64,000 nucleotides of DNA from Echinarachnius parma (taxonomy: Eukaryota; Echinodermata; Echinoidea; Clypeasteroida; Echinarachniidae): the NCBI GenBank assembly GCA_037951105.1, contig JBAMJV010004336.1:62001-126000 (forward strand), given 5' to 3'. The notes beneath the pieces are model-generated. The model was not told the DNA's origin and did no database searches. It worked only from the letters and a program-made list of their open reading frames with translations. Every line of letters starts with the position of its first letter. Position 1 is the stretch's first letter. Both the position numbers and the translations under genes were made by a program. Of the stretch, positions 1 to 64,000 are shown in pieces.

Positions 1-85
1 CCTATCATACTCAGCACTGGGCATGTAGCTACAACGATTCCACGATTCCATGACTCCTATCATACTCAGCACTGGGCATGTAGCT
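1..85. repeat. 30-bp direct repeat, period 55
   Basis: The 30 bases at 1-30 recur exactly at 56-85 (core CATACTCAGCACTGGGCATG). Only two copies are seen; the array may continue outside the window. Confidence 0.85.
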
Positions 86-433
86 ATTGAGGACCAGAGA
101 CCAGCACTTATCTCATGATAAATAGCCATACATCATACTCTCCTCTAGGCATCCAATACATCTCTCTCAATTGTCACATCATGTACACTGTACAATACTA
201 AACATGTTGTCACAATATTGCAAACAAAGCAGCATGTCTTCAATATACACATCTGGATACTTCACTCTATTTCGCCAACATACGTCACATTTCCATTAGT
301 GCGCTTTGCTTTTCCTTGTCAAACAATCCTGGGATCTGACAGCAACGAGGACATCTTGAGTATCTAATCAATAATAGGCATCTTAAATCATAAACTAGTT
401 AGCAAGCAGTTTCTAATGGGATTTCAGCTACAG
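1..433 (-). other. 3' untranslated or downstream region of ABL
   Basis: Follows the ABL stop codon. I see no AATAAA or ATTAAA on the minus strand in these bases, so the polyadenylation site is either non-canonical or beyond the window. No open frame of interest. Confidence 0.5.
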
Positions 434-1794
434 CTATCGTTGCACAATTCCTATGACGTCAGACACATTGGCATGCAAATCTCTGACTATTCTCTCTAGC
501 TGGTCGCTAGATGCGGAAGACCAACGCACTTTGAGCAGTTTGGTGTTTGACTCCAAAGAGTTGAGAATTTCTCTGAATGTGAACCTGCTGCGGACAGACA
601 CAGAGTCCATGTGCTTTGTGCACTGCTGGTAGAAGTTGTCCAACTCTGAGCACAGTTCCACGCTGTACTTGCTGTACTCCCGACTCTGCATGATGAGGTT
701 GGTCTGAGAGTACAACACCTCAGCCATGTGAAGCAGCTGCTCCTTGCCCCCTGCTCCCACACCACCCTCGTTCTTGTTGGGTGAAGTCCCTCTCCTACGG
801 GCAGAGTTCCGCTTGTCTGTCCGTAACTTCACATTGGGGTTGCCCCCATGATAAGGGGGCTTTGCGATTGTGATTTCAGGTTTGGGGCTACTGATTACTG
901 GCTTAGGTCCCCTAATAACCGGCTTTGCACTCTTAATCTGTGGCTTGTTACTGTTGAGGGCAGACTTGGAAGGTGAGCCTTTAGGGCTGGGTGTAGAGGG
1001 TGCATCCTCTGGGCTAGCAAGACGTCCAGGAGGAGGGGCAGGAGGGGGCACAGAGGGCCTCACAATATCTTTCCTCTTATCTCGATTCCGACTAGTCGGA
1101 GACGTGGGCAGGTCTTTTGAATTGTCTTCAGGCGATTCCAGCAGGTCGGTATGACTCTGGTTATTTTTGTAGAAAGGGAGTGATTTAGTTTTGGACAGTG
1201 GTTCCTTGGAGTTATCCTGGGCATCACTTTCTATCAGCTGAGTTAGCTTGCTGGGCTTTGCAGGGAGAGGCTTTGGCAAAGGCCTCTCACTGATATCACC
1301 ATTGCCTGCAGAGTGTTCAGGGTTCTTGTTCTTCCTGTCCAACGTTGGGCTTGAAGCAGACCTAGGTATGGGGAATGGCTCATTCACATCAACGATATCA
1401 TCCACACTTTGTTTGCGCTCAAGTTTCTGTTCCTTGGCGACTTTGGATGGTTTCTGTTTCTTGCCATCACCACCGCCAAAGCCTCCAGCGCCAGGAGGTC
1501 TGAGAGCTATCCTGAAGCCATGGCCTGAAGTGCCACTGTCATGTCCACTGTCAGAGCCACTGGTAGCTGGAGGGGAGGTCCCAGGCAGGATGAAGTCATG
1601 CCCTCCATCACCAAGCATCTTGGCTGCACCATTCTCCTTCCTGTGCATAGGAGAGCCAGTGTGATGGTCATCCCCCGGTGAGGTGTCCTGCACTGCATCT
1701 CGTTTCCGCCCATCCTTCTTGCGAGGGAAGTTCTTCATGAAGCCTGTCTTCTTGCGAGACACTTCAGGAGAGGCAGGAGGAGAGGATGACTTCA
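434..1794 (-). CDS. ABL: ABL exon 10 (tail and F-actin-binding domain, stop)
   Basis: Terminal coding exon, residues 635 (completed) to 1087, stop at 434-436. The acceptor is TCCATTCAG. The tail is low-complexity: basic KNFPRKKDGRKRD, a Gly-rich stretch (GGFGGGDGKK), several proline clusters (RPLPKPLPAKP, VPPPAPPPG) likely to bind SH3 domains, and repeated KP-anchored segments (about 900-950). The last 102 residues (about 986-1087), from EQLLHMAEVLYSQTNL to IVQR, form the four-helix F-actin-binding domain seen at the C-terminus of ABL proteins. As in vertebrates, most of the tail is in one large exon; here the vertebrate exons 10 and 11 seem fused (from memory). Open frames on the opposite strand here are shadows of this exon. 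Confidence 0.95.
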
Positions 1795-2612
1795 CTGAAT
1801 GGACAGACAAGAACAAAATAGTAATGAATATTGATATCTGTCTTTCTTTATTCTTCCTCTTATATTCTAAGAAAGGAGGAGCTTATAATTGCTCGAGTGC
1901 AAAAAACATAATTTATCAGGTAATAAAAACATAAAACAATCATGAAATCTCTACTGAGCGTTAACATTATTTTGAACATCTTCATTTCAATTATAACATT
2001 TATTAAAGGGGAGACAAATGCTGGCCTTTTCGCTTACTGTTACTTATAAGTGCATAATTCCCGTCACTTCTAGTCACATATTTCCATGTTTTGACTGAAC
2101 ACTGGAGGGTGCCACGTTTTCTAACGGTTCCATATAAAATGCCATCTGACAACTGACATAGCAGCAGATTCAACAACAGCGCAAAATGTGCAAAAAGTGA
2201 TGAGTGGTTGATACAATGTATATTGTCGTTATCTGATATGTCCACTGGGTGTTGAGTGAAAATTTCAAGTTAAATGGACGTTAAATGGCCGAGTAATGAG
2301 CAAAAATGCAAAGTGATATTCACTAACGCGTTTTGTACACGGTTTTGATGAGCCAGTGGATAATTTAACATCTGAACACTTCAATCGTACATATCTTTTT
2401 AACGAAAGGGAAATTTGAAAAACCGAATCCTGTCCCATGCTTTTATTGTTAATACGATACAACAAGGTATGAGGAAACCACTAGAATTCCAACTGGATTT
2501 TGAGGATTTGGACAATGTTACTAAGTCCCTTTAAGTGATGTACATTTTGTAAATGCATGGTAAGATCCTGCCACTCTGTTGCGGAGGCACCCAATTTGTG
2601 AATGGTAGTTAC
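1795..2612 (-). other. ABL intron 9
   Basis: 818-bp intron with GT/AG ends. It contains a TTAA-ended MITE (2186-2534). The rest is AT-rich with nothing recognisable. Confidence 0.85.
2186..2534 (+). mobile_element. MITE family B, copy 1 (left-truncated)
   Basis: Matches the family also present at 27438-27826 and 28697-29085 (shared core GTGATGAGTGGTTGATACAA). It ends in AAGTCCCT followed by TTAA at 2531-2534. The first part of the element is missing. Confidence 0.85.
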
Positions 2613-2799
2613 CTGCATCATTAATACTGAGGACATCCTTAGTTCTAAGGATGTCAGGGTCGCTGTTCTGCGCTCGCTTGACGCTTCTCTTCTTGGCGGG
2701 CAGACTTGGTGGGTCTTTGCCGTGTCTGTGCAGTGACTTCTCTACCTCCTCACTAATGCTACTGTTCTGGAACATGTTGTTCATCTCCTCATGGCTCTC
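2613..2799 (-). CDS. ABL: ABL exon 9 (kinase end and start of tail)
   Basis: Codes for residues 573-634 plus one base of Val635. It holds the last kinase helix (HEEMNNMFQNSSISEEVEK), which in ABL forms the helix I region that receives the myristate, then a basic stretch with KKRSVKR that could serve as a nuclear localisation signal. The acceptor is GCTTGCAG; the donor is CAG then GTAACT. The first two residues are Glu-Ser. Family members have Glu-Ile here, and the intronic copies of this exon also read Glu-Ile. Three acceptor-side copies lie upstream. Confidence 0.93.
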
Positions 2800-2890
2800 C
2801 TGCAAGCACAAACAAACACAATCATTATAATAAAAAAATCTTTTTAACAGCATTACACCAAAGCAAATACAAAGTATGGTAGGTGTACTA

Positions 2891-3334
2891 CACATCGGCA
2901 CTGTTTTTAATATCGGCACACCGCGTAATATTTGTTTTTGCGCGTGTTGTGAAAAATCGCGCATGTGATGATGCGCGCTACCCTTAAAAACTAAACTGGT
3001 CGAAATTTTGAGGAGAAATAATGCGTAGATCGTCCGCTACGAGTAAATTTGTGAAATGATGCCAATAAAATTAAACATCGCACAAGAAATTTGGAGTTGC
3101 GTGCATTGTCAACGAGAGTTGAGGGGGTGCCGGTATTAAAAACACTTCGAACTTGTGAAGCCAAAAAACCACGCGCGCGTTCGAAGGCGCTATCTCAAAA
3201 TGTAATTAATACATCGCAAATCTGATCATCGCATCGGAATCTGCACTATTTTCTCAATGTGTGAGTACAATTTCAAGAAATTTGTACAATTTTTAAGTCT
3301 TAAACTGTCGGAAATGTTTTAGTGTGCCGATGTG
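2891..3334. mobile_element. MITE with CACATCGGCAC inverted ends
   Basis: Bounded by CACATCGGCAC at the left and its inverse GTGCCGATGTG at the right, about 444 bp, with internal inverted CGGCAC and GCCGGT motifs. It sits between exon 9 and the first partial copy of exon 9. Removing it leaves about 200 bp between them, the same period as the other copies, so it inserted after the exon array formed. Confidence 0.75.
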
Positions 3335-3374
3335 GGGGTCACTCAATCATATATCCTTGCTGAGCATGTCCAAG

Positions 3375-3445
3375 ATTTATTTCTACCTCTTCACTGTTGT
3401 CAAGAAACTGTAATGAATCGTATTGTTCATCTCCTCATGAATTTC
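3375..3445 (-). pseudogene. Partial copy of ABL exon 9 (copy 1)
   Basis: Begins after an intact CCTGCAG acceptor and reads EIHEEMNN in the exon 9 frame. It degrades after about 60 nt and meets a GTAGAA that could act as a donor. It has the family-typical Ile at the second residue, where the functional exon has Ser. Confidence 0.85.
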
Positions 3446-3579
3446 CTGCAGGCAAACGATGTACATTGTATATATGAATCTTGTAAATAAGTTCTTTAAA
3501 TGCATTAATTTGAGCAATTGTGGTATAGCAATTAAACTATCGAGAAGCACACAGACAGAATGTCTTCGCTGGGTGCTTC

Positions 3580-3647
3580 TAAGATTTCTCAACCTTTTCA
3601 CTGGAGCATCTGTTTTGGAACATGTTGTTCATCTCTTTGTGGATCTC
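3580..3647 (-). pseudogene. Partial copy of ABL exon 9 (copy 2)
   Basis: Acceptor-like TTTCAG then a copy reading EIHKEMNNMFQN, which shifts frame near TGCTCCAGTG. It contains GAAAAG then GTTGAG at the place where the other copies have GTAGA. Confidence 0.85.
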
Positions 3648-3734
3648 CTGAAAGTAGAGACATACAAATCTTGTAATGAAATCTGTTAACTGCATTATAA
3701 GGAAGCTACCATGAATTACATCTTCACTGAGAGT

Positions 3735-3806
3735 GTCCCAAGATTACTCTACCTCCTCACTGAAGCTACTTTTCTGAAACATGTCGTAAATCTCTCCATG
3801 AATCTC
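3735..3806 (-). pseudogene. Partial copy of ABL exon 9 (copy 3)
   Basis: CTTGCAG acceptor then a copy reading EIHGEIYDMFQKSSFSEEVE and a stop. The copy ends at GAGGAG then GTAGAG, again where a donor could be. Period to copy 2 is 159 bp. Confidence 0.88.
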
Positions 3807-3932
3807 CTGCAAGAACAAACATACAAATCATGTTACTACTAGTGTTCTCGGTTTTTATCAAAAATAGTTTCTTTGATTACTCCTCAATGCAGAATACGTC
3901 AATAGTGGAAAGAATACTTGAGTGCAACTTAC

Positions 3933-4123
3933 AGTGAAGCCAGGTCTGTCCGCAGGGTTCCACTCCCAGCATTTGAGCATGAGTTTGTAGACGTCTGTGG
4001 GGCAGCCATCTGGCCTCTCCATGCGATACCCCTGCTCCAGCTTGCCATACACATGCTGCAGCTCAACACCGGGGTAGGGGGAACAACCATACGTCGCTAT
4101 CTCCCATAGCAGAATCCCAAATG
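3933..4123 (-). CDS. ABL: ABL exon 8 (kinase C-lobe)
   Basis: Codes for residues 509 (completed) to 572 (191 nt, ends in phase 0). It reads [12 protein letters not shown], the [12 protein letters not shown] segment, [10 protein letters not shown], and the [11 protein letters not shown] motif with the conserved Arg that pairs with the APE Glu. The acceptor is TTTTTCCAG; the donor is ACT then GTAAGT. The exon extends past the end of vertebrate exon 8 as I recall it, so this intron position is shifted by about a dozen codons. Upstream are four copies of the acceptor and 5' part, two of them with an exact 127-bp period. Confidence 0.95.
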
Positions 4124-4155
4124 CTGGAAAAAGATCATATTTGTATTGATACAGA

Positions 4156-4250
4156 TTAATAAGATAGCTTGTCATACACATGCTGTAGCTCAGCAAAATG
4201 GTAGGGGGAACAACCATACGTCGCTATCTCCCATAGCAGAATCCCAAATG
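4156..4250 (-). pseudogene. Partial copy of ABL exon 8 (copy 1)
   Basis: Starts at 4250 after the same TTTTTCCAG acceptor as exon 8 and reads [17 protein letters not shown] before the similarity drifts. It lies exactly 127 bp upstream of exon 8. The duplicated unit includes the intronic acceptor region. Confidence 0.92.
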
Positions 4251-4282
4251 CTGGAAAAAGATCATATTTGTATTGATACAGA

Positions 4283-4377
4283 TTAATAAGATAGCTTGTC
4301 ATACACATGCTGTAGCTCAGCAAAATGGTAGGGGGAACAACCATACATCTCTATCTCCCATAGCAGAATCCCAAATG
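4283..4377 (-). pseudogene. Partial copy of ABL exon 8 (copy 2)
   Basis: Second 127-bp unit, starting at 4377 with the same acceptor and nearly the same bases as copy 1. The two copies resemble each other more than exon 8, so copy 2 probably came from duplication of copy 1. Confidence 0.92.
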
Positions 4378-4409
4378 CTGGAAAAAGATCATATTTTTGT
4401 CGATACAGA

Positions 4410-4954
4410 TTAAAGGGGTAGTTTAGTTTTGGTAGAGAGGGCGCTGCACATCACAATTTTTTTGTGAGGTAATGAAAAACTGAATGTCGAATTTGAGAGA
4501 ACATGCAATTTTAATGGCAGAATAAACTTTATTTGGTCAAAATCGACCCAGAAACGGCTGAAATATCAATAAATATATCTGATCTTATAATTATTTGGGG
4601 CCCAAATAATTAGATGATTTTTAGAATTTTTTTTTTTAAATGCTTGCACTTTTTCAAAAATTTTCAAAAGCGTTTTTTAAATAGTTGTTGATGATCTCGC
4701 TATTTAATCATTATATCAAAAAAACATCACATGCATAATTTTGTATGAAAAATGGTTGAAACCAATGTCTTTTAAAAAAGTGCCCTCTTGTGTTTGAATG
4801 GCTCTTTTTTAATGATAACAGGCTTTTTACTTAGTCGTTTGTAATTTTGTATACCTTTCGAGCATGGTGGAGTAATAACTATTAGTTTATAATGTTACTG
4901 TGCAGGTTTTAGCTACTTAAGTTCAGCCTTACCAAAACTAAACTACCCCTTTAA
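4410..4954 (+). mobile_element. MITE family A, copy 1, with TTAA target sites
   Basis: About 545 bp with terminal inverted repeats (AGGGGTAGTTTAGTTTTGGT and its inverse) flanked by TTAA on both sides. It interrupts the third exon 8 repeat unit: uninterrupted units read through the same point (CAGATTAATAAGATAGC). The internal sequence matches copy 2 at 40260-40802. TTAA duplication is typical of piggyBac-type transposases; no transposase is encoded here. Confidence 0.88.
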
Positions 4955-5103
4955 GATAGCATGCCATTCATATGCTGTAGCTCAACACCGGTGTGTCTCG
5001 AAAAGCAGAATCCCAAATGCTAGAAAAATATAATGTTTTTACTTATTGAGATTGAGCTTGTCATAGAGCAGTTTTATGTTGCTATTTCCCAAAGAAGAAT
5101 GCC
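4955..5103 (-). pseudogene. Decayed partial copies of ABL exon 8 (copies 3 and 4)
   Basis: Two further acceptor-side fragments, starting at about 5019 and 5103, keep pieces such as CATTTGGGATTCTGCT with substitutions and gaps. They are older than copies 1 and 2. Confidence 0.7.
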
Positions 5104-5444
5104 AACAACTGAACAATATTAGGATAAAAGTAGATAGTTCTATCTAATAATTGTAAACAAATATTTTAGGTTATATGAGTAAGTTTGCAAATTAAGCCTA
5201 AAATATTTCAATCAAACCGCCTACTAAAACACTAAATGGGCTTATCAGTGATTTGTATGCTAAAGTAAACTAAAAATTGACTCCAAATTCAAATTGAAGT
5301 CTGCCAATCCATAAATGAAGTCTTTCTAAACAAAGTAATTTACGATCAAACTAGTCCCTAAAAAGGGTCAAGATACGTTGTTTTCATAGATAGGTGGTCT
5401 TAATGTACAAATGGTTGCTAAAGCAGGTTTGAAATATAACTTAC

Positions 5445-5629
5445 CCCAGGCATCTGACTTGTTGGAGAACTTGTAGAATGCGAGACTCTCTGGAGCTGTC
5501 CATTTGATAGGGAACTTTGCCCCTGCCTGCGCTGTGTAGATCTCCCCCTGGACCATACGAGCCAGTCCAAAGTCTGCTACCTTTACTAAGTGATGCTCAC
5601 CCAGCAAGCAGTTCCTAGCTGCTAGATCC
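5445..5629 (-). CDS. ABL: ABL exon 7 (catalytic loop, DFG, activation loop)
   Basis: Codes for residues 447 (completed) to 508 plus one base (185 nt). It contains RDLAARN with catalytic Asp448, VADFG with Asp466, and activation-loop Tyr478 in GEIYTAQAG (human Tyr393), then [10 protein letters not shown]. All spacings from Lys356 equal the human values, so there is no indel in the core. One oddity is that the motif usually read SDVWAFG is SDAWAFG here (Ala507). Two acceptor-side copies lie upstream: a good one from 5801 and a decayed one near 5900-5985. Confidence 0.96.
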
Positions 5630-5699
5630 CTACAACAGACAATGGATAGGAGAACAAAAAACAGAAGTCAGGAAAGGTCTGAAGGCTATGAAATCATTT

Positions 5700-5801
5700 G
5701 CTGAGGTGGTAGATCTCTCCCTGGACCATACGAGCCAGGCCAAAGTCTGCTACCTTCACTAGGTGATGCTCACCCAACAAGCAGTTCCTAGCTGCTAGAT
5801 C
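5700..5801 (-). pseudogene. Partial copy of ABL exon 7 (copy 1)
   Basis: Copies the acceptor and the first 95-100 nt of exon 7 at high identity ([20 protein letters not shown]), including the catalytic loop Asp and DFG. It has one G fewer after the acceptor, so splicing in from exon 6 would shift the frame. Period 172 bp. Confidence 0.92.
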
Positions 5802-5899
5802 CTACAACAGACAATGGATGGGTGAAGTTGAAAGGAATATTCAGGCTCTAAAACCCCAAAAAGTATAAATGAAAGATCTAGAGCATATTCTGTCCTTTG

Positions 5900-5985
5900 A
5901 TTGGGCAGTGTGTACAGTCCCAAGTCTGCTCCCTACACAGGTTAAAGCTAACACTGTACGTACATCCTAACTGCTACAACAAACA
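5900..5985 (-). pseudogene. Decayed partial copy of ABL exon 7 (copy 2)
   Basis: Fragments such as AGCAGACTTGG and the TGTTGTAG acceptor remain in order. No usable frame. Confidence 0.5.
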
Positions 5986-6067
5986 AGGATGAGGATCCCA
6001 ATGAGCTCCAAATGGATTGATAGTTCAATGTGTTTGCTCTACCAATCTTGCCACACCACATCCACGT

Positions 6068-6260
6068 GCATACGTAACCAGAGGACAAGCCCTCTCCTGT
6101 AGCTCTCGCTGCTTAACCCGTTCCTTACTAGATTTTGCTATCGCCAAAACAGGAACCACAAGGTTCCCGTAGGCAATAGGATTAAGTAGCCATGTAGCTA
6201 AAAGGCAATGGACACAGAGATAGGTGCCAGTGTCAATGCAAGTGCTTTATGCACATAGGT
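6068..6260 (+). repeat. Diverged fragment of tRNA-SINE family T
   Basis: Resembles the 3' part of the SINE at 32216-32520 (ACCAGAGGAC, CCATGTAGCTAAA, GAGATAGG blocks). It is interrupted by a short TTAA element at 6113-6185. Confidence 0.6.
6113..6185. mobile_element. Short TTAA element family S, copy 1
   Basis: Starts TTAACCCGTTCC and ends with GGATTAA. See the family description at 21373-21452. Confidence 0.65.
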
Positions 6261-6354
6261 AACAGGAGAATTCATAGTTTTGACTTTGAACTCTACTCCT
6301 ATCTGCACTCTAATTGCATTAGAGTAGTGAAAGTCAAACAAAGCCTTACTTTAC

Positions 6355-6532
6355 CTATGTATAAAGCTGTTCTTCTCTAGATAGCTCATGCCAAAGGCTA
6401 TTTGTGTGGCCACGTAGAGCAGAGTGACGGCAGGCAGTGAGGTCTCATCATTCTCTCTCAAGTACTCCAGCAGGTTGCCATAGGGCATGAACTCGGTCAC
6501 GATGTAGAATGGCGGCTCCCTGGTACACACAC
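6355..6532 (-). CDS. ABL: ABL exon 6 (gatekeeper and hinge to catalytic loop)
   Basis: Codes for residues 388 (split) to 446 and two bases of Arg447 (178 nt). It reads [16 protein letters not shown], with the gatekeeper Thr400 (human Thr315), the hinge, a [10 protein letters not shown] segment and the helix E region [17 protein letters not shown], and ends FIH before the HRD Arg. A threonine gatekeeper is typical of ABL and leaves the pocket open to ATP-site ligands (family knowledge). The acceptor is TTGCAG; the donor is AG then GTAAAG. A decayed copy of the middle of this exon lies at about 6780-6885. Confidence 0.96.
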
Positions 6533-6779
6533 CTGCAATAATTATAAAAATTGTATCTTATATAGCGCTGTTCACTTCATATCACAGCGCTTACAAGTGT
6601 AGCAATGAATACATTGATAATATCAAAGAAAAAATGCATACAAATATAACACATGTATCACAGAAAAAGTAAGGATTTTTAGTGTCTTTGCTACATTGAA
6701 AATGTTCCTAATATGTTATAATAGTAGCAAAAATTTAGTTTAGTCAAACTATGCAACAACAGATTTACAATTAATTAGA

Positions 6780-6885
6780 TTCTTCATCCCAAAAGCTATT
6801 TGAGGAGTACAGACTAGAGTAAGAGTGAGTAGGGAAGTCTCATCATTCATTCTCAATTATTCAACAGGTTGACATACATGTATGT
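6780..6885 (-). pseudogene. Decayed partial copy of ABL exon 6
   Basis: The plus-strand blocks CAAAAGCTATTTG, TCTCATCATTC and CAACAGGTTGACAT follow exon 6 order (CCAAAGGCTATTTG, TCTCATCATTC, CAGCAGGTTGCCAT) with many changes. No coding potential. It is the only trace of duplication for this exon. Confidence 0.7.
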
Positions 6886-6929
6886 ACTTCTTTAAAGTTT
6901 CAAATGGTCTTAATTTGACCCAAACAATC

Positions 6930-7005
6930 AACCCATTCACTTCGGAATTCTAAAATCACCACACAGACTTTGTCCAATGGGTTCCCGTAAGCAACCGGTT
7001 AAAAT
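6930..7005. mobile_element. Short element family S, copy 2 (decayed)
   Basis: Contains AACCCATTCACTTCGG, an AGACTTTG block and GGTTCCCGTAAGCAACCGG before GTTAA, the order of the family S consensus. Confidence 0.6.
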
Positions 7006-7054
7006 ACACAAAATGAATGCTGTTTGAATGGAAGGGCATCACCATGATTCTTAC

Positions 7055-7139
7055 CTAGTAACTGGACCAGATTTGGATGCTTGATGTTCTTCATGACCGA
7101 TGCTTCTCGAAGGAATTCATCCACCCGCATGTTCTCTTC
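7055..7139 (-). CDS. ABL: ABL exon 5 (kinase helix C)
   Basis: Short exon of 85 nt coding for residues 360-387 and the first base of Gly388. It carries helix C; Glu371 in [10 protein letters not shown] lies 15 residues after Lys356, the spacing expected for the salt-bridge partner. It ends with KHPNLVQLL. The acceptor is TGTCCACAG; the donor is G then GTAAGA. The 85-nt size equals vertebrate ABL exon 5 as I recall it. This is the only internal exon for which I find no partial copy in the flanking introns, which may relate to its small size. Confidence 0.95.
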
Positions 7140-7849
7140 CTGTGGACAAGAAGACATTAAATAAAAAACAATGAGAATTAACAGTTATATTAAACAAGCT
7201 CAACCACAAATCACGATGCTTGAAATCAAACAACTCAATTTTTGACTCTACTTTCACTTGAACGTAATGGGATTTCATCCACATATTATTATTCTTTGTT
7301 TGACACATACAAGCAGGCCAATTTGTTGACATTAAATACATGTACGATCTGAACTCCCAATATCCACGATCAAAAGTATAAGAAGCGAGTGTACGATTTG
7401 CTACAACTTTTTAAAGTAATAGAGCCTTTCAGAACCACACTTCCCAACTAATATAAAGTGTATTTCCTGAATTAGATTAAACATCAACAACCACATTTCT
7501 GGGCAGTAATGCCATCAAGGAGCTTTATAGCTTAATGGTAAGAGCACTGGTCTAGTAATCTCAAAGACATAGGTTTGGTTTTCAGAGAGGCCTAATTTTC
7601 TTCACTCATTTTTTATTTAACATATTAATAAAAAAAGAAACTCCTTACAAGATTCCTTTTGGAATGGTAGATCAAAGGTATGTAATATCTACTTGGCCAT
7701 AATGGACATCAGCTATTAACTGAAAGCAGGTATTTTACTTCATTGAAATGAAATAAGTACATAAGTCCTTGGATAGAGTATAATTTTGACAACTGATAGA
7801 AAGGTAAATAGTTGACAGAAATGGGGGGGAAAAAACAAAAAGAGCTAAC

Positions 7850-8122
7850 CCTGAGTGTTTTGACGGCTACGATCTTGTTATGTTTCTTCCAGATGGCCTC
7901 GTACACCTCCCCGTACTGCCCCCCTCCCAGCTTGTTCTTCATGGAGATATCGGTCCTCTCTATCTCCCACTCATCCGGCAGTGGTGAGACACCATAGATG
8001 ATGGGTTTGTGCATCTTGGCTGCCGGATAGCGCAGAGTGGTGATAAGCCCGTCAGCATCTTTGCAGTGGTGATGAACTAGCTCTGCTATCGTACCAAACC
8101 GGCTCTCGGTCGTTACGTAAAC
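7850..8122 (-). CDS. ABL: ABL exon 4 (end of SH2, linker, kinase N-lobe start)
   Basis: Codes for residues 269-359 (273 nt, phase 0 to 0). It contains the end of SH2 ([14 protein letters not shown] and [10 protein letters not shown]), then the linker with IIYGVSP. Tyr311 there corresponds to human linker Tyr245, whose phosphorylation releases autoinhibition. The kinase N-lobe follows, with glycine loop [11 protein letters not shown] (333-343) and VAVK, where Lys356 is the ATP-anchoring lysine. The acceptor is GAATACAG; the donor is AGG then GTTAGC. As far as I recall, the 273-nt length equals vertebrate ABL exon 4, so the intron positions look ancestral. Two partial copies of its 5' half lie upstream. 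Confidence 0.96.
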
Positions 8123-8204
8123 CTGTATTCGATAAGAGAACAGTGTTTGAAATAACAGTTTGATTAACTTGAAATACACAATTTACTAAAGAAAACAAGG
8201 ATCT

Positions 8205-8314
8205 AATTTGTACATCTTGGATGCAGGTTCGCGTAGGGCGGACATGAGCCCATGCGCATCTTTGCGAACTAGCTCTGCTACCATACAAAACCGGCTCACG
8301 GTCGTTAAGTAAAC
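8205..8314 (-). pseudogene. Partial copy of ABL exon 4 (copy 1)
   Basis: Copies about the first 110 nt of exon 4 from 8314 (TTAACGACCGTGAGCCGGTT and GGTAGCAGAGCTAGTTC blocks), but with frame changes. The acceptor is weak (A-rich instead of pyrimidine-rich). Period 192 bp. Confidence 0.85.
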
Positions 8315-8399
8315 CTTTTTTTAATATTAGAGAACAGCAGACAGAAATAAATATTTGATTATTAAACTTGAATACAAAATTAATGAGTGAAAACATTTG

Positions 8400-8513
8400 T
8401 ATGACATGGGCATGTTGCTGCCTGGTAGTGTATGGTTGTTATGAGTCCAAACACATCTTGTGGTTTGCTGGCTCTGCTGTCGTACCAACCCAGCTTGCGG
8501 TCATTACTTAAAC
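8400..8513 (-). pseudogene. Partial copy of ABL exon 4 (copy 2)
   Basis: Second copy, starting at 8513 after an intact GAATACAG acceptor, reading through GGTACGACAGCAGAGCC to CAGGCAGCAAC. Early frameshift and stop. Period to copy 1 is 199 bp. Confidence 0.85.
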
Positions 8514-8619
8514 CTGTATTCAATAAGAGAACAACAATTAACTTGAATACACAATTAAAGACAGAAAACATCGATTAAAAAGACAACAACAATACAAAAG
8601 GAAGACAGAAGAATAGCTT

Positions 8620-9960
8620 AGCGCAGAGATAAAGGGCACTGGCCTGGATTGCTCTCACTGTCTCAAACCCTAACTATTACCGTTATCCTAGAACTAACTC
8701 TTACCCTAACTATATCTGAACTATCCCTACAAAACTTTCCTTCGGAACCACAGTTGATTCTGTGGTGATACACCCTGCCAAAGCTCTAGATAAGATTTCT
8801 TTCACTGCCTCTAACCATAATCCTTATAGTAACTCTAACCCTAACTATATCTGAACCATAGCAACAAACCTTTCCATCTGAACCACTGTTGATTCTGTAG
8901 TGATAGACCATGCCATCAAAGCGCAGAGATATAGAGCGTTGGCCCGGACTGCTCTCACTGCCTCTAACCATAATCCTTATACTAACTCTAACCCTAACTA
9001 TATCTGAACCATAGCAACAAACCTTTCCATCTGAACCACTGTTGATTCTGTAGTGATAGACCATGCCATCAAAGGGCAGAGATATAGAGCGCTGGCCCGG
9101 ACTGCTCTCATTGCCTCTAACCATAATCCTTATACTAACTCTAACCCTAACTATATCTGAACCATAGCAACAAACCTTTCCATCTGAACCACTGTTGATT
9201 CTGTAGTGATAGACCATGCCATCAAAGCGCAGAGATATAGAGCGCTGGCCCGGACTGCTCTCACTGCCTCTAACCATAATCCTTATACTAACTCTAACCC
9301 TAACTATATCTGAACCATAGCAACAAACCTTTCCATCTGAACCACTGTTGATTCTGTAGTGATAGACCATATGCCATCAAAGGGCAGAGATATAGAGCGC
9401 TGGCCCGGACTGCTCTCACTGCCTCTAACCATAATCCTTATACTAACTCTAACCCTAACTATATCTGAACCATAGCAACAAACCTTTCCATCTGAACCAC
9501 TGTTGATTCTGTAGTGATAGACCATGCCATCAAAGCGCAGAGATATAGAGCGCTGGCCCGGACTGCTCTCACTGCCTCTGACCATAATCCTTATACTAAC
9601 TCTCACGCTAACTATACTATACCCTGCTATAGCTACAAACCTTTCCATCTGAACCACTGTTGATTCGGTAGTGATAGACCATGCCATCAAAGGGCAGAGA
9701 TATAGAGCGCTGGCCCGGACTGCTCTCACTGCCTCTGACCATAATCCTTATACTAACTCTCACGCTAACTATACTATACCCTGCTATAGCTACAAACCTT
9801 TCCATCTGAACCACTGTTGATTCGGTAGTGATAGACCCTGCCATCAAAGCGCAGAGATATAGAGCGCTGGCCCGGACTGCTCTCACTGCCTCTGACCATA
9901 ATCCTTAAACTAACTCTCACGCTAACCATATCTATACTATACCCTGCTATAGCTACAAAC
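8620..9960 (-). repeat. Tandem array of the 3' part of ABL exon 3 plus its donor
   Basis: Downstream of exon 3, its end (from SESSPGQRS to the SDGK codons), its donor and the next roughly 70 nt of intron are repeated. The marker GCCATCAAAG recurs at 9840, 9683, 9526, 9373, 9218, 9065 and 8912. Two older fragments follow near 8777 and 8620. The spacings are 157, 157, 153, 155, 153 and 153 bp. Units contain no acceptor and lack the FLVR Arg, so they cannot encode a working SH2. The coding part is almost identical between units and varies mainly at one R/P codon, which points to recent duplication or homogenisation. The intron part is a TTAGGG-like tract. Confidence 0.95.
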
Positions 9961-10262
9961 CTTTCCGTCTGAACCACTGTTGATTCTGTAGTGGTAGACC
10001 CTGCCATCAAAGCGCAGAGATATAGAGCGCTGGCCCGGACTGCTCTCACTGTCTCTGACCAGGAAGCTGCCATCGATGCCGCTACTGAGCAGGTACTCCG
10101 CTGCGTTGCGTGAGATGGGTCCGTGATACCAGGAGTGCTTCTCCAGACTGTTGAAGGGAGTGACGTAGGTGGAGGGCACCCACCCTGTCTTGCCATTCTT
10201 CAGCTTCTTGGCCTCGCACCACTCCCCGCCCTTGTTGTAGCTCAGGATCCGCACCTGGTCAC
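9961..10262 (-). CDS. ABL: ABL exon 3 (second half of SH3 and most of SH2)
   Basis: Codes for residues 168 (split) to 268. It completes SH3 (GEWCEA at 180-185, GWVPS at 194-198) and starts SH2 at Trp212 (WYHGPISR). The phosphotyrosine-binding FLVR motif is intact at 234-237, so Arg237 should contact phosphate. [12 protein letters not shown] and the VYHYRI strand follow. The acceptor is CCCCTGCAG; the donor is AAAG then GTTTGT, which is weaker than the others in this gene. Compared with the vertebrate proteins as I recall them, the SH3 distal loop is a few residues longer (KKLKNGKTG). The last part of this exon and its donor are repeated many times in the following intron. Confidence 0.95.
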
Positions 10263-12631
10263 CTGCAGGGGGCAAACAATTACACACACTTCATCATTTC
10301 CCCTCATCTGTATTCATCATGTCACTAATTTAGTCAAGACGATCACATTTGGTTTACCATGCATTCGCCATTAACCCCAGCACTAGTATTGTTGGGACCA
10401 GTCAAGCTGGTTCAACCTGTCTGAATGAATGTTTAATAGCCCTAAATTCAATGGATCTACCTAAGTACTGCAACCAAATTAATTGTCTTCATGAGATGGA
10501 AACTGCACTTTCTTTGATCATGAAATCATAAACCCAAGGAATAATAAAAGAGTGATATTTACTCCGTACCACGAACAAATCAAAATCATTAATTTAACCT
10601 AACACAATGATTAGAAATGATTGATGATTGATATGAGTGATTTTCATTCATGAAAACTATTGAAAATATGAATAAATGTCCACACATTTTTATGTTCAGA
10701 AATTCATAACTGAATCTCTCTCTATGAAAGAATATTTGTATGTAGTAAAGAAAACAAGAAAAAAAATAAAATTAACTCTCAGCGCATAAACTCTCCTGAA
10801 ATTTATAATTTCATGAGTGCCAAATCAAAAATAGTGTTCTCTATTGTCTGTACAAAATTCAAAGAGTCACAATATAAACATGAATGCACCTAGCCAATAC
10901 AGGCACATAATGTAGGCCGTGTGAAAACTTTAGATGGATGTATAATTTACCAAGCATGACAGTAACGCAACGCAATCTAAAAGAAAATCTGAGATCTGCC
11001 TGCTTTTGTTTCCCTTTGGTTGCCTCCCTCCACTGGGTGGATTTCATTATGCAGCACCAGACTGAGTATGGATGGCTTGTCCTAAGGGGACAGCTTTATT
11101 CATATCACCACTCGTTCAATATCAACAAACTTTATGAAGTGAGCGTGTTACATTTTTCATTATTGACTCAGGGTGTTTGCTCTGCGTATCAACGAGTATC
11201 CCCTTACATAATTATATTTACACAAACAAAAAAATATTTTTCTATACAACATTGAAATTGCCAGCATATATGTTCACAATATTGTGACAATCATTATATG
11301 AATGATGTTGTTTACTGTGGAAAATTTATGGTAAATAATAAATCATTGGTGCTAAATGAAATCAAACCGTTTGCTTATAGTTACATGTATAACACTTCTA
11401 ACTTATTCAACAGAACGAAAACATAAAATGGCACTCATTTCCAAAAAGGTTTAGAAAGGTATTTCACTACGCAGCTAGTATGTCTTAATAAACAACAGCT
11501 AACATACATGTATGTAATGCTAGGTTTACACCATGTCCCCGGCGGCCACGGCAGTCCCGTTTCAGGCCACCGTGGACAAAACGGGATGGACGTGAGACAA
11601 CACAGGGGGACGGAATGGGCAAACGTGACTGCCGTGTATGCCGGGCCAGATTTTTAAACTGTCAACAAATTTGCCACGGCAACCTAGCAGGCCGTAGTAA
11701 AACGGGGTGAACGCAACAAAACGTGACAGGCCATAACAAAACTTGGAGGCTGTCCGTAGTAGGACGGGAAGACATTCCCGAAATCTCACGGTCCTTTCCC
11801 GTCCTATTACGGACAGCCTCCAAGTTTTGTTACGGCCTATTACGTACTGTCATGTTTTGTTGCGTTCACCCCGTTTTACTTTGGCCTGCTAGGCTTCTCA
11901 TCCGCACCGTGACTGCCGTGGCAAATTTTTTGACAGTTTAAAAATCTGCCCGGCATCCACGGCAATCGCGGCCTATCACGTTTGCCCATTCCGTCCCCCA
12001 CATTGTCTCACGTCCATCCCGTTTTGTCCACGGTGGCCTGAAACGGGGCTGCCGTGGCCGCCGGGAACATGGTGTAAACGCACCATCAGTGGGGGGAAGG
12101 GGCTCTTCCCCCCACGGCCCGTCACGGATACCGTGGTAGACCATGATAGACCGTGAGAAAACTTGGCAAGACCTATAAACAAAACTTGAATACAGAGGGA
12201 AAATTTGTCAAAATCTCACGGCGCACTACGTTTTGGGCAAACGGGGCTGCCGTGGCCGCCGGGGACATGGTGTAAACCTAGCATTAGGGGCAAATTACAT
12301 CCTGGAGGAAGGTTTGTATTTTCTTATCACTGCCCTAATGTTATAATTTTACTTTTAAAATATACAACTTTGTTTCTTAGGAAGTATAAAATAAACTGCA
12401 CGTTTAGTTGGGTGAGGGTGAAAGGGCATTAAGTTGATTTTGGGTTATATTCTCATTTCTCAGTCTGTGTGATGCCAGTTAATTTGGGGCATATTCATTA
12501 AATATTAAAAAGAGCTAAATTTGATATCTACAAGGTTCCCAAACTTTAAAATGTGATTATCTGAAGGGTACAACAAATGACTTAACTATTTAATAATGAA
12601 ATAATGATGTGGACTTGACTGCAATGCTTAC
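10263..12631 (-). other. ABL intron 2
   Basis: 2.4-kb intron. The exon-proximal 10300-11500 stretch is AT-rich with nothing recognisable; 11517-12285 is a large GC-rich foldback element; 12290-12600 shows nothing. Confidence 0.8.
11517..12285. mobile_element. Large GC-rich foldback element (family H)
   Basis: Ends are a long inverted repeat (GCTAGGTTTACACCATGTCC at the left, inverse at the right) of about 37 bp. Much of the interior is also self-complementary: CTGTCCGTAGTAGGACGGGA near 11750 pairs with the inverse near 11800, and CATCCCGTTTTGTCCACGG near 12013 pairs with the copy near 11570. The CpG-rich interior contrasts with the AT-rich intron. Open frames here are by-products of the repeat. 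Confidence 0.85.
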
Positions 12632-12820
12632 CCTTGCGGACGTTGAGTTGGTTCTCCCCACTACCGCTGAAGTCATAGAGGACCACAAAGAGGTCCGGAT
12701 CATGTTCCTCTCCTCCACACACATCCTCCGTAGAGTTCCACCCTGCTAGGTCTGGGGTACCACCGTGGGTTGGAGTGCTCGGCAACGGCCGGGATTGGAT
12801 CGTCTCAGTTGGTGTGTTAT
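12632..12820 (-). CDS. ABL: ABL exon 2 (cap linker and first half of SH3)
   Basis: Codes for residues 105-167 plus one base of codon 168. It holds a polar, Pro-rich cap linker with an RPLP motif, then the start of the SH3 domain with the hallmark LYDF (152-155) and the RT-loop region. It begins after a good acceptor (CTGTTTACAG type, 12821-12822) and ends at a donor reading G then GTAAGC. The phase-1 to phase-1 structure fits exon 1 and exon 3. The SH3 domain would clamp the SH2-kinase linker in the assembled inactive state and bind PxxP ligands when open (family knowledge). The upstream intron contains two good and one decayed partial copy of this exon, described separately. Confidence 0.92.
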
Positions 12821-12898
12821 CTGTAAACAACAGAAAAAACACAATAGTAAAGGAGCTTTAAATACATTTAGTACACTTTATACACATATTTTGCATTA

Positions 12899-13040
12899 CT
12901 GTGAAGTCACAGAGGACAATAAATACAGTAGACAGCACACACATCTTCTGTAGAGTTCCACCCTGCTAGGTCTGGGGTACCACCGTGGGTTGGAGTGCTC
13001 GGCAACGGCCGGGATTGGATCGTCTCAGTTGGTGTGTTAT
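12899..13040 (-). pseudogene. Partial copy of ABL exon 2 (copy 1)
   Basis: Starts at 13040 after an acceptor identical to that of exon 2 and is nearly identical to exon 2 for about 100 nt (residues 105-138). It then becomes diverged, and the donor end is missing. Period exactly 220 bp. With an intact acceptor it could compete with exon 2 in splicing, but I see no good donor. Confidence 0.93.
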
Positions 13041-13117
13041 CTGTAAACAACAGAAAAAACAATTTCGTAAATGAGCTTTAAATACATTTTGTACACTTTA
13101 TACACATATTTTGCATT

Positions 13118-13260
13118 ACTGTGAAGTCACAGAGGACAATAAATACAGTAGACAGCACACACATCTTCTGTAGAGTTCAACCCTGCTAGGTCTAGGGTAC
13201 CACCGTGGGTTGGAGTGCTCGGCAACGGCCGGGATTGGATCATCTCAGTTGGAGTGTTAT
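13118..13260 (-). pseudogene. Partial copy of ABL exon 2 (copy 2)
   Basis: Second 220-bp unit starting at 13260, with a few more substitutions and a changed acceptor (TGTCAATTACAAG). Confidence 0.92.
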
Positions 13261-13344
13261 CTTGTAATTGACAGAAAATACCATAGCAAAGGAGACTTTA
13301 TTTTAAATAATATAAACAATAAGAACTATTTTAAACTGATTTGA

Positions 13345-13505
13345 TACTATAACTCCTCTGTGATATCATACATGTAGAGCCAACATACAGTAGATCACAC
13401 ATAATATCCTCTATAATGTTCCACCCGTACAGCCAGGTTTGGGGTACATAGTGGACATGGGGACAAGTGTTATGCAGGTTATGTAATGACTCTGATGGGA
13501 TATAA
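13345..13505 (-). pseudogene. Decayed partial copy of ABL exon 2 (copy 3)
   Basis: Keeps the order of the blocks ATATCCTC, GTTCCACCC, CCAGGTTTGGGGTAC with gaps. No coding potential. Confidence 0.65.
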
Positions 13506-14040
13506 ACTGATGGAGGGATAGAATTCCAGATGAGGAGTTTCTGTTTGTCAAATCATCACACAATAATTGTGCTTTCAACAGTTTTTTTCCTCTAGATCAT
13601 GTATATACATGTACATGTACCTATATTGTATTCATACACAATGAAGCAATACATTCCCTAAAAGTTATTCTGAAATCACTTTCTCATTTGAATCCACAAA
13701 GTCAAAGTGTTAAAGCCTTGAATAAGCCTAACTCTTACGTCAAGGGACACTCGATCCCCACTACTGCTCTCAAGCCAGGAGTTACAGGTATACATGGGAG
13801 CTCTTGACTACTCAGTAAGATTAGCATCTTGTTTGTTACATGATGAGTTCTGATCCAAAGGGCAGTCTCATTAGGACGCTTGATCCATGAGATGGACAGA
13901 AGTGTACATGTATGCCTTGGATTAACAGAGGTCACTGGACTGACCAACGTCACTGGACTGACCAAGGTCACCGAGTCTTCTAGTAACCAGGCTTTCAGTA
14001 TAAAAATAATAATCATAATAATAACTTCATTTATATTATA

Positions 14041-15708
14041 TGGGCAATTCCACGAAAAATGTTACCCAAGGATGGAAAAATGAAACTCATGGGACAGCCT
14101 TGTTAACTACTGGATAGTAATGAGGAAGGACCATATTTTGATGACTAAAGGAAAAAAGTTTGAAATTCAATGCAGAATATTTTTTTGGCCATTGAAGTTG
14201 GGACAAACATTTTATGTATTACCCACCCAAAATGATGAAATTTGCATCCGTTGTTTGTGAAATAAAATTTTAAAATATGGATCACTTCAGAACAATAATT
14301 CTACTTCTAATGTCTTGTTTATGCTTTGTTTTAACATCATAGAAAAGGAAATTGTGTAAAAATCTTTACTTTTTGAAAACTGTTATTGGATAAAATCTTG
14401 ATTCTTACAACATTGATGTGTAATGTCCGTGACGTTTTAGATATAAAAGTTTTTGTAGAAGCAGAAGTCCTAATTCAATTTAATTCAAAATTCATTTGCA
14501 AAGCTAGAATGTTATATCATAAAGTATATCAAGAGCATTTACTAAAATATTTGATGGTTTGTCCAGAATGGCGTCACGGACATTACGTCACGGCTGCGTC
14601 ACGGACATTACAAACACAGTGAAAAGTATAAAAAAGCAGAGCAAAAAAATATCAAGCATTATTTTCTCATGTAAATGTCTTATTTTAGCCAAGAAATAAG
14701 ATAATCCCAAGTAACAGGGGCACTACTACCTTCCTGGTTTAAGTTTTAATAAATTGTATCGTTAATCAGATAGTGAACTTTGAGTCAGTACTCTGAACTA
14801 TTTATACAATTAAATTCATTGCTTAATTTGAACATGCATGTCTCAATAATCAATAAAGACTTGACTATAACTTACTGGGAGGAGAAAGAGATGGTTAAAT
14901 CTCATAAGTATGATCAAATTGCAAAAATTATACTTTTAGTCCATGATTTTCCATGTGTTATGCCCATGATGTACACAACTTTTTTATATTTTACAATTTG
15001 TTGGCACAAAACAGCATTGTACCTGATTAAAAATGTATAATATTGTTTTAAATAGTTGAACATCTGGTTTACTGCACATTCTGTTGAAAAAATTCAAATT
15101 TTACAATAATTTTGGAAAAACTTATTCAAATTTTTAAAATAATTTTTTGCTAATTGAAAAAAAATTGAAATATAATTTTTGTTCTCAAAACTGTTTGATT
15201 ACATATCAAATGTAAAATTAAAAAAGTTTCATGCACAATGGAGCATTTTTTGCGGGTTATTTCTGAGTTTAGAAAAAGTGGACAAAAGTGTAATGTCCGT
15301 GACGCTGAAAATGTAATGTCCGTGACGCAATGTTTTGTTGTCTAGATCACATATGCCTGACCCGTTTCCCCCAAAACAACTTGGATTCAATTCATCATTG
15401 CCTGTTCTATAATTAAATACCTAAATCACCTTTGTGAGGTCTCAGAACTCACAGACTTTTGCAAAGATGTATATGGATGCAAAAAGTCATGTCCAAAAGA
15501 TGTAATGTCCGTGACGGCGCACATTTTGCAGAATTACTCAGTAACGAATTGGATAAATGTTCTGAAACTTTTTTTGCATACTAAACCAGGATATTGCTTT
15601 GTAATAAAAATACAAGTTAGACATTAGTTAGAGGTATGAATTAGTAGTGGCATTGGAAAGTCATGAAAATTCTCTGATTTGTAATGTCCGTGACGCTGGA
15701 GTTGCCCA
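14041..15708. mobile_element. DNA transposon C1 with iterated 15-bp motif, TA target site
   Basis: Ends TGGGCAATTCCACG and, inverted, TGGGCAACTCCAGCG, flanked by TA. Inside, GTAATGTCCGTGACG occurs about seven times in both orientations (near 14421, 14572, 14597, 15291, 15313, 15503 and 15681), a pattern expected of transposase-binding sites. It is inserted into a low-complexity repeat whose halves (ACTTCATTTATATTA and TAGCGCTTTTTGC) flank it. No transposase frame is visible. A partial inverted copy is at 39181-39610. Confidence 0.85.
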
Positions 15709-16061
15709 TATAGCGCTTTTTGCAAAAAATTGATACAAAGCGCTTCAAAAAGAACAAAAACAAATACAATCTACAAATCATACAAACAATAACTTAACAT
15801 AGTTCAATAGATAGGCCATAAAAATGACAAATATAAATTTTAAAAGTGGTAATTATAAAAATGTAATAGAAGATTACAAAAGCGGAATTTGTATTATGAC
15901 TTTCTAAAAAATTCAGGTCCATCACACATCACTGAAAGTTCAGCTTTCGAAAGTTATGATATTAAAATCTGTAAGCATAATAATTAAGAGTACTAAGTCT
16001 AAGCGACTGCAGTGAGCTACATGTAGGTCTACGTTTAGTGCCCCAAACTATGAGCAACAAG

Positions 16062-17674
16062 TTAAAGAGGTATTATAAATCATTTCAATTTGAGTTCATA
16101 TTTTAACATCAAGAAGCTGACATATACATGATAACAAATTAGTGTTTACGAATAACTGTTCAAAACAAAAAAGTTTTAAAAAAAGCATTTTGGGGGAATA
16201 CCCAAAATCGATGTTTTAGAAAAAGGAAAGGTCACGGTAATTTGTGTGACGTCATAACAAGGAACACATTGGCTGGGCATGGACAGGGGCATACAGGGGT
16301 CACTTGTCAGAGGGGGCAATTTCCCGGTTTTGAGGCATATTTGCAGACACCATTTTCATAATTCCTTTTGATTATTTGTCTCCACAAATACAACAAATAT
16401 CATTGCCAAATAAAGGCGCATCCTCACTCTTAAATCGCTTCGAGGAGACGATGAAATCTCCGATATGATTTTAGAATACACCCACTCAGCCCTCGCCCGG
16501 TCGTCCGGGTGGCCGCCCGCGCGCGGGCGCAGCCGCCAGCACAGGCAGCTGAGCTGGACCGCTGCTCCTGCACTCCGCAGCGGCTTCATCGATCGAATCT
16601 CATAAACCGGTCTGCAAAAATGCAGTGTTTCGCGCTCAAATTCATCTTTTTATATGGCAATAAAATGACAAGTATCGATACTTTGCTGGATTTATGAAAC
16701 AATATTTACGGAAATATAGTTACACAATATTCAGTATTACCTCAGTTTTTAGCAAAATATGACTTTTCCCGAATAAAACCGAGTAAAACATTCAAAACAA
16801 ATCAAGCGCTTGTTAGTTGTTACGCGAGCTGCGATTGAACATAGCCGAAAATCAGATCGTTTGCGATCGTTGCCAATTTCTGGGCTGCGATATCATATAA
16901 CGTGTAGTGTAGTCTACGCCGGCCCGTTCGCAAATTGGCAACAAACAGCGCTAGGTTCAGTTCACCTGGTCCGAGCGAGTTAGGAAATTAACGGGAGATT
17001 ATCAGCGATTTTTTTTGCCGTTTTTGCAGGTAATTGTTCTCGTATTTGTTTTAAAAGCCTTGCAAACATGTAAGTAAAATGAGAGATAGTCTAGAATAGG
17101 TGCGATCGTGATAATCTTGCATTTTCGTTATTTTTCGGCACTTTTTAAGAGTGCAACTTACAACGGCTTGGCGCGCTAGCTAGCTACCTCTCTCGCAGCG
17201 CGGGGCCTGCCGAAACTCTGGCAGACCTTCTAGTGCGTGTTCCGTAGGTTTTTTTTTTTCGATGCACATGTTCAATTTGCGTCGATCAATTTGTCAAACA
17301 AGTCGATAATTTCGCTAAAAATAACCACTCATACGGTAAAATATGTACTTTTACACAAACATTGGGCAATTTTGTGGATTTTTTAACGGTATTTTAGGCT
17401 CAGGCGCGCCAATATTATTATGACCTCGCTTGCGCTAGTTGTGCTGACTCCTGGTTATGACGTCACGGGGTCATATGCATATCATTATCATGATTAGATC
17501 GGTTTACGTTTTTTGGTGACGAAGCGCTCTCAAACTGCTATGTTTGTCATGTTATTTCATCATCACTACAGATACATAATGGAATGGGAATGTTTTATAC
17601 TAGAGAGTAAGAGTTTATCTTTCGAAAAATTGAAACAGTTTAACATTTCATTAATGTTTATAATACCTCTTTAA
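16062..17674. mobile_element. 1.6-kb TTAA element with CpG-rich core
   Basis: TTAA at both ends, then AGAGGTATTATAA and its inverse. The interior contains inverted TGACGTCA-bearing blocks (near 16247 and 17459) and two CpG-rich patches (16480-16600, 17160-17230). The open frames over the CpG-rich patches have no recognisable similarity. Confidence 0.75.
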
Positions 17675-18516
17675 TACGCACCCCCATTATTGAATTGAAA
17701 TAGGAGCCCCATGTACCGACAAGTGCTACAGGCAAACACTCACACCAATATTCACAGCATGCACAGAACCTTGTAGAAGCCAAGTTTGGAAGTGCTGTAT
17801 TCTATGCATCGTCGGTTCAGAAAGAGAAGGGCTTAAGTCACTTTTTGACCTTTAGAGATAATCACGTTCAAAGTTTCTAAGTCCTGTAGAAACCAAAATT
17901 AGTAACTCTCTAGTTTAATTTTGTATTCATATTATTAAAATAAGACATAGTTGTTATTTGAAAACTTAGCATCACATTGCGAAAGGCTCTGACCTACAAG
18001 ATAAATACATAACTCAATTTAGCCCAAAATCAACTTAACGCCCTTTTTATTCTCATCAGACAACATTTACAGATTTGCCTCCGTGAAAAATCAATGATTT
18101 GGATGTTTGATTCTGCACAAACCTACTGAGAGAGAAGAAGTGTGCCTCTAACCAAACTGCCTTGATGAAAACTGATAGTCGAGGATTGATTGAATTTCAC
18201 CTTATCTACATCCAGTGGAGTTCTTGTAGTGCATACTGTTTTCTTGAACCTCACATGTACATGTACATGTATGTAAGTGAGTGAATCTGTATACTCTTAC
18301 CCAATGCTTTTGCTAAATCATTCTAGAGTGTGCCATCAAAAATGTTCATAAGACATTTACAATCTAAGAACAACATATACTTAAATGTTGTTAAAACACA
18401 ATATGTTGTTGGTATTTAGCCATCACAATTGACTAAAATCACATAGGCCTGAAGTACTAAAGGAATGAACTTCCCTATAAATACTGCACAATTAATCAGA
18501 AAAGTTTGTGTTTTAT

Positions 18517-18926
18517 TTAAAGGGTACCACCACCCACAAATAATATTCTTATAAATGAAAGGTAACATCTTTAGTAGTCCATTCCATCAACAAGTTCAGA
18601 AAAATATGTTTCCAGAAAGAGAAAAATAATTGGAAAACGCATCACCATACTACAACATGTGCATGGGTCTGCATGTCCAGAGCGAACGAATCGTCCGGGA
18701 TTCTATCGTCTCCAAACGTACGCATGAATAGAATTGGCGCACTCGCAAATGTTTGGCGAGTATGGAACCAGGAAATAATAGTGGTTCCATATAAAGTGGT
18801 GATAATGAATTGCATTGTTAATGAATTACACAACCCTTTGCAAAATGTTGGGTATCTATTTAATATCACAAAAGGTTACCAACACTTATAATAATGTGTT
18901 GTTCTTTGCCTGGTGGTCCCCTTTAA
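18517..18926 (+). mobile_element. MITE family D, copy 1
   Basis: TTAA-flanked, ends AGGGTACCACCACCC and TGGTGGTCCCCT. Members also lie at 39810-40169, 42265-42702, 49702-50427 and 51775-53428. Confidence 0.88.
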
Positions 18927-19737
18927 AGGGACATTCCGGACGATTTTTAAAAAAATACAGTATATTGGAAATAAATCAAGGGATGTGCTTGAATATTTTC
19001 AGGATTTGACTCACTTTGGTTGATTTCTAAGAGATTTTTCTAATGTCATAAACTCTGAGGAAATAATTAAATTTACCGCACACAATCTAAAACCAAACAC
19101 TGAGCCACTGCATTTTCATCTGCTGTCATACTATCTCATATTCTCATTCTCTGTCCATTTAACCCTGGATGGAACATGTAAATGGGAAAACAGATCAATC
19201 GCCTAATCATGCATGATCTATGAGCGATCTAGAGTAGGTCTGCAAGGTTAATATATCCCATCTAATATATTACTGTAGAGAGATTGCAGTCAAATAACAA
19301 GCTTGAATTTAACCAGTGCGGACTGCAGGCGGTCTATAACGTTATGGTTTATTAATTTTGACTGATCCACAGATATTGTAAAGACTTGGTAGCAGTGGGT
19401 CTATAACAGCAACACATTCATTTATTTGGTCTAATCTAAATAAATTGCAGCAGATTTAGTTTCAAAACAGACAACAGTGGGTCTACAATATCATCGGTTG
19501 ATATAATGACCAACATACAGAAATTGTAGTGAACTTGGTAGATAGAACAAGGAGTTATGAGTTAGCTAACTCATACATCCTTGGATAGAACAGGCCACAG
19601 TGGGTCAAAGTTTAATTTATTGTGACCCAATATAGACACGACTGCCATAAGCTGGAAGACAGCAGAGTCTTGGGTTAATTTATTTTGACAAAACTGCAGA
19701 CATCTTAGTGAGCTTGAATAGGCATCTTTGTCTGCTT
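18927..19737. other. Intron 1 stretch without recognisable feature
   Basis: It begins AAAGGGACATTCCGG, possibly the end of another TTAA element whose partner I cannot find. The rest is unique AT-rich sequence. Confidence 0.4.
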
Positions 19738-20500
19738 GTGTGTCACTAGGGAGCAGAGTGTGTCTGGTCTGGTCTACCAGAGAGAATAATGGGATACGAG
19801 GCAAGGGGTACGCTGGGGGCAAGCAAGAGTGTGTGTAGTCTATGAAATGGGGCCCAAAACCACTGAGTATGGGAGATCATGATAATAAGATAGGCGAGAG
19901 GCAAGGAGGAGGAGATGTCTGGTCTACCAGCCAGAATAGAAGATGATAATGTGAGCGGAGGCGAGGAGGACGCTAGGGGCAAGCGATAGGAGTGTGGGTA
20001 GTCTATGAAAGGGGGCCCAGAACCCACTAATGATAATGTGTCCGAGGGGGTGAGAGGCAAGCGAGAGGAGTGTGTCTAGTCTACCAGTCAGAATGGAAGA
20101 TGATAATGTGAGAGGAGGCGAGGATGACGCTAGGGGCAAGCGATAGGAGTGTGGGTAGTCTACGAAATGGGGCCCAGAACCACTAAGGCTAGCATGGGAG
20201 ATCATAATGTGAGAGGGGGTGAGAGGGGGTGAGAGGCAAGCGAGAGGAGTGTGTCTATCTCCCAGTCAGAATGGAAGATGATAATGTGAGAGGAGGCGAG
20301 GTGGACGCTAGGGGCAAGCGATAGGAGTGTGGGTAGTCTATGATATGGGGCCCCAGAACCACTAAGCATGGGAGATCATAATGTGAGAGGGGGTGAGAGG
20401 CAAGCGAGAGGAGTGTGTCTATCTCCCAGTCAGAATGGAAGATGATAATGTGAGAGGAGAGGAGAGGAGAGGCAAGGGAGAGAGGAGTGCGTCTACCAAT
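19738..20500. repeat. Minisatellite, period about 156-178 bp
   Basis: Four to five units marked by GAATGGAAGATGATAATGTG and GGGTAGTCTATGAAATGGGG. Units differ by indels. Open frames on both strands are by-products of the repeats. Confidence 0.85.
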
Positions 20501-22180
20501 GGGAAAGTGAGAAGAGAACAGAGGCAGGCAAGAAAGGAGAGCATCCATGGAGAATGGGAGAGGCGTCGCTCAGACAGGCGCTGGCAATCAAGAGGTTTTG
20601 TTCCCTGCTCAATGCCCCTGGCCACCAATGCTCAAAATGAATTCACTTGACTCTGTTATCACAATCGGACACACTCTCTTCAAAATATTGGTGTATGCAG
20701 CACTTTTAAAAGTCTCTCTCTCTCTCTCTCAATTAATTAGCTCTAATTAATACTAAATAAACACATCACTAAGGATGCATTTTGAACAAAAAATCATTGC
20801 CATTACTTTTCCACCTCTTGTAAACTTTGAAAGGCACATAAAAACAAACATTGATGAAAACAGCTCAATTAGTTCTGTCCTATTCATCCGACATTTCTTT
20901 ATTATCAGAAAGTCAATATGAAACGTCATTTTAACACAATCCATTTATACAGTGCTGTAGCGTGGTTGGACTGATTTGGGGGCACCTTATGATGTATTCT
21001 CTTTTTTCCCCCAAAAAAGTCATCTTATGTTTCCTATTGTTCATTCCAAATTATTGGGCACATGCTCCCAACCCCCAAAGCCCCCCCCCCCCCCCCCCCG
21101 TGCATGTATTCATATTATATAGTTAGTTCACTTTAAAAATTATTCTTATGTACATATCACTGTAATTGAGTGCTTGTCGAGGTTGTTACAGTTGCAAAAA
21201 AAAACATGATTTACAGCATAGAAAATGAAGAAATACTATTGAAATATAAAATGAAAGGGTAACATGTATATTTGCATGATTCAATTAAGTGATTGCAAAA
21301 ATCAAAAATTTAAAAGCCCAAAATGTCTTGATCAACTGAGCCTTGGGCAGACAAAGCCACTGCTTTCACAACTTAACCCGTTCCCTTCAAGATTCTGAAA
21401 TCCCCATAGACTTTGTACATAACCCACCAGGTTCCCCTAAGCAATGGGTTAAAATGGTACAGTTATGTACAATTAAGGCTCCAATGCAATCATATTAAAA
21501 ATGCAATATTTGAGGACTTACAATGTGTATATGGTTCATATTTTCATGGAGTAAATATACCTTATCAATCTTAATATGCACACTCACAGGCTGCCAAGAA
21601 AATGCATAACTCTGGCCTCATTATAATAATATCTAATATATGATCATATTCTATTATTAGACTCTTAGAGTAGAGTTTTCATCGCACCTGAGATAAACAT
21701 GTATATATTGCTTTCCTTCGTGCAGTCAACATGACTCAGAGGATTGCAGCAAGCATGCATGGATTCACTAACTGATGCGCAAGCAAACTAGCCTTCGTTT
21801 CATGTCGCCATTAATAACCCTGCCTCTTACTCCAGGCCTATCAACATGTCTGTATAAACATAGTGTAAGTTCATCAACATTGCATGAATCTCACAACATA
21901 ATAACAATGCATGTAATGTGTGATTTTCCTCAACACAGAACATGATGTTGTGGTTTATCATCGTTATTCGTAATTCAAGTTCAAGCTCAAGTTAAGCTTT
22001 CATTAAATTCATTTCATTCATAAATTTCATTTCATTCAAATTATTCTATTAAAAAAGCTAATTGTGCTTTGGTACATTTCGATTTTCCTCCAGGACCAAG
22101 AGAGAGGTGTCAAAATGCAGTAAACATGCATTATGAGCTCAAATATCACATATATAAACTTTATAACTTTTAATATGTAT
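20501..22180. other. Intron 1 stretch, mostly unique
   Basis: Contains a CT dinucleotide run near 20715, a C homopolymer near 21081-21100 and one short S element (21373-21452). Nothing else recognised. Confidence 0.5.
21373..21452. mobile_element. Short TTAA element family S, copy 3 (type example)
   Basis: 80 bp from TTAA to TTAA with ends TTAACCC and GGGTTAA. The consensus order is AACCCGTTCCCTT, GATTCTGAAATCCCC, ATAGACTTTGTAC, CCACCAGGTTCCC, GCAATGGGTTAA. At least ten copies occur in the window in both orientations, several of exactly 80 bp. Confidence 0.8.
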
Positions 22181-22185
22181 GTTAA

Positions 22186-22272
22186 TCTTTGCACTTTGTA
22201 ACAAATGTACAATTCAGCCTTTGGCTGCCAACCATTTGATGAATAAACTCTTTTCAATTCAATTCAATTCAA
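22186..22272 (+). repeat. Retroelement-like 3' tail with AATTC repeats
   Basis: Unique sequence leading to GATGAATAAACTC and a tandem TTCAA/AATTC run, typical of the 3' end of a LINE or SINE. No coding part is attached. Confidence 0.45.
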
Positions 22273-22629
22273 TATATGATATATCTCACATGATAATAGA
22301 TGGTACCATAGTACTATACACCCTTCCCATTTCTCTTTGTAGTATAAAGGCAAGTTTATCTTTCATCCTCACATTACGAAACATGATATCTGTGTCTGCT
22401 CCTGGACATTAAAGTGCAGTTTCTTTGAAGTGTATGGATAGTCATCATGTTTATTGTCGATTATAGACACGACATGAATCTCACAACATAATAATGAATG
22501 GCACCTTCCTATTTTCTCAGTATAACATTGTACAAGAAATTGTTCATCGTACATGAAACTTCATGCCCTTATCCAAAGTATATATATTTTAAAAATAAAA
22601 CATGGTGTTTCAGAATAAATGTGTTTTGC

Positions 22630-22880
22630 CTCTGGACACGAAGCTAAGTTCTTTGTGTCAGGGTAATCTGTGGCAGTGGATGAGGCCGTGGTGCCGCAGC
22701 GGCCTCCCTATGTGTGAAATCGGGTGTAAAACATCTCAAGCCTGAGTAAATATGTCTTCCTCTACAGTCTGCAGCCTGTCGCCGCCGATGACAACATCAC
22801 ATTAGCACTACGCACAGCCTTGACCTGTGGGCTGATTAATAACCACATACACTCACTCATTTCATTATTGGAAAATGAAC
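22630..22880. other. Non-repetitive, compositionally balanced block in intron 1
   Basis: Contrasts with the surrounding AT-rich repeats: GC-balanced, with no homopolymers, inverted repeats or copies elsewhere in the window. It could be a conserved regulatory element. This is a guess from composition alone. Confidence 0.2.
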
Positions 22881-25280
22881 TTGCTCGCTTGGCAAGTGGC
22901 TATATTTTAGAAAAATATTGGCTACGAGGAGCCACTATTTTATAAGTAAACATACCTTTTACTTTACACGTACAAATTATCATCAGATCAGGGGTTATAC
23001 ATACATTACATGTAGAAACCTCCACAAATCGCTGCATGTTTTACTGTGATGATTCAAGCTCAATCCATTGTGTTTAGGTTTCATCATCATAGCCGCATCA
23101 TGTGTGTCATATCTCAATGGTCTTATATTGGTGTGGAGCTGAGTAAATGAACCCACTCAAACCTCTTTGATGTTGGTATTGCATGAATTCCCCAAAGCCC
23201 TCAGCCTGAGTGTTTTCAGAACCAGTGCTGAATGGGTTTATGATGGTAAACCAAATTGGCAAGCTGAAAATGACGACCCAGCAAGATAATGACCTAAATG
23301 TTTAGAACTTGTCTAACAGTGTTTACAATCTCCCCCTAAATTTCACCGAGATATGGGATGATTCATCTGGCTAATCATTTCTCCATTATATTCAATCAAA
23401 GAAGCGCATGTCTCAGTTTTTGATTCATTATTTGCGGTGATTCGGCAAGCACTAAGGGCTATAGTTTGATATCAGCGATGTACACCATAACCATATCCAG
23501 GGGGCATTTAGTCACTCTACCATGACACATTTATTACACCATATTCATACCAGTGATGAGTTGATGTTCAGTGGTTAGTGGTTACTGAAAAATGAAAACT
23601 ACAACTTGTACAAGTACAACGCTCATCAAGTATTCATAAAAAACATCTACACTTTTATACAAATAAGTTACCTTGCATGTCAGATTTCTTTAAATTTGAT
23701 TCAACCGTCCATTATGCACTCAAATGGAATGGTTTCCTTGTAATTGTCACTAGCATGGTAAAGTGACTTCACAATCCTTTCATGTGGATATAATTCACAT
23801 GCTAGTCTATACTAAAACAAAATATTACAGAACCCTTACATCTGTACATGTACAGACTCCCCCCCCCCCTTTTTTTCCCTCCTTAATTTTCAGCTGTTAA
23901 TAATAATAATATACTTCATTTATATAGCATTTTGTGAGTATTTATTTGCTATGCACTGACTGAATATGTTCCATATGGTTGAACAGGGAAAAAAGTTACT
24001 AATTACCATCCCCTGCTCCTTTGGGAATCAATATTAGATATTTTTTTTAAGGAAATTTTAGTTCTCAAAATGTTTCCCAAAGGCTTACAAAAGGATGGTA
24101 TCCCCTGGCAATCATGTTCGTAAGTTAAGATTACATGTGGTTGTACGCTCTGCATAATTTGTAAATTCTCTGAAGACTAAAACATTGGATGGGAGAAAAT
24201 CATACATATGTCTACAAATAAATAGTATTCCAAAATATATTTGCGACCTGCTGTCTACACATTTAACTCTCAAAAGTACAAAAGCCATAAAAGGTCATAG
24301 AGACTTTCTTTACAGACATTTTTTCCCATGAGGATAATAGGGTAACCAAAGTATAACTCTGAAGAACATCCTGATTTACAAGGTGGCTAGGAGCAAAGAG
24401 CCCTTTTGAAGGTTCATTTGGCATATATTTGCTTGTCAAACGTGGCCCATTCACGTATTTGAAGAGTTCTATTTTGCATCTGCCACCTCCAGTTAGCACT
24501 CATATACTCTCCGTTATTGACAGAGGATCTGCTACCTGGTCGTTGGTATACATCATTTGTAAAGTTTCCCTCAAGAGCCACTGAATGAAACGTAGAGTAG
24601 TAACAGACTCCTGTAAGTGGGATTTGTCCATATTCATGGTGGTCTCGTATTGCCAGGACTGACAGAAACAAGTAAACATCATCCTAGCCAGATAGACGTC
24701 AACAAACAGGAGGTAATACCAGGCTGAGATCCAGAGGAGTGACCACAATCAGAGCTATGCAAACATTGCAAACAGGCCCTGCAGCATGCCCAGACATTGA
24801 CATGTAGTTGCAAACATCCTCCACAAACAACAATCCTACTAAACTGTTTGATGAAGTTCTCCCTGGTCTATATACACTGTCATACAGTATTATTTTGAAG
24901 CTAATGATAACCACTTGGCACCAACTTGATATTGGATGTAATCTTTATTAAATCAATCACACTTAAAAAAATACATCAAATCTTCACACTTGCTCTTCGA
25001 TTCAATTCGTATTAAACAAATCACAAAAACATGCATACATTGTACATATAAAAAGAAAAAAACTTTTATTGTCACTTTGTTTTGAGTTTTGACCACACAT
25101 TTAAAAAAAAAATTTTTGTTGATATTTAGCAAAACATTTTCATGAAATTGAAACAGAAGTCTAGAATGTCATTGATGATTCTCATCAAAACTAATTTGTA
25201 TTAATAAGGGAAACATTAAATCCATCTAGATTGCTGTTTGTGACCAGCAGGAATGCTTTACTTTTTATTTATTACACACG
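22881..25280. other. Intron 1 stretch with little structure
   Basis: Contains a C/T homopolymer at about 23861-23880 and the ACTTCATTTATATAGC repeat near 23922. Several short minus-strand open frames at 24263-24914 overlap in all frames without family similarity. Nothing else supported. Confidence 0.4.
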
Positions 25281-25370
25281 TAACTATGTTCATGATTTGT
25301 TTATTGTATGCTTTATAATTTGTTGAAAATGTGGGAAAGAAATAAATCAAATCAAATCAGATCAAGTGTT
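25281..25370 (+). repeat. Retroelement-like 3' tail with AAATC repeats
   Basis: Ends in AAATAAATC followed by AAATC repeats, like a LINE 3' end. Only the tail is recognisable. Confidence 0.4.
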
Positions 25371-25951
25371 ATTCTGTGAAACATGGAAGCATGGAACGCC
25401 AAATGAAGGCTACAAAATATAATTATAACTATGTTTCGCTTTTAATTGCCAGCATAACTGGGCTAAAGATAGATTTGTAATCCCTACTTCACCAGATCGA
25501 ATCCTAGCAAATCACAGGATTAATTTAAGGTCATGTGTGTGTGTTTTACTTTGTGGAACATCACAACTTTAATCCATGTATTACTTCCTGTGTTGAGAGT
25601 GTAATCACAGAGTGCTTAGCTACAACTCACTGCCAATCATTACAGGCATCATTTGCTAATTTGTTACTACCTCAGATGTCCTAAATGAAAGATTTGTTTG
25701 AGCCAAGCCCAGAGCAAAACATAATGACAAACCCCCATTTCTTTTTAAAAATATCCTCCCAATAGCATGCCAAATTCAAACGGAATCAATTTACATCCCA
25801 TAATTTCCCTTAAACAATTCATTGATCTGTGACTGTGGTAAAAAGTAACTGTCATAAAAAAAACTATGCTAAAAGGTGTGAGACGTTTACACTGAGGTAC
25901 AGACAGTCAAAGCTTTCAAATGGCTGTGATTTGCAATAGAGTGGTGAAGTG

Positions 25952-26323
25952 TGACGTCATCAAAAATCTATTTTTAGATTTTTCAAATTTGAACTTCATT
26001 TTCCGAAAGAGCATACAAAATTATGTCCAAATACCGAAAATCAATTGAATATGTTAAGTAATAATGTATTGGCTGTGATATGCCCATCCGAATGAAATTT
26101 ATTTCAATAGGCAAGCAGTGTTAAATGCTCTGGTTCATAAAGTTATGAACCAGAGCACTATAACACTGATTTCCTATTGACAAAAAATGAATTTGGATGG
26201 GCATATCTCAGCCAATACTTAACATATTCAATTGATTTTCGGTATTTGGACATAATTTGATATGCTCTTTCGGAAAATGAAGTTCAAATTTGAAAAATCT
26301 AAAAATAGATTTGTATGACGTCA
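25952..26323. mobile_element. Foldback element E: 372-bp near-perfect palindrome
   Basis: Two arms of about 185 bp are inverted copies around a centre near 26138 (GCTCTGGTTCAT, short spacer, ATGAACCAGAGC). Each tip is TGACGTCA, a CREB/ATF-type octamer. A single arm of the same family is at 38275-38480. Confidence 0.9.
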
Positions 26324-26579
26324 TAGCTTCTGTACTCTACACTAGCAAGATTTGAGATAAATAATCAAGCCTCATACTATTTTATTACAAAATCATTTAC
26401 AAATAGCACCTAAATACTAAAGCCAAATCAAAACATATCCATGTACAAAAATAGTTTGTAATGAGAATACATCGAAAGTGCTTATATATAATTATTATTC
26501 TGAAATCTGAATGCAAACATAAACAACCATCTTCAAATCCAATTGTTTTTCTTTCTCTAACTTGTTCTCTAAATATTTT

Positions 26580-26970
26580 GGAGCTGCATTAATCCTGTAT
26601 ATAATTTAGTAAACATGCTGATCTTGAATGATCAGTGAATCAGACGAACACAACCCATGTTCTCTACTGTGTATCAAACTTCAAAAGTCATTAAATTATG
26701 AATATTTATAACAACTCCCCACTGCGTATGACTCAGTAATCTGTACAAGGAATCAATGAAGCTGAATTTTGAGCAATACTTTGGGTTAATAAACCATAAA
26801 TCGGGGCTGGAGGCAAAAGGGGGAGTCATTTCATTAGTGGGCTTTGTTGAATAAATAGGATATCAGGGTCGCTCAGCCTACAGAGTGCACGCAACAATGC
26901 AGGCTTGATTGAATCATTGAAGGCTGTGGGCAAGGCGACACACAGTAAACACTTCTTGCCATTTCTCACT
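26580..26970. other. Non-repetitive block with AP-1-like site in intron 1
   Basis: Repeat-free, with a TGACTCA heptamer at 26729-26735. It could be an intronic enhancer, but one heptamer is weak evidence. Confidence 0.2.
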
Positions 26971-27437
26971 TAATGTCTTCAAGTTTATTTTCTTTTGCGC
27001 ACAAATAGTTCCATTTAATTCAAATGTTATTCAAACGGTTGGGATCCGTTCTAAACGAAATAAAGAATACAATAGAACATGTTCCCAGACTGGCTCGTCA
27101 GAAGGCGCCTTTTATCTAACTTTTGCATTTTTATGACAAATTTCTTTTTCATTTGATCTACAGGAAGGATGACTGTTAAAGTATTATGAATTCAATGCAC
27201 AACTGCACAACAAAATATGTTATAATAAATATAAATGATGAACGTTCATAAATGCCAGTATTCAACATTAATACATGACACTAAAAATTGTATCATTATT
27301 TAATTCAATAAAAACAACTTGGACACAATTGCAGAGTAAATCAAAATGCTTCACTTCAGTCCTGTGTACATGTACTTCTGTTCTGAATTTGGCTTTAAAC
27401 TAGTAAACATGAGTAGGCTACTGAACCACAGTTAAGA

Positions 27438-27826
27438 TTAAAGGGATCTAGTAACTTTGTTGACATGGGCAAAAAGTGATGAGTGGTTGATACAATGAAC
27501 ATATTGTTGTTATCTGATATGTCCACTGGGTGTTGTGTGAACATTTCAAGTTAAATGGACGTTATATGGCCGAGTAATGAGCAAAAAGGCAAAGTGATAT
27601 TCACTAACTCATTGCACTGACTTTGTACACGGTTACGACTATCCAGTGGATATTTTAACATCTGAACACTTCAATCGTAAATATCTTTTTTAACGAAAAG
27701 CAAATTTGAAAAACTGAAACCTGTCCCATGCTTCTATCGTTAATACAAATACAGCAAGATATGAGGGAACTGCTAGAATTCCAACTGGATTTTGAGGATT
27801 TGGACAATGTTACTAGATCCCTTTAA
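27438..27826 (+). mobile_element. MITE family B, copy 2 (full length)
   Basis: TTAA-flanked; ends AGGGATCTAGTAAC and its inverse GTTACTAGATCCCT. 389 bp. Confidence 0.9.
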
Positions 27827-28387
27827 GTCAAAACTCCTGCACAAAAACATGGGACCTTTCTAACGCAAAATTACCTTTTGACGTTAGCATATAAAGAGGG
27901 CAAATGGTGTAGGAGGGGATTAACAATACCAATAGCATTTCCTGTGTGTTTCCGCAAGTCAATGTTGTTATTTTCATTCAAATAATTTTGTTTTTCATTG
28001 TATGCCTATAGATGCATATTCTGTCTTGTGGGGTTTTAGTCTTCCAAACCTTAGAACTTCATCTTGATTGTCGCCATAATGGAAATAATTATAATAGAGT
28101 ATACTTTTGTCCTGTTCCATTGAGCTATTACGTGTATAAAGGGTAAAATCTTGTCTTGGCATTAAATGTTCTGCCATGATGAGGTGCATCAGCGTCATCA
28201 GAGTCATCCAATAGTTCAACTTATAACCGGGTTGAATGCAGCAAGATTCAAGTCTTGCAGAATGATTCACGCAGCCACTAGGCTGGGCATTTAACCCATC
28301 ATCTTTATATTGAAAAACACGACCAAACCAATCATCTACAGTGTATTAAACCTTTAAGTGCATTGAGTGCCAATTGACAAAGATGTC

Positions 28388-28620
28388 CATGTGATGACAC
28401 ACGCAGTACCCCGGAGTGCCGTTGTACCCCGGAGTACCGTTGTACCCCGGTATCCCGCGTTGTGTAGCGCCATCTTGCGTCCAACCGTACCGCAGCTATT
28501 GCAATTGTGCATGCAGTGCAGCGCGCGATTGTATGCACACTATACCCACAGTACAGCCCTAAAAATTAAATAAATAATTAAACAAAATGGCGGATTTTCG
28601 TCTGGTACCCCGTCCCCAGG
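28388..28620. repeat. Short direct repeats of CCCCGGAGTACCGTTGTA type
   Basis: Three units near 28406-28455 of about 22 bp, followed by CpG-bearing sequence. A GGTACC-rich segment recurs near 28602-28626. Possibly the edge of an unrecognised element. Confidence 0.5.
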
Positions 28621-28696
28621 GTACCGTTTATGTCATCATGTATACTTATAACAAATAGGGATTTCCATCATTTCCTTATAAAGCTTTTTTATTCTC

Positions 28697-29085
28697 TTAA
28701 AGGGATCTATTAACTTTGTTGACATGTGCAAAAAAGTGATGAATGGTTGATACAATGTATATTGTTGTTATCTGATATGTCTACTGAGTATTGTGTGAAC
28801 ATTGCAAGTTAAATGGACGTTATATGGCCGAGTAATGAGCAAAAATGCAAAGTGATGTTCACCAACTCATTGCACTGACTCTGTACACGGTTTCGACGAT
28901 CCAGTGGATAGTTTTAACATCTGAACACTTAAATCGTAAATATCTTTTTAACGAAAGGGAAATTTAAACAAACGAAACCTGTCCCATGCTTTTTTGGTTA
29001 ATTACGAACACAACAAGGTATGAGAGAACCGCTTGAATTACAATTAGATTTTGAGGATTTGGACAATGTTACTAAGTCCCTTTAA
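28697..29085 (+). mobile_element. MITE family B, copy 3 (full length)
   Basis: TTAA-flanked, ends AGGGATCTATTAAC and GTTACTAAGTCCCT. 389 bp, the same length as copy 2. Confidence 0.9.
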
Positions 29086-32000
29086 TGATTGGATACTAAA
29101 TAAATATAATGCACTACTTGTGAGTCATTTCACATTTCTAAATGAAAGTGGTAAAGTGTTATGTGCATTTCAAGCAAGAATCTGGATTCAAAGTTCAAAC
29201 TAAATTGGGATTTAAAAACTTGGCACGGAAAGGGTTCAAACAATAGACTGACTCTCACCTGGACCCCTCCTCCTTCTCCTCCTTTGCTGCTGCTGCTGCT
29301 GCTTAGCACAAAACTCACAAATCACCATGGTGATCAATAGGAACAATCCTCATATACATAAACATAAAATATGTCAAAGATAAAATCTGCACACCCTGTT
29401 AACTTCAACTTCTTCAATAAATCAATAGTGACAATCCAGTGCTTAATATGAAGACATTAATTCCTTTCAATGTCTTTGGGTCAAATATCTCCTTGGGTAT
29501 ACATGCGCTCTATGACTGTTTCTCCACTTGAAAAGTTATAAGCCTTTTAATATCCAAAGATGTGAGCAGATTCAACTCACACAACCTGCTTGCGATATGT
29601 CCAGACATTCAAAATTGGATGTTACATTTCAATAACACAAATCTCCAGCAGATAAATTCCTTTGACAGCACTCAAATTGAACAATACTTAGCGATAAAAG
29701 TGACTTGCAATCATAATCAGGTATCAAAGCTGGTTAGAATAGAAGCTCTGCAGAGTGCAGTCTGCACTTCTACTTTACTGACTACTATGTTGTATCGTAT
29801 CGATCAGCTTCATGTACTGCATTGTCTGCACATTGATGATACATTGCATATGACAAGAAGCTGGTAAAGCAGTTTGATCTGTAGACCCTGATAACTCTGC
29901 GAAGAAGAAGAAGAGTATAAATAATCCCAAGCCAGGCCTCCCTCATAATCATGGATAAACAATGGCATGAAGCCTCGCTGATAAAATGCAACACGACCGA
30001 GTGCCAACTAACGCAGGAGTGCTCCAAGCGAACTATCTATGATTCCCTACGATGCTCATCTGTCTGTGCATGTGTGTATATGAGTGTGTACACAGACAAG
30101 TTGTTTATCAAATCAACTCCTTGATCAAATCAAGTCATAAAAGTGGAGTTGCCACATAAAAATATCACCTTATTGAGCGGCCTTCTAAAGTAACAGAAGG
30201 TAGAACTTGGTGAACCTATTAGTATTAGATGTAGGTACACCGCTTTTCTCTTTGTTTGTCTTTGCCCTAGAGCTACAAATCAGATCCTTTTGAGTGAAGT
30301 AATGAACGGCAGAGCTGAGTGGAGCCTTGGATTGGGTTCCCTATCAAGCCCCTCCCCCTCGCACCAGTCTGTCTCCACTGTGTAGGCGCAGGCTCCAACC
30401 ACTGCTTAAAGCGAAGAAACAACTTTGCGGATATCCGAAACAAAAATAACAAAACAGGTCTCTTTTATGCCACCTTACATGGCCCTTGGTAAAAGAGAAA
30501 TGCAATGCTTTTAAAAACAGTACTTTTCAACAATGCGGTTTACACAGGAAAATAAAGACAACAACATAGGCTCTCAGAAGTTTTCTGACAATGCATTTGC
30601 CGTTTTGGGAAGAGTGAAATAAAATGGTTTTCAGGCACACAAGGTTTTCAGGCACACCGTTTCATGTACTGTATGTCTATGAATCCTTTTGTTAATTTCC
30701 AGGGAGAACAGCATTTGTTTGACTTCAGCATACATACAAATTACAAAAAATACAGGAAAATAAATCAAATTATTTACAATTGGTTCTATGTTCCTAGAAA
30801 ACCCATGTTTATCTGTTCATGGTTTATATTTAGGTGTCTTACAGTTTGCAATAAGTACAAACATGAACAATAAAAGCAGAGAGAAACATGAACTGTAACC
30901 TACTTTTAGAATATGTAGTTGGTCATATCTCTCCTTGATATTATTAGTAGGATTTTATAAGCAATGCGCATGAGTGGGCAGATTGGGAATTCACTACATT
31001 ATTACATATTTGGCAGATAAACAAAAACTTGTCTTTTTGCAGTTGTTTGTATAGATTATAAAAACAAAACAATTATGACAATATTAATAAACAAAAGTTA
31101 GGTCAACATGTAAAGTCTATCAAGAATTATTGTTTTAATCCCCACTGATAGTTACATAAACCTTTACTTTATAATGTTAAAGAAAATAAATATCGTAAGC
31201 GCATATCATATTTTTGTTTTGAAACGGAATGGGAATAAATGTTGTTTCCTTGGCCAAATATCCTCATGGACCAAAGCCAATCTTTAAAGGAAAAGTTTTG
31301 TTTGGTTTAAGTGTGATTTAATTGAAAATAAAAGTTATCAGTCACTCATACTTACATGATAGAGAAAATCTTAATGGCTACTTCACGATGACATTTTTTT
31401 TTAATAGCAGCTATTAGAAACACTATTTAGACACAGAAGATTATACCCATTTTACCCCAAAAATTGTAAATGTGTTTTAAAAACATTTAATAGAAAATAA
31501 AATCAGAATCAATTTGAAAGCAACTTGATTATATTTTAATGAATATAGATTTTTAATGATCAGTTTAACATTATCCACACTTTATTTAAATTACATATTT
31601 CTGTTGTTTCTTTAATTTCCATTTTTGATCAAAAGTTTATTTTGTATATAAAATCATGTTTTATTTTTTAAATATTACATCTAAAAAAATTACAAAAAAT
31701 TATTCCTTGAAAGGCCCTCCAATCAAAAACTGTACTATCCCTTTAACAATAAAATAAAACACAATTAACCTTTATACCAAAGAATGTATTAGTTCATCTG
31801 TATTATTAAGTTTTAGTAATAGTAGGCCTAGACTGGTGTGACCACTAGCAGACTAAACACACAAGTCTCTCTGGCCAATGTGTCTATGCTATATCTATAT
31901 CTAACCCTTGACTGGAATAAGTAATAACTCTTTGGTCAGGGAAATATAGGCCACTGTCGCCAGCCAGCCTTGTTGATGGACTGGAATTAATGACAAACAC

Positions 32001-32201
32001 AACCTTAGCAATAAAGTGATGGAAAAATAAGTGTCAAATATATGTCACAAATTATTCTTCTTTGTTGCTGAACTAGGGCCTACATTTATAGGCTTATTTT
32101 GAGTCTGCAAGTAAATTAGCCCTCATAATGTAACAAAAAACTGCCACAGATAATCAATAAGCCCCTGGATATGTAATGTACATGTAGGTTTAGGGGGCAA
32201 C
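29086..32201. other. Intron 1 stretch without recognisable gene
   Basis: Holds a CTG microsatellite at about 29286-29303. Otherwise AT-rich unique sequence with short frames lacking similarity. Confidence 0.5.
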
Positions 32202-32215
32202 ATGAATTCAGTACA

Positions 32216-32520
32216 CCGAGCATGGTGGCTTAGCGGTTAGAGTGTCCGCCTCATGCACGGGAGTCGGGAGGTCCCGGGTTCGAGCCCAGACCGGCTCATA
32301 CCAAAGACTTTAAAAATGGTACCTCCTGCCTTCTAGCCAGACACTTGGCATTTATAGAATGGAGAAGGGAAAGTTAATCACACGAGTTACCAGAGGACTG
32401 GCCCCCTTCTGTAACTTTCGCTACATTTAGTAGACATGTGGCCTAAATGTAGGGCTAATGAAACGGAGATAGGCGCCGCCTTATGTGCCCATTGGTACGG
32501 GAAAGACTTTAACTTAACTT
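32216..32520 (+). mobile_element. tRNA-derived SINE family T, full length with 14-bp target duplication
   Basis: Starts with a tRNA-like head containing A-box TTAGCGGTTAGAGTG and B-box GGTTCGAGCCC, then a tRNA-unrelated body and an ACTTTAACTTAACTT end. ATGAATTCAGTACA flanks it exactly at 32202-32215 and 32521-32534, as expected of LINE-mediated insertion. The clean duplication implies a fairly recent insertion. It is not a functional tRNA gene, since the 3' half does not close a cloverleaf. Confidence 0.93.
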
Positions 32521-32534
32521 ATGAATTCAGTACA

Positions 32535-33285
32535 TTTCACAAGGTACAAGAAGAAGTGAAAACTATCACAACTTGTTTCACTTTAGTTATTATATTTTGT
32601 AAACAAATGTTATTTTGTATTTATGTTGTATCATAATTATTATGTTACATTATTAGGATTTGTACATGTATTTTGTGAAAATTAATGAGAACAATAAACT
32701 CAAACTCAAACTCAAACAAAAGATGAATCTAGGAACATTTTGTCCCCCTTTTTTTTTAAACAATCTTCAATTCCAAAGTTCAATAATCTCAGAATGTTCA
32801 GTTATAAACTGCAAAACAATTACTGTCCCTTTATTTTAACACGATCAGGCTAGAATTGTAGCCCTTCGATCCCCTGCAAGAAAAAATAAAAGTAGAATTG
32901 ATTTCTTCTCATGATAGGCACTTATGTTGTACATGTAGCTGCTAGCTATGAGGCCAGGGCAAGCAAGGAATTGACCTTACACTTTTATCTCCCATTTTCA
33001 AGGACGAGTTTAGCTCAAGTGTTGAATTCTACATATTTTTTTTTTTTACTATGCATAAAAATGTCAGGAGCCATACACGTATCTGCACATGACTCAGGAG
33101 TTGCAGATGATTTGATTTTGTTATAAATAACATCAAATTTTATGTTGGTTTCTTCCATAAACATGTCAAATATATCTGCTATTTAACCTACTGCAGATGG
33201 ATTTGATTTTGTTATAAACAACAGTGAATCCTATATTTTGGTTTCTACAATTAAAAATGTCAGGCATCATAATATTATGTACGTT
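32535..33285. other. Intron 1 stretch with a retroelement-like tail
   Basis: Near 32695-32720 a CAAACT repeat follows AACAATAAACT, like a LINE 3' end. Otherwise AT-rich. Confidence 0.4.
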
Positions 33286-33287
33286 TA

Positions 33288-33367
33288 AACCCACTCAAGG
33301 CTAGTCCCCAAATAGGGTCTATAAAGATTGCCTGTTATACCAGAATCAAATCGTCTTCAATGGGTTA
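33288..33367. mobile_element. Short element family S relative
   Basis: Starts AACCCACTC and ends CAATGGGTTAA. The interior diverges from the type copy. Confidence 0.5.
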
Positions 33368-33701
33368 ACATGTTGGAGACAATATTATTTTGTTGAAAAA
33401 TTTATTTGCCATAGACCCAAGCCACAGATATTTCACGCTTAGCTCTAAGCAGATTGAATAAATCATTGTGAACTGAACATTATCTTAGCAATAGTAACAT
33501 AATGAAAGGAAGAATCTCATAAACCATATTTCAGATCTATGAATTATTTCATATATAGTCAGGTGATCACCTGTGAAAAAAGAAGATTTTTCTTATTATC
33601 AAGATAGGAAGTTGGCCATGTAAATAAATAACCTTGGTGGTGTTCATGAATAATCAAATCGTTCCAGCATTCCCACTTGACACAATTTATGGTATATTTT
33701 A

Positions 33702-34024
33702 CAGGGATGCCAGTGGCAAATGGCTCCAGGGCCTGAAAATTTGTGGAGACTCAAAATAATGTCCGCGAAGCGCACATCACGAGTACGAAGCGCAAAGTCC
33801 TTTTAGCCGGGGTCCAGGGCCCGCTTTAGGGCCCTGGAAGCTCTGGGGTTCCAGATGCTCTCTGGTGCAATATGAGCCTATTTTGGGGATAATATCCCCT
33901 ATTTAAAATAATTTTTTTTTTTTTAATAAATTCTTTTTTTTTTTTTTTTTTATCCAGCCGGAACTTTGATTAAAAAAACGGAAAAGCCGGAATTCCGGCT
34001 ATAGCCCGAACTCTGCCATCCCTG
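33702..34024. mobile_element. hAT-like non-autonomous element
   Basis: Ends CAGGGATGCCAG and CTGCCATCCCTG are inverted. The flanks share ATTTTA, a possible decayed target duplication. The interior has A/T homopolymers and CGAAGCGCA motifs. Confidence 0.75.
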
Positions 34025-34025
34025 A

Positions 34026-34207
34026 TTTTAACCCGCAACCTAATAGATTTGGCAATCCCCATAGAGATTAGAGTTAAATACAGGGCCTACCAGTAAACAA
34101 AAATCATCTTCAGCGGGTTATTAATATTAACCCTAGATGTTGCAATTCCCACAGAGTTATAAATATTATATCATACAAGGTTCCCATTGGCAATGCCGCA
34201 AAGGGTT
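34026..34207. mobile_element. Two adjacent family S relatives
   Basis: 34026-34120 (AACCCGCAACC to GCGGGTTA) and 34131-34207 (AACCCTAG to AAAGGGTTAA). Diverged members. Confidence 0.5.
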
Positions 34208-34533
34208 AATACCGCTTTTTTCCTAGGTGAGCATCTTGTATCTGTGACAAGATGCTGGGACTGGGGCGAGGAGGGAACAGGGCCTCTACCAGTACCAGGA
34301 TTGAGGGAAGACATTTACAGCACGCCGCAGACATTGATTTACGTCTCCTGCAATCTCACAATAAATCAATACTCTCATCTTAGTGGTATGCAGGAATTCA
34401 CAATCAAACTCTGTGTGACATGATCAGGCCCCCCCCCCCCCCCCCTCCCCCACCCCCTCTCCAATGCACAAAGATGATAATCGGAATATCATCAGATGAG
34501 AATAAGATAGCAATGCAAGATATACTGTACATG

Positions 34534-34689
34534 CAGGGTAGGAAATATACGGGGGCTGAGGGCGATTTTGCCCCCTGAAAATCAGTAGATAGCCCTTTAG
34601 ATTACCATCTATTAGGGAATTATGTGAAATATTTTGTGATATCCATCAGATTGAAAAAGTAGCCCCCTAAAATAAAAAATTAATTCCTG
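34534..34689. mobile_element. Short hAT-like element, AGCCCCCTAAAAT family
   Basis: Matches the element at 47966-48143 over most of its length (ATTTTGTGAT, CATCAGATTGAAAAAGTAGC blocks), with ends CAGGGTAGGAAAT and ATTCCTG. No clear target duplication at this copy. Confidence 0.7.
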
Positions 34690-36770
34690 CATTGTGTATA
34701 CATGTATGTCAGTTGAATTTGTTCTTCTGGCCTGATCAGAACAAGTAGAATAGAAAATTACAATAATTTTTAATGGACCAAAGTCAGAAAATGACCAGGG
34801 CCCCATAGCAGAAAGAGATGCAATTTGATTTGTAAAGTTGCAATTGTACATCAGATCATGTGACTAAATGCGCAAATCTGATTGGTTGAAATGCGCAAAC
34901 TTTCTGACTGACAATTAATTGTAACTTACAAACGATTGTATCTCTGTCTGCAACGGGGCCCAGAACAAAAATGGATTTATTTGGCTGCAAAGTTGGGCAT
35001 GTAGCACTCGGTACCATTCTAAAGTTTTTAACCCGGCCGAAGCTCAATTCAAACGGGCCTGTTCCACATCCCTTCTCTCAATGCAGAGAAGATACATTTA
35101 CACACTTAAACTTGGAAGGTTGTGAAAATATTACTGGAGATTTTCTCTTGAAATTTGTTAATGACAGGTAATAGGCTGCTTTCATTTTGACACGTTTACT
35201 AGTCAACGTGTCGAGATGACGTCATTTTCATGCACTGCGCATGCGTCAATATCGGCCACACGCTCACCGTCCGATTTGAGCACGCGTTCATCCCTGTTTT
35301 CACCGGTGACCCAAAAGACGGTCACCGTGTCTTGTTTATGACGTCATACTCTTCTCGAGATGCATGATATCGCGGAAATATCATACTAAAAGCGAGTCCC
35401 ATGTTAGTTTATCAATTTTGGTACTAATAGTAAAAATTCAAACATGTTACTGCTTGAATTTGCATTGCGATTGCGTACGATGCCAAGGCAATGGCGCAAA
35501 TACGTGTTTGGCCTGTTTGTATGCTATGTATGCTACGTATCTTCCAGACGTCTATGAATCATTGAACCAAAAAGTCTGTCTGCCCTAATATACATGTACA
35601 GTATGACTCAGTTGGCAATGGATTGCATCAATGTGTTGAGCAAAATCAATGACATAACTTGTTTCAAATAAAATAAAATAAAATATTTTAACACTTTGTC
35701 TATTTCATACAAAACAATGATTGACAAGATCTATTTAAAATGAACACAAAAAGTTGCAGTGCCAAGTCTTACATGTATGCGCATTACTTCAGAAGATATA
35801 TGACCGGCCATAGCAAAACCCGGCACTTGTCGGTTATTCATGTTTTGAACAAATGGGCATTTTAAGTTCACATAACGTGTGTAAAAGACCTATGATTGTA
35901 AAATTGAAACAATCATATCTTCGCCAATTATTGACCAATTTGTTAGAACAAAGCATGAAATGAAAGCTTGTGATGAGGCCTTTCTAATACTATGAAATCT
36001 ATTTTTTGATTTTTTTACCGATAAGTGCAGGGTTTTTCTATATCCGGTCACATATGATTTGAATCATCAGAAGGGAAAGAGCATTCATTAATACCTCATC
36101 AAGGTCGTAGCATAAAAATAAAGAAATATATTAGCCAGTATGATATGCAAATGAAGTGTAATTCAGAGCTACCTAAAATTTCACATTACAAACAATAGTC
36201 ATACAAAAGTATCGGGATGATTTTGTATGTCAATGTGAAACAATGGATCCCAAGCTTTTGTTAAAACCAAAATGTACCCCCATGTTTTTTATTCCCTCTT
36301 TTCTTAACTTTTTGTTTTACTGAATATTAGTTCCCTATCATTAAAAAGGGAGAAATATATCAGAAGATATTTTGATCACAAACGTATTTCACAGGAAAGT
36401 TGCCGTGCCCATGAATTACTGATGCTTTCAATCACATAATGGCTAGCAGGCACTGGCATTAATGCACCGTTTGTCATTGATGAATAGGGATATCATGTAC
36501 AGATGATTGATTCTCCTGACAAAATCACTATTCCCGCTCTCCTTTTCATGATGATTTCGCTCATCTTCAGAGCTTATAAAATCGAAATGACTGTGACCCA
36601 ATTGCAAAAAAAAAAAAAAAAATGCATGATATTTCAGTGTGATAACTTATTTCACATTCATACATATTTGGTCAACAATATATAATCTACATGTACATGT
36701 AACTCCCCATATTGTGTACACACGTTTCATCTTTTTCAGTTTTCTTCAGTCACATTGTTTCCATTCCCTA
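34690..36770. other. Intron 1 stretch without recognisable gene
   Basis: Includes an ATAAA-type tail near 35664-35690 and inverted AACGTGTC-type short motifs near 35190-35215. No supported feature. Confidence 0.4.
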
Positions 36771-36850
36771 TTAACCCCTTGACTACCGGAACCGGGTCGG
36801 TTGTGTACAAAGTCTATAGGGATTCCAGAAACTAGAAGGGAACGGGTTAA
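36771..36850. mobile_element. Short TTAA element family S, copy (80 bp, inverted)
   Basis: Exactly 80 bp from TTAA to TTAA, opposite orientation to the copy at 21373. Confidence 0.8.
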
Positions 36851-36959
36851 ACTTCACAATTTGATGTGTATACATGTATTCTACAAATCATATTGAACTC
36901 TAATGAAGCGTAAACATAACTGGGAAAAAAAGAAAAAAAAATTATACATTTTGTGAACA

Positions 36960-37135
36960 AACAAAATGAGGAGTTGTCCACAAATTTACCAGAGTGGGAT
37001 GACAATGTGAGTCACCCATAGAAATAAATAAATGGCTAATACATGGTTAATAAAATCTCCATAGAGCCATAACTCGTATTATTTCCTGACCGATTGTGCT
37101 AAAAATATTATGGATTATTCCTTATATTTACCGCT
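36960..37135. repeat. Fragment related to foldback element G
   Basis: Shares ordered blocks (GAGTTGTCCAC, CCATAGAAATAAAT, CCGATTGTGCT, ATTCCTT) with the right arm of the element at 46848-47397. Confidence 0.6.
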
Positions 37136-37489
37136 TATAATGCAAACAATGGTTTGCCTGAGTTTAATTACGCTTTAAGTTTTCATTATTTCTTCTGCGA
37201 TGTAAACAAAGCTAGTAAGCTGAAACCAAAAGTAAACATGGTTTTGACTAAAAATGATTGCTTATTTGCTTATTGTTATCCTTTCTACTACACTAATGAT
37301 AAAAGCCCCTCATGATGTGATTTCTTCAATGTAAGTCAACATCCTTTGCATTGAATATCAAACTGTTCATCAATTCTTTTATTTTGTTGTAGTCTTATTT
37401 ATCCAGGTTAGCCTCTTCAGTGCTCTATTTGCTCTGTTCTCCCAGAGGGACCTGCATCTATTTGTTTTTATTATTTATAACTCGGCCAT

Positions 37490-37762
37490 TAGATACACTT
37501 CCACACTTTATTGTGCACTCTCTCAACTCCCTGGGGAGCATTCCAGCAGGTGCTACTTTATAGTGCACTCATGCATTTTACACACCCTCATTCATGCCAA
37601 GTACCCATATTGCATCTGGGCGGGGAGCAGCAATGTGGATTATAAAGTGCCTTGCTGAAGGACACAAGTGCTGTACATATTGGCAGCATCGATCTGTGTT
37701 TGAACCCGGCTCCCGTGCTTTGCAGTCAAGCGCCTATCCAATCGTGCCACAACACCTCCACT
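37490..37762 (-). mobile_element. tRNA-derived SINE family V, copy 1
   Basis: On the minus strand: A-box-like GGCACGATTGGATAGG and B-box-like GGGTTCAAACAC, then a body with GTCCTTCAGCAAGGCAC. Further copies at 44612-44878 and 50540-50806 match in order. The conserved body resembles the core domains shared by deuterostome SINEs (Deu-type), from memory. Confidence 0.8.
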
Positions 37763-38274
37763 ATCATTAACAATCATATCAATTAACCATCATGAAGCAA
37801 TTAAGCTCCATAGCAACATAATATACAGTATTTCATCAGCATGAACGCAGAACAGAAAGGGAGTGTGTATGGAGGGGAGCAGCAGCCAGCGTTCCTTCCA
37901 ACATTTAATACATAACCAAATACCAATGTGTGTTATCATGTGGATTGAAATAAGCATTGCTTTGAACAACAGAGGGCAGCAGACAACAATAATATGATTT
38001 ACTCATGGAATCACACACTAACAACCCTATAAGGAACAGTGAACTTCTTGGATGCAATTATGCATACTTCTAATTTCCCATTTCACACACTACATAATAT
38101 GGTGAAATAAAATAAACTGCAGTCACAGGCTCTCACTTCTAGAGGAAAAATAAATAAAGAAATAATTGGAGAAAATTGTCCTCTACGATGTTCCTTTTAC
38201 CTTGGTATGTAATGTTATACCATGTCAAGTTCTGATTTGATTGGTTCCACTTGGTGTTTAAAAATTTGAATCAA

Positions 38275-38485
38275 TATAGAGTACAGAAGCTATGACGTCA
38301 TAAAAATCTATTTTTGAATTTCTCAATTTGAACTTCCTTTTCCGAAAGAGCATCAAAAATAAAATCAATTGAATATGTTAAGTATTGGCTGAGATATGCC
38401 CATCCGAATGAATTTTACTTCAATGGGCAATCAGTGTTATAGTGCTCTGGTTCATAAAGTTGAACTACCCCTTTAAACTAGCTAA
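38275..38485 (+). mobile_element. Single arm of foldback family E
   Basis: Starts GAGTACAGAAGCTATGACG and follows one arm of the 25952-26323 palindrome to CTGGTTCATAAAGTT, then ends at CTACCCCTTTAA, the terminus of family A. Confidence 0.8.
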
Positions 38486-39095
38486 CTTGATATTAGCCAC
38501 CTTATCTACAATGCCTATCTTGGCATATTCCTGTTTTAAGCACTATCAGTTTGTTGTGCACAGTATTAAATGTAAACCGTGGCAAACAATGTCAGAACAG
38601 AATCATTTCCTGTTTTTCTCAATAATATGGCAATCAGAAATCTCAATGCATTGCTGATACAATGTACAATAACACCTTATATTTAGAAAGCTAATTAGAT
38701 AACAAAGCAAAGACAGAGCAAAACGTTTGTCCAAAGTCACCCCGGTTTACAGTATACACACTTCCTCTCTCTATGTTATACATTGTATGTCAAAGTCCTG
38801 GATATATATAGACCTGTTGTGAAAAGTTAGCCATTGTTTTAGAGTGTATACATGTAGAAGTAAAAAGGATAGTTCCTGCATGATGAGCAGTAGAGGAAGT
38901 GATTGATCTACGCTGCTAAGGTCAACTGCAGTTTGATGGGTTTACTCATTTCCAAACTAAATAATTTACCAATCAAATACCACTACATACTCTTCCCTTT
39001 AAAATTTGTATTTAATAATTTATTTATATAAATATAGTTATGATCAAAAGTAGTAATACATATGTTTAAATTTTGTATCCCCATAAGGTTTGTTT

Positions 39096-39178
39096 TTAAA
39101 GGGACTTAGTAACATTGTCCAAATCCTCAAAATCCAATTGGAATTCTAGCGGTTCCCTCATACCTTGTTTTATTCGCA
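39096..39178 (-). mobile_element. MITE family B fragment
   Basis: Inverted end of family B (TTAAAGGGACTTAGTAAC), truncated by the neighbouring C-type element. Confidence 0.75.
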
Positions 39179-39180
39179 TG

Positions 39181-39610
39181 AGGGCATCTCCAGCGTCACG
39201 GACATTACAAACAGACATTATTTTCATGACTTTCCAATGCCATTACTAATTCATACCTCTCCCTAATGTCTAACTTTTATTTTGAGTACAAAGCAATAGC
39301 CTGGTTAAGTATGCAAAAAAAGTTTCAGAACATTTATCCAATTTGTTACTGAGTAATTCTGCAAAATGTGCGCCGTCACGGACATTACATTTTTTGGACA
39401 TGACTTTTTGCATCCATATACATCTTTGCAAAAGTCTGTGAGTTCTGAGACCTCACAAAGGTGATTTAGGTATTCAATTATAGACAAGACAATGATGAAT
39501 TGAATCCAAGTTGGATTTTGTGAAACGGGCCAGGTATATGTGATCTAGACAACAAAACGTTGCGTCACGGACATTACATTTTCAGTGTCACGGACATTAC
39601 AGTTTTGTCC
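39181..39610 (-). mobile_element. Transposon C2, partial
   Basis: Inverted copy of the right part of C1 (14041-15708), with the GCGTCACGGACATTAC motif near 39195, 39373, 39563 and 39588. Only one terminus is present. Confidence 0.85.
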
Positions 39611-39809
39611 GGAGGATTTGATTGATTGAAAAATATACTTTAAAGCACTCAAAAGACTGAAATTTTAATCTGAACAGGTACTTTGATTATCAGTCATCAA
39701 ATTTGGTGCCTTAAATAATAAAAATACCAGAAAACGTGGAAAAAAAAAACGGGCCCTCTCTACCAAAACTAAACTACCCCTTTAAGTTACAAATCAAAAA
39801 TTGTCTTTA

Positions 39810-40169
39810 TTAAAGGGTACCACCACCCAAAAATAACATTATTATAAAAGAAATGTAACATCTTTAGTAGTCCATTCCATCAACAAGTTCACAAAACTAT
39901 GTTTCCAGAAAAAAAATATATAATTGGAAAACGCATCACCATTCTAAAGCATGCGTTCATGGGTATGAATGTACGAGACTACTATGTCCAGAGCGAACAA
40001 ATCGTCCAGGATTCTATTGTCTCCAAACGTAAACGCGTGAATAGCATTGACGCACTCACAAGTGTTTGGCCTGTACGGAACCAGGAAATAATAGTGGTTC
40101 CATAAGTGGTGGTAATTTATTGCTTTGTTAATAATTATGTGTTGTTCTTTGCCTGGTGGTCCCCTTTAA
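39810..40169 (+). mobile_element. MITE family D, copy 2
   Basis: TTAA-flanked, same ends as the copy at 18517-18926, 360 bp. Confidence 0.88.
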
Positions 40170-40259
40170 TAAAACCATGACAAAAACCATTGTTAGTTTA
40201 TTAAATTACATGGAATTTAATATCTTACAATATAACATCAAACTATGTACTGTATATCA

Positions 40260-40802
40260 TTAAAGGGATAGTTGATTGTTGGTATAGGGGGGCACTTCAC
40301 AAAAAAAAAAATTTGTGAGATAATGAAAAACTGACTGTCAAATTTGAAAGAACATATAATTTTAATGACAGAATAAATTTTATTTGAACGAAATCGGTTC
40401 AGAAACGGCTGAAATATCCATAAACATATTTTTATTTTAAAATTCTTCACTGGGGGATATTTTGACTTTTTAGAAAAAAAAATTAAAATGCTTAAAGACT
40501 ACTTTGAAATAAATCTGAATAAGTTTTTAAAAAGTTGTTGATATCTCTATTGAATCATTATTTTAACAAAACATTAAATGCACAATTTTGTATGAAAAAT
40601 GGCTAAAACCAATTATTTTTTTAGAGAGCGCCCTCTTGAGTTGTAACAGCTCTTTTTGAATGATAACAGGGGTTTTACTTAGTCGTTTGTAATTGTGTAT
40701 ACTTTTCGAGCATGGTGAAGTTATAACTATCATTTTGTACCGTAATGGTGCAGGTTTTGGTTACTAAAGTTAAGTTTGACCAATACTCAACTATCCCTTT
40801 AA
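40260..40802 (+). mobile_element. MITE family A, copy 2
   Basis: TTAA-flanked, 543 bp, ends AGGGATAGTTGATTGTTGGT and inverse. Internal blocks such as AGAAACGGCTGAAATATC match the copy at 4410-4954. Confidence 0.88.
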
Positions 40803-40949
40803 GTGGCACACAAACATCATTAAGTTATTATTCTTCCTCTTTAGCTTGAAAATGAAAACTGTATTTTTTGTCATTGATTTCCTCTTTAAATGGTCATAAT
40901 TTTGAAGGACCAGTGATTGCATTTCACATAAAGGTAACTATGTACACTC

Positions 40950-41398
40950 AATGCTCAAAATTAGCACAGGCCCACTTGGGCCCTGGGCCCCTAACAATTA
41001 GCATTGGGCCACCCCCTACAGAAATCTTAAGCGTGCCGCAAGCCAGCAACTAGCTTGCGGCTAGCTAGGCGTTCTCTGCTGAAATTGTGAGCGTGCAGCA
41101 GATTTTAAGCATGCCATAAAGCATGCGGATATATTTTGCAAGCTTAATTCGGGCAAAGATCACCTATAGGCTTGCCGCTAGCTAGTCGCAAGCTAGCTGC
41201 TGGCTTGCAACACTCTTAGATTTACATTTCATTGACACTAAATTTACTGGCCCGAACTGGCAACCAAATAAAACAGAATTTGTTATGTTTTCCTTTGTTT
41301 GGGGCCACCAGATTCAGGTTTGGGGCTACTAGAATTTGTTAAATCTTGCTTTAACTTTCGCAACTGGGCCACAGGGTAACAGTTAATTTCTAGCATTG
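40950..41398. mobile_element. hAT-like element with repeated AGCTTGCGGC motifs
   Basis: Inverted ends CAATGCT and AGCATTG, flanks sharing TACACT. The interior (41030-41220) holds several inverted CTAGCTTGCGGCTAGC-type motifs, which would fold. Confidence 0.6.
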
Positions 41399-41430
41399 CT
41401 ACACTTCATAAGAAGTCTACAAGCCACATA

Positions 41431-41892
41431 CCGTAAAACTCCGTTTATAAGACGCACTCGTGTATAAAACGCACCCCCAACTTTCTATTTAAAAAAAAAA
41501 AAAAAAAAAAAAAACATTTTTTTTTTTTTTTTTTTTTTTAGAATATTTTTTTTTCATGAATATTCATATATTCATGAGGTAGCAACTAGCAATGCTCATT
41601 AAATATGCAAAATACTAAATTCATTAATAACTTTTTTGTTGAAAAAAATGTATAACCACTGTTTAGAAAATTGAATATTAAATGAGTGCTGCTACTCATG
41701 AATATCTGAATATTCAATTAGTAGCAGTGTTACTGCCTAAAAACTTGCATTTTGTTTTGCTAACCACTATAATTTATGTAGGAAAAAGGTATATTTTGAT
41801 AAATGTTCCCTCTTATATCAAGCTCTTGTCATGCCCTAGACCAGTTTAATATGCATTAAACATGACTACTGGGTGTCCCCAAAAAAAATTTC

Positions 41893-41944
<52 letters not shown>

Positions 41945-42028
41945 GCTGTACCTGTGTATGAGACGCTCCCCCTACTTTGAAAATTTTCCGACGGAAAAAA
42001 AGTGCGTCTTATACACGGAGTTTTACGG
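41431..42028. mobile_element. TA-flanked element with CCGTAAAACTCCG inverted ends
   Basis: Ends CCGTAAAACTCCG and CGGAGTTTTACGG plus inverted TATAAGACGCAC motifs, flanked by TA. The interior has A and T homopolymers (about 41490-41540 and 41899-41943) likely to be unstable. Confidence 0.8.
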
Positions 42029-42264
42029 TATATATATCATGCAAGTGTATTCGGTGATTGCACCATGTCGGGGTTTGTCAGTTTGTTCAATAACCTGTGT
42101 CCGTATTCACACAATAAAACTGACAGTGCAATGCCTCCAGTTACAATACTGTCAAAATAAAAGACTGTGTACACAGTCATGCAGTGCACAATTGTCAGAC
42201 AGCACAACCTTCATCCAGTCAAGACACCATGGACAAGGGACAATAAAACATAATTGAAAAGAAC

Positions 42265-42702
42265 AGTTAGAGGGAACCAACACCCAAAATAATATTCTGA
42301 TAGCTGAAAAGTAATAGTTTAGTAGTCCATTCCTACAACAAGCTCAGAAAAATAGGTTTCCACACAAATTAAATGTTTGAAAATCTAATCACCATACTGA
42401 AGTACATATATGTGTTCATGGGTCTGCAGATCGAAGAAGACTATTTATTGTCTAGGACGTATGCGTCTTGCGTTGAACTCCAAATGTATGCATACAAATT
42501 GGTGCACTTGCAGACATTTGGCGCATACAAAGCCATGAGGACCTGTTAGTTCTGTAAGTGTTGGTGATTAATTGTATTGTTTATGAATTACTGTACAGTG
42601 TACACAACCCTTTGCAAAGTGCTGGACATCTATTTGATATCAAACAACGGTACCAACACACATATAAGCCTGTGTTGTTCTTTGTGTGGTGGTCCCCTTT
42701 AA
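42265..42702 (+). mobile_element. MITE family D, copy 3
   Basis: Diverged member, right end TGGTGGTCCCCTTTAA. Left TTAA not preserved. Confidence 0.8.
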
Positions 42703-42883
42703 GAATAAGAATAGAGTAGCACTGAGGACTGGGCAGACATTTGAATGGCAAGAACGTACATGTACACCCTTCTTCCCTAGGCTACACAGACACAAAGAGA
42801 ATCAGAGTGAATCATTCTACTTGTTCCCATGAAATATAGACAAAAATTGTATGAAAAGGTCAGGACAAAGTGTGAAGAGAACA

Positions 42884-42963
42884 TTAACCAATTGCTTACG
42901 GGAACCAGGTGGGTTATGTACAAAGTCTATGGGGATTTCAGAATCTCAAAGGGAACGGGTTTA
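42884..42963. mobile_element. Short element family S, copy (inverted)
   Basis: 80 bp, blocks CTTACGGGAACCAGG, CAAAGTCTATGGGGATTTC, GAACGGGTTTA. Confidence 0.75.
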
Positions 42964-43233
42964 TCAGATGAGGCCATTCCCAAGTCTGATATCAGTTCAG
43001 GGTGTATGGACAAGGCATGATAGACACAAGCTACATCATCTTTGATGGGTGAAGAGTCAAAGACCACATCTACACAGTCACGCTATAGACACAATTTCCT
43101 TGTAGCACAGAGTACAGAGACAATGCATGTACTGGCAAGTCTCCCGACACCTGCCACCCATGCATTGTGTATTCACAGCCTGCTACACACAACAGTATGG
43201 TAATGTCTGTACGTACGAGTGCCTGAGACTTAC

Positions 43234-43546
43234 CCCAGAAGACACATCCAAATCTCCATCGCCCACCGGGCAGGACATCGGGGCTCATGCTCCTGGCCCT
43301 AGTCCTAGTCCTACGCAGTGGGACCACGTCCACCACCACGAAGCCACTCCCTCGCTTACTGCCGTCTGCTCTACGTCTTCTGGGAGGCGGAGACACAATG
43401 ACTCGAGGCACAGAGGCGTCACAATCAGCAGCAGCAGCAGTGGCTGCCTGCACTGGCTGCACAGGTTGCACACAGGGCACACCCATGTTTAGTCTGCCAG
43501 TGCCAATGCTCTGCCGGATTTTCTCAAGTCGCTTGATGATGCCCAT
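43234..43546 (-). CDS. ABL: ABL exon 1 (first coding exon, N-terminal cap)
   Basis: Codes for residues 1-104 plus the first base of codon 105. The start ATG at 43546 is followed by a Gly codon, so after Met removal the protein would have an N-terminal Gly. This matches the myristoylated start of ABL1 isoform 1b and the autoinhibitory cap. An in-frame TGA lies 9 nt upstream, so this is the first possible Met in the exon. The exon ends at a strong donor (GG then GTAAGT, 43233 downwards). Its leftover G joins the AT at the start of exon 2 to give Asp, so the phases agree. The segment is Ala-, Pro- and Arg-rich with little recognisable similarity, as expected for this variable region. Assignment rests on phase, strand, donor and the MG start, not on homology. 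An alternative first exon elsewhere cannot be excluded. Confidence 0.72.
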
Positions 43547-43559
43547 TAAACTTCAATCT
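43547..43559 (-). promoter_or_regulatory. Possible splice acceptor just upstream of the ABL start codon
   Basis: On the minus strand a TTTCCAG stands 11 nt before the ATG, so this exon may be spliced to an untranslated exon further upstream. The polypyrimidine tract is short, so this is only a possibility. No TATA box or initiator is convincing nearby. Confidence 0.25.
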
Positions 43560-44600
43560 GGAAATCATATCCTTTTCCAATTCCATCCAAGTGATTAATC
43601 CTGGTGTTGTCATACATTATAAAAAGTCTTCTTCTGCAGTTGGTCCAAATCATACAAACACTGTCCATATACCACCACTGATTATAGTTTCACTAAACCG
43701 TGAATGGGCCTTATCATTCCACAAACACAGTATGACTCCAAAATCACAATAATATGACATCACAACATTTCTACACTCCGTTTAACAAAAACATTTTGAA
43801 AACATCCTGTCAATTCACTCTTTGAACTGCTGCAATCCTAAAAGAATACCGGACGAAATGTGTTGCATGTACATGTAATAGCATGCGCGTTGGTAGAGAT
43901 GTGGTATTGGTATTTCCTTTGCTACTGGTTTACTGTTTGTGGCTCAGTGCACAATCAGTGGGAGGAAGCTAGCATGCATGGATAACACCATTTCCTGAAC
44001 CAACCATTACCAACAGATAAACTTCTCTCACAACATAACAATTCACAGTAATAATTAATGTACCTGTTTTCCAAACAGTGCAAATTATGTGCGGTTATAA
44101 AGGTATTTTCTGCACTGATGCTTTTTTGTATCAAGTCATTGTTGTGCTCTAAATGATTGTTTAAATTCAAATTATTCAACCGTAATTGTATTTCTATTCA
44201 CAGCTACTGTAATATAGTTTTCCACTCATCAAACATGCAAATTGTACCATTTTCAATATTATATCAATCAAATTCCATTCCATTATAAACTATTACTTGC
44301 AAAAGACAGAAAATAATGCAATTTCATTTAAATAAAAACTTTCCCCCTTTAGCCACCATATACAGTGATGAGTGATCACCAAAGTTTCTTGCAATGTGAA
44401 CCGACTTATCAATGAAAAAGCCTGAAGTGAATGAACTCATGGTTAAAGGTCCACATTTCTCACTGATAAGTTATCACAGTTGTACATCATTGATTAATCA
44501 TTAGATAAACATGTATTGAAAATTGTTCTCCAAAAGTGACATTGATATGATTCAGCATAATATGAATCTTCAACAAAGTAAAGAATGTCCTACATGGGTA
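43547..44600. other. Immediate upstream region of the ABL first coding exon
   Basis: AT-rich unique sequence with no CpG island, TATA box or open frame that I can support. It may contain 5' UTR or promoter sequence. Confidence 0.3.
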
Positions 44601-44611
44601 TATATGGGAAG

Positions 44612-44878
44612 GGCTTATAAGGGACAAGAACCATCTCAACTCCCAGGGGAGCATACTAGGCCAAGCTGACCTATGATGTAGAGTGCTACAGGCTAATTTA
44701 ACACCCGACCAAGTACCCATTTAAATACATGTACTCCTGGGTAGAGAGTAGCAATGTGGATTAAATGCCTTGCTGAAGGACATAAAATAATGGGGCATCG
44801 ATTGGATTCGAACTCGGGTCCCGAGATCGGAAGTCAAGCGCTTATCCGATCGTGCCACAACACCTCTACTATACTTGT
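44612..44878 (-). mobile_element. tRNA-derived SINE family V, copy 2
   Basis: B-box GAGTTCGAATCC and A-box-like GGCACGATCGGATAAG on the minus strand; best preserved copy of the family. Confidence 0.83.
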
Positions 44879-44922
44879 GTGACCCCCTAACATAACCCAT
44901 CTACAGGAGGAACTCAGCCATC

Positions 44923-45390
44923 TTAAAGGAACTAAAGAATACAACGTACTTTGGCACTTATTCCATAGTTGATGACTTGTAAAATAGGTCTGCTGAAAAA
45001 AACTCCATGAAAATAAACACTGAAAATAAACACAGTAGTGATTTTAGGCTAATTTTCTGATGCCAAATCTCACTTAGCAGCCAGTTTACGCCCCGCCCAC
45101 ATTTAGGATCCAAAATCAGCAGCGTGATTGACATGTGATTGACAATTCATCGGCTTACGTCATCTACATAATTTAGAGAGGCGTCGTGTACGGGGCGAAG
45201 TTCTTTAGATGACGTCACATTTTGGCGATTTAAAAGCCTGGGCATTCCCAGGACAATTAGATATTTACTAATTACCCAAAAATTGATTGATTTCATGGGA
45301 AATGACTGCCAAATTCTTTTTCTTGAGGAAAAAATACTTATACAGAGCGTAATTGTGAAAATTAGGCCATAGATGCTGTAGTTCCTTTAA
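44923..45390. mobile_element. TTAA element with AGGAACTA inverted ends
   Basis: TTAA, AGGAACTAAAG at the left; TGTAGTTCCT, TTAA at the right. 468 bp. An internal block includes TTAGATGACGTCAC. Confidence 0.75.
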
Positions 45391-45863
45391 CCTTCTGAGC
45401 CCCAAATTCAATTTCAAGACCCCACTTGACCCAGATCTCCAAACAAATTTTACACTGAATAGAAAGGAAGTTCTGCTTGGTAATTGCCTAGCCCCACTAT
45501 ACATGTATCTCCTTCCGTTTCCTATCCGACCAAAATGTGGCGAAACAGTCAGTAATCAAGCAAATTTTGAAGTACATGACGTTTCGAGACACGAAACAGA
45601 GCCGAATTAAAAGTATGCTTTCCATTCCGAACTTGGTCTGCATCATTTTGTTTCCTGCCAGTATTCTGCTAGTGCCTTCCTGATGTCAAACGGAAGGATT
45701 TACGCTATAGTGGGATACTTAGGCCTAACTTCAAAGTCTAAATATCTATGCAATTTATTAAAACCCTATTTATTGTGTGTATTTACATGTATTTCTTAAC
45801 AAATATATAATCTGATTCCATGAGTATTGTGACTTAAGTTGACCTTGACACTCAAGGGGTTAA
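45387..45863. mobile_element. Possible TTAA element adjoining the previous one
   Basis: Starts TTAACCTTCTGAGCCCC and ends CTCAAGGGGTTAA. The inverted match is imperfect, so this is tentative. It shares one TTAA with its neighbour. Confidence 0.45.
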
Positions 45864-45952
45864 TAAGTAGTCCTTGCACTTCCTGATTCCTGTACTCGTA
45901 AACTTTGTTGCCTACCTCTTGTTTTCCCTGACAAGGTACAACACATAGTACA

Positions 45953-46303
45953 GGGGAGTGTTTCACAAAGATCCTAAGTTGATCTTAGCACTAAGATCTT
46001 CTTAAATATTATGGAAAGCCATTACATTAGTGTCTTGAAACAGTTTTATAAAAGTTATGTTGAAATGCATAAAAGGTTGATTCAAATCATATATATTTTC
46101 TAATTATCAAAGAGATTCATAATCTTCACATAAAATTCATGAAATCTCTTTGATAATTATAAAATATATATGATTTGAATCAACATTTTATGCATTTCAA
46201 CATAACTTTTACAAAAATGTTTCAAGACACTAATGGCTTTCCATAATATTTAAGACCATCTTAGTGCTAAGATCAACTTAGGATCTTTGTGAAACACCCC
46301 CCT
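45953..46303. mobile_element. Foldback element F
   Basis: GGGGAGTGTTTCACAAAGAT at the left is inverted at the right (ATCTTTGTGAAACACCCC). The arms pair over most of the 350 bp around a centre near 46128. Confidence 0.88.
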
Positions 46304-46696
46304 GGTTTCAATCATGCCATGCCGCTGTCATATATATACAGGTAAAACAGTCAAGAATCTCATATATAAGAGACACTGAGTGGGTGTTACGGTTGCTAGG
46401 CAACCATCTACAGCATCTTGGAAGGAAGTGATGTGCCAACAAAGCTGCACACGTCAACTCAACTAGCAAGGGGGAACGAACCCAAGATAAGCGCACAATG
46501 CTTTAGCTTTCAAATACTCTTTCATATCTGAATTTTCATGCCGATTGTTTTACTGGAAATGGATGACCCATTTTTGCAATTCTAAAGCAGGTGATTTAAA
46601 AGAGAAGTAGTAAACCTAATTACAAAAACAAAATAACCTAGAAAACCTCACCTACATGTACATGTATATTGTAAGTAAACTGTTAATACCCATAAC

Positions 46697-47505
46697 TTTT
46701 TCCCTTACTGGCATCTTGGGGCAAGTAACATCATAACTTTTCACATTTTACTTGCCCAAATAGAAAATTTACTTGCCCGCTTATTTCTAGAAAAGATTTA
46801 CATGTAAGGAATTACATTATTCTCTCATACATGTAGTTGACCAATAATTAAAGGACAATGAAATCCAGACAAATTATTGTATGCACTATAATACACTAAA
46901 TAGGATGAATAGTCCCTGAAAATTTGAGCACAATCAGTCAAGAAATAAGAAAACTATGGCTCTTTGAAAAGAGCCATTTATTTCTACGAGTGACTCAAAT
47001 TGGCAATGCACTCTGGCAAAGTTGTGGACCCCATACATTTTGCACACAAATTTTTTTTTTCAATTTTCTCAAAATTTATGTTACTCTTTGTTTGAGTTCA
47101 ACATATGTTTTGTAGAATGCATTTCTACATAACATATCATGAGTTGGGAGAATGAAGTGTGAATATGAAGAAAACTGTACAAATGGGAACATTTGTGTAC
47201 AAAACATATGGGGAGCAGTCCACACACTTATCAGAGTGCGTTGCCAATTTGAGTTCCCCATAGAAATAAATGGACATCTTCAAAGAGCCATGGTTTTCTT
47301 GTTTCTTGCCCGATTATGCTCCAACTTTCAGAGATTATTCCTCGTAATCTCTTCAAGTCTTGCTTGAACATTTTGCTTGGGTTACATTGTCCTTTAAGTT
47401 GCCTGATCGGGCAACCAAACTAGGTAATTTATGAAAATTTACTTGCCTGCCATCAATTTTTACTTGCCCCAGGCAATACTAGGCAAGTGCTAGTGTCAAG
47501 CCATT
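46697..47505. mobile_element. GGGCAAG-type hAT-like element interrupted by element G
   Basis: Repeated ACTTGCCC and GGGCAAG motifs flank the TTAA element G. The right end GCTAGTGTCAAGCC resembles the ends of the 54441-54898 elements. The left end is uncertain. Confidence 0.5.
46848..47397. mobile_element. Foldback element G, TTAA-flanked
   Basis: TTAA, AGGACAATG at the left and CATTGTCCT, TTAA at the right, 550 bp. Internal arms pair, e.g. AACTATGGCTCTTTGAA with TTCAAAGAGCCATGGTT. Confidence 0.88.
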
Positions 47506-47965
47506 GGAATCGGGTCTCTTTGAACTTGCTTAGTCTAACACTGCATCTTCTCTGATCTTTTTCCTCTAGTTTGATTTGTAAGCAAAACTTACATCATTTT
47601 CATGTATGGCATGTTTGAAATATATATAGATAGACAGATAAGTTTTTATTGTCAATATAATTTGTTAAAAAAATAAATAATAATTTTGCCTTCACTTGCT
47701 GACAAATTATTCAATTTACAGTCAAAATACACAGAATGAAGTGCATTTTTAACTAAATAAAGAGAAAGTATGGTCATGAAGGCAGATGTGTGTCATACAA
47801 AACATGTATGTTTACTAACTTACCATCATTATCTCTTGTTGCATAGATTGCAAGGTGTCTAGAATAAGTTTTATCCACACTTACATGCACACAGTTCCAG
47901 GCAGTACCTTCAGCAAATCAGGACTATCAATATGTACAGTATGATACCATGATTAGCTCTTGAGC

Positions 47966-48143
47966 CAGGGGAAGAAATAAGCGGGGCTGAGGGCAACTTT
48001 GCCCCCTAATTTTCCAAATAGCCCTCTAAAATCAGTAGATAGCCCCTACAATTACCATCTACAGGGTATTATGTAAACTATTTTGTGATTTCCATCAGAT
48101 TGAAAAAGTAGCCCCCTAAAATACAAAATTAATTATTTCCTTG
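47966..48143. mobile_element. hAT-like element with exact 8-bp target duplication
   Basis: 178 bp, ends CAGGGGAAGAAATAA and TTATTTCCTTG, flanked by TCTTGAGC at 47958-47965 and 48144-48151. Confidence 0.88.
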
Positions 48144-48151
48144 TCTTGAGC

Positions 48152-49701
48152 ACTTCAAGGTCCCCTTCCTACATAAATTACAGTGTTTATGAATACAATG
48201 CTGTTCGTGATAATGAGAGATTAGATAAACAATTTCTATCTGATATTACAGAAATTGTAACCATTTTTGTAAAATGTCTAAAGATGCTTATGTACACCAA
48301 CATGTTATATATTTAATGATTAAACAAAACATGCAACATGAAAGTCTATTTGATTTCACAAAATAAAAATAGATGTTTCCATTTTTAAATCCCTATATAT
48401 ATTTATTGATGAGCACACAAAATAGGGCTTCGCAGGAGCTCTTTTTTCTTGGCTCATTGGCATTCATATCATTTCTGGTCAGTCACCCTACATTTGAGTT
48501 ATTTCATGAAATAAAATAAAATCAAGATTTTTTGGAAAAGTCTACCTGTAAAATCATTCACTAGTGTAACAAAGAAACATAAGAAATGTAAGAACTTCAA
48601 AACAAAAGACATATATTTTTTGTATTACAAGTCAAGTAGTCAACTATCAAAAATGTCATCTAAACATTTTATCTGAAGTAGGGAATAAAGTTCAACCATT
48701 TTAGAGTGCAAACCTTATCTTTCAAACTCTACAAGGAGCAATAGATTGCATGTAGGTGATGTATTAATGTGCCTTATATTTTAGCAAGTGACTTGAAGTG
48801 AGTACTACTGGTACTTGAGGTGACAAAGTTTAAAGATGTACATGTCATCAGGTAAGAGTGAGAAGGGCGTTAAATCAATTTTCGGCTAAATTAAGTTATG
48901 CACATCATCTAGTCGGTCAGTGTCAGTCTCTGTAGTTAATGCAACATTTTCAGATAGTAATTATTTCAAATTTGGGGAACATTTATTTTAAAAATCTTAT
49001 TCTGCAAGGCTCCAAAACTTTAAACATGATAATTTCGATAAATATAGCCCCTAATGTATATCATTACCTCAAAGGAAAAAATGTAAAAATGACCTAGCAC
49101 CCTTTTCTTTCACAACATATGATGTAATATAGGGGCTGTTTACACTATCACTCAAAACAACACTCAGTTACATGTTCACAACTCACATGTTTCTCTTTAC
49201 AACGTTCACACTATCATTTTGTCATTATCATTCAAAATGACATTTTAATATTATGCAGAAGGATGTTACATCCATTTGTGGTGTGCATTTAGATTTTGTT
49301 TTTTCCTCCCTTTTTCAAGTTTAAATAATTGGGGATTCATGAAATAGTTCAAATTTCAATGGACTTCCGCCTCTTTTTTGTTTATACAGTATATGCTGTC
49401 CCCTAAACCCATATCCGCATATGATGTGCATTTATCACAGCTTGTTGGTTTATTGCTCGTAAGATTTCATTATGATTCATTATGATTTTCCTAAAACATT
49501 GCTATATTATGTATATTACATGTACATGTAATTAGACTGGTTTTTGAGGCCATTTGTCTAAATAAAATTCTTCCGCAAGCACTGTACATTAGCTTTTAAC
49601 ATTTTCCGGAATCCGCCCAATGCCTGCTTCCTGATAATTACTAGTAAGGACAATCTCAGTAATCTAGGAATGTTTAGTTCAGGTTTCAGTATTAGACTTT
49701 T
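48152..49701. other. Upstream stretch without recognisable feature
   Basis: AT-rich, no supported gene or repeat beyond short palindromes. Confidence 0.4.
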
Positions 49702-50427
49702 TTAAAGGTTACCAGCGAAAAAAATACACGGGGGCGGCGGGCGAATTCGCCCCCGAAAAAAAAAATCGCCCCCGAAAAAAAAAAAATTTAAATTTATTTT
49801 CGTGATTTTTCTGTTTGGATTGTGATCAAATGCTTATAAAATGATCACTTACAGCATTATAGCTTATTAGTAGCCCCTGAAATTTGAAAAAGAGCCCGGA
49901 AATTTGTAGCCCCCGAAAGTTGGAAAAGTAGCCCCCGAAAATGGAGCCCCCGAAATAAAAATATTAATTTTTTCGCTGAAGGTTACCACCACTCAAAAAT
50001 GATATTCTTATAAATGAAAGGTAACCTTTTAAGTAGTCCATTCCACCAACAAGTTCAGAAAAATATATGTCTCCAGAAAAAAATATATAATTGGAAAATG
50101 CATCACCATACTAAAGGCAAGCATGTGGTCAAGGGTTCTGCATACGAAGACTACATGTACATTTTGTCTAGGACTGATTAGGACGTACGCATCGTCTGTG
50201 ATTCTATTGTGTTACTCCTAACGTACGCGTGAATAGAATTGACGCACTCGCATAAGTTTTGCGCATACATTTTACGGAACCATGAGGCCATATTGGTTCA
50301 GTAAGTGGTGGTAGATATGTAATTGCATTGTTTATAAATTACACAACCCATTGCAAAGTGTTGGGAAACTATTTAATATCACACAAAGGTACCAAAACAT
50401 GTGTTGCTCTTTGCCTGGTGGTCCCTG
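49702..50427 (+). mobile_element. MITE family D, copy 4, interrupted near its left end
   Basis: Begins TTAAAGGTTACC at 49702, is interrupted at 49713-49978 by a hAT-like element, resumes with GGTTACCACCACTC and ends TGGTGGTCCC near 50427. Confidence 0.85.
49713..49978. mobile_element. hAT-like element inside a family D MITE
   Basis: Ends CAGCGAAAAAAAT and ATTTTTTCGCTG, 266 bp, with an exact 8-bp duplication AAGGTTAC at 49705-49712 and 49979-49986. The interior repeats GCCCCCGAAA-type motifs. Confidence 0.88.
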
Positions 50428-50539
50428 TACATGTATGATGTACATGGATCTAATTGAGGCAGTTTATTATCAACTTATATAACGCCCACAGTACATACAT
50501 GTTAGATGTCACTCAGGCTGCACAAAGTACATGTACCCC

Positions 50540-50806
50540 CTGGTCATTTGGTCAAAGCTGCACTTTCTCAAGTCCCCAGGAGCATACTAGCCGCAATCAA
50601 CCATATTGGCCATTCAAGCCAATTTGCACGATCTGATCGAGTTACCCACATACATGTACATACATGTATACACCTGGGTAGAGAGCAACAATTTCAATGT
50701 CTTGCTGAAGTACATAAATGCCAGGACATCAATCAGTTTTGAACTCGGGACTCCATGATTTGGAGTCAGGCACCTAGATCCTATCATGCCACAACATCTC
50801 CACATT
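50540..50806 (-). mobile_element. tRNA-derived SINE family V, copy 3
   Basis: Same order as the other V copies but more diverged (GGCATGATAGGATC, GAGTTCAAAACTG). Confidence 0.7.
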
Positions 50807-50854
50807 GGTTTTGCACCTATACAATATGAATGACAGATGAAAAGGCATTATACT

Positions 50855-51030
50855 GTATACAAATGATGCGCAGGTATGAGTGGGTCGGTAGGAATTGTTT
50901 GCACAAGGTAACTATGGAACTGTTAAACCCACGAGGCGAAGCCGAGTGGGTTTAGACTAGTTTCCATAGTTACCGCGTGCAAACAATTCCACCGACCCAT
51001 GAAATAAACTTGCGCATCATCTGTTTTATA
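50855..51030. repeat. Hairpin-forming inverted repeat
   Basis: GATGCGCAGG, GGTCGGTAGGAATTGTTTGC and GGTAACTATGGAA each recur inverted after a centre near 50935 (CGAGGCGAAGCCGAG). Confidence 0.85.
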
Positions 51031-51082
51031 GAATGGGCATTGTTACGCCCCCCAAAAAGTCAAAAAATTAAAAATTAGAAAA

Positions 51083-51240
51083 ATTACCGGATGCATGAAA
51101 TAATGTTACCGGACGCATGAAATTTTTTACCGGACGCATGATTTTTTTACCGGATGCATGAAATTTTTTACCGGACGCATGAAATTTTTACCGGACGCAT
51201 GATTTTTTTACCGGACGCATGACTTTTCATGCATCCAGTA
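51083..51240. repeat. Short tandem repeat, TTACCGGACGCATGAAATTT type
   Basis: About seven imperfect units of 20-24 bp, mainly varying in T-run length. It adjoins the hairpin at 50855-51030 and may be part of the same element. Confidence 0.85.
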
Positions 51241-51774
51241 CAATTAATTGTCTGCACAAATTTTGCTCTCAACCAATCAGATTGCAGGGATTTATCAATC
51301 CATTCTATAATATGTAATACCCTAAAGCAAGTACAAGTTTGTAAAATATCATTGGTGCAGCAAACTCTTACTCCAATACCCTTTTCAAGTGAATAATTGG
51401 ACGTCTTTGAATTAAACAGCTAGTTTAGGTCTTTTTAAAATATCATTATTAAACTACAGGTATAAACTCACACCTGCCTGTGTATTTAAAAATAGTGGAC
51501 AACATTCAAACAAACCTGCTTGTACATATCATTTTACAAATTATATATTATTTATATGGTTACTGTATACATGTACAGGTAGTAAACATGTCAGGTCACT
51601 TCAGGAATATCCTTGTATTGATAGCTATTTACATGTCTAACAGAAATCTACCAAGATTTGTGTAATGACTTCAGTGAACTTGCCACACAAACTAGATGAC
51701 TTGCCTCATGAGTACAAGTACATTGTTCTGTGGGAACATAATTGGGAGACCAAATTGGTGTAGACCAATGGCCA

Positions 51775-53428
51775 AAAATGGAAGTAAAAGGAGACCACGA
51801 TACCAGGCAAAGAACAACGCAGAATGTTATGTTTTGGTACCATTGTGTGATATTAAGTAGATGACAAACACTTTGCAAAGCCGGGATGTGTAATTCATAA
51901 ATAACTAGCTGTACCCGCGGAAATCCGCGGGTTTTTGAAAGAGAAAGACGATGATGACAACAACACTTTAAAACTTTACTAAATATCCCACAGTCATCAT
52001 TTAAATAGTAAGATAAAATAGACTCGGGCGATTCAATCCCACCTCACAACCCGTCGGGGCCCCGTCCAACGATACATCCGACCAATGTATAACAAAAAAC
52101 AAAATCATGATGGTTTAGTATCCACGCAAAGTTATTCAGTTATCCCCCCATATTTCATTATGATCCATAATTTGTTCCGCTTGTATTAAAATAGATACAA
52201 TAATATATGTTCGTGTTCTTGCTAATAAAGTAGCTTCGCCGCTCCCGCCCCCCCCCCCCCCCCCCCCCCCCCCGCGCTCCAATTGCCTGTATGACGAATA
52301 ACACGTCGTGTCCCCTACACGTTTCATATCAAACTAAGTTCTCCCGCGTATACCTTTGTTCATATTCTTGAAGATATTACCTCCCCCGTCCATTCTACCC
52401 CCAGCCCCCCACCCCACCCCCTAGGCGTCTCTTCTGGTACTGCATGGTAGCTTCGTGGCTGACTTAATACATCTTACCACAAGCTGGCGCAATTATAGTA
52501 TCGTGTACGGTAGGGCAAATGAGATAGTGACCAGAGACGATGGTCAGCAGGTCAGTGAGCTATGCAAATAAACTACGGTTCGGTGGGGTAATTAGATGAC
52601 TGCGCGACGTGTATACACGGCTGTACAGCCATTGCGCGTTGTATAACCGCAGCTAAATTGAAGTTGTCGCATTTTGTCGTCGATGCACTTACAAACACGA
52701 TGCCAATCGGCAATAGCGATCATTACCATACCATCCGCGTAATATAAATATTGATATTTATCAAAACCTGGGTAGTTTCGCAACGTGTTATATCTAAAAT
52801 GGTTTCTCGATATATTATTTGTTTTATCTACTCCAATTTATATTCTTACAAATACTTTTACGGCGATAAATCGTTAGTCAATGCTCGGCGTTTTAAACAG
52901 GCAATTGACATTGCTGACTTTCCCTTTTCTTCGATCTGGACGACGACCACGGGGCGGAGCGACTCGGGAATGCCTTATTGTCCTCCGCAAAACGTATATC
53001 CTTCGATCGCGACGGTCGGGAAGTCGCCGAATCCTCGGGGTGAGGATATCTCGAGTGGGAACCATTTTGGGGGGTTGAAGCTTACCGTATTAATATAATA
53101 GATACAATTAATTGCCACCAGTTATGGAACCAACGGGGCCTCTGGTTCAGTATGCGCCAAATATCTGTGAGTGCGCCAATTCAATACACACGTACATTTG
53201 GAGACAATAGAAACATGGAAGATGCCTACATGTACGTCCTAGACAACAGATAGTCTTCTTCCCCAGACCCATGAACACAGGGACTTTAGTATGGTGATGC
53301 GTTTTTCAATTATGTAATTTGTCTGTAAAGCTATTTTCTGAACTTGTTGATGAAATGGAACTACTTGAAACTATTACTTTCATTCATATTCATGAGAATA
53401 TTATTTTGGAGTGTTGGTTCCCTTTAAA
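51775..53428 (-). mobile_element. MITE family D, copy 5, interrupted by a Helitron
   Basis: Both halves (51775-51904 and 53103-53428) match family D in inverted orientation. The break falls between bases that are contiguous in copies such as 42265-42702. Confidence 0.83.
51905..53102 (-). mobile_element. Non-autonomous Helitron-like element
   Basis: On the minus strand it begins TCTATTATATTAATAC and ends with the hairpin CCCGCGGATTTCCGCGGG followed by TACAGCTAG. It lies between host A and T without target duplication, the Helitron signature (5' TC, hairpin then CTRR 3' end, A^T insertion). Joining the flanks restores the family D sequence. 1198 bp with no Rep/helicase frame; the open frames inside have no recognised similarity. 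A C homopolymer lies at about 52249-52273. Confidence 0.87.
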
Positions 53429-53430
53429 CA

Positions 53431-54440
53431 TCTAGGTGCAAAAAACATACATGAGTGCAATTGTTGTTTACATTAATTGTAGGCCTAGAAAGACTGATTT
53501 TGTGTGGTGAACTCCACTTGGCTTGTGATGGAACACAGCCAGGATGAGGGCCTGCCCCACTTCAACACGACCCCCAGCCAAGCCACGATCCCATGGAAGG
53601 AAATAATACTAGGGTTACAAGCATCGTATACAAAGACTGATACTCACTCACACCATTTATTCAATCCATTTCAACATGATAAATGCCTTATGATATAATG
53701 TTGATGACTACTTTCTATATTCTGGGCCATTATTTACATGTACACAAGACAACAACAGCAACTACATGTATAGCCAAAAGGAATGTAGACCCCAGACCTA
53801 GACCTAGTATCTCCAAGACCAGTCACGAAAGGGTTAAAGCAGAACAAACTTGTCCCGATAACAACTGAAACAGTTGCCTTGGAATTGGTACTGATGAGCA
53901 AGGCCGCTATTAATCTCACTAAAGCGGGACGATACATTTACAAAATGAGAACATTAATTAATCATCATGCAATATGCCCAACTCAGAATGACAAGTGTTT
54001 CTAGTAGAATGAACAACACGATGATGGCAATAATATATCCAAAATATTACTTATATATATTATTATATATTACTTATATATACAAAATAAATCATACACT
54101 CCTGATATACACTGTATGTACAAAGGAAAGAAAGAGTAAGAATGGGAGCATCTTGATTGAGTGATATTGATCACAAAGATCCAATCTCACTTCAATGACA
54201 TCAATGCCTCGAGTCTGGTCTGCCTGCTAGCCGCTAGGAAGTTACTCATTTGTTTAGAATCCTGCAAATTCAGAGCTCCGTACGTACATGTACGTACGGT
54301 AGCACTGATCTGTCCTACAGATCTACAACATTGCCCGAGTGATAAGCTTGGATGCAATGCTGCCACCTAGAGATGACAATGATGACAACTACATGTATCC
54401 TGTAATACTTTATCGTCATGCAGATCTGTGCTCAATTCAG
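53431..54440. other. Upstream stretch without recognisable gene
   Basis: AT-rich, TA-repeat patch near 54046-54080; nothing supported. Confidence 0.4.
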
Positions 54441-55040
54441 GGCTCGACACTGACACTTGCCCGCTTGCCCGGGGCAAGTCAAAATTGATGTTGGGCAAGT
54501 CAATGTCATAATTGGTCGAGTTTGCTTGCCCAATTGGGCAACTAAATAATAGTTAAACCAAGGCTCGACACTCGCACTGACCCGCTGGCCCGGGGCCAGT
54601 GAAATTGCACTTGGGGCCAGCGAAATGTATAAAAGTCATATTTTGGTGGCCCGATCGGGCAAGCAGATTTTCAACCCGACATTGACAACATTTTAAAATC
54701 TTGTTTTCTTTTATGTCGTGCCTCATCTGTAATCACAGGTTTGATCAGGAAAGAGTGATATTGTGAATAGTAAAAAGCTTACTCGTGAAATACAATTTTT
54801 GGGCCAGTAAATTTTCTTTCGGGCCACCAGAATAGGGGAAGAAACTATTTCACTGGCCCGACCGGGCCACTGACTAGAAAGGTGAGTGTGGAGCCCTGGT
54901 TAAACCATGAGAGAACTATGAGAGCACACATGTTGTGTACATGTAAATCTAATCTAGATGTAAGAGGGCAAGTCAATGTTATATTCGGGCAAGTTAAATG
55001 TACAAATTTATGAATGTACTTGCCTGAAAGGGCCAGTACA
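54441..55040. mobile_element. Outer hAT-like element, GGGCAAG type
   Basis: Begins CAGGGCTCGACACTGACAC with ACTTGCCCGCTTGCCCGG. The right end is unclear near 55040. It contains the nested element at 54560-54898. Confidence 0.6.
54560..54898. mobile_element. Nested hAT-like element with exact 8-bp target duplication
   Basis: Ends AAGGCTCGACACTCGCAC and, inverted, CAGGGCTCCACACTCACC. GTTAAACC flanks it at 54552-54559 and 54899-54906. Confidence 0.85.
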
Positions 55041-55515
55041 GGAAAAAGTACATCAATTGTAGAACTTTTCATCTACTCAGGATCGATGGGTGGCATGAAC
55101 ATCTAGATGTTTATTTATGTAAGTACCTTCTGTCTTTCCCTAATAATTATAAGTAGTGACATAAGTAGATAATCAATCTTCAACGTGCAATACTTGTTCA
55201 TTCAGCAATTTGAATTCCTCTTTCACAACAGGTTTACAGAACAAAATATTTAAATGATTATTTAAACAGAATACATGTACATTAACCAACCATTGAGGCA
55301 TGAAGGATTTTATTTCTGAGAATTCACTTTTTTAACTCAATGTTGATTCTCATTTATGCAATAGAAATTAATGGTTATAGCAACACTGAAAATGAACAAT
55401 TAATAAAAACAATTTTATATGTTTATCGGTGTAAAAGAGTAATTTCTGTAAAAGCATGGCAAGTATGCTCTTGATATGATCTACATTACTTACTAGTTTA
55501 AAAACAATATCTAAA

Positions 55516-56195
55516 TTAACCCACTGCCTACAGGAACCTGGTGGGCCATTTATTAACTAATGCCTAGGTCACACCTCAGCGTAATTGGCTTGCGTATTGC
55601 TGCGTATTGCCAAAACGCAGACATACAAATGTAGGCAGACATACCCAATAAAGTGCAATGAAACGTGCTCACTACATGTACGTACTCAATGCAGAGACTA
55701 GTGCAGAGGCCTGCGTTGGTCGCTCGCTAGTTTTACAATTTTCTAAACTATCGCAAGCAAACGCACGGTCAAATCACCTACGAGCGGATGCGAGTGGCAA
55801 CCAGTGAAGACGAGTAACAGCGAGTGGCCTAGTGCAGGTAAACGCAATCATGCGCACGTCCCTTTTTTGGAGCGCGTGTCACTGCGACTCCTCCATGTCG
55901 TTTGCATGATTGAGAGTACTGCCACTGGGTATTGCCACGCTGTTGGTCGCACGCTACTCGCAGCAGCACGAACAGTAGCGCTAGCCGCTCGCTACACTGC
56001 GAGTCTAGGCAATCATAGGCAGTCTTTGTACGAGCTAGATAAGCAACAGTGTGACTGCTAACTTAAAATTTGCCACGTATTGCTGGGTACGGCTGCGTAT
56101 TGATATACCCCGGCTAGCGCAGCAATTTGGAGCAAAATATGCAAAGGTGTGACCGAGGCATAAGGGGATTGCAAAATCTAGTAAGGACCGGTTAA
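55516..56195. mobile_element. Short element family S copy, split by an insertion
   Basis: Left half 55516-55560 and right half 56161-56195 carry the usual S blocks (AACCCACTGCCTACAGGAAC and GATTGCAAAATCTAG to GGTTAA). Confidence 0.7.
55561..56160. mobile_element. PIF/Harbinger-like MITE with TAA target duplication
   Basis: 600 bp, ends TGCCTAGGTCACACCT and AGGTGTGACCGAGGCA, flanked by TAA on both sides. It is inserted within a family S element. The interior is CpG-rich with repeated TGCGTATTG and GCGAGT motifs. Confidence 0.85.
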
Positions 56196-56284
56196 CTCGT
56201 TCAGGACGGACTGATTTTGCTACAACATACATTCTCCATAGACCCAAGCCTGAATATTTTCGAGACCAGTCCTGAACGGGTTAA
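56192..56284. mobile_element. Short TTAA element with CAGTCCTGAACGGG ends
   Basis: TTAACTCGTTCAGGAC at the left, GTCCTGAACGGGTTAA at the right; about 93 bp. Related in size and ends to family S. Confidence 0.7.
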
Positions 56285-56861
56285 TGTTCAACAATCTTAA
56301 ATCAACCCTTGGGATCATTTACAAGGTGATTAGAGAGAATCAGCTGATCGTGAAGCATCTGAAGTATCCTGCTCCATGAACCCACACGTTTCAATTGATG
56401 GGAACTGATCACAATGTACATGGATGTCAATCACATGACACTTCTTCCTTCAAATCCCTATCTCTTTGCATAAAACTTTAGGACATGAAGTTGGACTTCA
56501 ACCCATTCTGGGCTGGTCCTCGAAATACTTGGGCTGTGGTCTAGATTAAGAATAAGGCACGAATAACAAAATCAAATACGTCTTGAACAGACCTGTACCA
56601 AAAAGTAACAATTCGCAGTTCTTAGTAATTGCTAAACTAGTTCTTCGTATATTTTTTCTAAATTAATACTCCATTCATAACTCAAGAAGTGCAAAGGTTG
56701 TAGAAAAATAAAGGTTTGAACTTGAAATCATTGGCATACATGTACATGTCCCAGTACTTATAAACATTTAAAATGGTGATCTGAGAAAGAAAGAAAAAAA
56801 CATCAAGCAAAGTAGCAAGCAGCTTTCTTTTCTGAGTGATTGTCATTATTTTATACTGCAC

Positions 56862-57138
56862 TAGTGCTGTTGACGAGTCACGGGTACCCGGGTCCCGCCG
56901 AAAAATGTCCCGGGCGCAAAAATCGATACCATATCCCCCCAAAAAAGCAAAAGTCCCCTTTTATTCGCTATCAGCATAAATACGCTGCATTTTTGTCACT
57001 TGAATGAACATGTTTTCCCAGCGGCGTGACATGCCGATAGCGAAATCAACAAATGGTTAAATTTTCGGGTACCCGTGACTCGCCCGAAAAATTATCGCGA
57101 GTCCCGGGAGGGAAATACTCCCGAAATCGACACCTCTA
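56862..57138. mobile_element. hAT-like element with 8-bp target duplication
   Basis: 277 bp, ends TAGTGCTGTTGACG and CGACACCTCTA, flanked by TACTGCAC and CACTGCAC (7 of 8 identical). The interior has inverted GGGTACCCG motifs. Confidence 0.8.
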
Positions 57139-57277
57139 CACTGCACAACTCCAGAGATATAGTCTTAAAGTGCATTTGATTTTGAAAATCAAAAGTTAGG
57201 TCAATATACCATTATTCATTAAATAACATTTTTTGTAGAACTTAAATGTAAACAACTGAACACTGAGGTGACTGAAC

Positions 57278-57693
57278 CTCTCACAAAAATACACTTTCCT
57301 CCCAAATCTTGCACCAACTGCAATGTTGACATTTTTAAATTGCAGTCATAAAAATCACTCTGTGTGGAGATTGTAGTCCAAGACAAATTATGTTGTATGT
57401 ATGTGTAAAGACAACTCGTGATTTTCTCGGTATACATGTAACTCTTCCTGATTTAGAACCATTATTTTGTAGATAGATCTATAAAGGGCCTTTAATATGA
57501 GCGAGCTAAAGAGAGAACCTCTGCCAAAAATGCAGACTCCCCAACAAACCTTGCTGCAACTGCACTGCTGAAAAGGTCAAGGAAATTGTCACTTTCCTGT
57601 TGCAACATGTAAGGTCATCACTATCTCTGCAGTGACCATGGAGACAACATAATTTGGCTTGGACTACAATCTCCACACAGAGTGATTTTTATG
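57278..57693. repeat. Combined inverted and direct repeat
   Basis: About 50 bp at 57347-57396 recur inverted at 57643-57693 (TCACTCTGTGTGGAGATTG core). Separately, 57278-57330 recurs directly, diverged, near 57512-57570. Confidence 0.85.
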
Positions 57694-58395
57694 ACTCAAT
57701 TGTTGGCTAAACTGCTAAACTATAAAGCGATATTTCACTTTGGACTTGACAAGGAAGATTTACAAATTACATGACAAAAAGAAAATCTTTACCTTGAAAC
57801 ACAGTTTACCAAATAATGTAAACAAGTTTATTATAATGTTAATTAAATGTGTCAATTTGTTGCCCACAGCATATCTTTGAAGAAACAAGGAAATTTAATC
57901 AAACAATGTGCTTTTAAAGTTTCAAGTTACTAGCAAGTAGCAACCTTCTCACCTCTTTGGCAAGCTTTGTGAAAGAGGTTCGCTGATACTTGATTGAGAA
58001 ACGCTCTCTCAATCAAGCATTCTCACATCAACAGGTAAAGGTCAAAGTTCACAGATCTGAATCTTCCAGCACATGCCCTAGATTGCATAGCTGACGGCAA
58101 ACACTGACAATTACAGCGCTAAAGAAAGAGAGAGAGAGGGGGAGGGGGGGGGGGGGGGGAGACTCACAATAATGTACTGGAGAATTGGGTGTTGATTCCA
58201 AATTTCAGAGGTGATATATATATAACTCAAGATATATTTCATGTAAAATAACCACCTACAAAAATATTTATTAAAATAAAACTACAATTCATAAACAATA
58301 GATTAACTTGTTGAGTCTATACTGTTGTAAACCCTTATTTCTGCCATCCTGTTCCCAAGACAACACTTTTGAGATAGCTGAGGCACACTCTGCCT

Positions 58396-58995
58396 GGGGG
58401 TGTTACATAAAGAACTGTGATCAATCGCAGAGCTGCGATTATCAGCGTGTTCACACACACAAAATTGTTATCCCTTAATCATGACTAAAGAATCATGACT
58501 AACGAAATGTCGTATAAAGAATCATGATTAATGAAACTGACGAATGTTCACACACACAAACAAGATCCCAAACCAGCTGGCCTTCAGCTGCTCGAAAACA
58601 TTGTATAAGTGCGCAGTTTGCTACTGCGCAGTGTGCTGTCTTTTTTCTGTCTGCTGAAATGAGAGGTCAGGTCTCCTTTTGCGCACGGTCACGTTAAGCC
58701 ACGCCCCGTTAATCATGATTAGCGAGTCACCAGACGTTCACACACGAAACGACCGTGATTCTTTAGTCAGCTCTCGTACGAAACGATGCTCAAACCCCCG
58801 TTTCGTTAATCGTGATTCTCTATACGTCGTTTCGTTACGTGATCGTTCAGACACACAATTTCCGACAATTTCCGTCGTATAGCTAATCAGGAGCTGATTC
58901 TTTAGTCAGCTCTTGATTAGCTATAATTAGAAAATATGCAAAATGATAAATCGCAACTTTGTGATTAATCACAACTCTCTAGATATTCACACCCC
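58396..58995. mobile_element. MITE with GGGGTGT ends and GATTCTTTAGTCA motifs
   Basis: Left GGGGGTGTTACATAAAGAAC and, inverted from the right, GGGGTGTGAATATCTAGAGA continue to match (TGTGAT, CGCAG/GCGATT). ATCATGATT and TTCACACAC recur inside. Confidence 0.75.
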
Positions 58996-60142
58996 ATGGT
59001 CAGTGAGTTAGGATACGTGCAAATAAAGTTATAACCATTGATAATTTCCATCCCAATAAAACTACAAATTATGATGAAATGTTGTAAATGGAATGAAAAT
59101 ATGACTGAAGATTTGTGCAGAATAGCAGCACCGCCACCTGCCTGATAACCTCTTCTTAGTTCTATCAAGACGATACTTGAACATTGAAGCGTTCATTTCA
59201 AGTACAAAGTACAACATTCAACCGGCTTCTAAACTACCTTCCTTCTCTCTATTAAAGAAAAAGAGAGAAAAACCTGCATGTACTGTATACACCTTGTATG
59301 AATGAAGCCGTTCATGTGGCATGACATTTTCATGTATGTCTCATAAACTTGTGGTGCAAACAGCTGCTTGGTACTGAGCCATTTGTTCTTGTAGCAGTAT
59401 CTTGTGACTAACGCTATTGCATTGCTTACAACGTTGTGGGACTACAATAGGGAGAGGGGTACCTATCATATCCTATTTAAAACATAGGTGTTGACATTAT
59501 TTGCATGCTATATCCAAGACCTACTATGAACCTTGTTTTAGGGAGAACGTAGTTTGATTGTGGGCTAGTTCATAATGATTTGTACAGGCTGCACTATTTT
59601 TCAAAATTGGAAATGTACACTATATTAATAGTATATTTATAATGAGACCGTTTGAATTCAGTACATGAACACTCTATAGACCTAGGCCATGTGAATTTTA
59701 AGATGTGCAATTTTACATTTCCAAGAACACTGCTATAAGGAGTGTATCCACTGGGACTATGGGATCATCCAAGGCCCCCCCCCCCCCCCCACCCAAAACA
59801 AAAAAAAAAAAAAAAAACTATGGTACTAGCAATCCCCACCACTCAAAGAAAAAAAATCATACTTCTCTGTACACGTCCCCTCAACAAAACAAATCAATCC
59901 CCCACTAGTGCCCCCCTCCCTCCTCCTCGCCACCCCCAATGAACTAACCCTAGCAACACACTGCTAACTGCTACCAAGAAGGCAGGATGTGTCAATCTAT
60001 GTCAATATCTCCTGCCGACTTTTAGGTGCTGAAACATACAGTTATACTACATTGTACAGCCCTTCCGCACAGGCCGCAGCAAGCAACATACATACATGAT
60101 ACAGTAAAACATGTAGTCTGTAGACCTGCAACCAGGTGCATT
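58996..60142. other. Upstream stretch without recognisable gene
   Basis: Homopolymer C and A runs at about 59775-59815 generate spurious proline- and lysine-rich frames. Nothing else supported. Confidence 0.5.
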
Positions 60143-60222
60143 TTAACCTGTTCCCTTTGAGATTCTGAATTCCCCAGATGTGGTAGTGTACATAGCCCAC
60201 CAGGTTCAAAGCAATGGGTTAA
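60143..60222. mobile_element. Short TTAA element family S, copy (80 bp)
   Basis: Exactly 80 bp TTAA to TTAA, same orientation as the copy at 21373. Confidence 0.8.
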
Positions 60223-60617
60223 AGGGATGCCTGTAAAGTGTCTAACTCCACGAATATTAGTTGGAGCTTCCTCGTTTCTCTTCTACCATGTTGTTTAGGT
60301 TATGGTAAGAGAAGAATAAAATAAGGTTTGATTTTTTCAAATGCCCCTTTAGTATGATGATATCTATCATTCAGCTCAAGAGCGTGAATGAACGGTCATA
60401 AACCTCATAAGCGTCATACAGTAATTCATTGTAAAAGCTGACGCATATTTTTCGCTTTTTTAACCAGGAAAGCAGTGTTCTTTTTCGGTCATATCTTGCA
60501 ATGACTTTGGTACAGGATTTCAGTCTCAAATGTCATTTTGGGCAATATCTGACACTTTAGAGGTGCACCTTTAAGCTAATAACTTTTCAATTCTGGTCTA
60601 AGAACAATACCATGTCC

Positions 60618-61068
60618 TTAAAGGCATATATGCGTGGGTTATTAGACGCGTGGATCCATCTTGCGCACTTTTACACACGGTACGTAATCCCCATTGGCTC
60701 AGTTATAAGTAGCGATCGCAAACTGTCCCATTTCTGAATACCCGAGTCAAAAATGCATTAAAAATAGTCGCGTTCGGAATGTTTGTACTAGTCGAATGGA
60801 GATCCATCAGAGATGTTTACGAGCGAAAATATCACGTAACACGCTTAACCGCAACCGACTTCAAAGTGCCGCCGTTTGATGGCTAGGTGACAGCGTGAGA
60901 AATTTGTTTGCTGCATGCAATTTCATAAGAAGGCCTTTGTTCAGATATTTCGAAGCACCTCTCTTCGATCGATCCAACATATATCTTGAGTTTACCTCGA
61001 GAGATTACGGTGGAGTCGAGTTGGAATTTGCTGACTACCCTTTATAACCCACGCATATATGCCTTTAA
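60618..61068. mobile_element. TTAA element with AGGCATATATGCGTGGGTTA ends
   Basis: At least 21-bp inverted ends flanked by TTAA, 451 bp, CpG-containing interior. Confidence 0.88.
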
Positions 61069-61070
61069 GA

Positions 61071-61162
61071 TTAACCCCTTGCCTACGTATGGGAACCAGG
61101 TGGCCTACATTGTATGTACAAAGTCTATGGGAATACCAAAATCTTGTAAGGAAGGGGTCAAC
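61071..61162. mobile_element. Short TTAA element family S, copy (inverted)
   Basis: Blocks CCTTGCCTACG, GGGAACCAGGTGG, CAAAGTCTATGGGAAT. The right TTAA is mutated (GGTCAACG). Confidence 0.7.
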
Positions 61163-61734
61163 GACAACTAAACTGTAACAGAATAATCTAATCTACAGAA
61201 GCCGAAGACTCTACTATGTAACGAAAAAGGATATATTTTGGTAGCCCGATCGGGCTGTGCCCTATTACCGGATAGTCTCATCGCACAAACTAACATTACA
61301 TGTAGATGCATCAAATAAAAGTGGAAATTATACGTGCAGCTGCATAAACTCATAAAGAATACATCTGTTGTAAAATTTCATATATTAAAGAATTTGACAA
61401 TTTTTCTCAAAATCAACTTTCTTGTAAACCCTTCCAAAAAAGAAGCATCTTCCTGACGCCAAATTTTGCGTTGTATTACCGAACGTGATCGATTATCCTT
61501 GTTTTGCATGGGAATGTCATTGACATGCGCGCTGCCACAGGTGCGCAGCAAAATGCCTCGGGACGCTTATTTTCTTCGGGAAATTATGGAAATGTTGCTG
61601 AACGTCCATTTATTATCCTCCGTCAATGACTCTCAAAATCAACTTCCAAATAAGTAAGACATTTTTCCTATGTAATTTGCATGTCCGGTAATACGACACG
61701 TACACTGTCAACACCCTGCTAGCATGGAACCGGT

Positions 61735-61965
61735 TTCGGTTTTCAATATTTCCCTTTTGTTAGAGAGATATTTACGATTAAAGTGTTCAGATTTTTAATT
61801 ATCCACTGGAAATGTATACCTGTGTACATGGTCAGCGCAATGAGTAAGTGAATATCACTTTCCATTACTTGGTCATATGACATACATTTACCATTACTCT
61901 GTGGACATATTATATCAGAAGAAATGCACATTTTATCAACCATTCACCAGTTTTTGCACATGTAC
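61735..61965 (-). mobile_element. Diverged MITE family B fragment
   Basis: Inverted and decayed: ATTTACGATT, GTGTTCAGAT, CCACTGGA, TGAATATCACTTT and CAACCATTCACC blocks are in family B order. Confidence 0.6.
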
Positions 61966-62100
61966 ATGTATGTCAACTTACCCTTGGTCAGCAGGTACAG
62001 TTCAAACAGGTCTACACAATTATCTTATGCAACATCTTAACTCCATGGGGAGTAAACTAACCCAAGCTGCTCAGGGCGCTGCAGGCTAATCAGGTGAAGC
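61966..62100 (-). repeat. SINE family V fragment
   Basis: ACTCCATGGGGAGTAAACTA and GCAGGCTAAT blocks match the V body. A second fragment is at 62994-63055. Confidence 0.5.
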
Positions 62101-62119
62101 TAATTTATGTATGCATAAT

Positions 62120-62600
62120 AATCAAATGCACAATTATCAAACTCGTAGTTCATGCAGATATCATTTGCTTGCACAAAAATCTATCAAACATCGAGGTCCT
62201 GATGTATGGAACCACCTGCCGAATGATATTACCCAATGCTCCTCATTAAACGTAATGTATGTATTTAAATCATCACTGATTTTAATTTTAATCATTTAAT
62301 TATATGTTACGATTAGCTACATGTACATGTACTTTTGATTTTTGTAAATAGAAACATGAATATAACGCTATAATAATAATATGCCTTGATTTTCGTCCAC
62401 AATGATGGTAGGGGGGGGGGGGCTGTTTGATTCATTGCAGTAAACAAAAGGGATTTGCCTCGACAGGATTTAATATCCTTTGCAGATCCCCCACATGCGC
62501 TGTAATACCACACTAAATGTATAATGTAATTTGTTACAATTTGTATGTTGTTTTTTAGAGATGTGAAATGAAATTGAAATTGAAATTGAAAATTTTGTAT
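62120..62600 (+). mobile_element. Truncated LINE 3' end
   Basis: A 60-residue frame (62111-62299) reads HNYQTRSSCRYHLLA, then HRGPDVWNHLPNDI and SSLNV, the order seen at the C-terminus of reverse-transcriptase ORFs of L2/CR1/Rex-like LINEs. A non-coding tail and an ATTGAA-type short repeat at about 62566-62592 follow, as in LINE 3' ends. All upstream domains are absent (5' truncation). Confidence 0.7.
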
Positions 62601-63161
62601 GTGACATGGTAAGCAACTGCTTGCTACATGCAGTACGATGAATGTATAAATTATTAAACTCACAAAAGTATATATAATTATTCGCTCCCAAAGTTTCCGA
62701 AATGAGATAAAAGATGTGATTTTTCCAAATTGATGCATAAATTATAAAGCGGAACAAACAATACGTACAGTATAACACTCAGCTAAACCAAAATGAAGTT
62801 ACATGTAGTTGATATCGAACGCGGATGGCGCTATCATTTTAGCAAAGTGTAGCCAACCACTTGATCCGACTGCGATCGGACATAGGAAGTCCATGCATAT
62901 TTTTGTATGACGTATTAAATTTGGATCTTAACTCGTCTGTCGGATCAACTCGGATATTGGATTTCCCACTTGTAACGCAAGGGACTTACTCAGTAAGCCT
63001 TTGACTTGCAGCCCTGGTGCAGGCTAATTAACACCCGATCAAGTACCCTATATTATATGTTATTATATTCCACATACTAAGAATCTTGCTCTACGATTGG
63101 TCAAAAGTTAATCACGTGATGAAGCATAGTTTCGCCCATCATTGACTCTGTAGATATCTTT

Positions 63162-63224
63162 GGTGAAAGTGTGTTGCACTCACTAGATAAAAAGTACTAT
63201 CTAGTGAGTGCAACGCACTTTCAC
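63162..63224. repeat. Near-perfect 63-bp hairpin
   Basis: GTGAAAGTGTGTTGCACTCA and the rest of the arm pair with the inverse up to 63224 (loop AAAAAGTAC); two mismatches. Confidence 0.9.
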
Positions 63225-63721
63225 TGCGGTTGCATTGACTTGACTGTGGAGCTCGTGTGTGGCTAGTCAAATTCCGTACCCAAATGATGTGGCGGGGTTC
63301 TCTATGCGCGCGAATTACAAATTTAATTGTATTCGTTGTGCATATCACGTACGTAGCACACTGTTCAAGCTCATACGCTATATGCATGCACTGCTGTGTA
63401 TGCATACGTATCGTACATATTAGTATAACAGTACACGGTTAGGTTTGCTGCGTTGTTATTGTTTAATTGCTTGTTCTGTTGTTCGACGTAAGATTTGAGT
63501 TCAACGGAGCTGAAATGGAACTTTTTTTGCTTGAGAGTGAAAGTAAAGTGTTCCAAGATTATTGCGAATGCTGGAAACAACATACACATTGGAAATTGGA
63601 ATAACATTGATGTTGGTAAGTAGATCAAACCTAGTAGTAGTAGTAACAGCTGTAATTAAGACTTGCGTTAGACTAGGCCTGCTTATTTATAGACTAGATC
63701 TACCGTTCGATGTGGAATATA

Positions 63722-63891
63722 AAGCAAATAATCACCTTTAGGTTTCAGGCAATGGCAAACTATCACTTCCTCGGCGATCTGAATGTATACGCTATCTTTC
63801 CTCAGCTTCGCTTCGGAAAGATAGCTACATCCAGATCGCCTTGGAAGTGATAGATTGTCCCATCACCTTCACCAACGGTAATTATTTGCTT
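63722..63891. mobile_element. Small foldback element
   Basis: AAGCAAATAATCACC at the left, GGTAATTATTTGCTT at the right; the interior (ATCACTTCC, GGCGATCTG, GCTATCTTTCC) is also inverted about 63807. Confidence 0.85.
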
Positions 63892-64000
63892 ACTACTTGG
63901 TTGCAGATGTGTAAAGCTGGAATGCTCCCCAGGCAGTGAAAAACACATGCAATTCAAGTGAGGAGTGTATCTGATGATAGGGACTTAATAATATGTATAC

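Follow-up and report, generated by a model that had tools for sequence, protein, structure and literature searches.

Why do the introns of an ABL gene in the echinoderm Echinarachnius parma carry partial copies of the exons that they adjoin, and does the answer lie in this gene, in exons or in the DNA of gene regions? We analyzed a 64,000-nucleotide stretch of one contig (hereafter the window), in which ABL lies on the minus strand; all coordinates are plus-strand positions. The question is also a practical one, as gene finders may be misled by exon-like partial copies adjoining real exons.

The gene model itself is straightforward. Exons 2 to 9, delimited by their splice sites, lie at 12632..12820, 9961..10262, 7850..8122, 7055..7139, 6355..6532, 5445..5629, 3933..4123 and 2613..2799, and the last exon, exon 10, is placed by splice sites at 430..1794. 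Joined, exons 2-9 give a single open frame without a stop, and the addition of exon 10 brings one stop in total. We searched for copies by BLASTN of each exon with 60 bp on either side against the ABL gene, and tandem units were also taken from TRF. A preliminary description of the window had listed copies at exons 2, 3, 4, 6, 7, 8 and 9, and BLASTN confirms them: on the window haplotype, seven of the eight internal exons (2-9) have local direct copies in the adjoining intron, with E-values from 2.9e-73 to 4.9e-7 and exonic portions of 24-117 bp. For exon 5 no copy is supported, its score being reached by 89/300 and 190/300 dinucleotide shuffles, and self-comparison of exon 10 gave no array.

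The arrays, all on the minus strand, differ in unit, age and side. Exon 2 (copied exonic part 12716-12820) has two acceptor-edge copies at 12936..13300, with a period of 220 bp, 95% and 89% identity and AG kept in both, and a far degenerate copy at 13396..13454. At exon 3 (copied part 9961-10061), a donor-edge array downstream of the exon (8620..9898) is built of a 153-bp unit (TRF) in seven full copies and partial ones, with the donor GT kept in seven of eight aligned copies. An open reading frame crosses several of these units (153 = 3 x 51), which we take as chance. Exon 4, copied from 8006, has two old acceptor-edge copies at 8207..8570 (74% and 86% over aligned parts, AG kept in both), and the exon 6 segment 6378-6482 has one old copy at 6776..6876 (71%), without a recognisable edge. 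The acceptor-edge copy of exon 7 (copied part 5536-5629) lies at 5709..5826, 54 bp away from its parent segment and 93% identical, with an older degenerate copy at 5915..5995. Two acceptor-edge copies of exon 8 (copied part 4039-4123) at 4166..4413 share a 127-bp unit (TRF), are 95% and 90% identical and both keep AG; the remnant of an additional copy (4958..5053) lies past an inserted element at about 4410-4955. Finally, exon 9, copied from 2735, has three old acceptor-edge copies at 3407..3833 (76-84%), all three of which keep AG. The four weak cases (the far exon 2 copy, the exon 6 copy, the old exon 7 copy and the first exon 9 copy) outscore 300/300 dinucleotide shuffles, so that the scores of the far exon 2 and old exon 7 copies are each reached by 0/300.

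Copies were said to include an exon edge always. This is true of six of the seven arrays, with the donor edge at exon 3 and the acceptor edge at exons 2, 4, 7, 8 and 9; the exon 6 copy matches interior sequence alone. Edge inclusion is mostly geometry, because a tandem duplication cannot both overlap an exon and leave a copy in the intron without crossing a splice site. The recurrence across exons, by contrast with its placement at edges, was claimed to be hard to explain by chance, and we agree: seven arrays placed at random in 1801-13600 touch a mean of 3.06 exons, against the seven of eight observed (p=0.0002). It likewise holds that no single event can account for the arrays, which represent several independent local duplications with their own units, the clearest spanning 127-220 bp with one unit size per array.

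One reading of such copies is that they serve as alternative or mutually exclusive exons, or as splicing regulators. AG is kept in 10/10 aligned ABL acceptor copies, and this, together with the GT retention in the exon 3 array, is what such a function would lead one to expect. Against it, none of the ABL copies contains a complete exon: exon 4 contributes the longest exonic part (117 of 273 bp) and exon 6 the largest share (105 of 178 bp). No copy can therefore have both original splice sites, and mutually exclusive, whole-exon duplication is ruled out for ABL. The old copies are degenerate and copy number varies between haplotypes, so that we consider a function for the copies very unlikely.

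The second ABL haplotype lies on a separate contig. The two haplotypes encode the same exon 2-9 protein (0/529 amino acids differ) from coding sequences that differ at 16/1590 nucleotides. In each, the coding sequence is intact and the two real splice sites are kept, and none of the seven introns from exon 2 to exon 9 has the same length in both. The seven exons with arrays are the same in the second haplotype, but copy number differs at three of them: two copies in the window against one at exon 2, seven full and partial ones against one full copy and fragments at exon 3, and one against three at exon 7. Copies at the seven array exons are present in both haplotypes, and no empty-site allele for a first copy was found in ABL. 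This bears on the possibility that the arrays are an artefact of assembly or haplotype merging. Arrays are difficult to assemble, and the large contig set holds both haplotypes of several genes, but the recurrence of arrays at the same seven exons on two contigs makes simple assembly error unlikely, and copies that are 70-97% identical are beyond what such error creates. Elsewhere in the genome, the exon-anchored array of one kinase region (L024) recurs in its second haplotype (L026). Taken together, an artefact is extremely improbable. In another haplotype pair (L016 and L017) the arrays are not alike, and a 293-bp tandem pair in L016 is single in L017.

To see how far the pattern extends, we examined 20 kinase regions (one of only 6.2 kb) and two CCT gene regions, from which the second haplotypes L017 and L026 were excluded before counting. 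An array was defined as a pair of 60 bp or longer, separated by no more than 1 kb, with E of 1e-5 or lower. Kinase exons were taken from Pfam matches, tblastn matches and one SH2 match, with the added exons chosen by hand, so that their edges are approximate and further exons were missed. A weak tblastn match (L024 6790-6900) was counted as an exon, and matches that we took for array copies were left out of the exon count, including one of the two in each of L024 and L030 and others in L020, L022 and L029. For three CCT exons (L034 4018-4170 and 4960-5090; L035 4760-4960), placement was by eye, using open frames and CCT motifs.

In the 20 gene regions other than ABL, an array is found at 32 of 75 exons, and about half of the 83 sampled exons have one. 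The suggestion that ABL is peculiarly prone to such copies is thus not borne out, and an ABL-specific cause is ruled out by the same pattern in other genes. Within a set of 31 kinase exons, 20 exon sides have copies, on the donor as well as the acceptor side: 19 reach the expected edge (to within 35 bp), one is interior only and none has the wrong edge.

A second suggestion, that the process starts at exons, is not established once arrays are counted wherever they lie. Most arrays (51/90) contact no known exon, so that the pattern is common at non-exonic sequence; it is not equally common there, as 39 of the 90 touch a known exon against 21.8 expected at random placement (1.8-fold, p=0.0002). 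When one low-complexity CCT array (L035 5156-5864) is dropped, 38/89 contact exons against 21.2 expected. The excess is 1.88 among arrays below 85% identity and 1.68 among those of at least 85% (18/39 contact exons against 10.7 expected, p=0.005), and at 95% or more, with eight arrays only, it is 1.45 (3/8, p=0.34).

Such numbers could come about in two ways. Conservation of the parent exon would keep exon-anchored pairs recognisable for longer and so raise their share among the arrays, and an excess factor of up to about two could be obtained from this longer survival and from detection alone. Alternatively, exons or splice sites may be favored starting points of duplication, as when breaks or replication problems arise at exon edges that are GC-rich, transcribed or occupied by positioned nucleosomes. 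The persistence of the excess at 85% identity and above speaks for the latter, because longer survival should matter less there, as do the contact of all seven ABL arrays with an exon, the G+C content of ABL exons 2-10 (0.46-0.58, versus 0.40 for the whole of 1796-12631) and the median periods of exonic and non-exonic arrays (185 and 180 bp), which are similar and in which a nucleosome-sized unit is only a lead. Array density is also lower at window positions 16-64 kb, where 48 kb hold 3 arrays, against 4.2-5.9 per 10 kb in gene regions; two further regions, L011 and L012, are intermediate at 2 arrays per 10 kb each. Placement may thus be tied to exon-dense DNA, but the control called non-genic (the 48 kb, L011 and L012) is unannotated for gene content, and its sparse 16-64 kb stretch for transposons as well. 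With most arrays lying away from known exons, the non-exonic ones having a similar period, and the excess both obtainable from survival and smaller toward the highest identities (though on only eight arrays there), we regard initiation at exons as unlikely, and allow for a modest genuine preference for exon-dense DNA.

The wider form of this idea would have local duplication concentrate at exon edges throughout the genome, in echinoderms and amphioxus alike, by way of chromatin, transcription or splicing acting at exons, with about half of all internal exons carrying a shadow of their own edge. We hold this to be doubtful. If true, it would supply non-vertebrate deuterostomes quite generally with new splice sites and introns.

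The structure itself has a known counterpart in amphioxus, under the name of mirages. These are minisatellite-like repeats that duplicate exon-intron boundaries, described in Adh3, the globins BflGb6 and BflGb9, PGBD5 and TnC (PMC3087553, PMC3902484). Their units measure 150-160 bp in BflGb6, 157 bp in BflGb9 and a shorter 10-72 bp in Adh3, for which somatic instability is reported; AG/GT is kept in many but not all copies, and the authors consider the mechanism unclear (PMC3087553, PMC3902484). The likeness is close: tandem copies span a splice site on either exon edge, as six of the seven ABL arrays do on one edge or the other, and haplotypes differ in copy number (6 and 3 in BflGb6; here at ABL exons 2, 3 and 7). 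The reported host is a cephalochordate rather than an echinoderm, although taxon lies outside the structural definition, and here a single gene has arrays at several of its exons together. That the present DNA comes from an echinoderm is borne out by its mitochondrial code and gene order, on which amphioxus is rejected as the source; the GFP family gave 0 matches, a weak sign because no control gave a signal. The preliminary description knew of no such system; mirages are one, and the lack of a described counterpart may hold for ABL genes specifically. No earlier echinoderm report of such exon-edge arrays, at about half of exons, was found in the literature listings searched, which cover few subscription journals. 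What was known as exon-boundary repeats in a few amphioxus genes thus now extends to about half of sampled exons in another phylum. Arrays this frequent, with copy numbers that differ between the haplotypes of one gene, open the mechanism to measurement: how often copies arise, how far they prefer exons, and whether they contribute to intron gain or new splice sites are all countable from echinoderm genomes and RNA-seq already available.

We therefore favor the reading that the arrays are probably exon-boundary duplications of the mirage type, arising as a side effect of frequent local direct duplication in this echinoderm's gene regions. Either error-prone repair or synthesis from a template would duplicate a segment of ~80-150 bp, adjacent to its source or within about 160 bp. 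A segment spanning the acceptor leaves its copy upstream of the real exon, and one spanning the donor leaves it downstream; the real exon has both splice sites and the partial copy one, and the copy would be spliced out and tolerated. Unequal exchange would then expand and shrink the direct repeats, which do differ in number between haplotypes, and intronic copies would decay while the exon parent is conserved, leaving exon-anchored pairs recognisable for longer than intron-intron pairs.

Two other described processes resemble parts of this scheme. Human repair-mediated proximal duplications, local copies found within 5 kb, have a median length of 147 bp, and exonic donors are few among 824 events: four partial exon/intron, two full exon and two intron/full exon/intron (Pace et al. 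2009, PMC2671141). The distance within 5 kb and the length of around 150 bp are found here too; exon-edge donors, in contrast, are common here, arrays expand further, and pairs less than 50 bp apart occur, whereas Pace et al. left out pairs within 50 bp as tandem duplications (PMC2671141). Intron gain by tandem genomic duplication (e.g., PMC4974935) likewise involves tandem duplication inside a gene, but copies of the ABL type sit within existing introns. Among the pairs that we picked by hand for inspection, nine are spaced, with repeats of 78-140 bp and spacers of 11-160 bp, and three are seamless. The spaced pairs could alternatively be tandem duplications with later loss of part of one copy; one of them is identical over 105/105 positions.

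The window spans positions 62001-126000 of contig C4334, one of the 14790 contigs that make up this 1.2-Gb genome. Exons 2-10 of the gene, which is on the minus strand, were positioned via their splice sites. Joined exons 2-9 form an open frame of 529 residues, and three exons of the gene carry a kinase family match; from its residues, we take the gene to be ABL and parts of it to be SH3 and SH2. The preliminary description had reported partial exon copies in the adjoining introns at seven of the eight internal exons, each array with a unit of its own. Both points were borne out, the first by window self-comparison and exon-by-exon comparison, in which all copies are local and direct, and the second by periods of 127 bp (exon 8) and 153 bp (exon 3) from TRF, and of 173, 201 and 220 bp at exons 7, 4 and 2. 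A search for a local copy of exon 5, the remaining internal exon, found none. The arrays of exons 2, 4, 6, 7, 8 and 9 lie upstream of the exon and that of exon 3 downstream. The further claim that copies always include an exon edge holds for five of the six upstream arrays, which contain the acceptor, and for the exon 3 array, which contains the donor, but fails for the exon 6 copy, which is interior alone. In the window haplotype, the exonic portion of a copy is 24-117 bp, never the whole exon. The AG is intact in 10/10 aligned acceptor copies and the GT in 7/8 aligned donor copies. Identity to the parent exon runs from 95% down to 71% in this haplotype, so the copies differ in age.

The second haplotype (contig C5972) aligns to the window in long blocks at 89-99%, with numerous insertions, and it too contains the arrays, which excludes a one-contig artefact for ABL. 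Copy numbers (window haplotype first) are 2 and 2 at exon 4, 1 and 1 at exon 6, 2 plus a remnant and 2 at exon 8, 3 and 3 at exon 9, and seven full plus partial copies and one full plus fragments at exon 3; at exons 2 (2 and 1) and 7 (1 and 3), two weak additional copies were searched for in the window haplotype alone. Across the coding sequence of exons 2-9, 16 of 1590 nucleotides and 0 of 529 residues differ, yet all seven introns among these exons are unequal in length, which indicates fast intron change around a fixed protein.

The arrays extend to other genes. In a kinase sample of twenty regions, each 10 kb long except for one of 6.2 kb, from which two second haplotypes were removed, 18 of 31 non-redundant exon matches have a local copy; of 20 exon sides with copies, 19 have one that extends to within 35 bp of the expected edge, one has a copy of exon interior alone, and at no side does a copy extend to the wrong edge. 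Adding 30 further exons and two gene regions of the CCT family gave 83 exons in 21 regions, 39 of them array-bearing against 20.1 expected under random array placement (p=0.0002). With ABL left out the count is still 32/75 (17.0 expected, p=0.0002), which contradicts the suggestion that ABL is a specially prone gene. One kinase gene (region L024) has two kinase-exon-like matches, at 1291-1572 and 2223-2399, in a single tandem array, possibly a larger exon duplication.

Whether duplication favors exons is a separate matter, and the preliminary description had named an equally frequent pattern at non-exonic sequence as the finding that would speak against it. Among the 90 arrays in the 21 regions, 51 have no contact with a known exon, although some may overlap unrecognised exons, yet the 39 that do exceed the 21.8 expected at random (ratio 1.79, odds ratio 2.4, p=0.0002). 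The excess shrinks with array youth, from 21/51 at identity below 85% (11.2 expected, ratio 1.88, p=0.001) to 18/39 at 85% or more (10.7, 1.68, p=0.005) and 3/8 at 95% or more (2.1, 1.45, p=0.34). In exon-anchored pairs, loss of similarity and deletion would be confined to one of the two sides, and because of this an excess of up to about two-fold would be expected without any exon preference; the trend fits such one-sided decay, no preference being needed. The excess at 85% identity or more, together with the sparse arrays between 16 and 64 kb in the window (three over 48 kb, against 4.2-5.9 per 10 kb in gene regions), leaves room for a genuine preference. Density in regions L011 and L012 is 2 per 10 kb each.

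As to origin, a repeat-spacer-repeat form (the shortest-period pair being shorter than the period) is common, occurring in 60% of the 25 arrays at exons and 52% of the 56 elsewhere; these counts use the initial exon list, which lacked the exons added later. Among pairs chosen by hand, some seem to have been born spaced, since in region L013 a very young 105-bp pair outside known exons (531-635 and 796-900) is identical at 105/105 positions across a 160-bp spacer. Others of these pairs are seamless. One such tandem pair, of 293 bp and 87% identity, lies at 3430-4030 in kinase region L016; the second haplotype of this region, L017, has a single unit there, and the copy number is hence polymorphic. 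Exons 2 and 7 of ABL have one copy in one haplotype and more in the other at about equal period, the pattern expected if the first two repeats had exchanged unequally. The initial duplication step may be break repair; the arrays resemble, in size and distance, the repair-mediated proximal duplications that Pace et al. described (median 147 bp, at most 5 kb apart; PMC2671141).

Structurally, the closest counterpart is in amphioxus, whose globin genes carry minisatellite-like duplications of intron-exon boundaries, called mirages after the Adh3 case (PMC3087553). According to that report, mirages occur at either exon edge, number 6 and 3 units in the two haplotypes of one gene, leave regular splicing undisturbed by RT-PCR, and have a mechanism its authors term unclear (PMC3087553); PGBD5 was added as a further case, with TnC cited, in another source (PMC3902484). 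All structural features that could be tested are shared by the ABL arrays, the host being an echinoderm rather than amphioxus. A literature search with incomplete journal coverage found no echinoderm report of such arrays. We rate the ABL arrays as a case of the known mirage structure, whose range now takes in a further phylum and, there, about half the exons sampled.

Other repeats were also seen in the window. An element with short inverted ends (4410-4955) sits inside the exon 8 array; it is absent from that place in the second haplotype, whose contig has a copy elsewhere, and a second window copy lies at 40259-40803. A large imperfect inverted repeat in intron 2 (11524-12079; 602-column alignment, 79%) falls where nothing in the second haplotype aligns to the window, and the same holds for some 1.6 kb at 14036-15726, where the short motif GTCCGTGACG is repeated; positions 15280-15707 recur, inverted, at 39182-39610. 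A 157-bp minisatellite (19786-20459) has no contact with ABL exons 2-10, and its counterpart in the second haplotype has more bases, matched many times over.

The mitochondrial contig identifies the genome as that of an echinoderm, by gene order and genetic code. Its gene order is cox1, tRNA-Arg (tcg), nad4L and cox2, the last two being named from their residues. In cox1, ATA stands at sites where animals have isoleucine, and the only AAA at a site where they have asparagine. The sea cucumber Stichopus naso has the same order, and ATA=Ile is common to echinoderms and hemichordates, whereas AAA=Asn is limited to echinoderms.
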